A DNA stretch of 64,000 nt from NCBI GenBank assembly GCA_037447655.1, contig JBBHKE010001628.1:174272-238271 (forward strand), written 5' to 3'. This document shows, piece by piece, positions 1 to 64,000 of this stretch. Source of the stretch: Zygnema cylindricum. Lineage: Eukaryota > Streptophyta > Zygnematophyceae > Zygnematales > Zygnemataceae. The notes under the pieces are model-generated. The model was not told the origin of the DNA. It did no database searches and saw only the letters and a program-made list of their open reading frames with translations. A program made the position numbers and the translations under genes. Each line of letters starts with the position of its first letter. The stretch's first letter is position 1.

Positions 1-1260
1 ACTATAATTATATATTCTCTTTTTAGATCATACACTCTATACCCTTTTACATCCTCATCATATCCTAGCAAGTACCCGGGTTTCCGTTTAGGATCTAGTT
101 TCCAGTTAGATCTATCTGTATCTAAACTGAAGACTTTACTACCGAAAACCTTTAAGTGAGATAGATTTGGTTTTCGGACTGTCCATCTCTCATATGGAGT
201 TTGGTCTTTCACCGCTAATGTAAGTACTCTATATTTCAAATAATTAGCATAATTCATAGTTTCGGCCAAAAATCTTTTTCCTATCCTTTTATTTGACAAC
301 ATACTCCGGTCACTATCATTTAGTGTTCTATTCAATCTCTCGGCAACACCATTCTATTCTGGGTTTTTTGAAACTGTCTTTTGTTGTTGCACACCATCCT
401 ATCTTAAGAACTCCTCAAACTGATTGGATATATATTCTCCTCCATTATCACTTCTTACTCTTTTTATTGAGGTCTCGTGAAGCTTCTCGGCCCATGCTTT
501 AAATTGTTTGAAATACTCCGGAGTTTCTGATTTGTTTTTCAAAAAGTATACCCGCGAGTACCGAGACCAATCATCCGTAATGGTTAGCATAAATCAAAAC
601 CCTCTAGGTGATGGCACTCTTGCCGGTCCCCAAATGTCCGTGTGTACCAAGTCAAGACTTTTTCTCCTTTATAAGTTGCTTCCTTTGGAAATGGTAACCT
701 CTGTGTTTTACCCTGAGCACACCCACTGCAATCACTTAAATTCTCATTTTCCCCAAAGCGTATCCCTTCAACTACTCCCATCTTTTTCATTCCTTTTATC
801 TTTTCTAGATTCACATGCCCAAATCTCTTATGCCACAACATAATATCATTGACACTAGCATAGTAAAGTTTGAGTTTGTCATTACTTAAAGCAAGCCTGA
901 ACATTCCTTGGCTACCTTTCTCAGCAGTGAAGTACACATCTTCCTCAAAGCTAGCTGTAAAAACTCCTAATCTGGTGTTAGTTTCAAATCCTTTATCATC
1001 TAATACAGATGCAGAGATAAGGTTTTTGTTTAACTCCGAAATGAACAACACATCGGAGAACGTAACTATTGAGGTTTTTCCTTCCACTACGACTTTTAGA
1101 TCTACCGATCCTAAATAAGTAGTGGTATCTACCCTCCCATCCCCATATTCAATCTCTACTGTAGGAATCTTTCTCAGCTTAGTGAATAGATGCTTATCCT
1201 TACACATGTGCATGGAAACACCTGAATCGATAATCGAGCCCCCTTCACCTTTCAGTCCAC
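1..1260 (-). pseudogene. Element A protease/integrase remnant
   Basis: The minus strand encodes, in order, the retropepsin motif IIDSGVSMHMC (near 1205-1240; the usual DSGA is DSGV), the GAG-pre-integrase zinc motif (LWHKRFGHV...CSGCAQGK) and the integrase core start (TDDWSRYSRVYFL, SDNGGEY). Frames change near 590 and stop codons accumulate towards position 1, so no complete product can be made. Confidence 0.85.
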
Positions 1261-1545
1261 CGAAAGCACATTTCTGCTTCAGTGGAATTTCGACTTCTGT
1301 CTTGGCCTCCTATCCTCATCCAAAAAAAGTTCGTCATCCTCCTCATCGGATTCCTCCTCAAGTACCTATGTGACAAGTGTCTTTTTCATCCCTCGTGACT
1401 GACCCCCGATCCGTCCCTCCTTTATCCGAAGCTCGGTTAGTTTGGTACATTCCCCCATGGAATGCCCGGGTTTTTTGCAGAAATGACAAAGCTCCTTTGT
1501 TTCCCTTGTTCCGGACTCATCAGATTGAATTGTCTTGTCTCCCAC

Positions 1546-2387
1546 TCAATGACTTCCAAGGGGTTTTCGTGAATCTTTGTTTCTCCAACTTGCTCTGGCC
1601 TCCAAGGCTTGTCCACTCTTAACTCCCATCAGGATTTCGATTATATTCTCTTGGACGAGAATCATACCAACTACCGAATTCCATATCCACCTGGAGTCCG
1701 AAAGATCTTGCACCCGGTTCAAAATGTTCTTATACTCATTGGGTAGTTTCATGAGAAAGCACTAAATCTTTGCCTTCTTGGTTTTTGACTTTCCGGCACA
1801 CTCTAACTCCATGAAGAGTATAGCCAGCTCATTGCAGAAATCGAACATCTTCTCTCCTTTGTGAAAGAATCCATTGATCCTTTGATCTACTAGCTTTTGT
1901 TCCTGAATAGTACCGCTTCGGTACTCTATAAGCGCATCCCATAGATCGGATACCCTTTCCACCTGCAAATGAGGACCTGCGAGTCTTTGTGTGAGATGAT
2001 GGAGGACAAAATGCTTAGCCGCCATGTTGTTGTAGTCTCAGGTATTAATGTCATTCTCCTCATTCTTCGGAATAGGAGAAATAAAAGCAGATCTGGTTGC
2101 TATAGGTGTGGTTTTTTCTTTTTTTTTCCCCTTTTCCATCACGATGCTTTCTCCGTCTTATGAGTCCTTTGATGATGGTGGATCTCGTTTCCTACCAAAT
2201 TTGCTTCCTCCAAACCCTGGAGGAATAGTAGAACCGATGGGGGCTTTACTCGCCCACTCACAATACCCCAAAATCTTTTCTCACATAGGGCTCCCATCAT
2301 CATACTCTCCCAATAGATGAACCCATTCCCATTGAATATGGGCACCCTAGAGGGTGGGCTCATAACCTGCAACTCTGAGACCTCCAT
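1546..2387 (-). pseudogene. Element A gag remnant
   Basis: Gag homologous to that of D is read on the minus strand in three broken pieces (2139-2387, 1762-2025, 1546-1752). It starts MEVSELQVMSPPSRVP. The first methionine lies inside the LTR, as in D. One base change in the primer-binding site turns the usual MGPPS into MSPPS. Segments matching the D capsid region (FVLHHLTQRLAGPHLQVE, then KLPNEY) are recognisable. Stops and frameshifts between pieces make it a pseudogene. Confidence 0.83.
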
Positions 2388-3483
2388 TGGTACTTAGAGT
2401 AGGTTGCTTGCTAGAAACCTCTAAGATAATCCCAGTTGTTTAAGCTTACACTGAATATTTCTAACACCCTGACAGAATACAGACAAACCAAGCTGCACCC
2501 TTTCTAAGAGCTGACTCCCCTAAGTGTGCCACAAAAACGATCCTTGAATTTGCTCCCATGAGCAGTTAATTATCAATGGTCAAAGATGACCTTTTATATA
2601 AAAAGTGCTTTGGGAGAGAGGCTGCTACCTAATATTTTCTAAGTCTTGTACCCCTCTCTTATCCCTCTACTACTAAAGTACGGTGCCAATCATTTAAGTG
2701 TACAGTACAAAAAAATACTTGGCCCGGAGTACTTTCTGTACGGCCAGTGTACGACATGGCCAAGAAGGTGACGCCTGCCATTTTTGGGTTAGCCATGGTA
2801 TGTCCCAAAGATGCCGCTATCCAATGTAATGTTGCCACGTGTCACCCGACGCGGGTGGGGCTGTAAACCGCCAAATCGTCCATTTTGCGATGTCGGCTTC
2901 TTTCTTTGCCGTGCGATTGATATCGACCTTAATTTATAGCCACTAAAATACAAGCAATACTTTTAGATGTGATTCTATCTAACTATAAAAGTACTTCTGG
3001 TCCGTTCTTCAGTTAAATGAACTTTACTATTTGTATATCTTTAAGTAGCTATCATACCCTATATACCTCGACACAGGTGCTAGGCTATATGGTAACGACG
3101 CTGGTCTATTCAGACGGTCGGTAGGTACCAGGATCAAATCATGGGTCAATTAACCTTTTTGGTAAGTTTAACAAAGGAATGCTTTCTGACACTAGGAGAA
3201 GCATGAAGAGCCATGGTTCTAGCTTCTTCTTCAGCCTCTAGTGACTACGACAAGTATGGGGCTAAAAAGAGCCTTTTTGGTAAGTTTAACAAAGGAATGC
3301 TTTCTGACACTAGGAGAAGCATGAAGAGCCATGGTTCTAGCTTCTTCTTCAGCCTCTAGTGACTACGACAAGTATGGGGCTAAAAAGAGAAGTTAGAAGC
3401 AGGCTGCCTCTGCTTTTTTTTCCTCATTTTGGATTATTTAAAAAACCTAGAAAATACATAAGAAAAGCCTTTTAATTTCAATA
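2368..3483 (-). repeat. 5' LTR of element A
   Basis: The LTR is about 1116 bp, set by similarity to the D LTR. On the minus strand it starts TATTGAAATT (D has TGTTGAAATT) and ends TTGCA directly before the primer-binding site at 2353-2367. It contains a TATATAAAA box (2592-2600), a cluster of GTAC motifs around 2676-2755, a CACGTG G-box near 2836, a tRNA-like B-box segment near 3131 on the opposite strand, and an internal 118-bp duplication. Confidence 0.85.
3154..3389. repeat. 118-bp tandem duplication inside LTR A
   Basis: Two apparently identical 118-bp units, 3154-3271 and 3272-3389, lie in the 5' part of the LTR. Each holds the ccatggttctagcttcttct segment and the gactacgacaagtatggggc segment that the other LTRs of this family carry once. 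The lack of visible differences suggests a recent duplication, after this LTR diverged. Confidence 0.9.
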
Positions 3484-3484
3484 C

Positions 3485-5233
3485 CTAGATATCAGTGTGG
3501 ACCAGATATAGTACTTTATCACCTCTAAACGTGGCAGTTTTGGGAAAAGGGAGTTTGTAAGGCTTACCTTGGGCAAAGCCATTACAATCATTTATCATTT
3601 TATTATCCCTTAACTGAATGCCGTTTACTACACCTAGTTTTTTCATTTCCCTCGGCTTTTCAAAATGCACATGCCCCAGCCGCCTATGCCAGAACATCAA
3701 GCTCGGGACACCACGATAGTAAGGTCTCTTCTTTTATTTACTCAGGTCAAACCTAGAAATTCCTTGGCTATCCTTATTTGTTGTAAAGTAGACTTCATCT
3801 CCGTACTTAGCAATAAAGACTCCCTTTTTAGTGAAGGTATCAAAATCCTTATCATCTAATACAAAAGTAGACACAAGATTTTTATTCAACTGAGGAATGT
3901 AGAGCACATCTAAGAAAGTGAGTATAGAAGTCTCACCCTCCACTAAGACTTTCAAATCTACTGAGCCCACTAGATCGGTGGTAACTACTCTCCTATCCCC
4001 ATACCCTATTTCTACAGTATGGATCTTTCTTAGCATAGTGAAGAGGTGCTTGTCATGACACATGCATGGATGCATTTCAATTGATGATCCATCCTTCCTC
4101 TAGAGCTTCCTGAATGGCAACAAGAGCAGACTTGTGTTTCCGAGGAATCTCCTTCTCCTCCAAATTCTCGTCAAGATTAAGTTCTTCGTCCTCCTCCTCA
4201 GAGGACTCCTCCTCCCCGGTGTCTCCATTCACTCGTGTGACCACAAGTGCCTTCTTCTTCCCTTCGGAATAACCCCCTCCACGGTTTTCTTGGAGCCTCA
4301 GCTCCGACAGCTTGATGCAATCAGCTATGAAGTATTGCGGCGTTTTGTAGAAATGGCAAAGAAAATTTGGAGGCCTAGGTTCTCTAAATTGGTCCTTTTT
4401 CCCTTTGAAGCCATTATACGGCTTCTTCGGATCCTTCCTCCACCATTCTGTTCCGGCAGCTAGAGCTTGAACGCTCTTACCTTTTCTATAGATCTCAATA
4501 GTGTTCTCTTGCACAGGTATCATTCGGACCACGGTGTTCCACTTCCAAGAACTGTCATCCATTTCCTACACTTGGTACACTATTTTTTGATACTCCTTAG
4601 GTAACTTTATGATGAGGGTGTTAACTTTCATCTTTATTTTGCTTGTCCATCCAGCACTTTCCATCTCCATGTACAAACAATAGGGATCATAACAGTAGTC
4701 TAACATCTTCCCTCCTTTGTAAGTATAACTCGTCAATCTTTGTTCAACCAATTGGAGCTCCTGAATGGTACCGCCTCTATAAATCTCCGCTAAAGTCATC
4801 CACAACTCCTCGGCCTTAATGATATGAAGATGAGAGGTCGCCAGAGTTTGAGTGAGGTGCCTCAAAATGAAATGCGTGGCATTCATGTTGGTGTACTCCC
4901 ACATTTGAATATCATTTTCCTCAGTCTTCTCGGCCACCTCTCCAGGTGTCGTGGCCATTGGAGTGAGAGGTATCTCCTTTCCTATTTGGACACACTGTTG
5001 TCTCCATAATCTATCTCCTCCGTTGAAGCAAATGCTCTTGCAGAAAGCCTCACTCCTTCAAAATCTGGTGGGGTTCCCTGAGATGGACGTGTCACTTGTC
5101 CACTAACAATACACCAGTATCGTTTATCACACAATGCCCCGGTCATTATGGCTTCCCAATAAATGAACCCAGATCCGTTGAATATGGGCACCCTAGAGGG
5201 TGGGCCCAGAACCTGTAATTCTGTGTCCCCCAT
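3485..5233 (-). pseudogene. Element B gag-protease-integrase remnant
   Basis: The pieces at 4982-5233, 4566-4958, 4077-4562, 3734-4075 and 3485-3700 align in order with the D polyprotein. They cover the Gag N-terminus (VLGPPSRVPIF), the capsid part, a zinc knuckle damaged to CHFYKTPQYFIADC, the protease region and the GAG-pre-integrase. The protease active site is destroyed: where D reads IIDSGAS, B reads IIN followed by a stop. The primer-binding site change gives VLGPPS instead of VMGPPS. It is an old, non-functional copy. Confidence 0.85.
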
Positions 5234-7402
5234 TTAGACTACAAAATTTATGAAGCCTCTAGGTAGTTTTTTCACTAACCCACTTTCAACTAGAACAGCT
5301 GGTACCCAATCAGGAAAATAGACTTTTTGACTGCACCCCTGTGCAGTCTAGACTCCCATGAGTCCAAAGCAAAAAGAATCACTGAAAACGCCCAACCAGG
5401 CGATTAAATTTCAAGTGGCAAAGATGCCAATATTTATACATGCTTATTGGGAGAGAGGCGGCTACCTCCTCAATCCTCTAATTCCTAAACCTCTCTCAGA
5501 ACCCCTTGTTGTTTTGAAATGTTAGTTTTGTGCGTACGCCACATTTTGTGCGCACGCGACGGTTCGTGCGTAGATTATTACTGGAAATAGTGTTGTGGTA
5601 CAAATAGAGGTTTGAATGGATTTTTGGATTGGGGGGGAGTAATTGAACGATTGTAATTAAAAGGACGTGAGGGAGTATTTGAGTGGCTTGTAATACGTTT
5701 GCAAATGGATGGCGGATCGCGAAAAGATCTGATGTAAAATGTACGAAATGTTGAATATGTACGCCGCCGGTGCGGAGCGTCTTATTTGGACAGGTGTACT
5801 TTATTTGCGACAAGCGCATTTATTGCAAAGGACGCAGGTTCATTACATAAAAGATTTTAATGGTACGGTTTAATTTCGGTAAGTGGGTCATGGTACGTTT
5901 GGAGGGCGGAAGGCGTCCGCCGATATTTTGAAGGGATCGCAATTTTGATGACGTGGCATAAAGTGGACTGTACGTATGTGATGTCGATTCTCTACTTGGT
6001 TTCGTCCACAAGTGACTAATCAAGTTGATACTCAGTACACGGATTTTACGGAAGTGTCAATGTAAATATTTGGGTCGAACAATTGTTTTGTATTTTTGTG
6101 AATTAATTTTTAGTGTATTTTTACTCACTCTGGCATACCTTGAATTATTCGGGTATACCAACATTAATAAAGGTAGGTAGCGTACGGCTGGTATGCCTCC
6201 GTACATTCAGCAGTAAGCTCTTGTATATATTGGTAGGACTTAGTCATTTTAGAATTTAGGAACTTTCTGGACCAAAAACTGTTTATACAGATTCCTGGTA
6301 ATTTTATCTGAGGCTCAATTATAGATCTGTTGGCAGAATTATCTGAAATTCTGCATGCATGTTCCTATTTATATTGGTAACATTGTCACAGAATTGCAAG
6401 CTTATTGTAAGCTTAGTCTGTGGTTTACTTCATTGTGAAGTTAGTCGGTTTTATCAAAGTTTTCGCAGACTGTTTTTCTGCAACTTTGACTAGATGATGT
6501 GATCACTCTGTTTATTATTTTTGTCTCAAACTTTGTGAGGTCATTTTATAGTCTAGAAAATGTTTTTTATTGTAGTTTCATCTTGTTTTGTTTTTTCTAA
6601 AGAATTCTGTGTTTATTCAAAGCTGGCTATTTTTGGGTAGTCTGTGGTGCTTCCGAGGGTAAATCCATGGCTGAAAATGGCTATGGACAACACCCCTATC
6701 TATTGATGTACGAATCAACCAGAAGACGGTACAGGACAAAAAGGTACTAGAGCTGATGTACTTTCTATACAGCCTGTGTACGAGAAGGCCATGGAGTGGA
6801 CGTTTGTCTCCTTCAAACTTCTCCTCGTGCTCCTGGGATTCTCGTTTCAAAATTATATCTTGCCACGTGTCGACATATCACGTCAAGTTTGAAAATTGCC
6901 AAGGCGGCCATTCTAGGATCGCGGCGATGATGAGGGCCGTCGGATCCAAACTTGCTTTTAATGCTAGCCGTTCAAAATAACAAATGTCCGATAAATTTGT
7001 TTCGTGCATACCAAAAACGCAACTAGTTTATATGTCCTCAATTTGATATTGCTCTAATCAATTAAATAACTAGCTAATGTTTAAATAGCAATCAAACCTT
7101 ATGTATCCTAACGGACTACTTCGACAAACCGGCAAGAGCTGACGGCTACGCCTCGCTCTGCCAGTCGGAGGTTCGAGCCCTGCCGGACTCAACCTTTTTG
7201 TTAAGAGTGACTTAGGTCACTCTTTAGTACTGCCTAAGGAGCTAAGGACACCATGGCTCCACCGCCCTCTCTCTCCTTCAGTGACTACAACAAGTATTAG
7301 GGCTAAAGAGAGAAGGTGGAGGCAGGCTGCCTACGTTTTTTTTAGCTATTCTAATCAATTAAGACCTAGAAAATATCTCCCCTAAATCTTGTGATTTTAA
7401 CA
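5214..7402 (-). repeat. 5' LTR of element B with nested solo LTR
   Basis: Read on the minus strand the LTR begins TGTTAAAATC at 7402 and ends TTACA at 5214, next to a primer-binding site with one mismatch (5199-5213). Removing the nested solo LTR and one target copy leaves about 998 bp, close to the 1034 bp of the D LTR. It has a GTAC cluster near 6712-6781, a ccacgtg box near 6864 and a plus-strand B-box-like ggttcgagccc at 7170-7180. Confidence 0.83.
5507..6692. mobile_element. Solo LTR of another retrotransposon
   Basis: An 1186-bp insertion splits the LTR of B. It begins TGTTG and ends CAACA, a perfect 5-bp inverted terminus with TG...CA ends, and is flanked by the direct repeat cccct (5502-5506 and 6693-6697). 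The B LTR sequence resumes in register on both sides. There is no coding sequence of note, so recombination between two LTRs of a full element is the simplest explanation. It differs from the other LTRs in the window and its family is unknown. Confidence 0.85.
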
Positions 7403-8149
7403 GATATGAGACCTGCAAGTTTCCTAAAAAATTCCCTTTAGATTCCCAATATTCCAAAACTAAATCAAAAATAATTATAAGTCCTAAAACTTTATATACA
7501 GAGTGAGAATCTACAGCTCACTGACCAATCAGATGACTACACCTGGAAAAGTGGTACTGTACTCTAGTACGACAAGGTACGTTAAGGTACTTCCAACAAA
7601 ACCTAACAGTAACTAGCCTATAAACTAAAGAGTGAAACACTATTTCATAATGCACTATGCTACAGATAAATGTTTCGTCGAGTTTTCCTAGTCTGGAGCC
7701 TTACTCATATTGTTGCTTGCTGAGTCAGCAAGTGTATAATATGTCCAACCTGCTGTTGGAAACTAGTACAAATATCTGGACTGCTTACGGTGCATCTCGT
7801 CACATGTGGTCCCAACTCAAATCTCAACCGTCAGCCTGATAGAGATCGACGTCCGATGTTTGCTCTATACAATTGTGTTCCTAGATGTGCGGTTCATTTC
7901 ACGTCTGCGCGATTTGCTTAAGTCACTTGTTCGATAGGCACCATGTGTCCGGGTCCATTCCGTATATCCTGTGTTTGTCTGAAATGTTGACGCGTGTCTC
8001 ATAAAACCGTACATAATACTCTTAGAGTAATACTTCACGTCACACTATTCAAGGTAAGTATTACATTTAACATTCCCAAAAATATTCTAAGTATTATTTC
8101 TCCCCTCACAACTCTATCTACTGAAAATAAAGCTTTTAAAAAAAAAACA
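7403..8149 (-). repeat. 3' LTR of element E (truncated by B)
   Basis: This segment of 747 bp aligns along its length with 18745-19489 of the 5' LTR. On the minus strand it starts TGTTTTTT right after a purine tract AGGGGAG (8150-8156). It contains a GTATATAAAG box near 7494 and a GTAC cluster near 7555-7592. The part beyond 7403 was displaced by the insertion of B. Confidence 0.85.
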
Positions 8150-9592
8150 CTCCCCTAAAGCTGTAGACTCAGTAACTCGCTTAGTCCATCAGCTTGTGTG
8201 AAAACCTGTAATTGAAGTGTAGGTAGAGCTTTAGTTAGCATATCTGCAACCATGTTTTCATCAGGTAAATAACACATTTTAATGACCTTTGCTAGCACTT
8301 TTTCTAGGACAAAATGCAGTCTCACATCCATGTGTTTACTCTTAAAGTGGTGGTTAGGATTGGAGGCGATGGCAATAGCTGCGTGGTTGTCACACTAGAT
8401 GACTTGAGGACCAGTTTGCATATGTTCTAGTGCCTACAAAAGTGCCTTTACCCATAGGAGTTCCTTGAGGGCAGAACTTGCTGCCATGTATTCTGGCTTC
8501 ATAGTTGATTGAGCAGTGACCTTTTGAAGTTTGCTGCTCTACAACAGATCCATTTCCAATCTACAACACATATCCAGTAGTTGATTTCCTGCTGGGCATA
8601 TCACCATAGCTTGCGTTGCTCCAAGTCTGCAGTTTGACTACTCCTCCTCTGAGGATAAGTTTGAGATTCCGGGTCCCTGCTAGATACCTCAGAACCCTCT
8701 TTGCAGCTTCCTAGTCTGACCTTTTCAAATTCTGCAGACTCCTACTCAGAGCTCCAACAGCAGCTGCCACATCCGGTCTCGTGCAGTTCATAAAATAGAT
8801 AACACTGCCAACTACTTGTCTTTATGGTTTTGAGGCCATGAATTCTTCCTCCCGTGACTCTAGACTATCATCAACAAGAATGCCAAATTATGAATCACCT
8901 CCCTCTAACTTCTGTCTGTATTCCATAGGAGTGACACACCCTTTAGCTTCTTTCATATCAAATTTTTCAAGCATGGAACCGATAGCCTCCTTTTGAGTTA
9001 GCATAATCAGTCTCTCATTTTTGTTTCTCTCTACTTGTATCCCTAAGATGTATTTGGCCTCGTCAAGGTCTTTCATCTCAAATTTGGACTTCAACGCCCT
9101 TTTTTTTACGATTTACTTCATCCATAGATTTGTTGATTAGCAACAAATCATCTACATACACAGCAATATACAGAACCCCATCTTCCCCTTGCAAAACAAA
9201 CACAGAGTGATGTGAACTGATCCTCTTAAAGCCTAATTTGGTGAGGAACTCATCTAATTTTAGGTTCCATTGTCTACGGGCCTGTTAAAGCCCATACAAG
9301 GATTTCATTTGTTTGAATACGAGCTATTTCTTTACTGTTCTACATACATCTCTGGTTACTGCATATAAATAGTTTCTTCTAGCTCTCTATGAAAGAAAGC
9401 GGTCTTTACATCCATTTGATGCACTTCCATATTTTCAGTTGCTGCTAAACTTAAAAGAATCCTGACAGTAGGAAACCTTACCACTGGAGAGAAGGTCTCC
9501 TCAAAGTCGATTCCTTCTTTCTGATTGTAACCTTTGGCCAATAGTCTGGCCTTGTATCTCTCAATGGTACCATCCGGGTTTAACTTAGTTTG
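8150..9592 (-). pseudogene. Element E RT C-terminal part and RNase H remnant
   Basis: Minus-strand fragments align with copia RT/RNase [21 protein letters not shown] and MDVKTAF (9356-9592), KFEMKDLDEAKYILGIQVE (8888-9094), then RNase H remnants down to 8160. The ORF running from 9356 into 9769 is a chimera: beyond 9592 it reads into the LTR of element C. A one-base deletion beside the insertion point shifts the frame in the KWVFKLKLNP motif. Confidence 0.85.
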
Positions 9593-10482
9593 TGAAATTC
9601 TGTGGTCTTCATTGACCCACAGAATGAGCAGCCTATGTAAAGCCTCTAGGATAATATTTGCCCCTTCTACTTTCCCGCTGAATAAGCGCCGCCCAGGCAC
9701 ACAAATATTCAGACCACTCTCACCCTTGTGAGGACAAGACTCCCCTGAGTCAAACGCAAAAAGAATCACTGAATTTGCTCACCCGAGCAGTAAGTTATGG
9801 GTGGTCAAAGATGACCTTTATAGTTACAAGCTCTCTTAGAGAGAGAGGTACCTAAATATTACTAAGTCTCGGTCTGCCTACTCACGACTACCTACTATTA
9901 AACCCTAGTCCAATAGGAACACTATAAAGTACAAGAAGGTACAATGGGCGATGTACTTATTGTACAACTATTGTACGACAAGGTCTACAAGGTGACACCT
10001 GTCATATCGGAAGCCATGGTTCCTCCTCCCATCTTCTCCGGTATCAAATAATGTGGCGCCACGTGGCACCGCGTGACGCTATATCCGTATGCCGCCAAAA
10101 AGCTCACTTCGCGTGGCGGCTATAATGCCGACCGTCCGATCAAAACATATTTTACACGGTTCAGATTCGCGTACATGCAGAAATTGCTCCTTTTGGTTAG
10201 TCTGCTGCTAATTAGCTGTTTCGTTAATGTTTATATATTTATGAAACGCGTCACGTGTATCGTTTCGTAACGCCTTAATGGTTAAGGCGTTAGGCTACAA
10301 AGAATCTAGAGGTCACGGGTTCAAACCTAGACCTAGGCATCATTTTAGCCAAAATACCCTTAACTGCAAAAACTGCCACTTTCTAAATATGGCGGCAGCC
10401 ATGGCGCGCCTTTGATCCTTACTCTCTTTCTTTAAAACAAAACTAAATAGAGAAGTGAACTATTAATTACCTCTTTTCAACA
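9593..10482 (-). repeat. 3' LTR of element C
   Basis: Minus-strand start TGTTGAAAAGAG at 10482 follows the purine tract AAGGGGAG. The end TTTCA is at 9593, next to target copy gtttg. It contains a GTAC cluster (about 9928-9994), a ccacgtgg G-box near 10057 and a plus-strand tRNA-like segment at about 10268-10338. Confidence 0.93.
10268..10338 (+). other. tRNA-like segment in LTR C
   Basis: Antisense to the element: aacgccttaatggttaaggc resembles a tRNA D-arm/A-box, followed 30-40 nt later by gggttcaaacc (10317-10327), a B-box. The first part is also a cgcctta/taaggcg palindrome. The 5' LTR holds the same copy at about 15589-15659. Confidence 0.5.
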
Positions 10483-10495
10483 CTCCCCTTAATTC

Positions 10496-13111
10496 CTAGT
10501 CACTTTTCAATTTTAATCCACAGTTTTCTCTGCAATAAATCAACTTAGGGGAAGGCACTGCTTTTGTCATCATGTCTGCAATCATTTCTCTATCAGTTTT
10601 ATGAACCAGTTTAATAATTTTATTTTCTACCTTCTCTCTCACAAAGCTTAGTCTAATATCCATATGCTTAGCTTTGAAGTGATGTTTCGGATTAGCTGCA
10701 ATCGAGATAGCAGCTTGATTATCACAAAAAACATTTTGAGTTCCAAACTTCATGAACCCAAGTTCTTCAAGAAGAGATTTAACCCACATTAATTCTTTGG
10801 TGGCAGCACAAGAAGCCATGTATTCAGCCTCCATAGTGGACTGAGCAACTACTTTTTGTTGCTTGCTACTCCAACAACATGCACCGGATCCAATTTGCAA
10901 CACATATCCAGTCGTACACCTCCTTAAAGGCACATCTCCATAACTGGCATCACTCCAAGTGGTGATATCAGTGTGCTCCCCTCCCAAATGCAACCATAAC
11001 TCCCTTGTCCCCACCAGATACCTCATCACCCTTTTGGCAGCCTCCCAATCTCTCTTTCTTGGTTCATTTAGATTTCTACTAAGGACACCTACAGCTGCAG
11101 CTATATCCGGACGGGTACAGTTCATAAAATAAATTAAACTGCCTACAATCTGCCGATAAGGGATATTTTCCATAAATTTTCTTTCTATCTCGTCCATCTC
11201 ATCATTAATGATGAATATTCCTCCCTCTTCACTCCCCTCACTCACTTTCTTCAAATCCATGGGAGTAGAACATCCGTTTGCTTTCTCCATTTGAAATTTT
11301 TCTAGCATATTACCGATTGCTTCTTTTTGAGTGAGTCTTATAATTCTATTCCCTCTATCTCTCTCCATCTGAATTCCCAAAATGTACTTTGCTTCTCCAA
11401 GATCTTTCATATCAAAACTGCTTCTAAGATCCCGTTTTAGTTTGTTAATTTTATCTAAGGACTTGCTTAAGACCAACAAATCATCAACATAAATAGCAAT
11501 AAATATCACTCCATTCTCATCCTCAAATAAATATATAGAGTGATCTGAACTAATTCTGATATACCCCAAACCGGTCAGAAATTCGTCGAGCTTTATATTC
11601 CACTGTCGCGGGGCTTGCTTAAGCCCATAGAGTGATTTTATCAGTTTGCAAACTTTGTTTTCTTCCCCACTTTCCACGAATCCTTCCGGTTGCCTCATGT
11701 AAATTTCTTCTTCCAACTCTCCGTGCAAAAAGGCAGTTTTAATATCCATCTGGTGGATTTCCATATCCTCTGCTGCGGCTATACTTAAAAGGATTCTAAC
11801 AGAAGGAAATCTGACTACAGGTGCAAAGGTTTCTTCGTAGTCTATCCCCTCTTTTTGTGTATAACCTTTTGCAACTAACCTAGCTTTGTACCTCTCAATG
11901 GTATTATCCGGGTTTAATTTAAGTTTAAACACCCACTTACATCCGATCGGTTTTCGGTCCGGTGGACAATCTACCAACTCCCATGTGTTGGCTTCCATGA
12001 TAGAGGCCATTTCTTCATTTATAGCTGTGATCCACCGGCTACTTTCTGGAGTGTTTATGGCCTCTAAGTATGTTTGAGGTTCATCTGGGTGAGACATCTT
12101 TGTGAGTTGGTTATTTACTTGTCTTTCTTGAAGTCGTTTACTACTTCTTCTTCCCCCTTCAAAATCGGACGCCGGTATGGAAGGCATCCTTGGGTTTCGT
12201 TTTGGGAGATTTTCAGCTTCCCTATCTTCCAATTCCGGTGTCTCATCAAATTCCTCATCGGTTTCCACTTCGTATTGTGGCGTTGCCTCGGATGTTGTCC
12301 TTTCCTCCTTCTCCTTTGTTAAATCTGCAGATTTTTCTTTTTCTCCCTCTTCCTTCTCTTCATTTTCAAAGTCAAAGTCAGAAAACTGATCCGTTTCAAA
12401 TCTGATTTTGACTTCCTTATTATATTTGAATGGATCAATGGACTTCTCTTCATTCATCACCACTATGTGTTTTACCAAAATTATATCTCTCTTTTTCAAG
12501 TCATACACTCGGTATCCTTTTGTGCACTCATCATATCCTACAAGATATCCTGGTTTCCCTCTTCCCTCTAACTTCCATTTAGTCTTATCGGAATCCAAAC
12601 TGTAGACTTGACTTCCGAACACTCTCAAACTAGACAAATCAGGCTTTCTTCCTGTCCACCTCTCATACGGAGTTTCCTCCTTATTTGCTGAAGTTAGGAC
12701 TCTATTTTTGATGAAATTAGCATAGTTCATAGACTCAGCCCAAAACTGCAGCCCTATCCTCTTATCACTTAACATATTTCTAGACATATCTCCTAAAGTT
12801 CTATTAACTCTTTCTGCTACTCCGTTTTGTTCCGGATTATAGGGAACAGTTTTCTCATGATGAATTCCTTCTTCTTTAAGATATTCTTCAAAATCCCTTG
12901 AGGTGTATTCTTTCCCATTATCACTTCTTATCTCTTTTATTGAGGTTTCATGTAGCTTTTCACTCCATACTTTATACTCTTTGAAACATCTTAATACCTC
13001 TGACTTATGTCTGAGAAAGTATACCTTCGTGTATCTAGACCAATCATCTGTGATAGTTAACATCCATCTCTTCCCCCCCATGTGAAGCATACCTAGCAGG
13101 TCCCCAAACAT
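10496..13111 (-). CDS. Element C Pol: integrase, reverse transcriptase, RNase H
   Basis: This 871-codon reading frame encodes the copia integrase catalytic core (TDDWSRY, SDNGKEY and the downstream glutamate in NGVAERVNRT), the C-terminal GKPGYLVGYDE segment, reverse transcriptase (KWVFKLKLNPDNTIERY, MDIKTAFLHGELEE, YVDDLLVLSKS) and RNase H (SDASYGD, STMEAEYMA, DNQAAI). It stops with TAG just before the purine tract. The listed start is only the first methionine of the frame: the real frame continues from the gag-protease ORF upstream through one extra base at 13073-13079. Catalytic motifs look intact. Confidence 0.92.
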   Translation of the reverse strand: MFGDLLGMLHMGGKRWMLTITDDWSRYTKVYFLRHKSEVLRCFKEYKVWSEKLHETSIKEIRSDNGKEYTSRDFEEYLKEEGIHHEKTVPYNPEQNGVAERVNRTLGDMSRNMLSDKRIGLQFWAESMNYANFIKNRVLTSANKEETPYERWTGRKPDLSSLRVFGSQVYSLDSDKTKWKLEGRGKPGYLVGYDECTKGYRVYDLKKRDIILVKHIVVMNEEKSIDPFKYNKEVKIRFETDQFSDFDFENEEKEEGEKEKSADLTKEKEERTTSEATPQYEVETDEEFDETPELEDREAENLPKRNPRMPSIPASDFEGGRRSSKRLQERQVNNQLTKMSHPDEPQTYLEAINTPESSRWITAINEEMASIMEANTWELVDCPPDRKPIGCKWVFKLKLNPDNTIERYKARLVAKGYTQKEGIDYEETFAPVVRFPSVRILLSIAAAEDMEIHQMDIKTAFLHGELEEEIYMRQPEGFVESGEENKVCKLIKSLYGLKQAPRQWNIKLDEFLTGLGYIRISSDHSIYLFEDENGVIFIAIYVDDLLVLSKSLDKINKLKRDLRSSFDMKDLGEAKYILGIQMERDRGNRIIRLTQKEAIGNMLEKFQMEKANGCSTPMDLKKVSEGSEEGGIFIINDEMDEIERKFMENIPYRQIVGSLIYFMNCTRPDIAAAVGVLSRNLNEPRKRDWEAAKRVMRYLVGTRELWLHLGGEHTDITTWSDASYGDVPLRRCTTGYVLQIGSGACCWSSKQQKVVAQSTMEAEYMASCAATKELMWVKSLLEELGFMKFGTQNVFCDNQAAISIAANPKHHFKAKHMDIRLSFVREKVENKIIKLVHKTDREMIADMMTKAVPSPKLIYCRENCGLKLKSD

Positions 13112-14933
13112 CAGTGTGAACTAGATCTAATACTTTCTCTCTCCTAAATGTGGTTGCCTTTGGAAATGGAAGTCTATGAATCTTCCCTTGGGCACATCCA
13201 CTACAATCATCAAAGGTCTCATCATCTTCAAAAGTAATACCCTCCACTATTCCCTTTTTCTTCATTTTCTTTAATCTATCTAGATGCACATGCCCCAACC
13301 TTTTATGCCAAAGCATCATCTCACTTGCACACGAGTAGAGAACACTTTTTTCATTGCAAAGAACAATTCTGAACATTCCTTGACTGCCCTTCTCAGCTAT
13401 GAAATAAACCTCATTATCAAAGCTTGCTGTGAAGATTCCTTTCCTAGTTCCTGTTTCAAACTCCTTTTCATCTAGGACAGCTGTTGAGACTAGGTTCTTG
13501 CTAAGCTGTGGAATGTAAAGAACGTCTGAGAGTGTTACAATTGAGGCCTTTCCATCAACTAGAACCTTCAAGTCAACAGTTCCAACAAGACTTGTGGTTT
13601 CTACTCTACCATCTCCGTACTCTATCTCAACTGTTGGGATCTTTCTCAGTTTAGTGAACCACCGCTTATCTTTGCACATATGCATTGAAGCCCCTGAGTC
13701 TATGATCCACCCATCCTCGGGTGGATCCCTCTTACCTCCGAAAGCACACTTTTGTCTCCGTGGAATATCGACATGCTTTTCAGTGTTTTTCGGATTAAGG
13801 AGAAGCTCCTCAAGCTCCTCTTCAGGTTCAGTTTTTTCTTCCACTTCCTCATCAAGAACTTGAGTCAGGAAAGCCTTTTTCTTTCCTCCGTCCTTTGAGG
13901 TTCTTTGACCATCTTTCAGTCGAAGATCTGCAAGTCTGACACAATCTGCCATGTAGTGTCCCGGTTTCTTGCAGAAGTGACATAATCCTCCTCGAGAAGT
14001 TCCTCTCCCCTGTCTTTCAAATCTGCCACCTCCTTGTCCTCTTCCACCAAAGTTTCGATAGGGATCTTTCCCTCTCTCCTCATCACGCTTCCGCCAATCA
14101 GCTCCTGCAGACAATGCTTGAACACTTGGACTCCCTCTCCTAAGCTCTATGGTGCTTTCTTTCACTAAAATCATTCCCACAGTGTCATCCCAATTCCAAT
14201 TGCTATCTCCTATGTCCTGCAATCGGTTAATGATATTCTCATACTCTTCAGGTAGTTTCATTATTAGTGTGTTCACTCTTTGTCTCTCAGACCATGAGTT
14301 ACCTGCACTCTCTAACTCTCCAAACAATGCTCCTAAATCATTGCAATAATTATCCATACTTCCTCCCTTATAAGTATAAGCTGCAATCTTATTTTCTGCC
14401 AACTGTTGCTGCTGCAATGATCCACTCTTATATTTGTTAACTAGTGATATCCAAATCTGAGATGAAGATTTGACATGCATAAGGGGAATGGCAATGCCCT
14501 TTGCTACACTTTTAAGAATTAAGAGCTTAGCAACCTTGTCTTTGTAGTTCCACTTTTCATACTCCGATCTTTCGGTCTGAACCCTTGTCGCCGTTTTTGG
14601 TGGTGCTGCTGCCGGTATCGCCTTCGGCAATGGTGTCACTTGAGTTGCAACTCCTCCCTTTTCTCCTTCCATGACAATCTCCTCTCCTTCCTCATCTTCA
14701 TCCTCGGTGATGGTGGCAGCTGTTTTACCAACTGTAGAGGCGGAGGTGCCAGAAAAACGTGTCCCTCCAAACCCAAGTGGAGGTGGGCATCGAATTTGTC
14801 CAGACACTATGCCCCATAGATGCTTCTCAAATAGTTCTCCCTCCATCATCATTTCCCAATAAAGAAAGTCTGATCCATCAAATATGGGCACCCTAGAGGG
14901 TGGGCCCATAACCTGAAATTCTGTGGTCTCCAT
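13044..14933 (-). CDS. Element C Gag-protease-integrase N-terminus
   Basis: This frame of 629 codons has its start codon (14933) 20 nt inside the 5' LTR. It reads METTEFQVMGPPSRVP, where VMGPP is encoded by the primer-binding site. It contains the capsid-like region, a CCHC zinc knuckle (CHFCKKPGHYMADC), retropepsin active site (WIIDSGASMHMC), GAG-pre-integrase (LWHKRLGHVHL...CSGCAQGK) and the first integrase residues. It then leaves frame at a run of seven C on the plus strand (13073-13079) and ends 29 nt later. Whether this is a mutation, a sequencing error or a slippage site cannot be told from sequence. Confidence 0.92.
   Translation of the reverse strand: METTEFQVMGPPSRVPIFDGSDFLYWEMMMEGELFEKHLWGIVSGQIRCPPPLGFGGTRFSGTSASTVGKTAATITEDEDEEGEEIVMEGEKGGVATQVTPLPKAIPAAAPPKTATRVQTERSEYEKWNYKDKVAKLLILKSVAKGIAIPLMHVKSSSQIWISLVNKYKSGSLQQQQLAENKIAAYTYKGGSMDNYCNDLGALFGELESAGNSWSERQRVNTLIMKLPEEYENIINRLQDIGDSNWNWDDTVGMILVKESTIELRRGSPSVQALSAGADWRKRDEERGKDPYRNFGGRGQGGGRFERQGRGTSRGGLCHFCKKPGHYMADCVRLADLRLKDGQRTSKDGGKKKAFLTQVLDEEVEEKTEPEEELEELLLNPKNTEKHVDIPRRQKCAFGGKRDPPEDGWIIDSGASMHMCKDKRWFTKLRKIPTVEIEYGDGRVETTSLVGTVDLKVLVDGKASIVTLSDVLYIPQLSKNLVSTAVLDEKEFETGTRKGIFTASFDNEVYFIAEKGSQGMFRIVLCNEKSVLYSCASEMMLWHKRLGHVHLDRLKKMKKKGIVEGITFEDDETFDDCSGCAQGKIHRLPFPKATTFRREKVLDLVHTDVWGPARYASHGGEEMDVNYHR
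14899..14913 (-). other. Primer-binding site of element C (anticodon arm of tRNA-iMet)
   Basis: The minus strand reads GGTTATGGGCCCACC immediately next to the 5' LTR end. This is the exact reverse complement of the anticodon stem-loop segment GGUGGGCCCAUAACC of plant initiator tRNA-Met, as recalled. Drosophila copia is known to use such an internal (half-tRNA) primer. The site is in frame within gag. Confidence 0.85.
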
Positions 14934-15803
14934 TGACCCACAGAATGAGCAGCCTATGTAAAGCCTCTAGGATATTATTTGCCCCTTCTACTTTCCCGCT
15001 GAATAAGCGCCGCCCAGGCACACAAATATTCAGACCACTCTCACCCTTGTGAGGACAAGACTCCCCTGAGTCAAACGCAAAAAGAATCACTGAATTTGCT
15101 CACCCGAGCAGTAAGTTATGGGTGGTCAAAGATGACCTTTATAGTTACAAGCTCTCTTAGAGAGAGAGGTACCTAAATATTACTAAGTCTCGGTCTGCCT
15201 ACTCACGACTACCTACTATTAAACCCTAGTCCAATAGGAACACTATAAAGTACAAGAAGGTACAATGGGCGATGTACTTATTGTACAACTATTGTACGAC
15301 AAGGTCTACAAGGTGACTCCTGTCATATCGGAAGCCATGGTTCCTCCTCCCATCTTCTCCGGTATCAAATAATGTGGCGCCAAGTGGCACCGCGTGACGC
15401 TATATCCGTATGCCGCCAAAAAGCTCACTTCGCGTGGCGGCTATAATGCCAGCCGTCCGATCAAAACATATTTTACACGGTTCAGATTCGCGTACATGCA
15501 GAAATTGCTCCTTTTGGTTAGTCTGCTGCTAATTAGCTGTTTCGTTAATGTTTATATATTTATGAAACGCGTCACGTGTATCGTTTCGTAACGCCTTAAT
15601 GGTTAAGGCGTTAGGCTACAAAGAATCTAGAGGTCACGGGTTCAAACCTAGACCTAGGCATCATTTTAGCCAAAATACCCTTAACTGCAAAAACTGCCAC
15701 TTTCTAAATATGGCGGCAGCCATGGCGCGCCTTTGATCCTTACTCTCTTTCTTTAAAACAAAACTAAATAGAGAAGTGAACTATTAATTACCTCTTTTCA
15801 ACA
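14914..15803 (-). repeat. 5' LTR of element C
   Basis: Identical in length (890 bp) to the 3' LTR. Visible differences include gtctcc/gtcttc near the inner end, gactcct/gacacct and gccaagtgg/gccacgtgg, the last destroying the G-box in this copy. Its inner 20 nt encode the first residues of Gag. A tRNA-like segment lies at about 15589-15659 on the plus strand. Confidence 0.94.
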
Positions 15804-15808
15804 GTTTG

Positions 15809-18651
15809 AATACCCATTTGCTGCCGATGGCTTTCTGGTCCGAAGGGAGATCGACCAGCTCCCATGTTTGCGATTACATGATAGGCTTTATTTCGTCGTT
15901 TGCCGCCTCTATCCAGTGATTTCTTTCAGGTGAGGAGAAGGCTTCTCGGATAGTTTGAGGTTCTTCCGGGTTAGCAGAATAAGCAAAGTGGGAACTTGAC
16001 TGAAGGCGGCTGCTAGATCTCCTTCCCCCCGGAAAATCTAAGGCAAAGACCGAAGGATGTCTCGCATTCTTAGTTGGTCTGGTCATCCGTTCTCTTTAAT
16101 CTAGGAGCTGCTCAGTTTGCTCCATTTGATTTGTAAGAGGCACCTGAGGATCAGAAGAAAGTTGTTCTGCAATCGGGTGTTGAACAGCTCAAAAATATAC
16201 TGTCTTTTGCGTGTCAAATATAACATATTTTTGTGATATTTGTGCTACATGGTTTTCTATCTTTGTAAATAGATATGCGGATTCATTTTCATCTTTCAGA
16301 ATTATATTTCTGGAAACTACTATCTTTTTCCTATCTAAAACATATACTCTATATCCCTTAGAAATTTCAACATACCCTACTAGAATACCTGGCAAACCTT
16401 TCGCTTCCAATTTCCAAGTATTCGAAGAAGTGTCCAAAATAAAACATTTACTTTCGAAAACTTTGAAATGACTAACATCTGGTTTTCTACCTGTCCATAT
16501 CTCAAAAGGCATAGTGCAAACTGACCTAGATCATATCCTAGTTTTAATGTAAACTGCAGAATTGAGGGCCTCAGCCCAGAATTAAATATCAACATTTTTG
16601 TCTATTAACATTGATCTAGCACTTTCTACAATAGTCCTATTCAGTCTTTCTGAGACGCCATTTTGCTGTGGTGTGTAAAAGACCATGAGCTGGCAACTGA
16701 TACCCTCATCCAGAAGAAATTTGTCAATCTCCTTTGATATGTACTCTCCTCCATTGTCCGATATGAGCTCCAACATCGAGCACTATGCAATTTTTCCGCC
16801 CAAGCCTTGTAGTCTTTGAAGTGTCCGAACACTTCACTCTTTTCTTTCATGAAATATACCTTCGTGAACCTGGAGAAGTCATATGTATTCGTGACCATAA
16901 ACCTGACCCCCCCAGCAAAGGGCACCTGAGCTGGTCCCAAAACATCAGAATGTATGAGCTGCAAAACTTTCATAGACCGATGTTCCGATACTTGTGGGAA
17001 AGGTTACTTGTGAATCTTTCTTAGTGAGCAACCATCACATGTTTTAACTGGCTGATTAGTAAGAGACACACCTTCTATTTTACCAGAATTAACCATTTTT
17101 TGCAAGCTGTCATAGTGAACATGAACTAGTCTTTTATGCCATAATTCAATTTCACAAAAACAACACTTGAGTACATAACATCGTTTTCTTTTGTATTAGC
17201 CATATCCATACAATACATCTTGCTTGCATCTCTAGTTCTTTTGACTGCCACCTTCCCCTGCATGCTTACAACTTGCCTACCACCCTTAAGGGTGACCTCA
17301 AATCCTTTGCTCTCAACTAGAAAAGTAGAAGATAGATTCTTTTTGAAACCCGATACATACAAGACATTGTGAAGAGTCCTTTTAACTGACTTTCCCCATA
17401 TGTCTACCAGCAAAGACACATCACCCTGAGCACAAGTCTGAACACTTATGCCATAGGCATAGTAGATGTTCCTTGCTGTTGTGGACTTGAGATTTGAAAA
17501 GAGTCTTTTGTTCCAACACAGGTGGGCCGATGCCCCAGTATCCATGATTCAACCTGCTTCCTTTGAGCCCTCAATTTCTGCCGCCATTGCAAATAAGTCT
17601 AAATCATCCTGCTCATTGAAAGTTATAGACACATCATTCGAAATTACAGATGAAAAAAAAGAGTTTTTTTGCAGGTGATTAATAGGAAAGTTCTGATTAA
17701 AATGACTTTGCTGCCAACCTGGCCTGTATAAACCTGCTTCATTCGCCTTTTTGAGCTTAGGACAATGCCTATATCCATGATCCTTCTCTGAAAAATAAAA
17801 ACAAGTAGTGAAAGATCTACTATTGTGCCCTTGATTAAACTGTTACAACTGACCCTGGTTCAAGTTAAACCGATTCCTTTGCTGAATAAACTGATTTCTT
17901 TGCTGGTTAAACTGTTATTTTCTTTCAAAGTCTTTGTTAAAAGCCTCTACTTGGGTTTCTCCATTAAGCATCTTAGACGTAGACTCTTCCTCTAAGATAA
18001 TATTGATAGCTAGTTGAAGTGTCTAGCTAGCATTATCATGCTTTTTTAATTCAGCGATGCATCTTTCATACTGCTTGGAAGACCTCTAATAATCAGAGCA
18101 GCTTGCTAATAATCAGAGCAGCTTGCTAAAACTCAGGAAAACTCCCACCAGCACAATCATGAGAGTCAATGAGAGCTCGAAAGTTATCTGAATACTTGGC
18201 TATTGATACCCATTAGTATGTGAAGTCTCGTATTTTTCCTGCCTTGAACATTCGCTTTTTCATAAGACGCCTTTAGCGATTTCTTGATGTCAATCGCCTT
18301 CTTCATTTTGATTCTCGACATAACCATGTTTTCCGAGAGACACAATTTTATAGCGTTACGAGCCTGCGAATTCTTTTTCGCCCAAGTTAGATTAGCTTTA
18401 TCAAGTGATCCATCCAAAATCTCCAATAAGCCTGCAGTTTCAAAAAAAGACTCAATCATATCCGCCCAGTACGTATACTTATGCCCATTAAAGAGAAGAA
18501 TTATTGGAGACAGGCCCATAAACTGTTGTTCTATGACAATTGGTGTAGATGGTGTTGCAACTATAGTTGTAGAAGTAGACAAACTTAAGCAGATGCTAAC
18601 AAGAAATCCTATCGAACAGTGATCTTTATCACACTGTAAAAACTGACTCAC
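15809..18651 (-). pseudogene. Element E gag, protease, integrase, RT N-terminus
   Basis: Degraded minus-strand coding sequence, in order: Gag start (18184-18651; its first part lies in the LTR, then FMGLSPIILLFNGHKYTYW at the primer-binding site), a Cys-rich segment near 17790 corresponding to the zinc knuckle, protease MDTGASAHLC (17126-17545), integrase SDNGGEYIS and NGVSERLNRT (16582-16973), the integrase C-terminus (16189-16512) and the RT start up to KWVFK (15809-16086), where element C interrupts it. A 20-bp tandem duplication sits at 18086-18125. Frames are broken many times. Confidence 0.84.
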
Positions 18652-19489
18652 AAGTCAAATTTACTCAAAATTCTGCATATACGATATCACCATACACATT
18701 GTTATTTCCAAAAGTTACAGACAAATTTACTCAGTTAACCATAAGATATAAGACCTGCAAGTTTCCCAAAAACGGCCCTTTAGATTCCTAATATCCCAAA
18801 ACTGAATCCAAAATAATTATAAGTCCTAAATCTTTAAATACAGAGTGAGTATCTACTGCTCACTGACCAATCAGATGATTGCACCTGGAATAGTGGTATT
18901 GTACTCTAGTACGACAAGGTACGCTAAGGTACTTCTAAAAACCTAATATCAACCAGCCTATAAACTAAACACTGAAACACTATTCCATAATGCACTACGC
19001 TACAGATAAATGTTTCGTCAGGTTTTCTTAGTCTGGAGCCGTACTCATAATGTTGCTTGCTGAGTCAGCAAGTGTATAATATGTCCAACCTGCTGTTGGA
19101 AACTAGTACGAATATCTGAACAGCTTACGGTGCATCTCGTCACATGTGGTCCCCACTCAAATCTCAAGCGTCAACCTGATAGAGATCGACGTCCGATGTT
19201 TGCTCTTCACAATTGTGCTCCCAGATGTCCGGTTCATTTCACGTCTACGCCATTTGCTGAAGTCACTTGTTCGATAGGCGCCATGTGTCCGGGTCCATTC
19301 CGTATTTCTTGTGTTTGTCTAAAATGTTGACGCGTGTCTCATAAGACCGTACCGAATACTCTTAGAGTAATACTTCACTGTCACACTATTGAAGGTAAAT
19401 ACTACATCTAACATTCCCAAAAATAGTCTAGGTATGTTTTTCCCCTCACAGCTCTATCTACTGAGAATAAAGCTTTTAAAAAAACAACA
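18524..19489 (-). repeat. 5' LTR of element E
   Basis: This 966-bp LTR on the minus strand runs from TGTTGTTTTTTTAAAAGC at 19489 to CAACA at 18524. The adjoining primer-binding site reads GTTTATGGGCCTGTC (18509-18523), a damaged version of the site in the other elements. The flanking aactt (19490-19494) is the presumed target site within element F. Confidence 0.86.
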
Positions 19490-21372
19490 AACTTGGCTAC
19501 CGAATACTTTAAGATAAAAGATATCTGGTTTCTTTCCAACCCATCTCTCATAAGGTGTCATTCTCTTTATAGCTGAGGTAAGGACACTATTCTTAATGTA
19601 GTTGGCACAGTTCATGGCTTCTGCCAAAAATTTCTTTCCTATTTTCTTGTTTACCAAGATAGTGCATGCACAATTTCTTAGTGTTCGTTTCAACCTCTCA
19701 ACTACCCTATTTTTTTCCAAGTTATATGGTACTGTTTTCTGGTGCAGAACTCCCTCATCTCTGAAGTATTCCTCAAACTGGTTAGAGGTTTATTCTCCCC
19801 CATTATCATTCCTTATTCTCTTAATGGGGGTTTCATCCAGCTTCTCACTCCATGCTTATATTCTTTGAAGTAAGTTGTTGTTTCAAACTTTTTTTTTATG
19901 AAGTAGACCCTAGATTATCTAGACTAGTCATCGGTTATTGTCAACATAAACCTCTTTCCTCCAACTGAAGGTACTTTTGCAGGTCCCTAGATATCTGTGT
20001 GGACCATATCTAGTACTTTCTCACCTCTATATGTGGCGGCTTTTGGAAAGGGAAGTCTGTGAGCCTTACCTTGGGCACATCTACTAAATCATCCGTCATT
20101 TCATTATCTCCAAACTGAATGCCTTCTACTACACCAAGCTTTTTCATTTCCCTCAACATATCAAAATGTACATGCCCCAATCGCTTATGCCAAATCATCA
20201 ACTTTGGAACACAAACATAGTAAGCATTCTTTTTTTCATTACTCGGGTTAAGCATAAACATTCCTTGGCTATCCTTATCTGCCGTGAAGTAGACTTCATC
20301 CCCATACTTTGTTGTAAAGACTTCCTTTCTAGTGAAGGTATCAAACTTTTTTTCATCTAACACAGACGTAGAGAGAAGATTTTTACTCATCTGAGGAATG
20401 TAGAGTACATCTCAAAAGGTGAGTATAGAAGTCTTTCCCTCCACTAAGACTTTTAGATCTACCGACCCCACTAGATTTGTTCTTACCACTCTCCCATCCC
20501 GATACTCTATCTCTACAGTAGGGATTTTCCTAAGGTAAGTAAAGAGGTGCTTATCACGACATATGCACGGATGCACTTGAGTCGATAATCCATCCTTCCT
20601 GTGGAGCTTCTTGAATTGTTCCAAGGGCACACTTCTGTTTCCGAGGGATCTCCTTCTCCTCTTTCTCTCGTCAAAGAGAAGCTCCCCATCCTCCTCTTTA
20701 GAGGACTCGTCCTCGGTCTCTTCTCTCACTTTTGTGACCACAAGTGCCTTTTTCTTCCCTCTGGAATAACCCCCTCCATGGTTCTTTTGGAGCTTCAGCT
20801 CCGATAGCTTGAAACAATCTGCTATCAAGTGTCCCGGCTTTTCGCAAAAGTTACAAAGACCCTTTGGGAGCCTCAGTCCTCCAGACTGATCTTTCTCTCT
20901 TTTGTACGGTTACTTTGGATCCTTCCCTTATCATTTTCCTCCTGCACCCTGAGCTTAGATTCTCTTCACCCCCCCCTAATCTCAATTGTGTTCTTCTGCC
21001 CAAGTATCATCTGGACCATTGTGTTCCACTTCCATTAACTGTTCGTCATTTCTTGTATTCCATACACTATGTTTTCATACTCGTTGGGTAACTTCATTAT
21101 AAAAGTGTTAACTTTCATCTTAATTGTACTTGTCCACCCGACACTCTCCATCTCCATAGACAAACATGAAAGATCATTGCAATAGTCTAACATCTTTCCC
21201 CCGTTGTAAGTATAATTCCCTAACTTTTGTTCAACCAACTGGAGCTCATGAATAGTACCGGCTCTATAGATTTCTACCAAACTCACCCACATTTCCTCGG
21301 CCTTGTAAATGTGAAGGTGAGGGAAGGCTAAAGCTTCAGTGAGGTGCCTTAAAATGAAGTTCTTCGCAGCCA
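19490..21372 (-). pseudogene. Element F gag-protease-integrase remnant
   Basis: Minus-strand fragments show, in order: Gag capsid (MAAKNFILRHLTEALAFPHL, KLPNEYENIVY), a CCHC knuckle (CNFCEKPGHLIADC, near 20815-20860), protease and GAG-pre-integrase (IWHKRLGHVHF), and integrase up to LKVFGSQV at 19490, where element E's LTR begins. The retropepsin signature has changed from DSGAS to DSSAS and is in a shifted frame. The long ORF at 21035-21511 is a chimera whose first 45 codons come from the LTR of element G. Confidence 0.84.
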
Positions 21373-21377
21373 TGTTT

Positions 21378-22090
21378 TGTTGAAGGTCATAGGCATTAAG
21401 ACTCGGCTGTGATCCACTCCCACTAGGAGTCACACTTGCACCAGCAGGAGCAGGTGGAGCACTAGGGCTAATAGGAGCACTTGCAATAGGAGCTGAGCCA
21501 TTATCAGACATTTTAGTGGAAGCAAACCCAAAGAAATATGCCTAGAAGACTAGATCTATAGTGTAAGATATGTAACTCCAAACGAAAGAGGTATTTCAAC
21601 CAAACAATCATGTACTACAAGCAAATTAGAGACAATAGAGCATAAAACACCTTAAACTGCACTCAGTGCTCTCATTTCCTTAATTCTTGTGTAAAATGTA
21701 CATTCTGTGTTGAATTGATCAATCCTAATTGAACTAAATACTTAAAATATCTCGAAAACATCTAAAAGATCTAAAAAACATCTAAAATATCTACAAAACA
21801 TCAAAAAACGTATGTACATGGTTCACTAGACACCCTACTGAGAAAATCTAAGTGTTTGGACCAGAATTGTCCACTAACAATATCTATACCCTAAAAATCC
21901 GGATGATTCTTATCACGTCTACATAAATTGGCGGCCCAACACACTAATTTACCAAAAGATATCAATTCGTGTAGATACTACAAAAAATCATCTACACTAA
22001 ATTTGGTCAATATTGAACAGTTGGTATTCTAAAAATATTCTAAGTCTTAGACTCAAATTTCTAAGACTTACTAAAGCTTACTTTTCAATA
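21378..22090 (-). repeat. 3' LTR of element G
   Basis: On the minus strand it begins TATTGAAAAGTAAGC, after the purine tract, and ends CAACA. Its inner part encodes the same 45-codon Ala/Pro/Ser-rich leader as the 5' LTR, here fused by chance to element F gag. It lacks the antisense tRNA-like segment of the D family. Confidence 0.92.
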
Positions 22091-22112
22091 CTCCCCTTAA
22101 GCTTTAGAAGAC

Positions 22113-23684
22113 TTACTCACTTAGACCACATGCTTTTCTGCAGTACTCCAATTTAGTAGCGGGAAGGGCTTTTGTCAACATATACGCAACCATTTTCTCA
22201 TCACGCAAATAACAAAGTTTTACCACTTTTGCAAATACTTTCTCACGTACCAAATGTAGCCGAATGTCCATATGCTTACTCTTAAAATGGTGACTTGGGT
22301 TTGTAGCCACAGAAATGGCTGTCTGATTGTCGCACCACATTACTTGTGTTCCGTGTTGTGTAAACCCCAATTCTTGAAGGAATGCCTTAATCCAAAGCAA
22401 TTCCTTTAAGGCTGCGCTTGCAGCCATGTATTCGGCTTCCATAGTCGATTGTGCCGTGACTTTTTGAAGTTTACTACTCCAACTACAAGTTCCACTTCCA
22501 ATCTGAATGACATACCCAGTTGTAGACTTCCTACTAGGCACATCACCATAGCTAGCATCACTCCAAGTATTAATACTAACCTTGTCCCCTCCCAAAGTAA
22601 GCCAAAGATTCCTAGTCCCAACAAGATATCTTAAGACCCTTGTTGCTGCCTCCCAATCTCTCTTTCGTGGATTTTGTAGACTTCTACTCAACACACCAAC
22701 AGCTGCAGCTATATCGGGCCTAGTGCAATTCATGAAGTAAATCAAACTTCCTACTACTTGCTTGTAGGGTACTTGGGACATAATTTTTTGCTCTTCTGCA
22801 CTGAGTTCCTCATCTATTATGACTCCAAACTCATGCTCCATTCCTTCAAGTTTTTGCTTATACTCCATAGGAGTTGCACAACCTTTGGCATCAGCCAAGC
22901 CAAATTTTTCCAACATGTTTCCTATTGCTTCTTTTTGAGTTAGCCTAATGATTTTCTTTTCTCTATCTCTTTCAACTTGTATTCCAAGAATGCATTTAGC
23001 CTCACCCAAATCCTTCATTTCAAATTTTGAATTAAGAGCGTGTTTTACTCTAGCAATTCCTTCTTTGTTCCTACTAATTAGCAGCAAATCATCAACATAC
23101 ACAGCAATGAATATCACCTCATCAGGATTATCACCACACATCACATATACTGAATGATCTGAGCTTATTCTAGTAAACCCTAATCCTGTCAAGAACTCAC
23201 CTAACTTTCGGTTCCACTGCCTAGGGGCCTGTTTTAGGCCATACAATGATTTTAAAAGTCTGCACACAAGATTTTCTTTTCCTACTTCCTCATAACCCTC
23301 AGGCTGCTTCATATAAATGACCTCATCTAAATCACCATGCAAAAAGGCAGTTTTGACATCCATTTGGTGGATGTCAAAATCCTCTATATCAGCTAATGTA
23401 AGTAAGATGGGGACAGATGGAAACCTTACAACCGGTGAAAAAGTTTCTTCATAATCTATCCCCTCCTTTTGATTATATCCCTTAGCAACCAAGCGAGCCT
23501 TATACCTGTCTATGGTATTATCTGGGTTCAATTTTAACTTAAACACCCATTTACTTCCAATAGCATTTCTTCTTGGAGGAAGTTCCACCAGATCCCAAGT
23601 TTGGGCCTCCATGATGGACTTCATTTCCTCATTGATGGCTTCCACCCAATGTTCCCTTTCATTACTCAAAAGAGCTTCTTTCAA
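22113..23684 (-). CDS. Element G reverse transcriptase and RNase H
   Basis: This intact 523-codon frame begins in the linker before RT (HWVEAINEEMKSIMEAQTWD). RT motifs follow: KWVFKLKLNPDNTIDRY, MDVKTAFLHGDLDE, YGLKQAPRQWNRK, YVDDLLLISRN. RNase H motifs SDASYGD, STMEAEYMA and DNQTAISVA come next. It ends with GLSE close to the purine tract. The frame connects with the integrase frame upstream only across a break near 23690. It would function in reverse transcription as part of the Pol polyprotein. Confidence 0.9.
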   Translation of the reverse strand: MKEALLSNEREHWVEAINEEMKSIMEAQTWDLVELPPRRNAIGSKWVFKLKLNPDNTIDRYKARLVAKGYNQKEGIDYEETFSPVVRFPSVPILLTLADIEDFDIHQMDVKTAFLHGDLDEVIYMKQPEGYEEVGKENLVCRLLKSLYGLKQAPRQWNRKLGEFLTGLGFTRISSDHSVYVMCGDNPDEVIFIAVYVDDLLLISRNKEGIARVKHALNSKFEMKDLGEAKCILGIQVERDREKKIIRLTQKEAIGNMLEKFGLADAKGCATPMEYKQKLEGMEHEFGVIIDEELSAEEQKIMSQVPYKQVVGSLIYFMNCTRPDIAAAVGVLSRSLQNPRKRDWEAATRVLRYLVGTRNLWLTLGGDKVSINTWSDASYGDVPSRKSTTGYVIQIGSGTCSWSSKLQKVTAQSTMEAEYMAASAALKELLWIKAFLQELGFTQHGTQVMWCDNQTAISVATNPSHHFKSKHMDIRLHLVREKVFAKVVKLCYLRDEKMVAYMLTKALPATKLEYCRKACGLSE

Positions 23685-23698
23685 TGTTAAAGGCTCTT

Positions 23699-25350
23699 CT
23701 ATGTGTGTAGAATGAGCAAAGGCTGCATTTTCTCCCTGAGTCGTGCACTTCGCCTCACTCCACCTGGAAATTCTGTCGCTGGTATAGATGGTTGGGTCCT
23801 CCTTAATACATGTGATTCTTCTTGTGATTCAGTTTCAGCTTGAGGTAGAGGAGATTTTACAACTTTTTCGGGCATAACACTTCTTGTTTCTGGTGGAGAA
23901 GATGATTCCAAGTCATTTTGACTTAAACTGGATGCATTTTCTACATTTTTCTTAAAAATCATGGGTTTTTCCTCTAAAAAGATATAATCAACACTTTTAT
24001 CTTTCTTTTCATTGCTACATTGACTAAATACATCTACTCCTCTTCCCTCATCCTTCACTATGATGTTTCTGGCTACCACAACTCTATTTCTCTTAATGTC
24101 ATATACTTTATAACCCTTGGCATGATCATCATACCCTAAAAATATACCTGGTATGCCTTTTGGCTCTAATTTCCATTTTTGTGGATCATTATCTAGCAAG
24201 AATACCTTATTTCCAAACACTTTGAAGTGACTTACATCTGGTTTGTGTCCTGTCCATATTTCATAAGGATTTTTATCTTTTATTTCCCTAGTTTCTAGCC
24301 TATTTCTCACATAGGCTGCACAATGCATAGCCTCTGCCCAAAATTTGTAATCTATGTCCATATCAGCCATCATTGTCCTAGCACACTCTGATATGGTCCT
24401 ATTCATCCTTTCTGAAACACCGTTTTGTTCCGGAGAATAAGGAACGGTTAGTTGACGTGAGATTCCATGCAATTTTAGGAATTCTGCAAACTCATTAGAA
24501 ATGTACTCCCCTCCATTATCAGATCTGAATCCCGCTATCTTTCTCTCATGTAGATTCTCAACCTAAGCCTTATACTCTTTAAATTTTGAAAAAACTTCAT
24601 CCTTACTTCTCAAAAATAAACTGTAGTAAATCGACTATAGTCATCAGTAAAGGTAAGCATAAACTTAGCACCTCCCACAGATGGATACCTAGATGGCCCC
24701 CATACATCTGAATAAATTAGTTCTAGAACCCTGCTACTTATATGATCAGTTTGCGAAGGGAAAGGCAACTTATGAATTTTTCCCATTGCACAACCATCAC
24801 ATACATTTGATGCTGGTTTTTGACTAATTTTTACACCTTCCACCATTTTTTGATTTACCATCTTTTCTAATCTATCATAATTCACATGTCCTAAACGTTT
24901 ATGCCATAAATCACAATCACTAATTACACTTGAGTACATAACATCATTGTCATTATCATTTGCAAGACTCAACCGATACAAATTGTTACCTCCAGCAAAT
25001 CCTTCTGCAACTATTTTCCCATTCTTACTGACTGTTTTCTTTCCATTCTCAGATATTGTCTTAAAACCTTTCTTTTCTACCATTGACGTAGAGAAAAAGT
25101 TTCTTTTAAAAGCTAGAACATGCAACACATCTTCCAAGACCCTTTTCACAGGTTTTCCATCTACATTCAACATAAGTGACACCATTCCATTTGCTTTTGA
25201 CTCAACAAAGGTATCATCACTAAAATAAATTTTGATGGGTGAAATAGATTGAATACTCTCAAATAGATGGCGATTGCGGCACATGTGGGCAGATGCGCCG
25301 GAGTCCATAATCCATTCGTCTTCCTCCTCGCCTTCCGTTGCTTGTGCCAT
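23699..25350 (-). pseudogene. Element G protease and integrase, frameshifted
   Basis: The segment 24610-25350 carries the retropepsin motif WIMDSGASAHMC, the GAG-pre-integrase (LWHKRLGHVNY...CDGCAMGK) and the start of the integrase core (FTDDYSRFTTVYF). A one-base loss in a T run near 24625 shifts the frame, and a TAG follows near 24564. The segment 23699-24472 holds the rest of the integrase (PYSPEQNGVSERMNRT) and its C-terminal region. Confidence 0.87.
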
Positions 25351-25428
25351 CGCAAAGAATTTCTTTTCACTGTTATCGGGAAAGCTGCTTACATCCTCCT
25401 CCTTAAGTTCATAGAAAAAAGCAGTTGG

Positions 25429-26345
25429 TCAACCACCTGATTGAGAAGGAACCCGACTTTCATCCCAACCAGAGCGAAAATTTCCTGTGGCTTTCGCTCT
25501 CTTGTAAGCATGACACATTATGAACACATGCACTTTTTCATCACAATAATAGCAGGTTAATGGCGACCTTCTAGGACCACTACCTCTACCAGTGCCACTG
25601 CCAATCTTAAAATCCGAAAACTGGTTAGCTAATGCCTGAACAGACTTACTACTACCTCTTTGTGACATTTGGTTAGCTTCTTCACTCAAAATAAGTTGAA
25701 TTGCTAATGCTATGTTCCATTGACGCTGTGGAATAGCCCTAAGCCTATCCATGGCTCCCTTATATTCATCGGGCAAAGTTCTCATCAACAACATAGCCTG
25801 CTGAGGTGGTGAAAAGTCCCCACCTACACTAGTACTCTGAAAGAACAACCTTTTCATACCATGACAATGATCTGACATACTACCTCCAGAATACTTAAAT
25901 TCAAAAATCTGAGTGGCTATGTTTGTCTGGACGGTAACATCTAGCTGAACATACATAGCACGTATACTAAACCAAACATCAGATGCTTTCTTCATCTCAA
26001 GATACGACATTACCAAATCTTTTGTCATAGACTGCTTCAATACGTTGAGGCAATGGAGATTCTTCTTTCTCCAATCCAGCGCAGTCACATCCGCTGTTCC
26101 TTCCACAATGGGTGACAAGTCCCTCTCTCGAAATATGAGCTCAACATATCTTCCCAATATAAGAAGTCAGTTCCGTCAAAAATAGGCAATTTGGGCGGTG
26201 GGCCCATAACCTGTTGAAGGTCATAGGCATTAAGACTCGGCTGTGATCCACTCCTAGTAGGAGTCACACTTGCACCAGCAGGAGCAGGTGGAGCACTAGG
26301 GCTAATAGGAGCACTTGCAATAGGAGCTGAGCCATTATCAGACAT
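25429..26345 (-). pseudogene. Element G gag, one frameshift
   Basis: The start codon is at 26345, inside the 5' LTR. The first 45 residues are Ala/Pro/Ser-rich (MSDNGSAPIASAPISPS...) and LTR-encoded. The primer-binding site follows as VMGPPPKLPIF. A frameshift near 26115 separates this from the frame 25429-26157, which holds the capsid-like region and a CCHC knuckle (CYYCDEKVHVFIMC). A single in-frame TGA (25429-25431) separates gag from the protease in the same frame. Confidence 0.87.
26197..26211 (-). other. Primer-binding site of element G
   Basis: An exact copy of GGTTATGGGCCCACC directly after the LTR end CAACA, in frame with gag. G belongs to a different family from D, so the site is conserved across families. 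Confidence 0.85.
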
Positions 26346-26924
26346 TTTAGCGGAAGCGAACCCATAGAAATATGCCTAGAAGACTAGATTTATAGTGTAA
26401 GATATTTAACTCCAAACGAAAGAGGTATTTCAACCAAACAATCATGTACTACAAGCAAATTAGAGATAATAGAGCATAAAACACCTTAAACTGCACTCAG
26501 TGCTCTCATTTCCTTAATTCTTGTGTAAAATGTACATTCTGTGTTGAATTGATCAATCCTAATTGAACTAAATACTTAAAAGATCTCGAAAACATCTGAA
26601 AGATCTAAAAAACATCTAAAATATCTACAAAACATCAAAAAACGTATGTACATGGTTCACTAGACACCCTACTGAGAAAATCTAAGTGTTTGGACCAGAA
26701 TTGTCCACTAACAATATCTATACCCTAAAAATCCGGATGATTCTTATCACGTCTACATTCATTGGCGGCCCTACACACTAATTTACTAAAAGATATCAAT
26801 TCGTGTAGATACTACAAAAAATCATCTACACTAAATTTGGTCAATATTGAATAGTTGGTATTCTAAAAATATTCTAAGTCCTAGACTCCAATTTCTAAGA
26901 CTTACTAAAGCTTACTTTTCAATA
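26212..26924 (-). repeat. 5' LTR of element G
   Basis: The 713-bp LTR has termini TATTG...CAACA. Positions 26212-26345 encode the Gag leader on the minus strand. Short repeated motifs of the type aacatctaaaagatctaaaa occur around 26580-26640. Confidence 0.93.
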
Positions 26925-26929
26925 TGTTT

Positions 26930-27309
26930 ACATCTTCCTACATTTGAGTGTCGTTCTCATTGGTCTTCACGGTCGCCGCTCCAGGTGTCGTGGCAATAGG
27001 AGTAAGGGGTGTCTCTTTCCCTTTCCCTTTTTTGGACACACTGCTGTCCCTATCATCTACCTTGTCCACTGAATCAGTCGCTGCTACAAAAAACCTTACT
27101 CCTCCAAATCCTGGTGGAGTCGAGTAGTCGCTGCTACAAAAAACCTTACTCTTCCAAATCCTGGTGGAGTTCCCGAAGGTGGACGTTTCAGTTGTCCACT
27201 GACGATAATCCAGTATCGTTTTTCACACAAAGCCCCCATCATCATGGCTTCCCAGTAGATTAACCCAAATCCATTGAAGGCAGGCACCTTAGAGGGTGGG
27301 CCCATAACC
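26930..27309 (-). pseudogene. Element F gag N-terminus
   Basis: Gag start on the minus strand: MGPPSKVPAFNGFGLIYWEA. The usual methionine within the LTR (near 27330) is out of frame because of an A-run expansion, so the ATG inside the primer-binding site (27303-27305) is the only in-frame start. A 50-bp tandem duplication (27077-27126 and 27127-27171) and a TAG near 26952 break the frame. Coding sequence stops at the element G insertion. Confidence 0.82.
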
Positions 27310-28317
27310 TACAATTTTTTTATCCTCCATTGGACTACAGAATTTAGGAAGCCTTTAGATAGTTTTAACTAACCCACTTTAAGCCAAAACCACTATTGCT
27401 CAAGAAAGCAAATGGAGTGTCTAACTGCACCCTTGTGCAACCTGGACTCCCCTGAGTTAGTAGCAAAAGAAATTACTAAAAACGCGACCAGCCGATTAGT
27501 TATGAAGTGGCAAAAATGGCAAGTTTATACACAACCCTCTAAGGGAGAGAGGTCACTACCTACCAAATTCTCTAAATCCTAAACCCCTCTCACAACCCAT
27601 TTCTATTGACGTACAAACCAATCAAACAACTGTAGAGTACAAAAAGGTACTACGAGCGATGAACTTTTTGTACAGTCTGTGTACGGCAAGGCCATTGAGT
27701 AGACGCATGTCCACTTTTAACTCGTCCTTCTATTCTCTGGAATTCCCACTACCGAATGTTATCTCTCCACGTGTTGCCAGGTCACGCCACGTCCACAAAC
27801 CACCAAGGTGACCATTTTGGGATTTGGGCAGCAATATGTGCCGTCGGCTCGCAAACCGACATTCAATATTAGTCGTCGAAACAAATGTCCAATTCATTTG
27901 TTTTGTGCGAGATAATGTTCGCACTATGTGTTACTTGGTTCTATGTTCTTACATTTGTCATTCCCTTAATCAGATTTAGGATAAAAACACAGTTTAAATA
28001 CATATCACACCCTATGCATGTTAACGAACTTCGACGACATACTGGTAGATCTGACGACTACGCCTTGTTTTGACGGTCGGAGGTTCGAGTCCTGCCGGAC
28101 TTAACCTTTTGTTGAGAGTAAGATAAGTCACTCTTTAGTCGTGCCTGTTTGAACTAGGAAAATCATTGCTCAACCACCCTCTCTATCCTTCAGTGACTAC
28201 AACAAGTATGGTGGGTAGAGAGAGGAGGTGAAGGTAGGCTGTCTGCCTTTTTTCTTTTTCTATTGTACTGATCTCTTTAGACCTAGAAAATACCTTATAA
28301 ATCTAATAACTTCAACA
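27310..28317 (-). repeat. 5' LTR of element F
   Basis: A 1008-bp LTR on the minus strand, starting TGTTGAAGTTATTAG at 28317 and ending TTGTA at 27310 beside an exact primer-binding site (27295-27309). It carries a GTAC cluster (about 27610-27695), CACGTG and CACGTC boxes near 27769 and 27795, and a plus-strand ggttcgagtcc at 28082-28092 that matches the Pol III B-box consensus exactly. Confidence 0.87.
28031..28105 (+). other. tRNA-like B-box segment in LTR F
   Basis: Antisense to the element: an actggtagatctgacg stretch in A-box position and ggttcgagtcc (28082-28092), identical to the Pol III B-box consensus. Element B has the homologous ggttcgagccc at 7170-7180. Confidence 0.5.
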
Positions 28318-29474
28318 TCATGGACACTTCTTTGGAAAAATCACTTAAACCTCACGGTTCTCAAGCACTCTCGATAGTCCACCTGGGCTATCGTTCTTCG
28401 GACTTGTGACAGGTAATCACCCAAATAAGACGTAGCATAGGAAAACACACTGATTCATACAAATTCACCGATGAATTCACCTACCCTATGGCAACCAAGT
28501 AGGATGATGGTATGTGGATGGGATCATAAGTTTCGCCCATCAAGTGAATGTTAAACAGATGATCACCAATGTCGGACAGCATAGGATAGAGATAGGGTTG
28601 GGCCACATGGCAACATTCACGTGAGAGAGGGTTTGGGCATCCTAACTTAGGGATTATCGTGTTGCACAAAACTTGCCTTTGAAGTTCAATTCCATTAAGC
28701 AAAATTTGATCTCCACGCCTTTTGTTTTGTATCCTTTCAACATGCCATGGTGATTGGCCGTACGCATGCAATGGTAATGGATTTTTAGCATGTATTGTTA
28801 TTTATGTGTTTGGATAACTTCTTCCGTTTGACTTGGGATTATATGGTACAAGAGAGAAAGGGAACTTTGGCCGGTAACCTTACATTTTGCCTTCGCTTGT
28901 TGGGACTCCTTAAGGCTATTTGCAAATAGTATGATCGTGACAAAATTGGAATGATTGGAGTTCAATCTCAGAGCCATAAACCATTAATACCTTTTGCTAA
29001 TGCTAACATAATCATTTAGATTGGATCCCCATTCGGGCAGTCTGGCGCTTAATCAGATCACCTGGGTGTTCCATTTTCTTTACAGGAAGTAAGTTCCTCA
29101 AGTTGTGTGAACGTCACTTTAAAGACACATATCTTAGAGGGTGTGCCTATGTATTGAAGTATCAAGTTTTTTCAGTCATTCTCCTCCCAAATTTTGTCTC
29201 CAACAAGAAAATATTTTGCGTACAGAAAAAAATGCTTTTACCATAAGGGTATGCCCCTATGTTCTTCTAACTTAACAAACTTACTTTGTATTTTAACGCG
29301 GATTCGCTGGACCGGGATTTCAAGTGTCCTTATGTGTAAGAACGAAATCGTAACTTACGTTTGTGACGATTTTATACGTCGAGAATACTTGTGACGAATG
29401 TCTACGTTTACAATTTCTGTTATCGCACGTTATATTTGGAACTGCTTGTGACGTCGCATGTTTACCGTGACATT
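28318..29474. other. Unassigned sequence between elements F and D
   Basis: No gene is recognised. A 96-codon minus-strand ORF (28481-28771) shows no known motif and is probably chance. The part 29137-29300 resembles 36396-36560 on the other side of element D (shared tgtattgaagtatc and a ttttacca segment), suggesting an older dispersed repeat. Confidence 0.5.
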
Positions 29475-29479
29475 GTAGA

Positions 29480-30513
29480 TGTTGAAATTTATAGATTTCT
29501 ATAGTATTTTCTAGGTTTAAATATGTTTTAATAAAAGGAAAAAGGACGGACAGCCTGCCTCCACCTCGCTCTCTAGCTCCCATACTTGTTGTAGTCACTG
29601 AAGGTAAGAGAGAGAGGTTGATCCATGGCTGCCTTTAGTTCAACAGACAGCTATTTTTAGTAGGTTACTAAAAATATACTTGACGGACGAGAGATTTGAT
29701 CCCGGTACCTACGGTTCGTCAAGTTGACCGGTAGCGGTCAGCTTTATCCTAATAGGCTAGGACCAATGTTAAGTGCTATGGTATGTGATAGATATATATT
29801 TAGTTAGGGAGAATTAAATCCATTTAACTAGAACTGTGTACGACGCACATAGATTCAGTTTTATATAGTACGTCGTACGACGCTAATTCAAAACGGATAC
29901 CGCGCATTTTATTTCGACATCGGAACAAATATCGCGCAAGTATTTATTACGGCTAAGATTGCGTTTCGCATAAAATCCAACGGCGCACATCATCGCCGAA
30001 ATCCCGGAGTGGTCACTTTGGCGTTTTGTGACGTGGCATGACCTGGAGCCACGTGGAGAGATGACATTCGGTCATAGGAATTCCGAGGAACGTACGGACG
30101 AGTGAAAAGCGGACACGCGTCCACTTAATAGCCTTGTCGTACATAGGCCGTACAAAAGGTACATCGGCAGTAGTACTTTTGTGTACGATACAGTAATCTG
30201 ATTGGTCCGTACTTCAGTAGATAGGAGTTATTAGAGAGAATCAGGACTTAGAAAATTTTGGTAGGTGGTCATCTCTCCCTTTGAGAGTTTGTACAAATTG
30301 GCATTTTTACTGCCTCATAACTTATCGCCTGGTTGGCCTTTTTTCAGTGATTCTTTTTTCTACGGACTCAGGGGAGTCCAGGCTACACAGGGGTGCAGTC
30401 AAATTGTCAGTTTGCCTTCTTGGGCAGCAGTGGTTGTGGCTTGAAGTGGGTTAGTTAAATACTATCTAGAGGCTTCCTGTATTCTGTAGTCCAATGGAGG
30501 ACACAGAATTGCA
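29480..30513 (+). repeat. 5' LTR of element D
   Basis: Starts TGTTGAAATT and ends GAATTGCA. It contains a minus-strand tRNA-like segment (29693-29753), gccacgtgg G-box near 30048, a run of GTAC motifs (about 30130-30215) and the gag start codon at 30494. R/U5 limits were not determined. Confidence 0.95.
29693..29753 (-). other. Antisense tRNA-like segment in LTR D
   Basis: The minus strand reads an A-box-like TTAGGATAAAGCTG, a TGACC/GGTCA hairpin where an anticodon arm would sit, and a B-box-like GGGATCAAATC. It is not a functional tRNA by eye: the acceptor stem is absent. The 3' LTR has the same copy. The same position and orientation recur in LTRs of A, B, C, F, H and I. Confidence 0.5.
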
Positions 30514-33500
30514 GGTTATGGGCCCACCCTCTAGGGTGCCCACCTTCAATGGATCTGGGTTCATCTATTGGGAAGCCATGATGATGGGAGCTTTGTGTGA
30601 AAAACGATACTGGGGTATCGTTAGTGGACAAGTGAAACGTCCACCTTCGGGAACTCCACCAGGATTTGGGGGAGTAAGGTTTCCTGCAACAACGGCTGCC
30701 TCGGCGGAGGAGGCAGATGATGGGGACAGCAGTGTGTCCGAAAAGGGGAAAGGGAAGGAGACACCCCTCACTCCTATTGCCACAGTATCGGGAGCGGCAA
30801 TCGTGAAGACCGTGGAGAACGATACTCAAATGTGGGAGGATGTAAACATGGCTGCCAAGAACTTCATTCTGAGGCACCTCACTCAAGGTTTGGCCACCCC
30901 TCATCTTCACATTTACAAGGCCGAGGAGTTGTGGGTGAGTTTGGTGGAAATTTATAGAGCTGGAACTATTCAGGAGCTCCAGTTGGCTGAGCAAAAGCTA
31001 CTGAGTTACACTTACAAAGGAGGAAAGATGCTAGATTACTGTAATGATCTTTCTTGTTTGTATACGGAAATGGAAAGTGCCGGGTGGATAGGTACAGTGA
31101 AAATGAAAGTTAACACCCTTATCATGAAATTACCAAATGAGTTCGAAAACTTAGTGTACCGAGTACAGGGAATGCCTGATAGTTCATGGAAATGGAACAC
31201 AGTAGTCAGGATGATACTTGTGCAGGAGAACACAATGGAGATTAGGAGAGGAGGAAAGAGCATTCAAGCTCTAGCAGCAGGAGGGGACCGATGGGGGAAG
31301 GACCCGAAGAAACCTTATAGAGGGGAAAGAGATCATTCAGGGGGACAGAGGCCCCCAAAGGGTCTTTGTCATTATTGCAAAAAGCCGGGACACTTTATTG
31401 CAGATTGTGTCAAGCTATCAGAGCTGAGGCTCCAAGAGAACCGTGGAGGGGGTTCTTCCGGAGGGAAGAAAAAGGCACTTGTGGTTACAAAAGTGTCAGG
31501 AGAAATCGAGGATGAGTCCTCTGAGGAGGATGGGGAGCTTCTTCTTGACGAGAGTTTGGAGGAGAAGGAGATTCCTCGGAGGCAGAAGTGTGCCCTTGGA
31601 GCCATCCGGGAGGCTCCACAGGAAGGATGGATCATCGACTCAGGTGCATCCATGCATATGTGTCGTGATAAAGAACTCTTCACTAAGTTAAGAAAGATTC
31701 CTACTGTAGAGATAGAGTATGGGGATGGAAGAGTGGTTACTACAGATCTAGTGGGATCAGTAGATCTGAAAGTCTTAGTGGAGGGTAAGACTTCTATACT
31801 TACATTCTCAGATGTACTTTACATTCCTCAGCTGAGTAAAAATCTTGTCTCTACGTCTGTGTTAGATGACAAAGAGTTTGATACCTTCACCAGAAAGGGA
31901 GTCTTTACAGCTAAGTATGGGGATGAAGTTTACTTCACAGCAGATAAGGGTAGCCAAGGAATGTTTAGGCTTAACTTGAGTAATGAAAAGAAGAATGCTT
32001 ACTATGTTGGTGTTCCTAAGATGATGATTTGGCATAAGCGGTTGGGGCATGTACATTTTGATAGGTTAAGGGAAATGAAAAAGCTTGGGGTAGTAGATGG
32101 CATTCAGTTTGGGGATAATGAAATGATGGATGATTGTAGTGGTTGTGCTCAAGGTAAGGCTCACAGACTTCCCTTTCCCAAAGCCGCCACATATAGAGGT
32201 GAGAAAGTATTAGATTTAGTCCACACAGATATTTGGGGGCCTGCAAAAGTACCTTCGGTTGGAGGAAAAAGGTTTATGATGACAATAACTGATGACTGGT
32301 CTAGATACTCTAGAGTCTACTTTCTGAAAACAAAGTCTGAAGCATCAACTTACTTCAAAGAATATAAAGCTTGGAGTGAGAAGTTGCATGAAACCCCCAT
32401 TAAGAGGATAAGGAGTGATAATGGGGGGGAATATACCTCTAACGAGTTTGAGGAATATTTGAGAGATGAGGGAGTGCAGCACCAGAAAACTGTACCATAT
32501 AACCCGGAACAAAATGGGGTAGCTGAGAGGTTGAATAGAACACTAGGAGATAGTGCATGCAGTATGTTGGCAGACAAGAAAATAGGAAAGAGATTTTGGG
32601 CAGAAGCAATGAACTGTGCAAACTATATTAAAAATAGAGTCCTTACCTCAGCTGTAAAGGAAGTGACACCTTATGAGAGATGGGTTGGAAGGAAACCAGA
32701 TATCTCACACCTTAAAGTATTTGGTAGCCAAGTTTACAGTCTTGACACGGATAGGAAAAACTGGAAACTAGATGCTAAGGGAAAACCTGGATACTTTGTG
32801 GGATATGATGAGGATGTTAAGGGATATAGAGTCTATGACTTAGCAAAGAAAGATATCATTCTGGTCAAACACTTAGTTGTCATGGATGAAGGGAAGTCAT
32901 TTGACCCCTTCAAATATACAAAAAAGATAAGGATCAGATTTGAGTCCGAAAATGAGGAGAACTCAGTCGTTCCCGAAAAAGACATGAGTGAAACTGTGAT
33001 TACAGATTCAGGGGAGATCGAAGATATAGGAGACTCACCGGAAACCTCACATACTCCTATGGACTTCGAGGAGATGGAAGAAGCGGGACAAGATACGGTT
33101 TTTATGGACAGGGGAGCCGATGAGACAGTGAGAAGAAATCCAAGACTTCCATCCATTCCAGCTTCGGAGTTTGAGGGAGGAAGGAGGAGCAGCAAAAGGA
33201 TACAGGAAAAACAAGCTGCCCATAAGGTAACTAAGCTATCTCACCCAGATGAGCCTCAGTCTTACTTAGAGGCAGTGAATAGTCCAGAGAAAGAAAGATG
33301 GATTAGGGCCATAAATGATGAGATGGCTTCTATCATGGAAGCAAATACTTGGGAACTAGCGGATTGCCCTCCAGACAGAAAACCTATTGGATGTAAATGG
33401 GTATTTAAACTAAAACTGAACCCAGATAATACAATTGAGAGGTATAAGGCTCGATTGGTAGCGAAGGGGTTCACCCAAAAAGAGGGGATTGACTATGAGG

Positions 33501-34882
33501 AGACCTTTGCTCCAGTTGTTCGGTTCCCATCAGTAAGGATTCTCCTCAGTCTGGCCGCAGCGGAAGACATGGAAATTCACCAGATGGATATTAAGACTGC
33601 TTTTCTTAATGGTGAGTTAGAGGAAGAAATTTTTATGAGGCAACCCGAGGGGTTTGTGGAAGAAGGAGAAGAGAGCAAAGTGTGCAGGCTCATAAAGTCC
33701 TTATATGGACTGAAACAGGCTCCCCGACAGTGGAATAAGAAACTAGATGAGTTTCTCACCGATCTGGGATACATCCGGATCAGCTCTGACCATTCTATCT
33801 ATATGTTTGAAGATGAGAATGGTGTCATTTTTATTGCAATTTATGTGGATGATCTGCTGGTGTTAAGTAAGTCTTTAGAGAATATCAATAGGCTAAAGAA
33901 AGATCTTAGGGGCAGATTTGATATGAAGGATTTAGGGGAGGCAAAATATATTTTGGGGATCCAAATGGAGAGAGATAGGGGGAAGAAGATTATCAGACTT
34001 ACTCAGAAAGAAGCAATAGGTAATATGCTTGAGAAATTCCAGATGGAAAATGCTAACAGTTGTACCACTCCCATGGACTTGAAAAAAGGAAGTGATGGGA
34101 GTGTAGAAGGAGGAGTGATGATCTTAGACGATCAGATGAGTCCAGAGGAAAGAGAGTTCATGAAGTCTATCCCTTATAGACAGGTCGTAGGAAGCTTAAT
34201 CTATTTTATGAACTGTACCAGGCCGGACATAGCGGCGGCAGTTGGTGTACTCAGTAGGAGTCTTAATGATCCTAGGAAGAGGGATTGGGAGGCAGCCAAG
34301 AGAGTCATGAGATATCTGGTGGGAACTAGAGAGTTATGGTTGCATTTGGGAGGGGAGCACACTGACATCACTACTTGGAGTGATGCCAGTTATGGGGACG
34401 CACCTATGAGACGATGCACTTCTGGGTATGTGTTGTATGTTGGGGAAGGTGCTTGCTGTTGGAGCAGTAAGCAACAAAAGGTGGTTGCTCAGTCTACTAT
34501 GGAGGCTGAGTATATGGCGTCTTGTTCTGCTGTGAAAGAACTAATGTGGGTGAAGTCATTATTGCAAGAACTGGGATATATGAAGGAGGGAGTGCATGAA
34601 ATCTTTTGCGATAATCAAGCTGCAATCGCAATCGCAGCCAATCCAAAACATCATTTCAAAGCAAAACATATGGACATAAGATTAAGCTTCGTAAGAGAAA
34701 AAGTTGAAAACAAAATTTTAAATCTTGTGTATAGACCTGATGAAGAAATGGTGGCTGACATGATGACCAAACCTGTGCCCTCTCCTAAACTAAAATATTG
34801 TCGGGAAAAATGTGGGTTGAAAGAAAAAAATAAAATTAGACTAGAAAATAAGGGGAGTGTTGAAATTTATAGATTTCTATAG
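30494..34882 (+). CDS. Element D Gag-Pol polyprotein, intact
   Basis: This 1462-codon polyprotein carries all copia functions. Residues 1-7 are encoded by the LTR and the next few by the primer-binding site (VMGPP). A capsid-like Gag follows, with a CCHC knuckle CHYCKKPGHFIADC at about 291-304. Retropepsin IIDSGASMHMC is near 382 and the GAG-pre-integrase zinc motif (IWHKRLGHVHF...CSGCAQGK) near 510-560. Integrase follows, with D (TDDWSRY, ~599), D (SDNGGEY, ~640) and E 35 residues later. Reverse transcriptase has YVDDLLVLSKS (~1117), and RNase H has SDASYGD, TMEAEYMA and DNQAAI (~1295-1375). The final codons run through the purine tract and the stop TAG (34880-34882) lies inside the 3' LTR. 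Start choice: first ATG, matching METTEF and MEVSEL in C and A. Confidence 0.97.
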   Translation: MEDTELQVMGPPSRVPTFNGSGFIYWEAMMMGALCEKRYWGIVSGQVKRPPSGTPPGFGGVRFPATTAASAEEADDGDSSVSEKGKGKETPLTPIATVSGAAIVKTVENDTQMWEDVNMAAKNFILRHLTQGLATPHLHIYKAEELWVSLVEIYRAGTIQELQLAEQKLLSYTYKGGKMLDYCNDLSCLYTEMESAGWIGTVKMKVNTLIMKLPNEFENLVYRVQGMPDSSWKWNTVVRMILVQENTMEIRRGGKSIQALAAGGDRWGKDPKKPYRGERDHSGGQRPPKGLCHYCKKPGHFIADCVKLSELRLQENRGGGSSGGKKKALVVTKVSGEIEDESSEEDGELLLDESLEEKEIPRRQKCALGAIREAPQEGWIIDSGASMHMCRDKELFTKLRKIPTVEIEYGDGRVVTTDLVGSVDLKVLVEGKTSILTFSDVLYIPQLSKNLVSTSVLDDKEFDTFTRKGVFTAKYGDEVYFTADKGSQGMFRLNLSNEKKNAYYVGVPKMMIWHKRLGHVHFDRLREMKKLGVVDGIQFGDNEMMDDCSGCAQGKAHRLPFPKAATYRGEKVLDLVHTDIWGPAKVPSVGGKRFMMTITDDWSRYSRVYFLKTKSEASTYFKEYKAWSEKLHETPIKRIRSDNGGEYTSNEFEEYLRDEGVQHQKTVPYNPEQNGVAERLNRTLGDSACSMLADKKIGKRFWAEAMNCANYIKNRVLTSAVKEVTPYERWVGRKPDISHLKVFGSQVYSLDTDRKNWKLDAKGKPGYFVGYDEDVKGYRVYDLAKKDIILVKHLVVMDEGKSFDPFKYTKKIRIRFESENEENSVVPEKDMSETVITDSGEIEDIGDSPETSHTPMDFEEMEEAGQDTVFMDRGADETVRRNPRLPSIPASEFEGGRRSSKRIQEKQAAHKVTKLSHPDEPQSYLEAVNSPEKERWIRAINDEMASIMEANTWELADCPPDRKPIGCKWVFKLKLNPDNTIERYKARLVAKGFTQKEGIDYEETFAPVVRFPSVRILLSLAAAEDMEIHQMDIKTAFLNGELEEEIFMRQPEGFVEEGEESKVCRLIKSLYGLKQAPRQWNKKLDEFLTDLGYIRISSDHSIYMFEDENGVIFIAIYVDDLLVLSKSLENINRLKKDLRGRFDMKDLGEAKYILGIQMERDRGKKIIRLTQKEAIGNMLEKFQMENANSCTTPMDLKKGSDGSVEGGVMILDDQMSPEEREFMKSIPYRQVVGSLIYFMNCTRPDIAAAVGVLSRSLNDPRKRDWEAAKRVMRYLVGTRELWLHLGGEHTDITTWSDASYGDAPMRRCTSGYVLYVGEGACCWSSKQQKVVAQSTMEAEYMASCSAVKELMWVKSLLQELGYMKEGVHEIFCDNQAAIAIAANPKHHFKAKHMDIRLSFVREKVENKILNLVYRPDEEMVADMMTKPVPSPKLKYCREKCGLKEKNKIRLENKGSVEIYRFL
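30514..30528 (+). other. Primer-binding site of element D
   Basis: GGTTATGGGCCCACC follows the LTR end directly and is an exact complement of 15 nt of the initiator tRNA-Met anticodon arm. It is translated as part of Gag: its ATG pairs with the CAU anticodon. Confidence 0.87.
34851..34857 (+). other. Polypurine tract of element D
   Basis: AGGGGAG directly precedes the 3' LTR start TGTTG. The same tract precedes the 3' LTRs of C, E, G and I. Here it lies within the open reading frame. Confidence 0.85.
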
Positions 34883-35891
34883 TATTTTCTAGGTTTAAAT
34901 ATGTTTTAATAAAAGGAAAAAGGACGGACAGCCTGCCTCCACCTCGCTCTCTAGCTCCCATACTTGTTGTAGTCACTGAAGGTAAGAGAGAGAGGTTGAT
35001 CCATGGCTGCCTTTAGTTCAACAGACAGCTATTTTTAGTAGGTTACTAAAAATATACTTGACGGACGAGAGATTTGATCCCGGTACCTACGGTTCGTCAA
35101 GTTGACCGGTAGCGGTCAGCTTTATCCTAATAGGCTAGGACCAATGTTAAGTGCTATGGTATGTGATAGATATATATTTAGTTAGGGAGAATTAAATCCA
35201 TTTAACTAGAACTGTGTACGACGCACATAGATTCAGTTTTATATAGTACGTCGTACGACGCTAATTCAAAACGGATACCGCGCATTTTATTTCGACATCG
35301 GAACAAATATCGCGCAAGTATTTATTACGGCTAAGATTGCGTTTCGCATAAAATCCAACGGCGCACATCATCGCCGAAATCCCGGAGTGGTCACTTTGGC
35401 GTTTTGTGACGTGGCATGACCTGGAGCCACGTGGAGAGATGACATTCGGTCATAGGAATTCCGAGGAACGTACGGACGAGTGAAAAGCGGACACGCGTCC
35501 ACTTAATAGCCTTGTCGTACATAGGCCGTACAAAAGGTACATCGGCAGTAGTACTTTTGTGTACGATACAGTAATCTGATTGGTCCGTACTTCAGTAGAT
35601 AGGAGTTATTAGAGAGAATCAGGACTTAGAAAATTTTGGTAGGTGGTCATCTCTCCCTTTGAGAGTTTGTACAAATTGGCATTTTTACTGCCTCATAACT
35701 TATCGCCTGGTTGGCCTTTTTTCAGTGATTCTTTTTTCTACGGACTCAGGGGAGTCCAGGCTACACAGGGGTGCAGTCAAATTGTCAGTTTGCCTTCTTG
35801 GGCAGCAGTGGTTGTGGCTTGAAGTGGGTTAGTTAAATACTATCTAGAGGCTTCCTGTATTCTGTAGACCAATGGAGGACACAGAATTGCA
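34858..35891 (+). repeat. 3' LTR of element D
   Basis: Identical in length to the 5' LTR and nearly identical in sequence. Its first 25 nt encode the polyprotein C-terminus and stop codon. It ends at GAATTGCA followed by target copy gtaga. Confidence 0.95.
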
Positions 35892-35896
35892 GTAGA

Positions 35897-36966
35897 CGTA
35901 CCGCCTTCCAGCCTGTGCCGTTTCGTGGTTGAAGAAGATGCGCTTTGCCCCTGTGTCTGTTGTCTGGTCGACGTGAAAGGCTTTGAAATTTTGAGACCCC
36001 TGCAAAAAAAATAATCGTATTGAATGAAAATACTGGTATGAAATGAAAGAGCTTTGAAAGATAATTCTTTAGGAAAAGAAATCGGGATGCTATGGCAGAA
36101 AATTTATTAAATCAGTGACGTCAACGTTGTTACAAGTGAGCATGACATCAAAATGTCACAAAACCCTACACTTCTACAATCGTCGCCGTTTTTGTAGACG
36201 TCACCAACAGTCGAAAGATTCGTAGTTGTCTTCAATCGTTGGAACTTGTACCTACGTCTACAACCGTCGCATTTAAAAGTTCCGATTTTATCGCCAAACA
36301 TTGTAAATTCAGAACACTTAGAAAAGTTGTACGGAGAATCTCCACTAAAATCCAAAGTACTTCTTCAAATTACCTCTTACATGGGCACATACCCTTAGGG
36401 GGTGTCCGCATGTATTGAAGTATCGACTTTTCTCTTTCGTTTTGCCCTAAAATTCGGGGAACTTTGAGAAAAACTTTAGCCGTACGAGAAAATCATTTTT
36501 ACCAGAGAAAATCATTTTTACCAAAATATAGTGAACGTCAATTCTATACTTTAAATGTACTGCGGTTACGCATTTTGGCGTTTTCCTCTTTTCGACCCTC
36601 GGGCAAGAGAATCCACCCTATAAAAATACTTCATCCAAAATCACCACGAGGGGGTATTTTTAATTAAAGTACCGCCCAAATAACGAATGAAAAACGAATC
36701 ACGCACGCGCTACACGAGTTGGAAAATTTTTGGATGAGGGAGAGTCCTCGCTGTTTTTCTCCGTGCCCGTCACACGCATGTACACAAATAATTTTGCAGG
36801 GGTCTTGGACCTCCACTTTCATTTATGGGTCCTTTGCATATTTTTTTGCCGTCGTCGCCTCTCCCATCTCCTTGTCACACAACCACTTTTATCTCTCAAT
36901 TTTTAGAATGAGATACGACAATATTGGTATTATACTGAAAGGTCTTGGATTTTATTTTTTTTTGAC
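35897..36966. other. Unassigned sequence between elements D and H
   Basis: No gene is recognised. A short minus-strand ORF (36107-36355) has no known motif. Positions 36396-36560 resemble 29137-29300. A duplicated gagaaaatcatttttacc lies at 36487-36521. Probably old repeat debris. Confidence 0.45.
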
Positions 36967-36971
36967 AATTT

Positions 36972-38814
36972 TGTTGAAATGTCTTTTTTACTTCCTTGTC
37001 TTAGTCGCCACTCTAAGTCTATATACATGTTGTGGTTAGTGAGAATTAGGCAAGCCTTCAGGCAGCTAAAGAGACAAGTAGCAGATTGACCTCTAATAAT
37101 AAGATATGTGATTTGACCAAGATTTGATCCTACACCTACATAGTCAGTGCCACTCAAACAACCGTCCGCCTTATCCGCTTAATCGTAGAAAAATAGTTAC
37201 ATACATGGGGCGTGATAATTATATAAACCGCAACGCGACGCTTAATTCATTAAACGGAGGGAACGGACGAAGTGAAACACGGAAATTGGATGAAATGCAC
37301 GGACACGGATCTGACCCTATAAATTACCTTGATCGAACAACCGTTATTGCAACCACCAACCCAGAATCAACTTTTGGTGGCTATCAAAAACAATGTTACG
37401 CAATGCCACGTGGAATCATTTCATTGGACACCAGGGAAGACAAGATGATGAACCATGGCTCCCGAGCTGACAAACGTCAACTAGAATGCCATGTCGTATA
37501 ATGGACGTACAACAAGTACATCGGCCATTGTAACTTCTTGTACTGTACAGTCCTGTACACTCCTCTCATTGGTCCAAGCTTTAGTAGTAGGTTGATGTGA
37601 GTAGAGGTTTCGAGACTTAGTAATTTTTGAGGCGCCTCCCTTCAGGTGACCTTTTGTATAAATAGGCTATCTTTGGCCACAAATAACTTACTGCTCAAGG
37701 GAGCCTAAGCAAATTCTGAGATCCTTTTTGCCTCTGACTCAGGGGAGTTGAGCCCTCACAACCCTGAGGATGGTCAAAACACTTATCTAATTGGGTGGCT
37801 TTTATTTGGTCTGAAAGTCAAAAGTGCAAATTCTATCCTAGAGGCTTCATATAAGCTGAATACTCTGTGGGCCAATGAAGGTCACAGAGTTACAAGTTAT
37901 GGGCCCACCCTCTAAGGTGCCCAATTTCAATGGAACGGGGTTCTTATACTGTAAAACTATGAAGAGAGGTGATATTTTTGAAAAACGTCTATGGGGCATT
38001 TTCAGTGGTCGTGGGAGGCGACCATCTGCAAATCTAGGAGTTCCACAAGGTTTTGGAGGAGCCAGATTCTCAAGAGGGTCTGTCGAGGCAGACGAGGTAG
38101 ATGGTGATGGAGAGAGCATCGTGTTGGACAAAGGAAAAGGAAAAGAGAAAAAAAAAACTCACACCGATAGCTAGTGGATCTCTACTAGTAGGGGCTGTTC
38201 TAAAAACAGAGGCGAATGATACTAAAATCTGGGATTTTAACAACACAGTGGAACCTCATTTTATTCTCAGGCGTCTTACTTAAGCAATTGCTACCCCTCA
38301 CCTAAATGTGGACAAGGCGGCCAATTTGTGGGAGAATCTTGTAAATATTTACAAGAGTAAAACGATGCAGCAACAACAACTCGTTGATCAAAACCTGCAA
38401 GCATATTTCTACAAAGGAGGAAAGATGTTTCACTTTTGTAATGATTTCTCCAGATTTTTTATAGAGTTGGAGGGAGCTGGTAAACAACAGACCGAGAAAA
38501 AAAAGGTGAATACTTTGCTCATGAAACCGTTGGATGATTATGAGAACATCGTTTACAGGGTTTAGGATGTGCCAGACAATACATGGGGCTGGAAATCCGT
38601 TGTTGGAATGATTTTGGTTAACAAAAACATAATAGAGATTGGGAGAGGAGGCGAGAGTGTTCAAGCATTGGCTGTTAGAATTGATTGGAGGAATAAGGAT
38701 TATAAGAAACCTTATGGTTACTTTGGTGGAGGAGGCAAAGGAAACCAATCTGATGGATCGGGATCTAGGCCTCCAAAGCGGCTTTGTAACTTTTGTAAGA
38801 AGCTGGGACACCAC
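36972..38814 (+). mobile_element. Ty1/copia element H, 5' part, cut by element I
   Basis: Plus-strand element with 5' LTR 36972-37894 (923 bp, TGTTGAAATG...GTTACA), primer-binding site agttatgggcccacc (37895-37909, one mismatch), a TATAAATA box (37657-37664) and degraded gag. It ends in the Gag zinc knuckle at 38814, where the LTR of element I begins. Its remainder does not reappear in the window. Confidence 0.85.
37121..37182 (-). other. Antisense tRNA-like segment in LTR H
   Basis: The minus strand shows an A-box-like TAAGCGGATAAGGCGG followed about 30 nt later by B-box-like GGATCAAATC. Spacing and order resemble a tRNA internal promoter. Arg-type tRNAs have a similar GGATAAGGCG in the D arm. 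Confidence 0.5.
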
Positions 38815-38820
38815 TGTTGA
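37875..38820 (+). pseudogene. Element H gag remnant
   Basis: Gag starts in the LTR (MKVTELQVMGPPSKVPNF). A one-base expansion of an A run near 38150 shifts the frame (KGKEKKKTHTDS against KKKLTPIASG). A TAA near 38281 and a TAG near 38563 follow. Pieces 38308-38565 and 38569-38814 cover the capsid region and the first half of the zinc knuckle (CNFCKKLGHH), which the insertion cuts. Confidence 0.83.
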
Positions 38821-39773
38821 AAAAGGTATTTTCTATTTTCTGTCTTTGTTGAAAAAGGAATTTTCTATTTTCTTTCTTATGTCAGTCTTTCTATGAAGGT
38901 TCTAAATTCCTCACACTTGTCATAGTCATTGAGGACTCAAAGACACCCATGGCTACCTCAGGTAGTTAGGGAGACAGACTAAACAAGTTGGAGGCTAGCA
39001 AAATTTAGGTGTCCAAACTAAGATTTGATCTTAGGTCTGGCAGGATGACCGTTATACGGCGTAGTCGTCCGCCTTATCCGCTAAGTTTTGATGAAGCGTT
39101 ACGTACATGGGGTGTGATTAGTATTTAAAGATGTACCTTTTCACATACTCCATTTAACGGATTACGAAACGGCGGCATACACGAAACGACATTGAATTTG
39201 AACTGACGCGATTAATTGTCACCTTCATATCGAACGACTCACAATGAAACCAATACACCGGAGTGGTCATTTGGCAGTTTGCGAGCTAATGCTAGCCGAT
39301 GAAACGTGGCAAGCCATGAGTGGATGGCAGACGTAACGAGAAGAGCGACCATAGCTCAGGAACTGATAGGCGCCAACTGGACGGCCATGTTGTACCATAT
39401 CCGTGCAAGAAGTGCCGCGACAGCTATACTTTTTGTACTTTACTGTCTTCTGATTGGTTGGGTACATTAGTAGTAGGGGGTTCAGAGAGGGAATTAGGAC
39501 TTAGACATTTTTTAGGCACCTCTCTTTGAGAGACCTTTTGTATTTATAGGTTATATTTGGCCAACAATAACTTACTACTCAGGGGAGCAAATACAGAAAT
39601 TCTTTTTGCGTCTCACTCACGGGAGTCCGGCCTTCACAAGGGTGAAGTTCATTAGAACTCTTATCTGAATGGGTGGCTTTTATATGGTCTGAAAGTCATA
39701 GGGGCAAATATTATCCTAGAGGCTTCATATAAAGGTGGACATTCTGTGGGCCAATTGAGGTCACAGAATTACA
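38815..39773 (+). repeat. 5' LTR of element I
   Basis: 959 bp. Its first 32 bp (TGTTGAAAAAGG...) are imperfectly duplicated (second copy from 38847). A minus-strand tRNA-like segment lies at 39022-39085; its T-arm is CTAAG ATCAAAT CTTAG, a perfect 5-bp stem with a 7-nt loop. Confidence 0.85.
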
Positions 39774-39877
39774 GGTTATGTGCCCACTCTTTAGGGTGCC
39801 ATTTTTCAATGAAACGGGGTTCCTATACTGGAAAACCATTGTGAGTTGCACTTTTTGAAAAACGGCTATGGGGCATC

Positions 39878-42800
39878 GTGAGTGGTCGTGTGCGGCGGCC
39901 AGCTGCAAATTTGGGAGTTTTATATGGATTTGGCGGAGCTCTAACCTTAGAAGGATCTTTGGAGAAAGAGGAGGTAGATATTGATAGAGAAAGCATTGTG
40001 TTGGACAAAAGGAAGGAGAAGGGGATGGAGAAACTCACAGCGATAACTACTGGATCGGTACCGGTAGTGCGTGTTCAGAAAATCGAGGCAAATGATACAG
40101 AAATCTTTGACTTTAACAACAAAGTGGCAACTCGTTTTCTTCTCGGGCGTCTCACTGAAGCAGTTCATGCACCTCACCTTCATGTGGACAAGGCGACCGA
40201 TGTGTGAGAGGCTCTTGTAAATATTTACAAGAGTGGTACAATTCAGCAGCAGAAGATGGATGATCAAAAGGTGCAAGCATATGTTTACAAAGGAGGAAAA
40301 ATGCTTCATTCTTACAATGACATGTCTGGATTGTTTATGGAGTTGGAGAGTGCTGGAAAACAAGAGAGAGAGAGAAAAAGGGTGAATGCTTTGCTAATGA
40401 AACTGCCAAATGATTATGAGAACATCGTTAACAGGGTTCAGGATTTGTCACATCATCAATGGATCAGGAACTTTGTTGTTGGGATGATTTTGGTTTAAGA
40501 AAGCACAATTAAGAATTGGAGAGGAGGAAAGAGTGGTCAAGCCTTGGCAGCTGGAACTGATTCGAGGAATCAGGATTGAAAGAAACCTTATTGGAACTTT
40601 GGAGGAGGAGGGAGAGGAAATCAATCGAATGGATCCGGATCTAGGCCTCCAAAGGGGCTATGCCATTTTTGTGAGAAGTCGAGTCACTATAAAGTGGAGT
40701 GTACTAAGTTGACAGATATGAGACTTAAGGAGGGGCAGACCGGTAGATCAGCCGGCGGAAAGAAGAAGGCACTTGTGGCAACACAAGTAACAGGAGAGGA
40801 TTCAAATTTGGATGATGGAGAACTCCTTCTCAAAGAAGAGTTGGAGGTGAAAACCAAGCCGGAGATTCAAAGGAATCAAAAGTGTGCCTTCGGCAGAGTG
40901 AAAGAAGCTCCCAAAGAAGGTTAGATCATTCACTCAGGTGCCTCTATACATATGTGTAGAGAGAAACATATGTTTACCAAAATGAGAAAGATCTTTACTG
41001 TTGAGATAGATTATGGGGATGATAGAATAGTGACCATTAGGTTAGTGGGATCTGTGGATCTAAAAGTCTTAGTTGAAGGTAAGACATCGCTAGTGACTTT
41101 TTTCGATGTCATATTTATTCCAGAGTTGAAAAAGAATCTTATCTCTACATCGGTCTTAGATGATAAGGGTTTTGAGACTAGTACTAAGAAATGAGTCTTT
41201 GTTGCTAGCTATGAGGATGAAGTATATTTCACAGCTGAAAAGGGTAGCCAAGGAATGGTTAGGCGAATTTGAGTAATGGAAAGACGGGGGATTACTATGC
41301 CCATGTAAGTGACTTGATGGTTTGGCATTAAAGATGGGGGCATGTACATCTAGATAGATTGAAAGATATGAAGAAAATGGGAGTAGTTGAGGGAATCCAT
41401 TTTGGAGATAATGAGACCTTAGATGACTGTAGTGGATGTGCTCAAGGTAAGGCCCACAGATTACCTTTCCCAAAAACCGCAACCTATAAAGGTGAAAAGG
41501 TCATAGATCTAATACATACTGACATTTGGGGACCGGTCAAAGTGCCGTCGGTTAGAGGGAAAAGATTTATGCTTACTATCACTGATGATTGGTCTAGGTA
41601 TTCTAGAGTCTATTTCTTGAAAAATGAATTTAAGGCACCGGTTTATTTTAAAGAGTATAAAGCGTGGAGTGAGAAGCTTCATGAGACACCTATACAGAGA
41701 GTGAGGAGTGATAATGTGGGGGGAATACACATCTAATCAGTTTGAGGATTTTTTGAAAGAGGAAGGGGTTCAACACCAAAAGACTGTTCCAAAGAATCCG
41801 AAACAAAACGGTGTAGTTAAGAGACTAAATTGGACACTAAGTGATAGTGCACATAGTATGCTATCGGATAAAAAGATAAAAAAAACGCTTCAGGGTAGAA
41901 GTTATGAATTGTGATAATTACCTTAAGAATAGAGTCCTTACCTCAGTAGTGAAAGGTCAAACACCTTACGAAAGATGGACCGGGAGAAAACCGGATATCC
42001 CACACTTAAAGGTGTTCCGAAGTCAAGTTTTTAGCCTAAACGCAAAAAAATCTGATTGGAAGTTAGATGCAAGGGGAATGCCGGGGTAATTACTTGGATA
42101 TGATGAAAATTTAAAGGGATATAGAGTTTATGATCTCAGGAAAAAAGATATCATCCTAGTAAATCACTTGGTAGTTATGGATGAGGGAAAGTCAGTAGAT
42201 CCCTTTAAATATACTAAACCGGTCAGAATTAGAATTGAATCCGATTGTGAATAAGATTTAGATTCTTTTAACCAAACTTCGGTTCAACCGGACTTTGCAG
42301 ATGAAGAGAAAAATCTGACCGAGAATGACTCTCTCTTGGAGCCACAGTTTCCAGTTCAAACCGAGGAAGAGAACAAGAAAAGACCGAAAATGGATCATGT
42401 ACGACCGGAGATGCACTCCACGGATAGGGGAGAAGATGAAGTCATTCAGAGAAATCCAAGATTACCGTCTATTCTGGCTTCGGGTTTTGAAAGAGGGAGG
42501 AGAAGCAGTAAAAGACTTCATGAAAGACAAGTGAATAACAAGGTATCTAAGATATCACATTTGAGTGAACCCCAAACTTATTCGGAAGCAATTAATAGTC
42601 CGGAACGGAGTAGATGGATGACAACCATTAATGATGAGATGGCTTCAACTATAGAAGCAAACACATGGGAGCTGGTAGACTATCCCCCGGACAGAAAGTT
42701 GATTGGATGTAAATGGTGTTTAAGTTGAAACTCAACCGAGATAACACTATTAAGCGCTACAAGGCTGGATTAGTGGCCAAAGGGTTCACACAGAAAGAAG

Positions 42801-43780
42801 GGATCGATTATTAGAAAACCTTCGCTTTGATTGTTAGATATACCTCCGTCCGTATTCTACTTAGCTTGGCGGCAGCGGAAGACATGGAAGTGCACCAAAT
42901 GGACATCAAAACCACTTTCTTATACGGAGAATTAGAAGAAGAGATTGTCATGCGACAGCCGGAAGGGTTGTGGAGAAAGGAGAAGAAAGTAAGGTACGCA
43001 GATTGATAAAGTCCATTTATGGACTAATGCAGGCTCCACGCTAATGGAACAAGAAGCTGGACAAGTTTTTGACAAGTTTGGGATATATCCGAATCAGCTT
43101 AGATCACTTTATCTATCTATTTGAGGACGAGGAAGGCATTATTTTCTTTCCCATCTATGTTTATGAATTATTTTTTTGAGTAAATCAATGGAGAAAGTTA
43201 ATGGACTGAAAAAAGATCTAAAAAGTAGAATTGAAATGAAGGATTTGGGGAAAGCAAAACATATTTTGGGGATTCTGATGGAGAGGGATAGAGAGAATAA
43301 AATTATTTGACTAACTCAAAAGGAAGCAATCGGAAACATGCTTGAAAAAAATCAAATGGATAAGGCAAATAGTTATACGACTCCAATGGATATAAAAAAG
43401 GGAAATGAGGGGAGCTCAGAAGGGGGAGTTGTGGTCTTAGATGATGAGATAGGACCAGAGGAAAGAAAGTTCATGCAGAATATTCCGTAGAGACAGGTTG
43501 TCGGTAGTTTAATCTATTTTATAAACTTTACCCGTTCTGATATAACAGCAGTTGTAGGAATATTAAGTAGGACTCTAAATCATCCTACGAAATAAAATTG
43601 GGAAGAGGCCACGAGAGTCTTGCGGAACTTGATAGGAACGAGAGGTCCGTGGCTGCATTTGGTTCGAACATAGACCGGATAGGGAGATGGTAGCAGATAT
43701 GATGACGAAACTTGTGCCTTCTCCCAAATTGGTATTTTGTAGGGAGAAGTGTAAACTGAAACAAAAGATAGATTAGAAAA
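39878..43780 (+). pseudogene. Element I gag-pol remnant
   Basis: Fragments in D order: Gag (39878-40498), a damaged knuckle near 40665 (CHFCEKSSHYKVEC), protease region IIHSGASIHMC (near 40925-40960, aspartate lost), GAG-pre-integrase (CSGCAQGKAHRLPFP), integrase (41359-42090), RT (about 42600-43360; the YVDD motif is degraded). A deletion near 43660 joins the start of RNase H (WLHL) to the C-terminal MVADMMTK segment. Stops and frameshifts abound. Confidence 0.86.
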
Positions 43781-43789
43781 TAAGGGGAG

Positions 43790-44315
43790 TGTTGAAAAAG
43801 GTATTTTCTATTTTTTGTCAATCGATCTATGAAGGTTCTTAATTCCTCACACTTCTCGTAGTCACTGAGGACTCAAAGACAGCCATGGCTGCCTTAGGCA
43901 CTCAATGAAAAAAACTAAGGAAGTTGGAGGCTAGCAAAATTTACGCATCCAGACTAGGATTTGATCCTAGGTCTTACAGGATAACCGTCGTACAGCGTAA
44001 CCATTCGCCTTATCCGTTAAGTCTTGATGAAACGTTACGTACATGTGGTGTGATTAGTATTTAAAGATGAACCTTTTCACATACTACATTTATCAGATTA
44101 CGAAACGGGGTATACATAAAACGACATTGAATTTGAACAAACGCGATTAATTGCCGACTTCAGATCGAACGGCTCACACAAGAGCCGACGCATCGGAGTG
44201 GTCATCTAGCGGTTTGCGAGCTAATGTTAAAACGTGGCAAACCATGAGTGGACTACAGACGTTATGAGAACAGCGACCATGGCTCAAGAACTTACGGGCA
44301 TCAGCGGGACGTGTC
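43790..44315 (+). repeat. 3' LTR of element I, truncated
   Basis: Matches the first ~530 bp of the 5' LTR, then diverges after gggacgtg near 44315. Its minus-strand T-arm is CTAGG ATCAAAT CCTAG, again a perfect 5-bp stem; relative to the 5' LTR both sides of the stem changed together. B-box/A-box segment at 43966-44020. Confidence 0.82.
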
Positions 44316-45570
44316 AAGCTCGTGTGCACCTTCGGCACATTTGTACTCCTAGGAGTTCCGAGCCTCGTTCCACCTAATACGGACTCCAGCGTACGGAGAA
44401 GGGGAAGACAACCTACCAAATCAGAACTTTGTATTTTCACCGTGGAGCACAACGCACTTTAGTTCACCTTCAATAAAGGTCGACAGCGGAGTTAGTCTAG
44501 TGCAAAGGTGGCGGCTCCATTACATGGCATCCGTTCTATGTAGCTCTAGCGGAGGGGTACATTGTAAAACAGCACACAACATTTGCAATTGTCCCGTGAT
44601 CTTGTTGTAGCCGCCGTAGGATGTTAGTTCAGCTCAACAGACGCAAAGCATTTGCGACACCGTCAAAGATAGACGCTTCACGCCACCCGAACTTTGCTAC
44701 TAGTGTACCATATGAGGACCTCGGTCAACCAAGAGCCCGCCTAACTTTTTGCCCTGAGTGTAGTACACCCTGTTTTGTCTTATGTCAGTACGATAACAAT
44801 TGTTGGCCGTTGATTGGCCTTTAGCATTGTTTTGACTTTGGTAGATACAATAGGACAAACTTTGTTTGTATAAGACACTTGGGGCCAAAGGAGATAGGTT
44901 GTTTTTTTCAGTACTGTCTCCTGAGAAAACCCCCAGAGAGTTTAATGAACCTTCCTGTTGGAGAACTGTTGCATTGTGTCGTTGACTCTATTGCCATCTT
45001 TGTTTTGGATTGTCTGTGTGAAGACCGTAGCTCGAGTGGGTGGTTGGCACTATCCTCTCTTTGGGCGGTTTGGGCTTTCGCTGTTTAAAACTTAGAAAAG
45101 TCTTGTCGGATCCTTACGCCGAAACTGAGGGGTGAGGGAGACTCATACCTGTCTTCGGGGCCATTGGGAGAGTTTCCTTCTTCTGAGTTTGTCATCGTTG
45201 CACTCCGAGGTATGTTCGCTCGTTTCACTGTTATCATTGACTTATATCTTTATTTCCATTCTCTAAGGCCATGTGATATTGTTTAATCTAAAAGAACCGA
45301 TTTTTGTTGTTTCTATATTTCTACGTGGGAGCTATTTGCGTACTCTTGTGGTCTTCTTTGATTCCTGTCTGGAGTTCTTCTAGGCCGGATCAAACGACTA
45401 TCATTTCCTTTCTATTCTTTTGAGAGTGGTCAGGGGTGTAGCATTTAGTAATCTTCCAATGGATTAAGCAGAGTACTAAAAAAAGCCACTATCCCCTTTA
45501 GATAAAGAGGATAGCTGGTTAGGGTATTGTACTTTTATAAGGAGATTTAGCTCCTCTGTTCAGGTCAGTC
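44316..45570. other. Possible LTR/leader region before ORF J
   Basis: No gene is recognised. A TATA-like tgtataag (44868-44875) and the position before a gag-like ORF suggest that this could be promoter and leader of a retroelement, but no LTR pair or primer-binding site was found. Confidence 0.35.
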
Positions 45571-46703
45571 ATGGGTGAAGGGGATGCTCAGGATCGGGAC
45601 CTTATAGGTGTCCGTCAAGAAGAGAGGGAGAGGCAAGAAGCAGCGGCACAAGAGGAAGAGTCGCAGGTACCCGAGGAAGCAGTCCCCTTTGCTTCCGCTT
45701 TAAACATAGAGCAGTTTTTCAAGGGAATGATGCCTGAGCTTGTCTTTGCTGAGACTCCTCCCAAACAGTCAGAGAAGCAACCATCTCCTTCACCTCTACC
45801 GGTCTTTTCTCCCGATAACTTCCCTATGTTGTCCAAAGCCCCCACGGCTAGGGCTACGGAGAAGGTTGAAAGACGGGCTAGAGTTTCTCAATCCCGCAAG
45901 AAGGTTTTGGCACATAAGGAAACGGTCCTTAGCCAACTTTTGAAGTTGTACGCTATAAAAGATCTAAAGCTCCTATGGTTGAGACATACATGTATCTTAA
46001 AATCTTGGCTGATCCTAACCGGCCAAGTCGCAAGGAAATTTTAGCTCTGCACAATATCCATGAGTTAAAGGTGAAGAAGGAGTTGGTTCAGCGTGTGGCT
46101 AGAAGCAACCGAGCCCGGATAATACACCCGGTGGTAGGTGTAGTTGAAATTCTTAGCAGTTTGTCTGAGAGTGGTTCTTCGCCCTCCTTCAATGAGCAAC
46201 GGGGGAGGCCATCGACTTCACGTCAACAACCCACCCTATCTTGGGACACGCCCACCAGTAAACACTCTAAGGGTCGGCCAACTTCTCCGGCCCGGGCAGG
46301 TGAAGAAACCAGCAAGCGGAAGATGCCAGAACCCAAGAGGGATTTTAAGTTCAACCATCGGGACAGCAAAGGCCAATTGGCACCCCTAGTTAAAGAGGAG
46401 TAGTTCCTTCCTTCCTCCTCTGTTTCTCCTAGTTCCCTATCTCCCTCCGCACCAGTTTTTCGACCTTCTAAAGGATTATGGCGTTCTAGACCCACGGACC
46501 CCAAGGCACCTCGTTTAGGGATTGCGGATCTCTCGGGTGTGTTGAGCAGCACTCAAAGACTGGTGGACATCTTGCGGTCGCAGAGTAAGGAAACAACGGA
46601 GGCCGGACCCGTCACAATAGATTGGGATGCTTTGGAAAAGGAAATGAATAAAGCATTCGAACTGGATTTGCTCATTATACACGAGGCTAGACGGAGATCA
46701 TGA
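45571..46703 (+). pseudogene. Broken gag-like ORF J, unidentified
   Basis: The frame opens MGEGDAQDRDLIGVRQEE and is rich in Glu, Pro, Ser and basic residues. It changes frame near 45955 and continues (SKAPMVETYMYLKILADPN, then a basic helix-like stretch and Ser/Pro-rich sequence) to TAG at 46401-46403. It then stays open in the same frame through an IDWDALEKEMNKAFEL segment to TGA at 46701. One frameshift plus one in-frame stop in about 375 codons suggests a moderately old pseudogene. I do not recognise the family; composition and the surrounding repeats suggest a retroelement structural protein, but a host gene is not excluded. Confidence 0.5.
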
Positions 46704-46879
46704 GGGATCCTTAGGGGACAAGTAGCTCCTCCTCTTAGGACAGATCCCTTGGCTTAAGGACAACCTCCGGATCAGGCAATTCCTCCAGCAACGCGAGCTT
46801 CAGGGATTCACCAGAACCAAGACCAAAATATCCTCTTCAGCGGGAAAAGGAGGACAACACAAGGGCTAAAAAAAAGGGG

Positions 46880-47329
46880 TTGGGTGTAGATTCACTAAGT
46901 AATTGGGTAGCCGCGTCCACTGAGCTTCCTACTTTTGTCTCGGTGGCAGGATCTTCCACTGTGGAGGCCGTGGTGCTACTGCATCCTGATAAGAGAGTAC
47001 ACATTTCCCTCGGACTGACCACTTCTCCGCCATCACCACCACACGCTTCCTCTCCTACCCCTTCCTTCTCTCCAAATGTAGCAGTCCGTGGGTCTTCGGA
47101 TCCGCCGATTTTACCTTACAAATACACCGCTAACTCACCTCCTCACAGACGATTCCCATCCTCCAATGCCGGAACTCCTACTCCGAGGATTCCTAAAGGT
47201 GGCACCGGAGACAATCACCTTTCAGGAGACAGACACCTTCTCCTCCAAGCTTCTAACTGTCCCCTTCTCTGCCACCAGCCATCTCCCGGAGGCCTCGATC
47301 TCTCTTGCACGTTCCATCGGTGGAGATAG
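46880..47329 (+). pseudogene. Ser/Pro-rich ORF downstream of J
   Basis: A 149-codon frame (MGVDSLSNWVAASTELP...) with long Ser/Pro/His-rich stretches and no recognised domain. It may be a further part of the J coding region after another frame change. The shadow frame 47088-47357 is equally long, so coding status is doubtful. Confidence 0.3.
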
Positions 47330-47565
47330 TGTTAAGGGGAGAACAAGCCTCTCCTGAATATAGAGGAGCAGGCGATCAACCATCTTCTTTGAGAGCAGGA
47401 CCTTCCTCAATGGGAGGGGGAACCACTGCTGCTGCTACCGCCCTTCCTATTGGAGGAGGGACAGGTTAGGATCCCGAGATTCAGGACCCCGGAGCAGTCT
47501 CACCGGCTCAGTTTGTTAGCCCCACCAGACAGGCATCACCAAGTTTCATCAACCCTACTGAGGAG

Positions 47566-48730
47566 TATCGTGCATGAGAGGCAAGCAAGCAAACATGCAT
47601 CACAACCAGCAAAGTCATGCTCACAAACATATACAACAACGAAAATAAATATGAAAAGTCAATAAAATATATACACCATGACAAAGAACAAAGGTGAAAA
47701 TGACCCAAGAAAGAAGGGAAAGAATACTCCCCTAGAGTGAAGTGAACCCAAGAGGTAGCCACTAGGCTCTCTGGTCTTTATCACATTCCCTACAAGAGTT
47801 ATCCCGTTACGACAGCAAAGCAAGAAATATTCCAACCGGAACAAAGGAAAATCCAAATCCGATCAAAAATACACTCCTTTCAAGCCAACCGAAATACAAA
47901 CAAGACACAAACACACAACCAAACCGTCAAGCTGCCCGAGGAAGGCGCAGCAAGGTCCAGATGTGCTCCCCCACGATCTCCAATTCCACACTTCCACCAA
48001 AAGACAAACTTTGGAGGGAAACCTTCCGGACGTGGCCTTAGGCCGTGTGGATTAAAAACGAGGGCAGAAAAACAAGGAGAATAATCTTACTCTATCTAGC
48101 CTCTACAGCTAGCTAACAAGGAGAAGAAAGACACGTGGGCAATCGGTGAGAGAGAGAGCAAGAGAAAAGCTCCGCTGCCAAGAGAAAATTCTTGTCCAAA
48201 AGCTAAATTCTCTAAGTCTGAGAATTAGGCGAAGTAAGAGCTACGCTAGGCCTAAGCAAAATTAGCCTACGTCTAGTCTACTTTACATGCATGAAACTAC
48301 TTAAGATGTTGGCCAATAGGCGGCCAACATCGTCTGCCGTACGCCTGACAAAATCCACCGTCCAAGGGTAAAAACCCTCCCTAACTACATGTGCGTGAAC
48401 CTACATGGGTTCGCGACTTAAATAAATAAAAGGTATCGAAGCGCCGCCGATACCACCAGGAATCGCGATTCGTCGCCAAACGATACCGCGCGTCGATACT
48501 CACAAAATTGCGTGCATACGCACGAAACAAAACATGTCGCACGAATTGAAACATATCGTCTGAAATATTCCCGGAAATCGCGCCGCGTCGATACTCCCAA
48601 AATCGTGTACCTTGAAAATAAACAAAACAAAACGTGCGCACGAAATTAGTATGCATTTAATCGTACGTGAACGCAAATCGCGTTCACATCATAAACACAT
48701 GAACCGACGAAAACTCACACGTGGGAACGC
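47566..48730. other. Intergenic sequence, no gene seen
   Basis: Nothing is recognised in 47566-48360. From 48420 the sequence becomes CpG-rich with a pair of related segments (gcgcgtcgatactc near 48485 and gccgcgtcgatactc near 48581) before the minisatellite. Confidence 0.4.
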
Positions 48731-49030
48731 AAATTATGCACGCGTGCCAAAATCGTGCGTGCATGCATAAAATCGCGAGTGCATGCATGAAACCTCGCGC
48801 GCGAGCTTTAAACTGCGCGTGCATACAAAATACTGCGCGTGCGTGAAAAATACCGCGCGTGCGTGCATAATACCGCGCGTGCGTAAGAAAAACTGCGCGT
48901 GCATGGGAAATATCGCGCATGCGTGAGAAATACCGCGCGTGCGTGCAAAATACCGCGTGTGCGTACATTATATCGTGCGCGCACGCCAAATATCGCGCGT
49001 GCGGGAATGATATCGTGCGCGCATGCAACC
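48731..49030. repeat. 20-bp-period CG/CA-rich minisatellite
   Basis: Fifteen degenerate units in strict 20-bp register, for example tatcgcgcgt at 48991 and taccgcgcgt at 48851, 48871 and 48931. Consensus is about taccgcgcgtgcgtgcaaaa. The cores are alternating purine-pyrimidine runs. The open frames across it (minus strand, HARAVF-like repeats) are a by-product of the period. Confidence 0.88.
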
Positions 49031-49511
49031 GACGCGATGCGGCAAGACAAATGTATCATTTTTTGTACTTTTTAGTTAAAAAAGTACAATTTTGCACGGT
49101 CAGACACAGACCGTACGCCACACTATTTAGAACGGCACTATATTAGAGTTGTTAACGCTGATTCCAAAAGTACCTTAAATAATGTAAAGAATAATTTAGA
49201 ATTATGTACTCTATTTAGGGTGATAGAGTCAAAATTTGGGGCGACGAAATTATCGTACATAACGCTAATTACGATTTGCGGAGTAATTCGTATAATTACT
49301 TATTTAGTACGTAAAGAACTTCATATACGAAAAGTTCACACTAATTTAGTCAAAGTATGATCTGAAAAACAAAATAGCAGAATGTTCGTTTCAGGGTTTC
49401 AGGCAGTAATACCTACAAAAATTTCAATCAGTAATACCTACAAATCTGCAGGCAGCAATCCAATCAAATACTGGCAGCAATAGCAAGAATAGTTATAACT
49501 TTTTTTTAAAA

Positions 49512-49650
49512 AAGCCTCGATATATCGACGATATATCAGCGATACATCGTGATATTTTGATTTTCGATATATCGAAGCTATTTATCGGTTATCGGGTACC
49601 TGAAATTCGATACATATCGAATATTGGCAAATGGTCTTCGATACCCAACA
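49512..49650. repeat. Cluster of cgatatatcg palindromes
   Basis: The palindrome tcgatatatcga and variants (cgatatatcag, cgatacatcg, cgatacatatcg) occur repeatedly, so the stretch can fold into several short hairpins. It resembles the subterminal region of a DNA transposon, but no termini were found. Confidence 0.6.
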
Positions 49651-49689
49651 CTAATCGTAGCAGTGAATCTAGCCAGCCTGTGAGGTGAA

Positions 49690-49890
49690 TTTCAGTGCGG
49701 TTTTCAGTGCGAAATTCAGGCAGTCTGGGGCTTAAAAATTCATTGCGGTTTTCAATACGGAATTCAGTCAGTCTGTGGCTAAAAATTAAGTGTGGTTTTC
49801 AGTACGAAATTCAGGCACGGTTGCTAAATTCAGTGCAAATTTTAGTGCGAAATACAGTGCGATATTTAGTGCAAAACTTAGTGCGGATCC
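49690..49890. repeat. Degenerate tandem repeat (~50 bp)
   Basis: Three decaying units of about 49-52 bp with gcggttttcagtgcgaaatt and caggcagtctggggctaaaa-like parts, followed by short cagtgcgaaat units about a dozen bases apart. Confidence 0.65.
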
Positions 49891-49899
49891 GAAAGTGCA

Positions 49900-51150
49900 G
49901 CAATGGTAAATATTCAAATAAACAATCGCATGACTACAAGGCGACCGAAATAAAAAATGCACGAAAAGGGAACAAAAAAGTGATTTTAACGCATAAACGT
50001 AAATAAAATTTGTTTTGAATGTTTGATCTTTCTTTGATCCTGGTAAAGTTGTCCTTGTTCTCGATGGCCTTCTTCACCGCCTCTAGTGTCTTCTCTGCAG
50101 CAACAATATTGCCTTGTGAAAACCAAGTTACATTATCCGACATCTTGAAACTTAAAATGTTCTCCTTTTTTTCTTTGTGCTTTTTTTTGACCCAGTGCCA
50201 CATCTTGCGAGCTCATCTTATCAAAACGAACCTCTGAATTTTCCACCAGAGCAAGATTGAAATACTTTATTTTAGGCGTTTTTTCTTGCGAAATTCGACT
50301 ATTTGGTTGCTATATGGTTTATGGTTTTTCGAAAAAAATAGTTAAGCCTCTTATTAGGCATTTCTTATACGTATGTAAAGATGCTTGGCTACCTATTGCT
50401 TCAGCTAGGCCCCAATCCAGTGGTGTGTTTATTGGAATCTTTATTTATAGCTATGGAGTTTTTATTTAAGATTACCAAAATAGCAACGAACTACAAGCAC
50501 AAATATGATAAATTTTGTGACATAAATAAATATAATATATCTTAAAATATATAAATATAAATGACATAATAAATATGATACATAATATGACAATGTCCGC
50601 AGCAACTCGAAGCCTATACCTTCGATCGACGGCCCGCAAGCATGAAGCGCTGAAGGCGGAGGGGGGGAGGGGACGTGCGAAGCACCAGAGCTAGGCGCCT
50701 GCGAGCCGGGGCCAAGGCTGACATAGAGACATGAGAAGATATAAGAGGCGAAGAAAGAAGGGTGAAGAAGGGGATGAGGAGGAAGAGGGAGGAGGGGGGA
50801 AAAGGGGAGAATGTAAGGGTATGAAAAAATGAGTAAGAGAAAAAATGTAAGAGGGAGAGAACGAGGGAGATAATGAGGATGTTGTTGGGAGGCTCTGAAT
50901 GCAGTAAAAAGGGTCCAAAAATGGGTTCTTTGTAGGGGGGGAGATCGGGGGAGGAGGAAGATATAAGTTATTTTTTCCCTTTTTTTGGGTTTTTGTTTAT
51001 TTTAGTGTGGTTGTTATGTTTGATTCAAGTTTATATTTCTTTTTTGTCATTTTGCTGGTCTTAGATTCAAAAGTTAGTACATGTATAATTTTATGAATCG
51101 GTATGTCCATTGTCAAGAATATATCCGCTTTACTTCCTACCACGTGTAAG
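49900..51150. other. Intergenic sequence, no supported gene
   Basis: A minus-strand ORF (49934-50203) contains a plausible helix-rich stretch (MSDNVTWFSQGNIVAAEKTL) without a known domain. A purine-rich tract lies at 50655-50880. Neither is enough to call a gene. Confidence 0.4.
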
Positions 51151-51157
51151 AAAAATG

Positions 51158-51380
51158 TACAACCGTGAATCGTAATTAGCGTTAATATTTTTTTCGCCAA
51201 TGAAAACATCTTTTCTCCGTACACACTTGTCGGATTTTCAATTTGAGACCGCCAATCGGAAGCTGAGAATCTTACCTTTCAATCGCAACCGTCAGATCCA
51301 AAATCCGACATGTGTGTACGGAGAAACGATGTTTTAAGTGACGAAAAAAACATTATCACTAATTACGATTCACGGTTGTA
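51158..51380. mobile_element. Fold-back MITE copy 1
   Basis: The two ends are long imperfect inverted repeats of about 80 nt: tacaaccgtgaatcgtaatt at the left against its reverse complement at 51361-51380. The inner arm parts ctccgtacacac and gtgtgtacggag also pair. The short central loop has no coding capacity, as in MITEs. The superfamily cannot be assigned. Confidence 0.75.
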
Positions 51381-51508
51381 TTACAAATGGAAGACTTTCT
51401 CAAGTTTTTTTTAGGCAGGTTTGCAAATAGGTTTGGGGGAGGACAAAATTTCAATCTGGAGGCGTGTGTTAACGACCAATAAGCGTCCAGATTCTCACGG
51501 CGGCCTGG

Positions 51509-51691
51509 TTACCAGTAATTTTTTTCGCCACTTCAAACATCTTTTCTGTGTACACACCTGTTCGATTTTCACAAGGAGACCGCCAACGGGAAGGTGAGAA
51601 TATTGGCTTTCAATCGCTACCGTCGGATCTATAATCCGTCAAGCGTGTACGGAGAAAGGATGTTTTTTAGTGGCAAAAACAAAATTACCGG
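51509..51691. mobile_element. Fold-back MITE copy 2
   Basis: Shares the core of copy 1 in the same orientation (catctttt...gtacacac...gagaccgcca...gtgtacggagaaa...gatgttttt). Outer ends differ (accagtaatttttttcgcca against tggcaaaaacaaaattaccg), giving a slightly shorter inverted repeat. Confidence 0.72.
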
Positions 51692-51699
51692 TCGGTATT

Positions 51700-53886
51700 G
51701 AAGCCGACAACTCATCTAGCCTAGTAACCGTCGGTAAGCTTCCAGCTGTCTCATTGTTGGCGATCGACGGTACGTATTCCATCGTAAATATTCAATTCGT
51801 ACGGTTTTTCACTTTTTTACTATTTTTACGTAGTATTCGTTACTTTCATACTTTTCTTAAATTTAGTCAAAAGTACGGACATATACGGACACTGTACGAA
51901 AACGTACGAAAAATAGAAGGCACAGTACTGAAATATACGGACACAGTACATAAAAGTACGGTAACGTACGGATACATAGTCGGGTACGCATTCTATCGAT
52001 TTTTTGAAACCAATAAATGCGAATCGTACTTAATGTTCGTGCGTTGGTTTCGTGTGTAATATGCGATTTGAACAACTATTCATTCCATACAATAACTCGT
52101 ATCCATCGGACCAGTTACTTGTGCACAAAAAACCACATGGTTACGAATGTCCATCCGTACGAGTTTCGGCTCTTGAGTCGGGTAGGGAGCCACACGCCTC
52201 AACTCTATGTCAAGTACTCCGCTATAGTTATATGTTACCCATGTTCAATCATCGAATTATTTTGCTTCGCATACTTCTTTTGGTAATGCATATTAATACG
52301 CTAAATACACATGTGAGCTTAGAAATGTAAACTTTGTTGGAAGAGTTATAGATTAAATTTAAATTCTTGTGAAAGATAGTTATACATTCTAGACTCGAGG
52401 AAAAAGTATACATAAACAAATAGCAGGAAAGGGAAAGTGTTTACCCATAAGTGTCAATTTGTGTATCATGAGAACCAAAAATGGTAAAGAAAAATAAAGG
52501 GATATAATCAAACTTAACCGTGAAGAATTAAAAACGAAAAAGGAAAATTAGCAATGTGTATTTAGCCGTTAAATGGAGTACCCGTTGTTGTATGAGATAG
52601 TTATATACATGTACACACATACATACATGTATATATTACACACAGCAAAAAGAATAAGCACTGATGTTTTCGGTATTTCTTCGTACAAGAACAAACTAAG
52701 ACTTCGACAAATTTATATATTATTCGTGTGGTATAGATTTAAGCATGGATTCACAGAAACAAAGGTGCGCAAGGTGCACAACCTTCCAAATTGAAACCAA
52801 TTGAGATTCAATTTTTTTTTTTTTGAACGAAGACACGTCAAATATTATCGACTGAATTCAAAAAATTCAAGCAATTTTAAAAATACTTCATTTAGTGGGG
52901 TGTTTTGGGGATGCAATAACTAAATTGAAATGTCATATGTACTGAATGGTTTAAAAAAGACATTTGGAAAATTGATTTTCCATTCACACTAGGATTTTAT
53001 AATACCAACACATAAACGTTAAACTTTGTCTTTTTATACAATATTATTGGTCTCTCCTGTCAGGAAACTGTGGTAAATTAAAGTTCATGTTGTATCATTT
53101 CAGATTGACGAATGTCACCACTGACAAATTTTCAGAAGGAACTAAACGTTTCAAAACAGGTAAACATGAGAAAATTATTCAATATGTTTTTGAATAATAA
53201 AAAATGAATTTGCGATAAAAGTTTTAAATTTTTCCACTTCATGACGGAAAGATTATGTAATTAATTGCAAACCTATTTGACACAAGAATCATTTAGCATA
53301 CTTGAAGCTGTTTAAACTTGCAGCAATTCTGCAGTTTTTTTTAAATAATTCTTAGAAGATGTTCATCAATTCACTAAAAATGTGCAAAGAAAAAACCATA
53401 CCACAAAAATGATCGGCTTTTCCTTTCAAATACACTATCGATGGGGAAAGAGATATCATAAAAACCAAAATAGCATGACAACATATATTTTCCAAGAAAG
53501 AAAAACGAGAAGGATGCCATAAAATTGGTTTTCGAGAGTGTTTGCAATCCATCATTAAATTTTGTTTTCCCAAATCAAGTTCCAGATTTTCCAAACCTTT
53601 CCCTCATGCCATTTGTAGAATTCAAAAAGTGTGTAGTGCAATTTTTTCTTGTATCTTTGGTATGATTATGTTTTCCTTTACTTGTGGCATTCCCAATAAT
53701 TCCATTTTTTTTGGTGTCGTTAACCTTGATATGAACGATTCCATATCATAAGACGTGAACAGTGACTCATAGTTGTACTTGTACTCTTTTTTAATTTGAA
53801 CTCGAATCTGGTACAAGCCTCCCGTTAAGCTTAACTACATTTATGAGTCATTTACATTCACTCCACTCCCAAATTTCCAGAGGTTT
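51700..53886. other. AT-rich sequence, no gene seen
   Basis: Positions 51790-51990 hold many gtacgg and tacggaca motifs. The rest is AT-rich without supported coding sequence. The part next to 53887 should include the 3' UTR of the minus-strand gene; no clear polyadenylation signal was identified. Confidence 0.4.
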
Positions 53887-54111
53887 TCATTTGCACTTGC
53901 TCGAATGTGGAACACAAATTCTTTTTCCAGTCGCCCACACTTTTCGAAGTGCAGCTCGTGTGCACGCAAACTTGTTCAATTTTTTAAACTTTTCCTTTTT
54001 TGTAAAACATTTCGACAGGCTGACGCAAGAGTCAGTAGCCTTCAAAGTGTACATGTTTCCTTTTAGACATGCTTTCGAATTGGCTCCCATATCATCCGCA
54101 CCGAGACAAAC
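53887..54111 (-). CDS. Final exon, LysM-like module 4 and stop
   Basis: Starts VCLGADDMGANSKACLKGNM, then YTLKATDSCVSLSKCF, a Lys-rich stretch (TKKEKFKKLNKFAC), and ends GKRICVPHSSKCK with TGA. The module is more diverged and very basic compared with the others. Acceptor TCGCAG. The basic tail could bind anionic cell-wall polymers; that is inference. Confidence 0.8.
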   Translation of the reverse strand, partial: VCLGADDMGANSKACLKGNMYTLKATDSCVSLSKCFTKKEKFKKLNKFACTRAALRKVWATGKRICVPHSSKCK

Positions 54112-57100
54112 CTGCGATTGCAGTGTTGTTGTTAAGCATATGGTTAGCAAAAACATTAGTGATAAAAAAAAGGCAATTGAATATAAGATCAGGTCTTCAT
54201 GAGTTGGACTTTTGATGGTTAGACAGTAAGAAGATATGAGATTTTCCCTTGTATTGGAGTGGTACATTTAACCTGAATTAATATTCTTTTCCATAACAGA
54301 GACAAGTTGCATAAGAGGTGAATATTGGAACAATACTTGGAACATTATCCTTCTCAATGACAAAATCGGATTTACATCAATATTGTTGGTTTATATAACA
54401 TAGAATTGGTTGTGACATATAGAGTCAGGTATTCAACAGTAAGAAGTAAATTACATGAATCATAATTTTAGGAATTATAATAAAAATGGATTAGTTTATA
54501 TGGTGTATAACACAAACTACATGTTTTAATGTAATGCCGACGATCAGGTAAACAGTGCTTGATTTAACATTTTGACCTCTTGGCTAAAAGATAAAATATT
54601 AATTCTAATTTAGTTACTTAAATCAATAAATTGACACTATTTTTTGTTAAAAAACTATTTAAAAATTGAAAACCTAATTTATAAGTGCTTGGTTTATGGA
54701 AACATTGACACAATTTTTTTTACCTGAAGCAAATGAAATTTCATGGCAAAGATGCGTAAATGAAGTTGTACAAAAAAAGTATTGTAAACATAAATATACG
54801 AGGAATAAAGACCTCACTAAACACCTCACTTATCTTTGTGCGTGATTTCCTCTAAATTCAAAAACCGCAAAATTCCTTTGCTGGTTAAGTAATTTTCACA
54901 ATAGTTCGACCGGGTGTCAAAAAAACACACCTGCTGTCCAATGTTCCCTGTTCCGCTAGAAATAAAGAGCAGTCGGCCGCAGTAAACTCCAGGATTGAGG
55001 GCATAGAAGAGACGAATATCGCCATCCAATTGGCTGCTGATAATGGAGAGACACGATTCGTCCTCTTTCACTTCGTATGGCCACGTGCAAGGTCCTAAGG
55101 AGGGGAGTGCCCCCCTTTCTATGCACACCTGATAATTGTTACACCGTCAACCATATATAGTGTGATTGGGCAGAGACACCTTAAAAATGTAAACTTTGGG
55201 CCATATCATGTCCGCGTAAAATGTGTAAACAAACCTTTGTGGACCATTGCAAATTTAATGCGCGTACTCATATAGGTCATTTCTAATACGTAGAAGTCAA
55301 CAAACTAGTTGATATGGCCTTTGTTAATAATGGTGCTCATTGTGAGACCTCTTATATTTGAAAAGAAATTTGAAAATATTCACTGAATTGGATTAGTTCA
55401 CTGGAGCGGAACAAAATTAAATGGGTAGCTGCAACGAATGTCTACAAATTAGGCAGAGGACTTCACCTCTGATTTTCATGGCAAAAGTTAATTGAAGAGA
55501 CAAATCACAGACATATAAACATATAGAATTCTGTTGCAACAAACGAATTCGAAAGAATCCCGTGTAAGAAGAGTAGACAAAAGTCCTGATTACCGGTTCG
55601 TAAATTTTTGGTATGACATTTTTCGTAATGGAAAGACGCACCTGCTGAAACGGGCGAAGTTGAAAGCAGTCCAAGTCAACATTCGGAGAATTTGGTCCCG
55701 AAAGCGAATCGATCTCAAACATACTGGTGATTGTGGCACAAGTGTCACCCTGCAGCAAACCAAAAAAACACGCTGTACAGACCATCATACGATTCAATTC
55801 ATGCAATAGAAAGCTTAGCCAAAGGCAACTATCATTAAAATGGAAAAACTGAAAAAATTACATCACTTAATGACCTCCAAGTTGTAGTCAACAGCACAGT
55901 ATACTGAAAAAGCAGAAAAAAATATTTTCATTTTTTTTCCATTAATGAACTTTTAATAGGGAAGGGAAAGTGTATCAAAACCTCATTGACGGCATAGAGG
56001 AGAGAACAGTTGTTGGAGGTTGTCACATTGACTCTCGTGTTAGGAAATAGTGGAACAGAGCAGTCAATACCCTGTCACAGAATTGAGTAAACTGGCATTA
56101 CATTAGGAAGTAATCTGACAGTGATAATAACTGAAGAAAAGAAAACAACGTATTTCTTTTATCCAATAAAAAAATAACGTGATTAGCACCAAATAAAACT
56201 CGGTATAGTTATTAAGCAGAAAATTCAATCAAAAAGTGAATGTACGGTGGTAAAGATGTCAATCATGACGCAGTACAGTGTGCATTGGCTGACCATCACC
56301 TTATTCTGTGTCAAAAACACATCCTTGTTGATGCCGTAAATGAGATAAATGTCATAACAGGTTACGTTCACTCCACTTGGCACCACGAAGTACTTCAGGG
56401 CACTCCCAATGGTACCATCTGGCCATTGTGAAAACCATTCATTATTATTTTTAGCAGTCATGTTCGCAAATGTATCATGAAATTAAACAAAATAGTTAAG
56501 CAACTTTATGGATCTTAGCAAAGGTAGTTTTATGTCCACAGCCATTTTGTACATCTTCTAAATTTTTACCTGCTACGCAAGTGAGCGTGCCACTTGGAGA
56601 GTCCAACACATAGCCGGGCGGGCAAATGCACACATAAGTTCCGGGTGGAAAAGAAGAGTCCAAGCAGGTGCCCACTCCACATGGATTTTGCGGACTGAAG
56701 GTACATGGGGAAGCTGCGACGCGTTCAAGGCCATAAAGAGTATCAAACTTAGGACAAAGTTAGCTTAAACTCAATACAACATATACCAACATTATGCAGT
56801 CCATTACCACTAACAATGCCACTAACAAGAATATAGTTGCTCGATTTTGCACCTGGAGCGCAGGTCTGCGAGCCGTCTGTATTATTGACAGCCACAAATG
56901 TATCCGTACATTGGCAAAGATTGGTGCTTCCCATTGGAACGCATACACCGTTGCCGCATGGGTTGGAGCGTCCTGGGCCGTATTCTGTTTTTAAAACTTT
57001 TTTTGCAAAGTTGACGGTGTTGCAAGGATCATTGGCTGGAAAGGTACATCATTTCCCAACATTCCCCACCATTTTCTAGCATGACATAAGTCCCATGTAG

Positions 57101-60100
57101 TTGATTTACGGTTATTATATTTGCTAAGGACAAGAGAATTGTACCGGTATGCATTTAATCTAAGAGAAAAATCAAAACCTAGTTTGGAACAGGATGGGTA
57201 ATACAAATATAACTTTTACAACTCAGGGTGGATTAGTGATCGCAAACTCTGTGGTTTTGGTCCATCCACTTGGTTTTCAAAAAACACTCTAGAAATAGTC
57301 TTATATCTAAAATACTCGCTCTCTCTTGTACATGTTAAGGAGAAACGTCTTGACAAAAATAGTGTTTGAAAAACTAAGTAGATCACGGTTACTTTTTTCA
57401 AGAGTAAATCGTTTTTTTCTTCAACGCATATGATTCAACACATAATATGCAAAAATACTTTTAAACTGCGTGATTGTAGGGTGTTAGTTGAGTTGCTACC
57501 AAGGCTAAAACAAAAGCCATAAAGGACAATTCTGTGGTGTTCAATGACGTGTAAGAACAGAGTTCAATGACGAGCGCTTACAAGGGGATTGTATTATCGG
57601 CACAAGTGCCGGAAGGCTGTTTATTCCACAGATTCCAAGTCCTCCAGTAATCTTGATTCGCATGTAGCCATTTTCTCCCCAATTGGTCCCCCACGAGTTA
57701 CGAAGGACCCAGCAAGGCGGTGACGATGTCAGGTCATAACCGACAACGACCACACTATGGTCCACGCCGCTTGAGAAGCACTCATTATCGTCAAATATCC
57801 CCTTCACAACATCAGGCACATCAATATTTTCCCATTCATTTCTTTGCCTAGTGTCAAGGCACATTTATAAAAATAGTACTAAATTGTTTTTGAGAAATAT
57901 TTTGATTTTAACAATCACACAGAGAAAAGAAGCAATCAAATAAAAATCCTGGGGAAAATTTAGAAGACCTCGTCCCCTTGAACACTATGCTTGGGTCCAA
58001 GCATTGGACCTAGAAAACCACGCATGCCTCCAAAATACGCAAAAGTTTTGCTCTTAAATGAAACCTGTCAATTCAATGAAACATCTTCACCTGTTATCAA
58101 CAATATGCTTCCCATGCTGCAAATGGATGCTTATAAATTCAAACACATTTTTTTAAGGTTTTTTATATCATATCAATAGCATTAGCGACTACTTCACAAA
58201 CTCACATCTTTGTAATTTTTGAAATTGTAACTGCTTCCTTCGATGTTGACAATGGCGGGTTGCTGTTGGAGTGCTAGGAGGAGACCAATCCAACCGTGAG
58301 ACTGAACTTCCTCAAAAGAGATGACACGTGTGCTGCTGGTGGGCTGCAACAAATCAACATGGAACAATATATTTTAAGAACGAGATGTTAAATTTTGTTG
58401 AAAAAGTCTGGATGTCCTTATAAGCTTATTGCATGTAATTCAACTGGACACTACTCTATAAGAGTCGAGTTAAATCTACGACATTTTTGGCCCAAAAGTA
58501 GCAAAGATTTTTTATTTTGCGTTTTTTATCAGCCTGTTTTAAACCAAACATTAATTTGCCCATGTTTTCGATTGTTGTCATCCATTATGTTTACTACTGT
58601 GAATGTGTTGGAAAAAAGGAAAGGTAATTTTTGAACCTAGATATGGCAAAAAACTATTTTAAAAATAAAGTAACTCAAACATAAAGCAACCTTTTTTAAT
58701 GATGCAACGTCAATTCGGACAGGGCCAACTTTCAATATTTTGGCTGAAATTAATGGACCTTTTTGGGGCTAGGCATTCAAAGAAGATTATTGCATATATT
58801 TCTCTTCACTAAATACAGAAGTATAATTTCTCAACATTCTCTTTTATTTTCAAGTAAAGACGCAATAGGAACTTGCGGAACTTGTTCCAAGATAATTATA
58901 TCACCTGGCAATATGAGAGAGATCATTTTTTCCTTTTGAAAGTTGACATACAACTAAGGTATATGAAGCTCACGTTTGTGCTTCTACAAAAAGATTATGA
59001 TTTGTGTTTTATTTCTTCATAATTTAGAAGTTTTCTGGGAACAACTTGAAGAATATGGTACTGTTTTATGGTTTTCTTTGACCTTTTTGGAATTTTCTAT
59101 TCCACTAATTTTTCAATTTTGTAGCCATCATTTTTTTCCGAAAATCAGGGAATAGAATTGTCGTTTGTGCCTAGTGTAAGTTTATTCTAATGTTCGTTGA
59201 ATGAGGTACATCACTCTATAGAAATAGTATTCCTAAATTTCCAAAACTAGCTGGAGAACAAAAAGTATCCATAAAATTTATTTCTCAAACCGTATCACAC
59301 CTTGAAGTTAAGACAGTTATTTGAGGAGTCCAATAGTACCTCACCAATCATATTGTGATTCTAATTTTTTCGACCTTTAGTGCCTTTGTTAATCAGTAAA
59401 TAAACAGATATATATTCAGGAAAAGGCATCAACATACTTTTACCCTCAAAACTTGTCACTGTAAAGACATCATACCTTGGGACCAACGCAACTGTTCGGA
59501 CCAAAATAAGCTTCCTTGAAAATGAGGTTGTTGGCCGTCGCATAATCAAGGGCGTCTGCTGGTGAACCCCCATCGCCACAAGTTTTATTTTTTCCGGAAC
59601 AAACAAGAAACTGTTCTTCCGGGATACTCGGAACTGGTACTTGGCCAGCATTGGCAATGAAGAAAGCGCTTTCAATGGCGGAAGTTGTAGAAAACACCCA
59701 GCAAGTATCTGTATGGAAACAAAAGTAGAGATAAAGGGACGATGGTTAAATACCCAGGTCGTTTACGCAATCAGTTTATCTATTCTACGCTGCATATCAA
59801 CGGTGGTGTTTTCAACCGTATGGTTAGTCACCTAGACTAGTATGTATGTATATTATATATCATTTTATAATCGCAGAGTTTGGGGTTATAGGTTCAGGAA
59901 TCTTTTTCTTGTTGAATAAACTGAGGTTTCCATATTTTATCTCCAGCCGATGTTCAGGAACCAACTATAAGTCTTGAGCTAGCAGCAAAGAAACAGTGAA
60001 TTACACATGGGGAATATATGTGCCAAATCAAGTCTTACTTACATACTCAGTCAGTAACTTAGGGTCAATTAGATATACCAAAAATCAGAACAATCCACAT

Positions 60101-63100
60101 TTCTCTTAAAGTCTACACTATGATGTAGCCGTATATACATAAGGCATACAGATTCTTAAGGTTTAATTTCTTTAAGAAAGCATTTTTATCTAGAATGGAT
60201 CTAGACTGTACAATGGTTAACATCCGTGATAAGAAAATTGGAATTTTTAACATGTCACTTGCAAAAGTAAATATGTGAATTCTCAGCAGATAATTAGTTA
60301 AGAAGCATCCAAATGATATTGTTGTTACAACCTATAATCTATAACTTATTAGCTGTTTTTACTGACAATTGTATAAGGTTTTAACAAAACACCACAACAT
60401 CTGAGATAAACTAAACATATTTGACGACTGCATATTGGTGTGTATACACTCTGTGTATGTAATTTACAAATTTATTTAGTTTTGAGTTTGCAAACCCCTG
60501 AACAAAATACAGGCTAACTCAAATGCGGAAAAGATTAGCATTCCCAATCCGTATTGACATACTGCACGTTTCCTGATCTCTTATTTGTTGCAACGCCTTT
60601 GCATTGGCCCATTTCCAGCTGGTCGCAACCATCCAAGAAGGAGTTGTCTCTTCGTTCAAATACAAATATCCTGCACTCAAGTAGCGGAAGTACTTATTTT
60701 TCTTTGATTGCACAGATGATTGAGCGTCAATATATCCAAGGCCTCGGTTTCCTACATCCAAAACACACAGATCATGCAGGTTAACAATTAGAAAGTTTGC
60801 AAAAAGAAACTTGGTTACGAGTATAGTTTATTTTTATATTATTTTTTGGAGGGATGGACAACAAAATGAAATTGTTGAATATTTTACAATAAAATTGGAT
60901 GCATAGATACATAGCTAGCGATTTATAGAGAAATTTTATTTTAGGAAACATCAATTTATACAGAAAATAGAATGATCGCAAACTCAACAGCAAAGTCCAT
61001 GTTTTATTTGGGCCAAAGGCTTCATTATTGTGCCTCATGTGCATGTATTCAAATGATAAGAGCACGGGGCACCTGCACAGTAATTTGTCAAAATTCCTCA
61101 ATTTCATAATCATCAATACAAAAGATATTTGATATTGGCCGGAAGATGAAAAGAGTTTAGAATATACAGATGTATTAAAGAGAAAAGGAAGGTAGATGAC
61201 AGGAATATTCACTGCGGAGATGGTAAGGGGACAGAATGTGATGTATAATATACATAAATCTCCAATGCTAAAAAAAAATATGGAAAGACTAAAGTAGAGA
61301 AATGAAGAACCGTTTCACAAAAAAAAAAAAAAAAAAAAAAAGGGAAGGTAAAGGAAAGTTGTGAAGACACATCTCACCAAAGCTACAGGTGCTTGAATCC
61401 TCATTGTTATTGTATCCTAGATCGCATACGCAAGTTAAGTTACTGTCGCAAACTCCATGGCCTCCACACGCTCCCATTGGTTGTTTAGCATTGCAAAAGC
61501 CAAGGCATTCCATGGGGTCCTTTTGGTCTTCCTTCTGGCAACCAAACTGGGAGTTTTCCAAATCGAAGCAATTTGACCCTAAAGAGATTTCATTACATGC
61601 TTTCATTCCATTGATGGTGATTGATGGCGTTCCGGACAAAAAATTGTAAGAGAGGTCCACTCCGGGTTTTAAAAGCGTGGTAAAGTGGAGATTTACTACG
61701 CCTGTGAAAAAGTTGTCATTTAATTTCCTGAAAAATGAAAAAGATTTTATTTTTTGGAAAAGAGATATAGAAATCAATGTTATGTGTAAAAAATGATATG
61801 ATGAATCGTCGACAAACAAGTGATTAGTAACTACTTGAACACTTCATATCATGATTTTATGTTGACATGTTGGGTAGGCTATGGCAATTATTGCCGTATT
61901 GCGTAACAAAGTAACAGCTTTGGTGCAATACCTTGAGATCGTAAATGCTTTTCAAAGAAGGAGAAAATTTGTTGTCCAAGAGATGCACATTGGATATGAG
62001 TGGAATGAGATTTCATTCTTAGAGTGTTTGAAAGTGGTTAAGAAACGAACAAATTGGAGAGAGTGCGTATATCTGCCAGCGACGCAGGAATATTTCCTCT
62101 GAATTGATTCTTGTAGAGGTACCTGTCACGCCCAAGTGATATTCCAAAAGTGAAAAAAAAATACATTCAAGGACATTTGTGCCATCGTCAAGCGTAGGAG
62201 GGTGTGCTTTTTGGACGAAGGCCAACGAGGCCTCCATCACCATGACTAATAACTTTTAAACTCTAAATTCGTTATCCAGAACCAAAGAGCAAACCGTTGT
62301 GCTTTCTTGTCATGATTGCGGGAAAGGAGAAAAGGTACTAGTTCAAAACGATGGGGGGTTCAAGTCCCCACAGGAAAGAAACCTTTTTCTAGTGAATCAT
62401 AGAAGCTAAGAAACTTAAAGAGCTATTGTGGAATCGATGTTCATCTCGGTATTTTGGGTTCAAACGTGTTTCCTCTGAATGAATCATGATCGCACAGCTC
62501 TTTTAAATTATGTAATTTTTGTGCTCACTTACGCTATGTGATGCGTGAATGGATGTGCACAAATTTTACTTATCATGGTCCTAATGCGTAAGCATATTAA
62601 AAATAACGTTCACTTGGACCTTATATGACTCGAAACTTGATCGGTGTTAAAGAGAGAACATACAATTGTCGAAGGCTTCGCAAATTCGCAATATTTCCGG
62701 GGATGCTTACAAGTCCATTCCTATCCAGGAACCTGCAACATTTACAGATCCAAAAAGAAGAATTTGAAAGTTTATAACACAGCAATTGGATTTTTATGAC
62801 TCATTTGTTGATTAAACTCAACACTTGATAGCCTATAGCATCGTAGGGGAGTTATCATCCTTAAGGGACAAGAATCAAACACGTTTATCTGCCTTGCCTG
62901 AAGACATCGCTTGTGCATTACGCATCTAGTTGAAATAATATAATGTCTGGTTGAAAAATGAACGCGGAAAAGTTCACCAACATATCAAAACTTCGGATAA
63001 TAAAAGACACAAAACTAAAAATCCCAGAAGATTAGTCCTCAAATTTCGTAAATGGTACTTAGAGACTTGCAAAATGATTGAAAATTTAAAAAGGGAAAAA

Positions 63101-63701
63101 AAAAAAAGAAAGGCAAAAAAAGGCCCAAAAAGGAAAAAAAAAGAAAAAGAGCAAAAATAAAAGGAAAGGCTGCCCTTTGCATTTGATGGCTGAGATGATG
63201 AAATGTTGCAAATATAAAACATTAAAACAAGGAGCTGCGAAGAGTGGTTATTGCGATTGCGGGACACTCACAATTCTTGGAGGATAAAAAGGCTTCCAAT
63301 GCTTTCAGGAATGGCACCAGTCAACTGATTGGACGATAATTTCCTACAAGTCGTAAATTAGGAAATTAGAAGCAACAATGATGCACAAAGTTGTGCGCTT
63401 AACCAGAAAATCATAAAAGGGCAAGGTTTCTTTAGCTCAATAAAATCAGATATGCTTGATATGTTTCCATTTCGTCCAGATAGATGTATCAAAACATATG
63501 TCAATATGACAATTGTTAGCGTAGTCATCATTGAAAAGTTTTAACATGAACAGCAACGTGAATTCTTGAAGGAAAAATGCCGATGCTAAAATTACGCAAA
63601 AATAAAATCTATTGAAAGAAAGACCTCACAAAGTTTGGAGCCTTGTGCAATTTCCAATGGAAGAGGGAATGCTGCCATTCAATTGATTTCTTGACAAATC
63701 T
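53887..63701 (-). CDS. LRR-EGF-papain-EGF-LysM protein gene, 5' end missing
   Basis: Sixteen exons on the minus strand join in one frame (2482 nt, about 826 residues to the stop): 63630-63701, 63272-63343, 62664-62732, 62051-62122, 61378-61727, 60563-60751, 59476-59708, 58206-58343, 57582-57801, 56853-57035, 56570-56713, 56300-56418, 55982-56071, 55642-55749, 54931-55128, 53887-54111. Every junction uses GT...AG and phases agree throughout. Order of modules: LRRs, Cys cap plus EGF, C1A cysteine protease with catalytic residues present, two EGF modules, four LysM-like modules. Disulfide-rich modules imply a secreted or cell-surface protein. LysM modules in known families bind chitin- or peptidoglycan-type glycans; LRRs bind proteins or peptides. 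Function is inferred: a protease directed to a microbial or cell-wall target. The N-terminus, signal peptide and any further LRRs or propeptide lie beyond 64000. I know of no characterised protein with this architecture. Confidence 0.85.
54931..55128 (-). CDS. LysM module 3 exon
   Basis: Starts VCIERGALPSLGPCTWPYEV, then KEDESCLSIISSQLDGD, FYALNPGVYCGRLL and ends GNIGQQ, again splitting before VC of the next exon. This is one full LysM repeat unit with conserved Cys, Leu-Asn-Pro and Cys. Acceptor TATCAG, donor GTGTGT. Confidence 0.82.
55642..55749 (-). CDS. LysM module 2 core
   Basis: Encodes GDTCATITSMFEIDSLSGPN, then SPNVDLDCFQLRPFQQ. GDTCA-I---F-I--L---NP--DC--L--GQ-VC is the plant/fungal LysM signature. 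The splice falls between QQ and VC. Acceptor CTGCAG, donor GTGCGT. Confidence 0.83.
55982..56071 (-). CDS. LysM-like module 1 end and module 2 start
   Basis: Thirty codons, GIDCSVPLFPNTRVNVTTSN then NCSLLYAVNE. The first part completes LysM module 1 (N-GIDC------G--V-V); the end opens module 2 (C--YAV-EGDTC with the next exon). Acceptor TGACAG, donor GTTTTG. Confidence 0.72.
56300..56418 (-). CDS. LysM-like module 1, first half
   Basis: Encodes ALKYFVVPSGVNVTCYDIYL then IYGINKDVFLTQNK, which fits a LysM pattern (Y-V--G--C--I---Y-I----L---N). Acceptor GGCCAG, donor GTGATG. Confidence 0.72.
56570..56713 (-). CDS. EGF-like module 3 (144-nt symmetric exon)
   Basis: One complete EGF-like module: CTFSPQNPCGVGTCLDSS, then YVCICPPGYVLDSPSGTLTC. 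Both ends are phase 1, the classic form of a shuffled EGF exon. Acceptor TCGCAG, donor GTAAAA. Confidence 0.9.
56853..57035 (-). CDS. Exon with EGF-like module 2
   Basis: Begins NDPCNTVNFAKKVLKTEYGP, then the EGF-like NPCGNGVCVPMGSTNLCQC up to QTCAP. Acceptor TTCCAG: using the AG nearer the EGF (AAACAG) would create a stop at the junction. Phases are 1 and 1. Confidence 0.85.
57582..57801 (-). CDS. Protease exon with catalytic His and Asn
   Basis: Encodes GIFDDNECFSSGVDHSVVVV, where His follows Asp as in papain, then CWVLRNSWGTNWGENGYMRI with the catalytic Asn in NSWG, and GICGINSLP. The acceptor GAAG is weakly supported (poor pyrimidine tract) but is the only in-phase AG that avoids a stop and restores the family's Y-DG-- motif. 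Donor GTAAGC. Confidence 0.9.
58206..58343 (-). CDS. Protease central exon
   Basis: Forty-six codons in phase 0: VISFEEVQSHGWIGLLLALQ, then QQPAIVNIEG and YNFKNYKD. This matches the segment of papain-like enzymes just before the catalytic histidine (ALKQQPVSVAI...F--Y). Acceptor TTGCAG, donor GTGAGT. Confidence 0.86.
59476..59708 (-). CDS. Protease exon with catalytic cysteine
   Basis: Joins in phase to give QETCNTCWVFST, matching papain QGSCGSCWAFS; the catalytic Cys is the one before Trp. It continues with SAIESAFFIANAGQ, EEQFLVCS and CGDGGSPADALDYA, which correspond to the LSEQ-LVDC and C-GG-P--A segments of the family. Acceptor ATACAG, donor GTATGA. Confidence 0.92.
60563..60751 (-). CDS. 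Protease N-terminal exon
   Basis: Encodes about 62 residues. The first part (NRGLGYIDAQSSVQS...) matches nothing I know. The end (SWKWANAKALQQIRDQETC) aligns with the mature start of papain-like proteases, including the oxyanion-hole glutamine in RDQ. No ERFNIN or GNFD propeptide motif is present between the EGF module and here. Donor GTATGT. Confidence 0.83.
61378..61727 (-). CDS. Last LRR, Cys cap and EGF-like module
   Basis: This exon of 350 nt starts KLNDNFFTGVV, continues with VDLSYNFLSGTPS (the last LRR) and a cysteine cap (NCFD...GCQKEDQ...ECLGFC), then an EGF-like module ACGGHGVCDSNLTCVCDLGY ending in TC. Donor GTGAGA. A 20+ nt T run (coding strand) lies in the intron just downstream (61319-61341). 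Confidence 0.87.
61927..61986 (-). pseudogene. Degenerate LRR exon, probably skipped
   Basis: Sixty nt encode an LRR-like HLLDNKFSPSLKSIYDLKVL in the right phase, but the bases before it are TGT (no AG) and those after it are GC (no GT). Four residues of a full repeat are missing. Skipping it keeps the frame between exon 4 and the EGF exon. It looks like a repeat unit losing its splice sites, or an unusual GC-donor exon. Confidence 0.45.
62051..62122 (-). CDS. LRR exon 4 (72 nt)
   Basis: Encodes YLYKNQFRGNIPASLADIRT then LSNL. Acceptor GTGACAG; the donor is the weak GTTCGT. Confidence 0.83.
62664..62732 (-). CDS. LRR exon 3 (69 nt)
   Basis: Encodes FLDRNGLVSIPGNIANLRSL then RQL, one residue shorter than the standard repeat. 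Acceptor TTGCAG, donor GTATGT. Confidence 0.86.
63060..63170. repeat. Purine-rich A/G tract in intron
   Basis: An A/G-only run of roughly 80 nt on the plus strand (pyrimidine tract in the transcript) between LRR exons 2 and 3. Simple sequence; the ORFs across it are not coding. Confidence 0.7.
63272..63343 (-). CDS. LRR exon 2 (72 nt)
   Basis: Encodes KLSSNQLTGAIPESIGSL followed by FILQEL. Acceptor TTGTAG, donor GTGAGT. The splice phase matches the neighbouring exons. Confidence 0.88.
63630..63701 (-). CDS. LRR exon 1 (72 nt)
   Basis: Encodes DLSRNQLNGSIPSSIGNCTR and LQTL, a canonical plant extracellular LRR. The acceptor is TTTCAG and the donor GTGAGG. The exon is exactly 72 nt in phase 2, like the next ones. 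Confidence 0.88.
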
Positions 63702-63819
63702 CTGAAAGGACACAACAAAGCACAAAACCAAACACAAAAGAGTTTCAAGTTAATTCTCGTGAGAAAGCCAAGACATAAATTTCCTCACTATTATCTCTCG
63801 ACAGCGCACAAAGTAGGCT

Positions 63820-64000
63820 AGCCTCTCCATCTCTTTTTCCCTCTCCCTCACTCTCCCCCTTGCCCTCGCCCTAGCCCACGCGTTCACCCACTCTCTCGCC
63901 CTCGCCCTCACTATCACTTTCGCCCTCACCCTCGCCCGCTCCCCTTCCCCCTCCCTCTCCCTCTCCATCTCCCTCTCCATCTCCCCAACTCTCTTCCTCC
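63820..64000. repeat. ccctct/ccctcg microsatellite-like tract
   Basis: Near-continuous hexamer-type repeats (ctcgccctcg, ccctctccat) on the plus strand, running to the window edge, within the intron or region upstream of LRR exon 1. Confidence 0.85.

Follow-up and report, generated by a model that had tools for sequence, protein, structure and literature searches.

The window analyzed here, a 64,000-nucleotide stretch of Zygnema cylindricum DNA whose last base is also the end of its contig, carries exons for LRRs, a papain-family (C1A) protease and EGF- and LysM-like modules, which raises the question of whether these encode one protein or two. Joining the 16 minus-strand exons between positions 63701 and 53887 yields a single open frame of 826 codons and a stop, with 36 and 33 stops in the two alternative frames of the same join. 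Every exon has AG..GT borders, except that exon 16 ends in the stop codon instead. The modules run in the order LRRs, Cys-rich cap and EGF, C1A protease, two EGFs and four LysM-like modules. The exons, their common frame and their modules are upheld, as the earlier note had proposed them, by the frame join, by Pfam and by a paralogue that contains 16 of 16 exons. That gene model is incomplete: because the contig stops at the window end, the 5′ end of the gene is missing, and the visible model is its 3′ part, roughly two thirds. The gene is real, and most of it lies within the window; the missing part is expected to contain more LRRs, an LRRNT and a signal peptide. An Rfam scan of the window returned nothing. 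By eye, Copia-like frames crowd the window, and in Copia richness the genome resembles that of Zygnema cf. cylindricum, for which 29.8% Copia is given (PMC11096116).

Table 1. Features of the protease gene and its surroundings (positions within the window)
Feature	Positions	Strand	Basis or remark
Exon 1 of the visible gene, one LRR (DLSRNQLNGSIPSSIGNCTRLQTL)	63630..63701	-	Frame join, Pfam, paralogue comparison
Exon 2, LRR	63272..63343	-	Frame join, Pfam, paralogue comparison
Exon 3, LRR	62664..62732	-	Frame join, Pfam, paralogue comparison
Exon 4, LRR	62051..62122	-	Frame join, Pfam, paralogue comparison
Exon 5, last LRR, Cys-rich cap, EGF-like module 1	61378..61727	-	EGF: sub-threshold matches and cysteine pattern
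Exon 6, linker and C1A N-terminal end with oxyanion Gln (RDQ), no I29 prodomain	60563..60751	-	Pfam
Exon 7, C1A with catalytic Cys (TCWVFS)	59476..59708	-	Pfam, catalytic motif
Exon 8, C1A	58206..58343	-	Pfam, paralogue comparison
Exon 9, C1A with catalytic His (VDHS) and Asn (NSWG)	57582..57801	-	Pfam, catalytic motifs
Exon 10, EGF-like module 2	56853..57035	-	Cysteine pattern; no Pfam match alone
Exon 11, EGF-like module 3	56570..56713	-	Pfam, paralogue comparison
Exon 12, LysM module 1, first half	56300..56418	-	Pfam, profile of modules
Exon 13, LysM module 1 end, module 2 start	55982..56071	-	Pfam, profile of modules
Exon 14, LysM module 2	55642..55749	-	Pfam, profile of modules
Exon 15, LysM-like module 3	54931..55128	-	Profile of modules; no Pfam match alone
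Exon 16, LysM-like module 4, stop codon	53887..54111	-	Profile of modules; no Pfam match alone
Simple repeat adjoining contig end	63822..63985		5′ part of the gene lies beyond, unassembled

Scanning the whole protein against Pfam placed Peptidase_C1 at residues 254–461 (E 2.6e-41, 142.6 bits against a cut-off of 20.7) and matched LRR_8 (E 1.5e-9), and all four catalytic residues, Gln, Cys, His and Asn, are present. About 42 residues separate exon 5 from the start of the C1 match. With E values up to 1 accepted, the window protein matched neither an I29 prodomain (PF08246) nor a granulin domain; I29 was likewise absent at 0.001 from P0068, a EukProt protein of another alga. A kinase domain was matched by Pfam in neither protein, and an NCBIfam scan of the C1 part returned a single chance-level row. 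Among the EGF modules, cEGF and EGF matched at residues 541–579 in the whole-protein scan, the EGF match passing the cut-off only with the module scanned alone (24 against 21.5 bits). The first EGF gave only sub-threshold matches (EGF_Teneurin 4e-4, EGF_2 0.003), and the second (residues 472–532), with zero Pfam matches, is called on its cysteine pattern.

A LysM-like module forms the C-terminus of the protein. LysM scored 22.7 bits against a cut-off of 20.9 in the whole protein and 31.1 bits (E 2.3e-7) when the tail was scanned as a whole; singly, modules 1 and 2 fell below the cut-off (E 0.02 and 0.05) and modules 3 and 4 gave no match. At E up to 1, LysM was matched by all four tails compared, those of the window protein and its paralogues. 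A profile of the four modules, mixing window and paralogue sequences, matched chitinase A LysM domains among PDB entries (3.6e-11 and 1e-10), and since these are the best LysM matches, GlcNAc glycans are favored as ligands. An AlphaFold model of exon 15 alone was uninformative (mean pLDDT 42.9).

The same genome holds many relatives of this gene. In the paralogue C20+, each of the 16 exons has the same length and splice sites as in the window gene; C20- and C2653 agree in the exons covered (11 and 13 of 16), with only two length changes, both multiples of three. Left out of this comparison were false alignments outside the compared stretches (C20- exons 1–4, C2653 exon 1) and incomplete exons (C20- exon 5, C2653 exons 2 and 12). 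Between the window gene and C20+, dN/dS is 0.21 overall and ranges from 0.06 to 0.40 across modules; LysM is the least constrained module at 0.40, while the 0.13 of the C1 module indicates strong constraint. The window gene is under purifying selection. Genome-wide, an LRR/EGF exon lies upstream of a C1 exon at 59 loci at least, and 51 of these loci have an EGF/LysM tail exon as well, against a rough chance expectation of 0.27 whose 15 kb distances simplify the actual chaining rule. A lectin exon precedes 12 of the C1 exons by no more than 6 kb. Even the divergent paralogues C39 and C631, at ∼30–75% identity per exon, keep the module order. Cys, His and Asn are all kept in 19 of the 21 paralogues compared; C385 (Cys to Ser) and C784a (His and Asn gone) have lost them with their exons open, so part of the family may work without proteolysis. 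In a tree of the C1 pieces, the 21 LRR-type copies group on one side (83/96); as its three outgroups sit on long branches, a single fusion is only suggested.

Paralogues also indicate what may lie beyond the contig end. At C20+, a further LRR exon and an LRRNT_2 cap (E 3.4e-10) lie more upstream, linked to the gene by position; in P0068, no LRRNT_2 was matched at 0.001. C39 has a candidate signal-peptide exon, whose LRRNT-like piece has no Pfam match; the C1505 and C1662 stretches showed no such exon. Of the seven best matches to exon 5, the six at other loci have an LRR-EGF exon ∼6–12 kb upstream on the same strand. At C20+, the one locus read, the LRRNT_2 cap lies between this exon and the gene, so the exon probably belongs to a neighboring gene, and a longer gene that includes it was rejected.

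Relatives in other algae show the same architecture. P0068 is collinear with the window protein over residues 1–820 at 39% identity, and runs from a signal-peptide-like start (judged by eye) through an LRR array, Cys-rich cap and EGF1, C1A, EGF2 and EGF3 to four LysM-like modules, unbroken from EGF1 to LysM. It is marked as a complete ORF and bears a Trinity-assembly name, and is hence taken as RNA. By precomputed Pfam matches, 13 database proteins combine LRR, C1 and LysM (11 from Closterium, which are gene predictions, one from Mesotaenium and one from EukProt), counted as 9 of 31, a further 4 of 97 and 0 of 66 in three database searches. The five proteins that we scanned (P0068, P0077, P0075, P0081 and P0083) have LRR, C1, EGF where matched, and LysM in order. 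Closterium CLOP_g5629, CLOP_g13511 and CLOP_g11113, Mesotaenium ME000166S01720 (JGI code Mesen1) and P0068 share LRR, C1A and LysM in one chain with the window protein; they differ from it in being 28–39% identical in local alignments, and the entries are unnamed or hypothetical. The earlier note had asked for relatives with the same module order, which are on record in other algae, and had known of no described protein with this combination. The window protein is not unique, because databases hold zygnematophycean proteins with the same combination; the part that stands is that the literature searched, partly its top-ranked records, gave no description of the family, which is apparently undescribed. 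For Zygnematophyceae, 209 unique domain combinations are on record (PMC11096116).

Further Closterium proteins add a legume lectin to C1A proteins that, like the window protein, carry LRR and/or LysM. LRR, lectin and C1 are combined in P0069–P0071, P0076, P0086, P0100, P0101, P0103, P0105 and P0106, and lectin, C1 and LysM in P0104, P0105, P0108 and P0110, so that P0105 has a legume lectin besides LRR, C1A and LysM. An EGF- and LysM-like tail is visible by eye in P0070. Unlike in the window protein, the lectin of P0070 and P0071 sits between LRR/EGF1 and the protease.

We therefore consider the locus, with a probability of about 0.6, to be one gene for a secreted, glycan-docked modular C1A protease with LRR, EGF and LysM modules, within a large zygnematophycean family. 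An origin in Zygnematophyceae is indicated by the homologues in Closterium and Mesotaenium and by GRAS matches that are split over several pieces. Secretion, which the earlier note had inferred, is probable for this copy, with indirect backing from the start of P0068, the LRRNT_2 of the paralogue and the EGF modules. In such a protein, the LysM tail would hold on to a wall, mucilage or a microbe through GlcNAc-type or related glycans; a second partner would be bound by the LRR solenoid, or by the legume lectin in sister genes, and the protease between LRR and LysM would cut protein at the docking site. Coupling of glycan binding to proteolysis in one protein is plausible, and the ligands, the proteolytic activity and the biological role, whether defense, wall remodeling or mating, are what we infer.

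The simplest competing account is that two neighboring genes, one for an LRR-EGF protein and one for a C1-EGF-EGF-LysM protease, were wrongly joined. The two halves do occur apart in this genome, as 22 chains with an LRR-EGF exon match and no C1 exon and as the protease C209 with its own signal-peptide-like start; however, the phases agree at the exon 5/6 junction, no ATG occurs in the exon 6 open frame ahead of the acceptor, paralogues keep the junction, and both the single ORF of P0068 and the Closterium predictions span it. We dropped this account, which is very improbable in view of phase, paralogues and P0068, and the earlier claim of one gene stands. Still less credible is that the copies are decaying pseudogenes spread by the surrounding retrotransposons. 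The Copia-like frames and the two catalytically dead paralogues would fit, but introns are kept, frames are open, indels keep the frame, and on the overall dN/dS this reading was also abandoned.

The remaining accounts concern function. In TINAG-type proteins of animals a C1A domain serves mainly as a binding or structural domain, and matrix proteins typically carry EGF and lectin-like modules. The product of the window gene could likewise be secreted to act in the wall or matrix, with catalysis secondary, in line with its EGF and lectin-like modules, the missing I29 prodomain and the persistence of C385 and C784a; we regard this as rather unlikely, as the catalytic residues are retained in nearly all copies and the C1 module is constrained. 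A stronger contender, though one to which we give somewhat less than an even chance, is an endogenous protease that remodels the alga's own wall or mucilage or acts in mating, with no antimicrobial role. Large families are known in sexual recognition as well as in defense, and all 12 named LRR, C1 and LysM proteins come from Closterium or Mesotaenium, but the chitinase-like LysM matches speak for GlcNAc glycans.

In the reading as a glycan-docked protease, the family is large, and a C1-EGF-EGF-LysM core recurs in many of its members, joined to N-terminal recognition modules that are exchangeable. As a tentative extension, on balance doubtful, conjugating green algae might deploy dozens of genes for combinatorial secreted ‘recognition proteases’, in which this core carries nothing, an LRR ectodomain, a legume lectin or both. 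A single secreted enzyme would then both recognize and respond with no kinase involved, a soluble equivalent of the pattern-recognition receptors of plants, in defense or mate recognition. LRR, LysM and legume lectin are modules of plant receptors, and a large, conserved family that fuses them to a protease would reveal a further route by which the plant lineage combined recognition with response, and it offers testable targets in algae that can be cultivated and mated.

Among known protease types, C1970 of the same genome, which we take to be an RD21-type plant C1A protease with a granulin domain, shares the papain fold and catalytic residues with the window protein but differs, by eye, in a long propeptide-like stretch at its N-terminus and a tail resembling granulin; LRR, EGF and LysM were not seen across the 3.2 kb of its locus. 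C209 has C1, EGF and LysM matches too, which come from pieces of a single stretch and share a strand, and differs in its own start (judged by eye) and in having no LRR/EGF1 part within the 5.5 kb read. Plant-type LRR receptor ectodomains have tandem LRRs with an LRRNT_2 cap; the window protein matched LRR_8, and LRRNT_2 was matched upstream in C20+. No Volvox-named protein was among the database matches, in searches by shared words with many matches nameless. Amon, Haas and Sumper reportedly described in 1998 a modular cysteine protease of Volvox carteri that bears chitin-binding repeats and is induced by wounding as well as by sex pheromone. It reportedly lacks an LRR or EGF array and has a linker of extensin type, unlike the window type, but it too joins a cysteine protease to chitin-binding repeats, of the LysM type, in a green alga.

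The window gene comprises 16 exons, all with AG..GT borders, which splice into a single frame of 826 codons followed by a stop codon; the two alternative frames contain 36 and 33 stops. The visible protein begins with four LRRs of 23–24 residues, each on an exon of its own. A final LRR, joined to a Cys-rich cap and an EGF-like module, comes next, and after it the papain domain, a pair of EGF-like modules and, at the C-terminus, four LysM-like modules. Pfam matched Peptidase_C1 (aa 254–461, 2.6e-41), LRR_8 (1.5e-9), EGF-type models (aa 541–579) and LysM (2.3e-7 when the tail was scanned alone). The sixteen exons in one frame and the module order described in the earlier note are borne out. Module by module, Pfam supports C1, LRR, EGF3 and the LysM tail, and the evidence is weaker for EGF1 (sub-threshold matches), EGF2 (a cysteine pattern with zero Pfam match) and the single LysM modules, of which 1 and 2 each fell under the Pfam cut-off and 3 and 4 each gave no match when scanned alone. 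When the four LysM modules of the window and its paralogues were pooled in one mixed profile, that profile picked out chitinase A LysM domains among PDB entries (3.6e-11 and 1e-10). Ervatamin and actinidin align with the C1 domain with Gln, Cys, His and Asn all positioned, and Pfam found no I29 domain in the window protein at E up to 1.

All 16 exons have equal length in the close paralogue C20+, with AG..GT retained. Two other close paralogues agree: C20-, with 11 of its 16 exons covered, and C2653, with 13 covered, show two length changes in these exons, minus 9 and plus 6. Module order is retained in divergent paralogues on contigs C39 and C631. Between the window gene and C20+, overall dN/dS is 0.21; by part it runs from 0.06 (EGF2-3) through 0.13 (C1), 0.26 (exon 5) and 0.27 (LRRs) to 0.40 (LysM). 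For exon groups of C20- and C2653 the values are 0.04–0.22. Judged from these sequence comparisons, the window locus is a real gene under selection, and the proposal that LRR/EGF, protease and EGF/LysM parts belong to one gene holds, given the exons and splice sites of C20+ and the collinear EukProt protein P0068. The LysM tail is evolving faster than the remaining modules, which would fit either a change of glycan partner from copy to copy or simply a weaker constraint.

Because the contig stops at the window end, and because C20+ has a further LRR exon and an LRRNT_2 match, we take the gene to be 5′-incomplete, the visible part probably lacking one or more LRRs together with the LRR cap and signal peptide. 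Some 6–12 kb upstream of the closest paralogues, and on their strand, there is a second LRR-EGF exon, which on C20 is followed by a long proline-rich open frame; it is probably a co-duplicated neighbour gene.

Coordinates of the window gene, its paralogues and other features of the window and genome
Feature	Location	Remarks
Window gene	window 63701 -> 53887	minus strand
Window end = contig end	238271	adjoins simple repeat
Copia-like retroelement frames	window 1-1309, 3737-5057, 9359-26166, 30470-34879, 39845-42725	by eye; 30470-34879 is a single open frame, 1470 aa
Exact tandem duplication	window 3154-3389	118-base unit
Minisatellite	window 48810-49028	20-base unit, rich in GCGCGTGCGTG
Extra LRR exon of C20+	C20:90031	
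Open frame of C20+	C20:88662-88826	contains LRRNT_2, 3.4e-10
Upstream LRR-EGF exon	C20:85011-86844	
Upstream LRR-EGF exon, by position	C20:287051, C20:348033, C2653:111232, C249:420193, C226:44798	
Granulin-tailed C1A gene (L001)	C1970:119419-122655	
Paralogue C784a (L050)	C784:2100-5100	
GRAS-family matches	C1815, C899, C966, C1885, C658, C142, others	in several pieces, 27 matches; hint that the genome is streptophyte, probably zygnematophycean

Same-genome searches with C1 (at least 150 matches), the EGF/LysM tail (at least 125, 94 used) and exons 5-6 (at least 150) were combined into chains according to contig, strand and spacing. An exon-5 match lies upstream of a C1 His/Asn exon in at least 59 chains on 52 contigs, against a roughly estimated 0.27 by chance, and a tail exon is also present in at least 51 of these, the other 8 having none among the matches used; both counts are lower bounds. 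In a further 75 chains a C1 exon stands with no exon-5 match among those listed, a number that partly reflects the scope of the match lists. The genome contains 29 Pfam LysM matches, 14 of them within 10 kb downstream of a same-strand C1 exon (0.06 expected) and 15 placed otherwise. Catalytic Cys, His and Asn are retained in 19 of the 21 LRR-type copies with comparable exons 7 and 9; the other two, C385 (L054; Cys to Ser) and C784a (His to Gln, Asn to Lys), have open C1 exons and are likely pseudoproteases.

Other architectures occur in the same genome. On C209 there is a C1-EGF-EGF-LysM gene that opens with a signal-peptide-like stretch and, over the 5.5 kb read, shows no LRR; C1597 carries a more divergent gene of this type, known from its C1 part onward. 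The C1A gene on C1970, with a propeptide-like N-terminal part and granulin-like tail by eye, is presumably a plant-type granulin protease. Twelve C1 exons are preceded within 6 kb, on their own strand, by legume-lectin exons (18 of 83 matches, against a chance expectation of 0.10); 3 lectin matches are in other arrangements. For these 12 C1 exons, no exon-5 match is among those listed; perhaps the lectin-headed genes are a second branch of the protease family. The lectin exons, often tandem pairs, stand 2.8–5.0 kb upstream of C1 on C1824, C2586, C2027, C569, C1744, C1385, C1038, C1808, C587 and C1773. In a tree of C1 pieces the 21 LRR-type copies form one group (support 83/96), which only suggests a single origin of the LRR-C1 fusion, since outgroup branches are long.

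Protein searches gave sets of 66, 31 and 97 proteins, from candidate lists restricted by shared words, with domain content taken from precomputed Pfam lists. The relatives sought in other algae were found: LRR, C1 and LysM occur together in 9 of the 31 and 4 further among the 97 (11 from Closterium, one from Mesotaenium under the JGI code Mesen1, one from EukProt), and in 0 of the 66. LRR, C1 and legume lectin are combined in 5 of the 31 and 5 further among the 97; P0105 has LRR, lectin, C1 and LysM, and among the 66 the Closterium protein P0018 has LRR, EGF and C1. P0068 (1178 aa, Trinity-assembly name, ORF marked complete) has a signal-peptide-like start by eye and no I29 domain by Pfam, and window residues 1–820 align to it at 39% identity (42, 41, 43, 49 and 35% per module). 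By eye, the predicted protein P0067 of Closterium sp. Naga37s-1 contains a tandem pair of C1-EGF-LysM units in a single chain, which may be a true duplication or two genes fused by annotation.

The window gene belongs to a large zygnematophycean family, of interest for its architecture and its expansion and probably undescribed so far. A limited listing of full-text literature yielded no description of the LRR, C1 and LysM architecture; the earlier claim that no such protein is described stands in that respect, but unnamed Closterium, Mesotaenium and EukProt relatives exist. Passages of PMC11096116 count 209 combinations of Pfam domains that occur in Zygnematophyceae alone and leave LRR-C1-LysM unnamed, excerpts of PMC6027541 list cysteine proteases and LRR-extensin in the Penium secretome, and the main text of PMC10407611, on Closterium copy number, contains none of protease, peptidase, cysteine and LysM.

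The protein is likely secreted. It would be anchored to a glycan by its LysM tail and contact a further partner through the LRR array, with proteolysis occurring at the site of anchoring. Candidate targets are microbes, a mating partner or the wall of the alga itself. A Volvox cysteine protease is reported to carry chitin-binding repeats. Proteins named as flowering plants, which cover ∼40% of the query, have the I29 prodomain. With no I29 match in the window protein or P0068, control of the protease would differ from the I29 type and may run through the LRR/EGF part.
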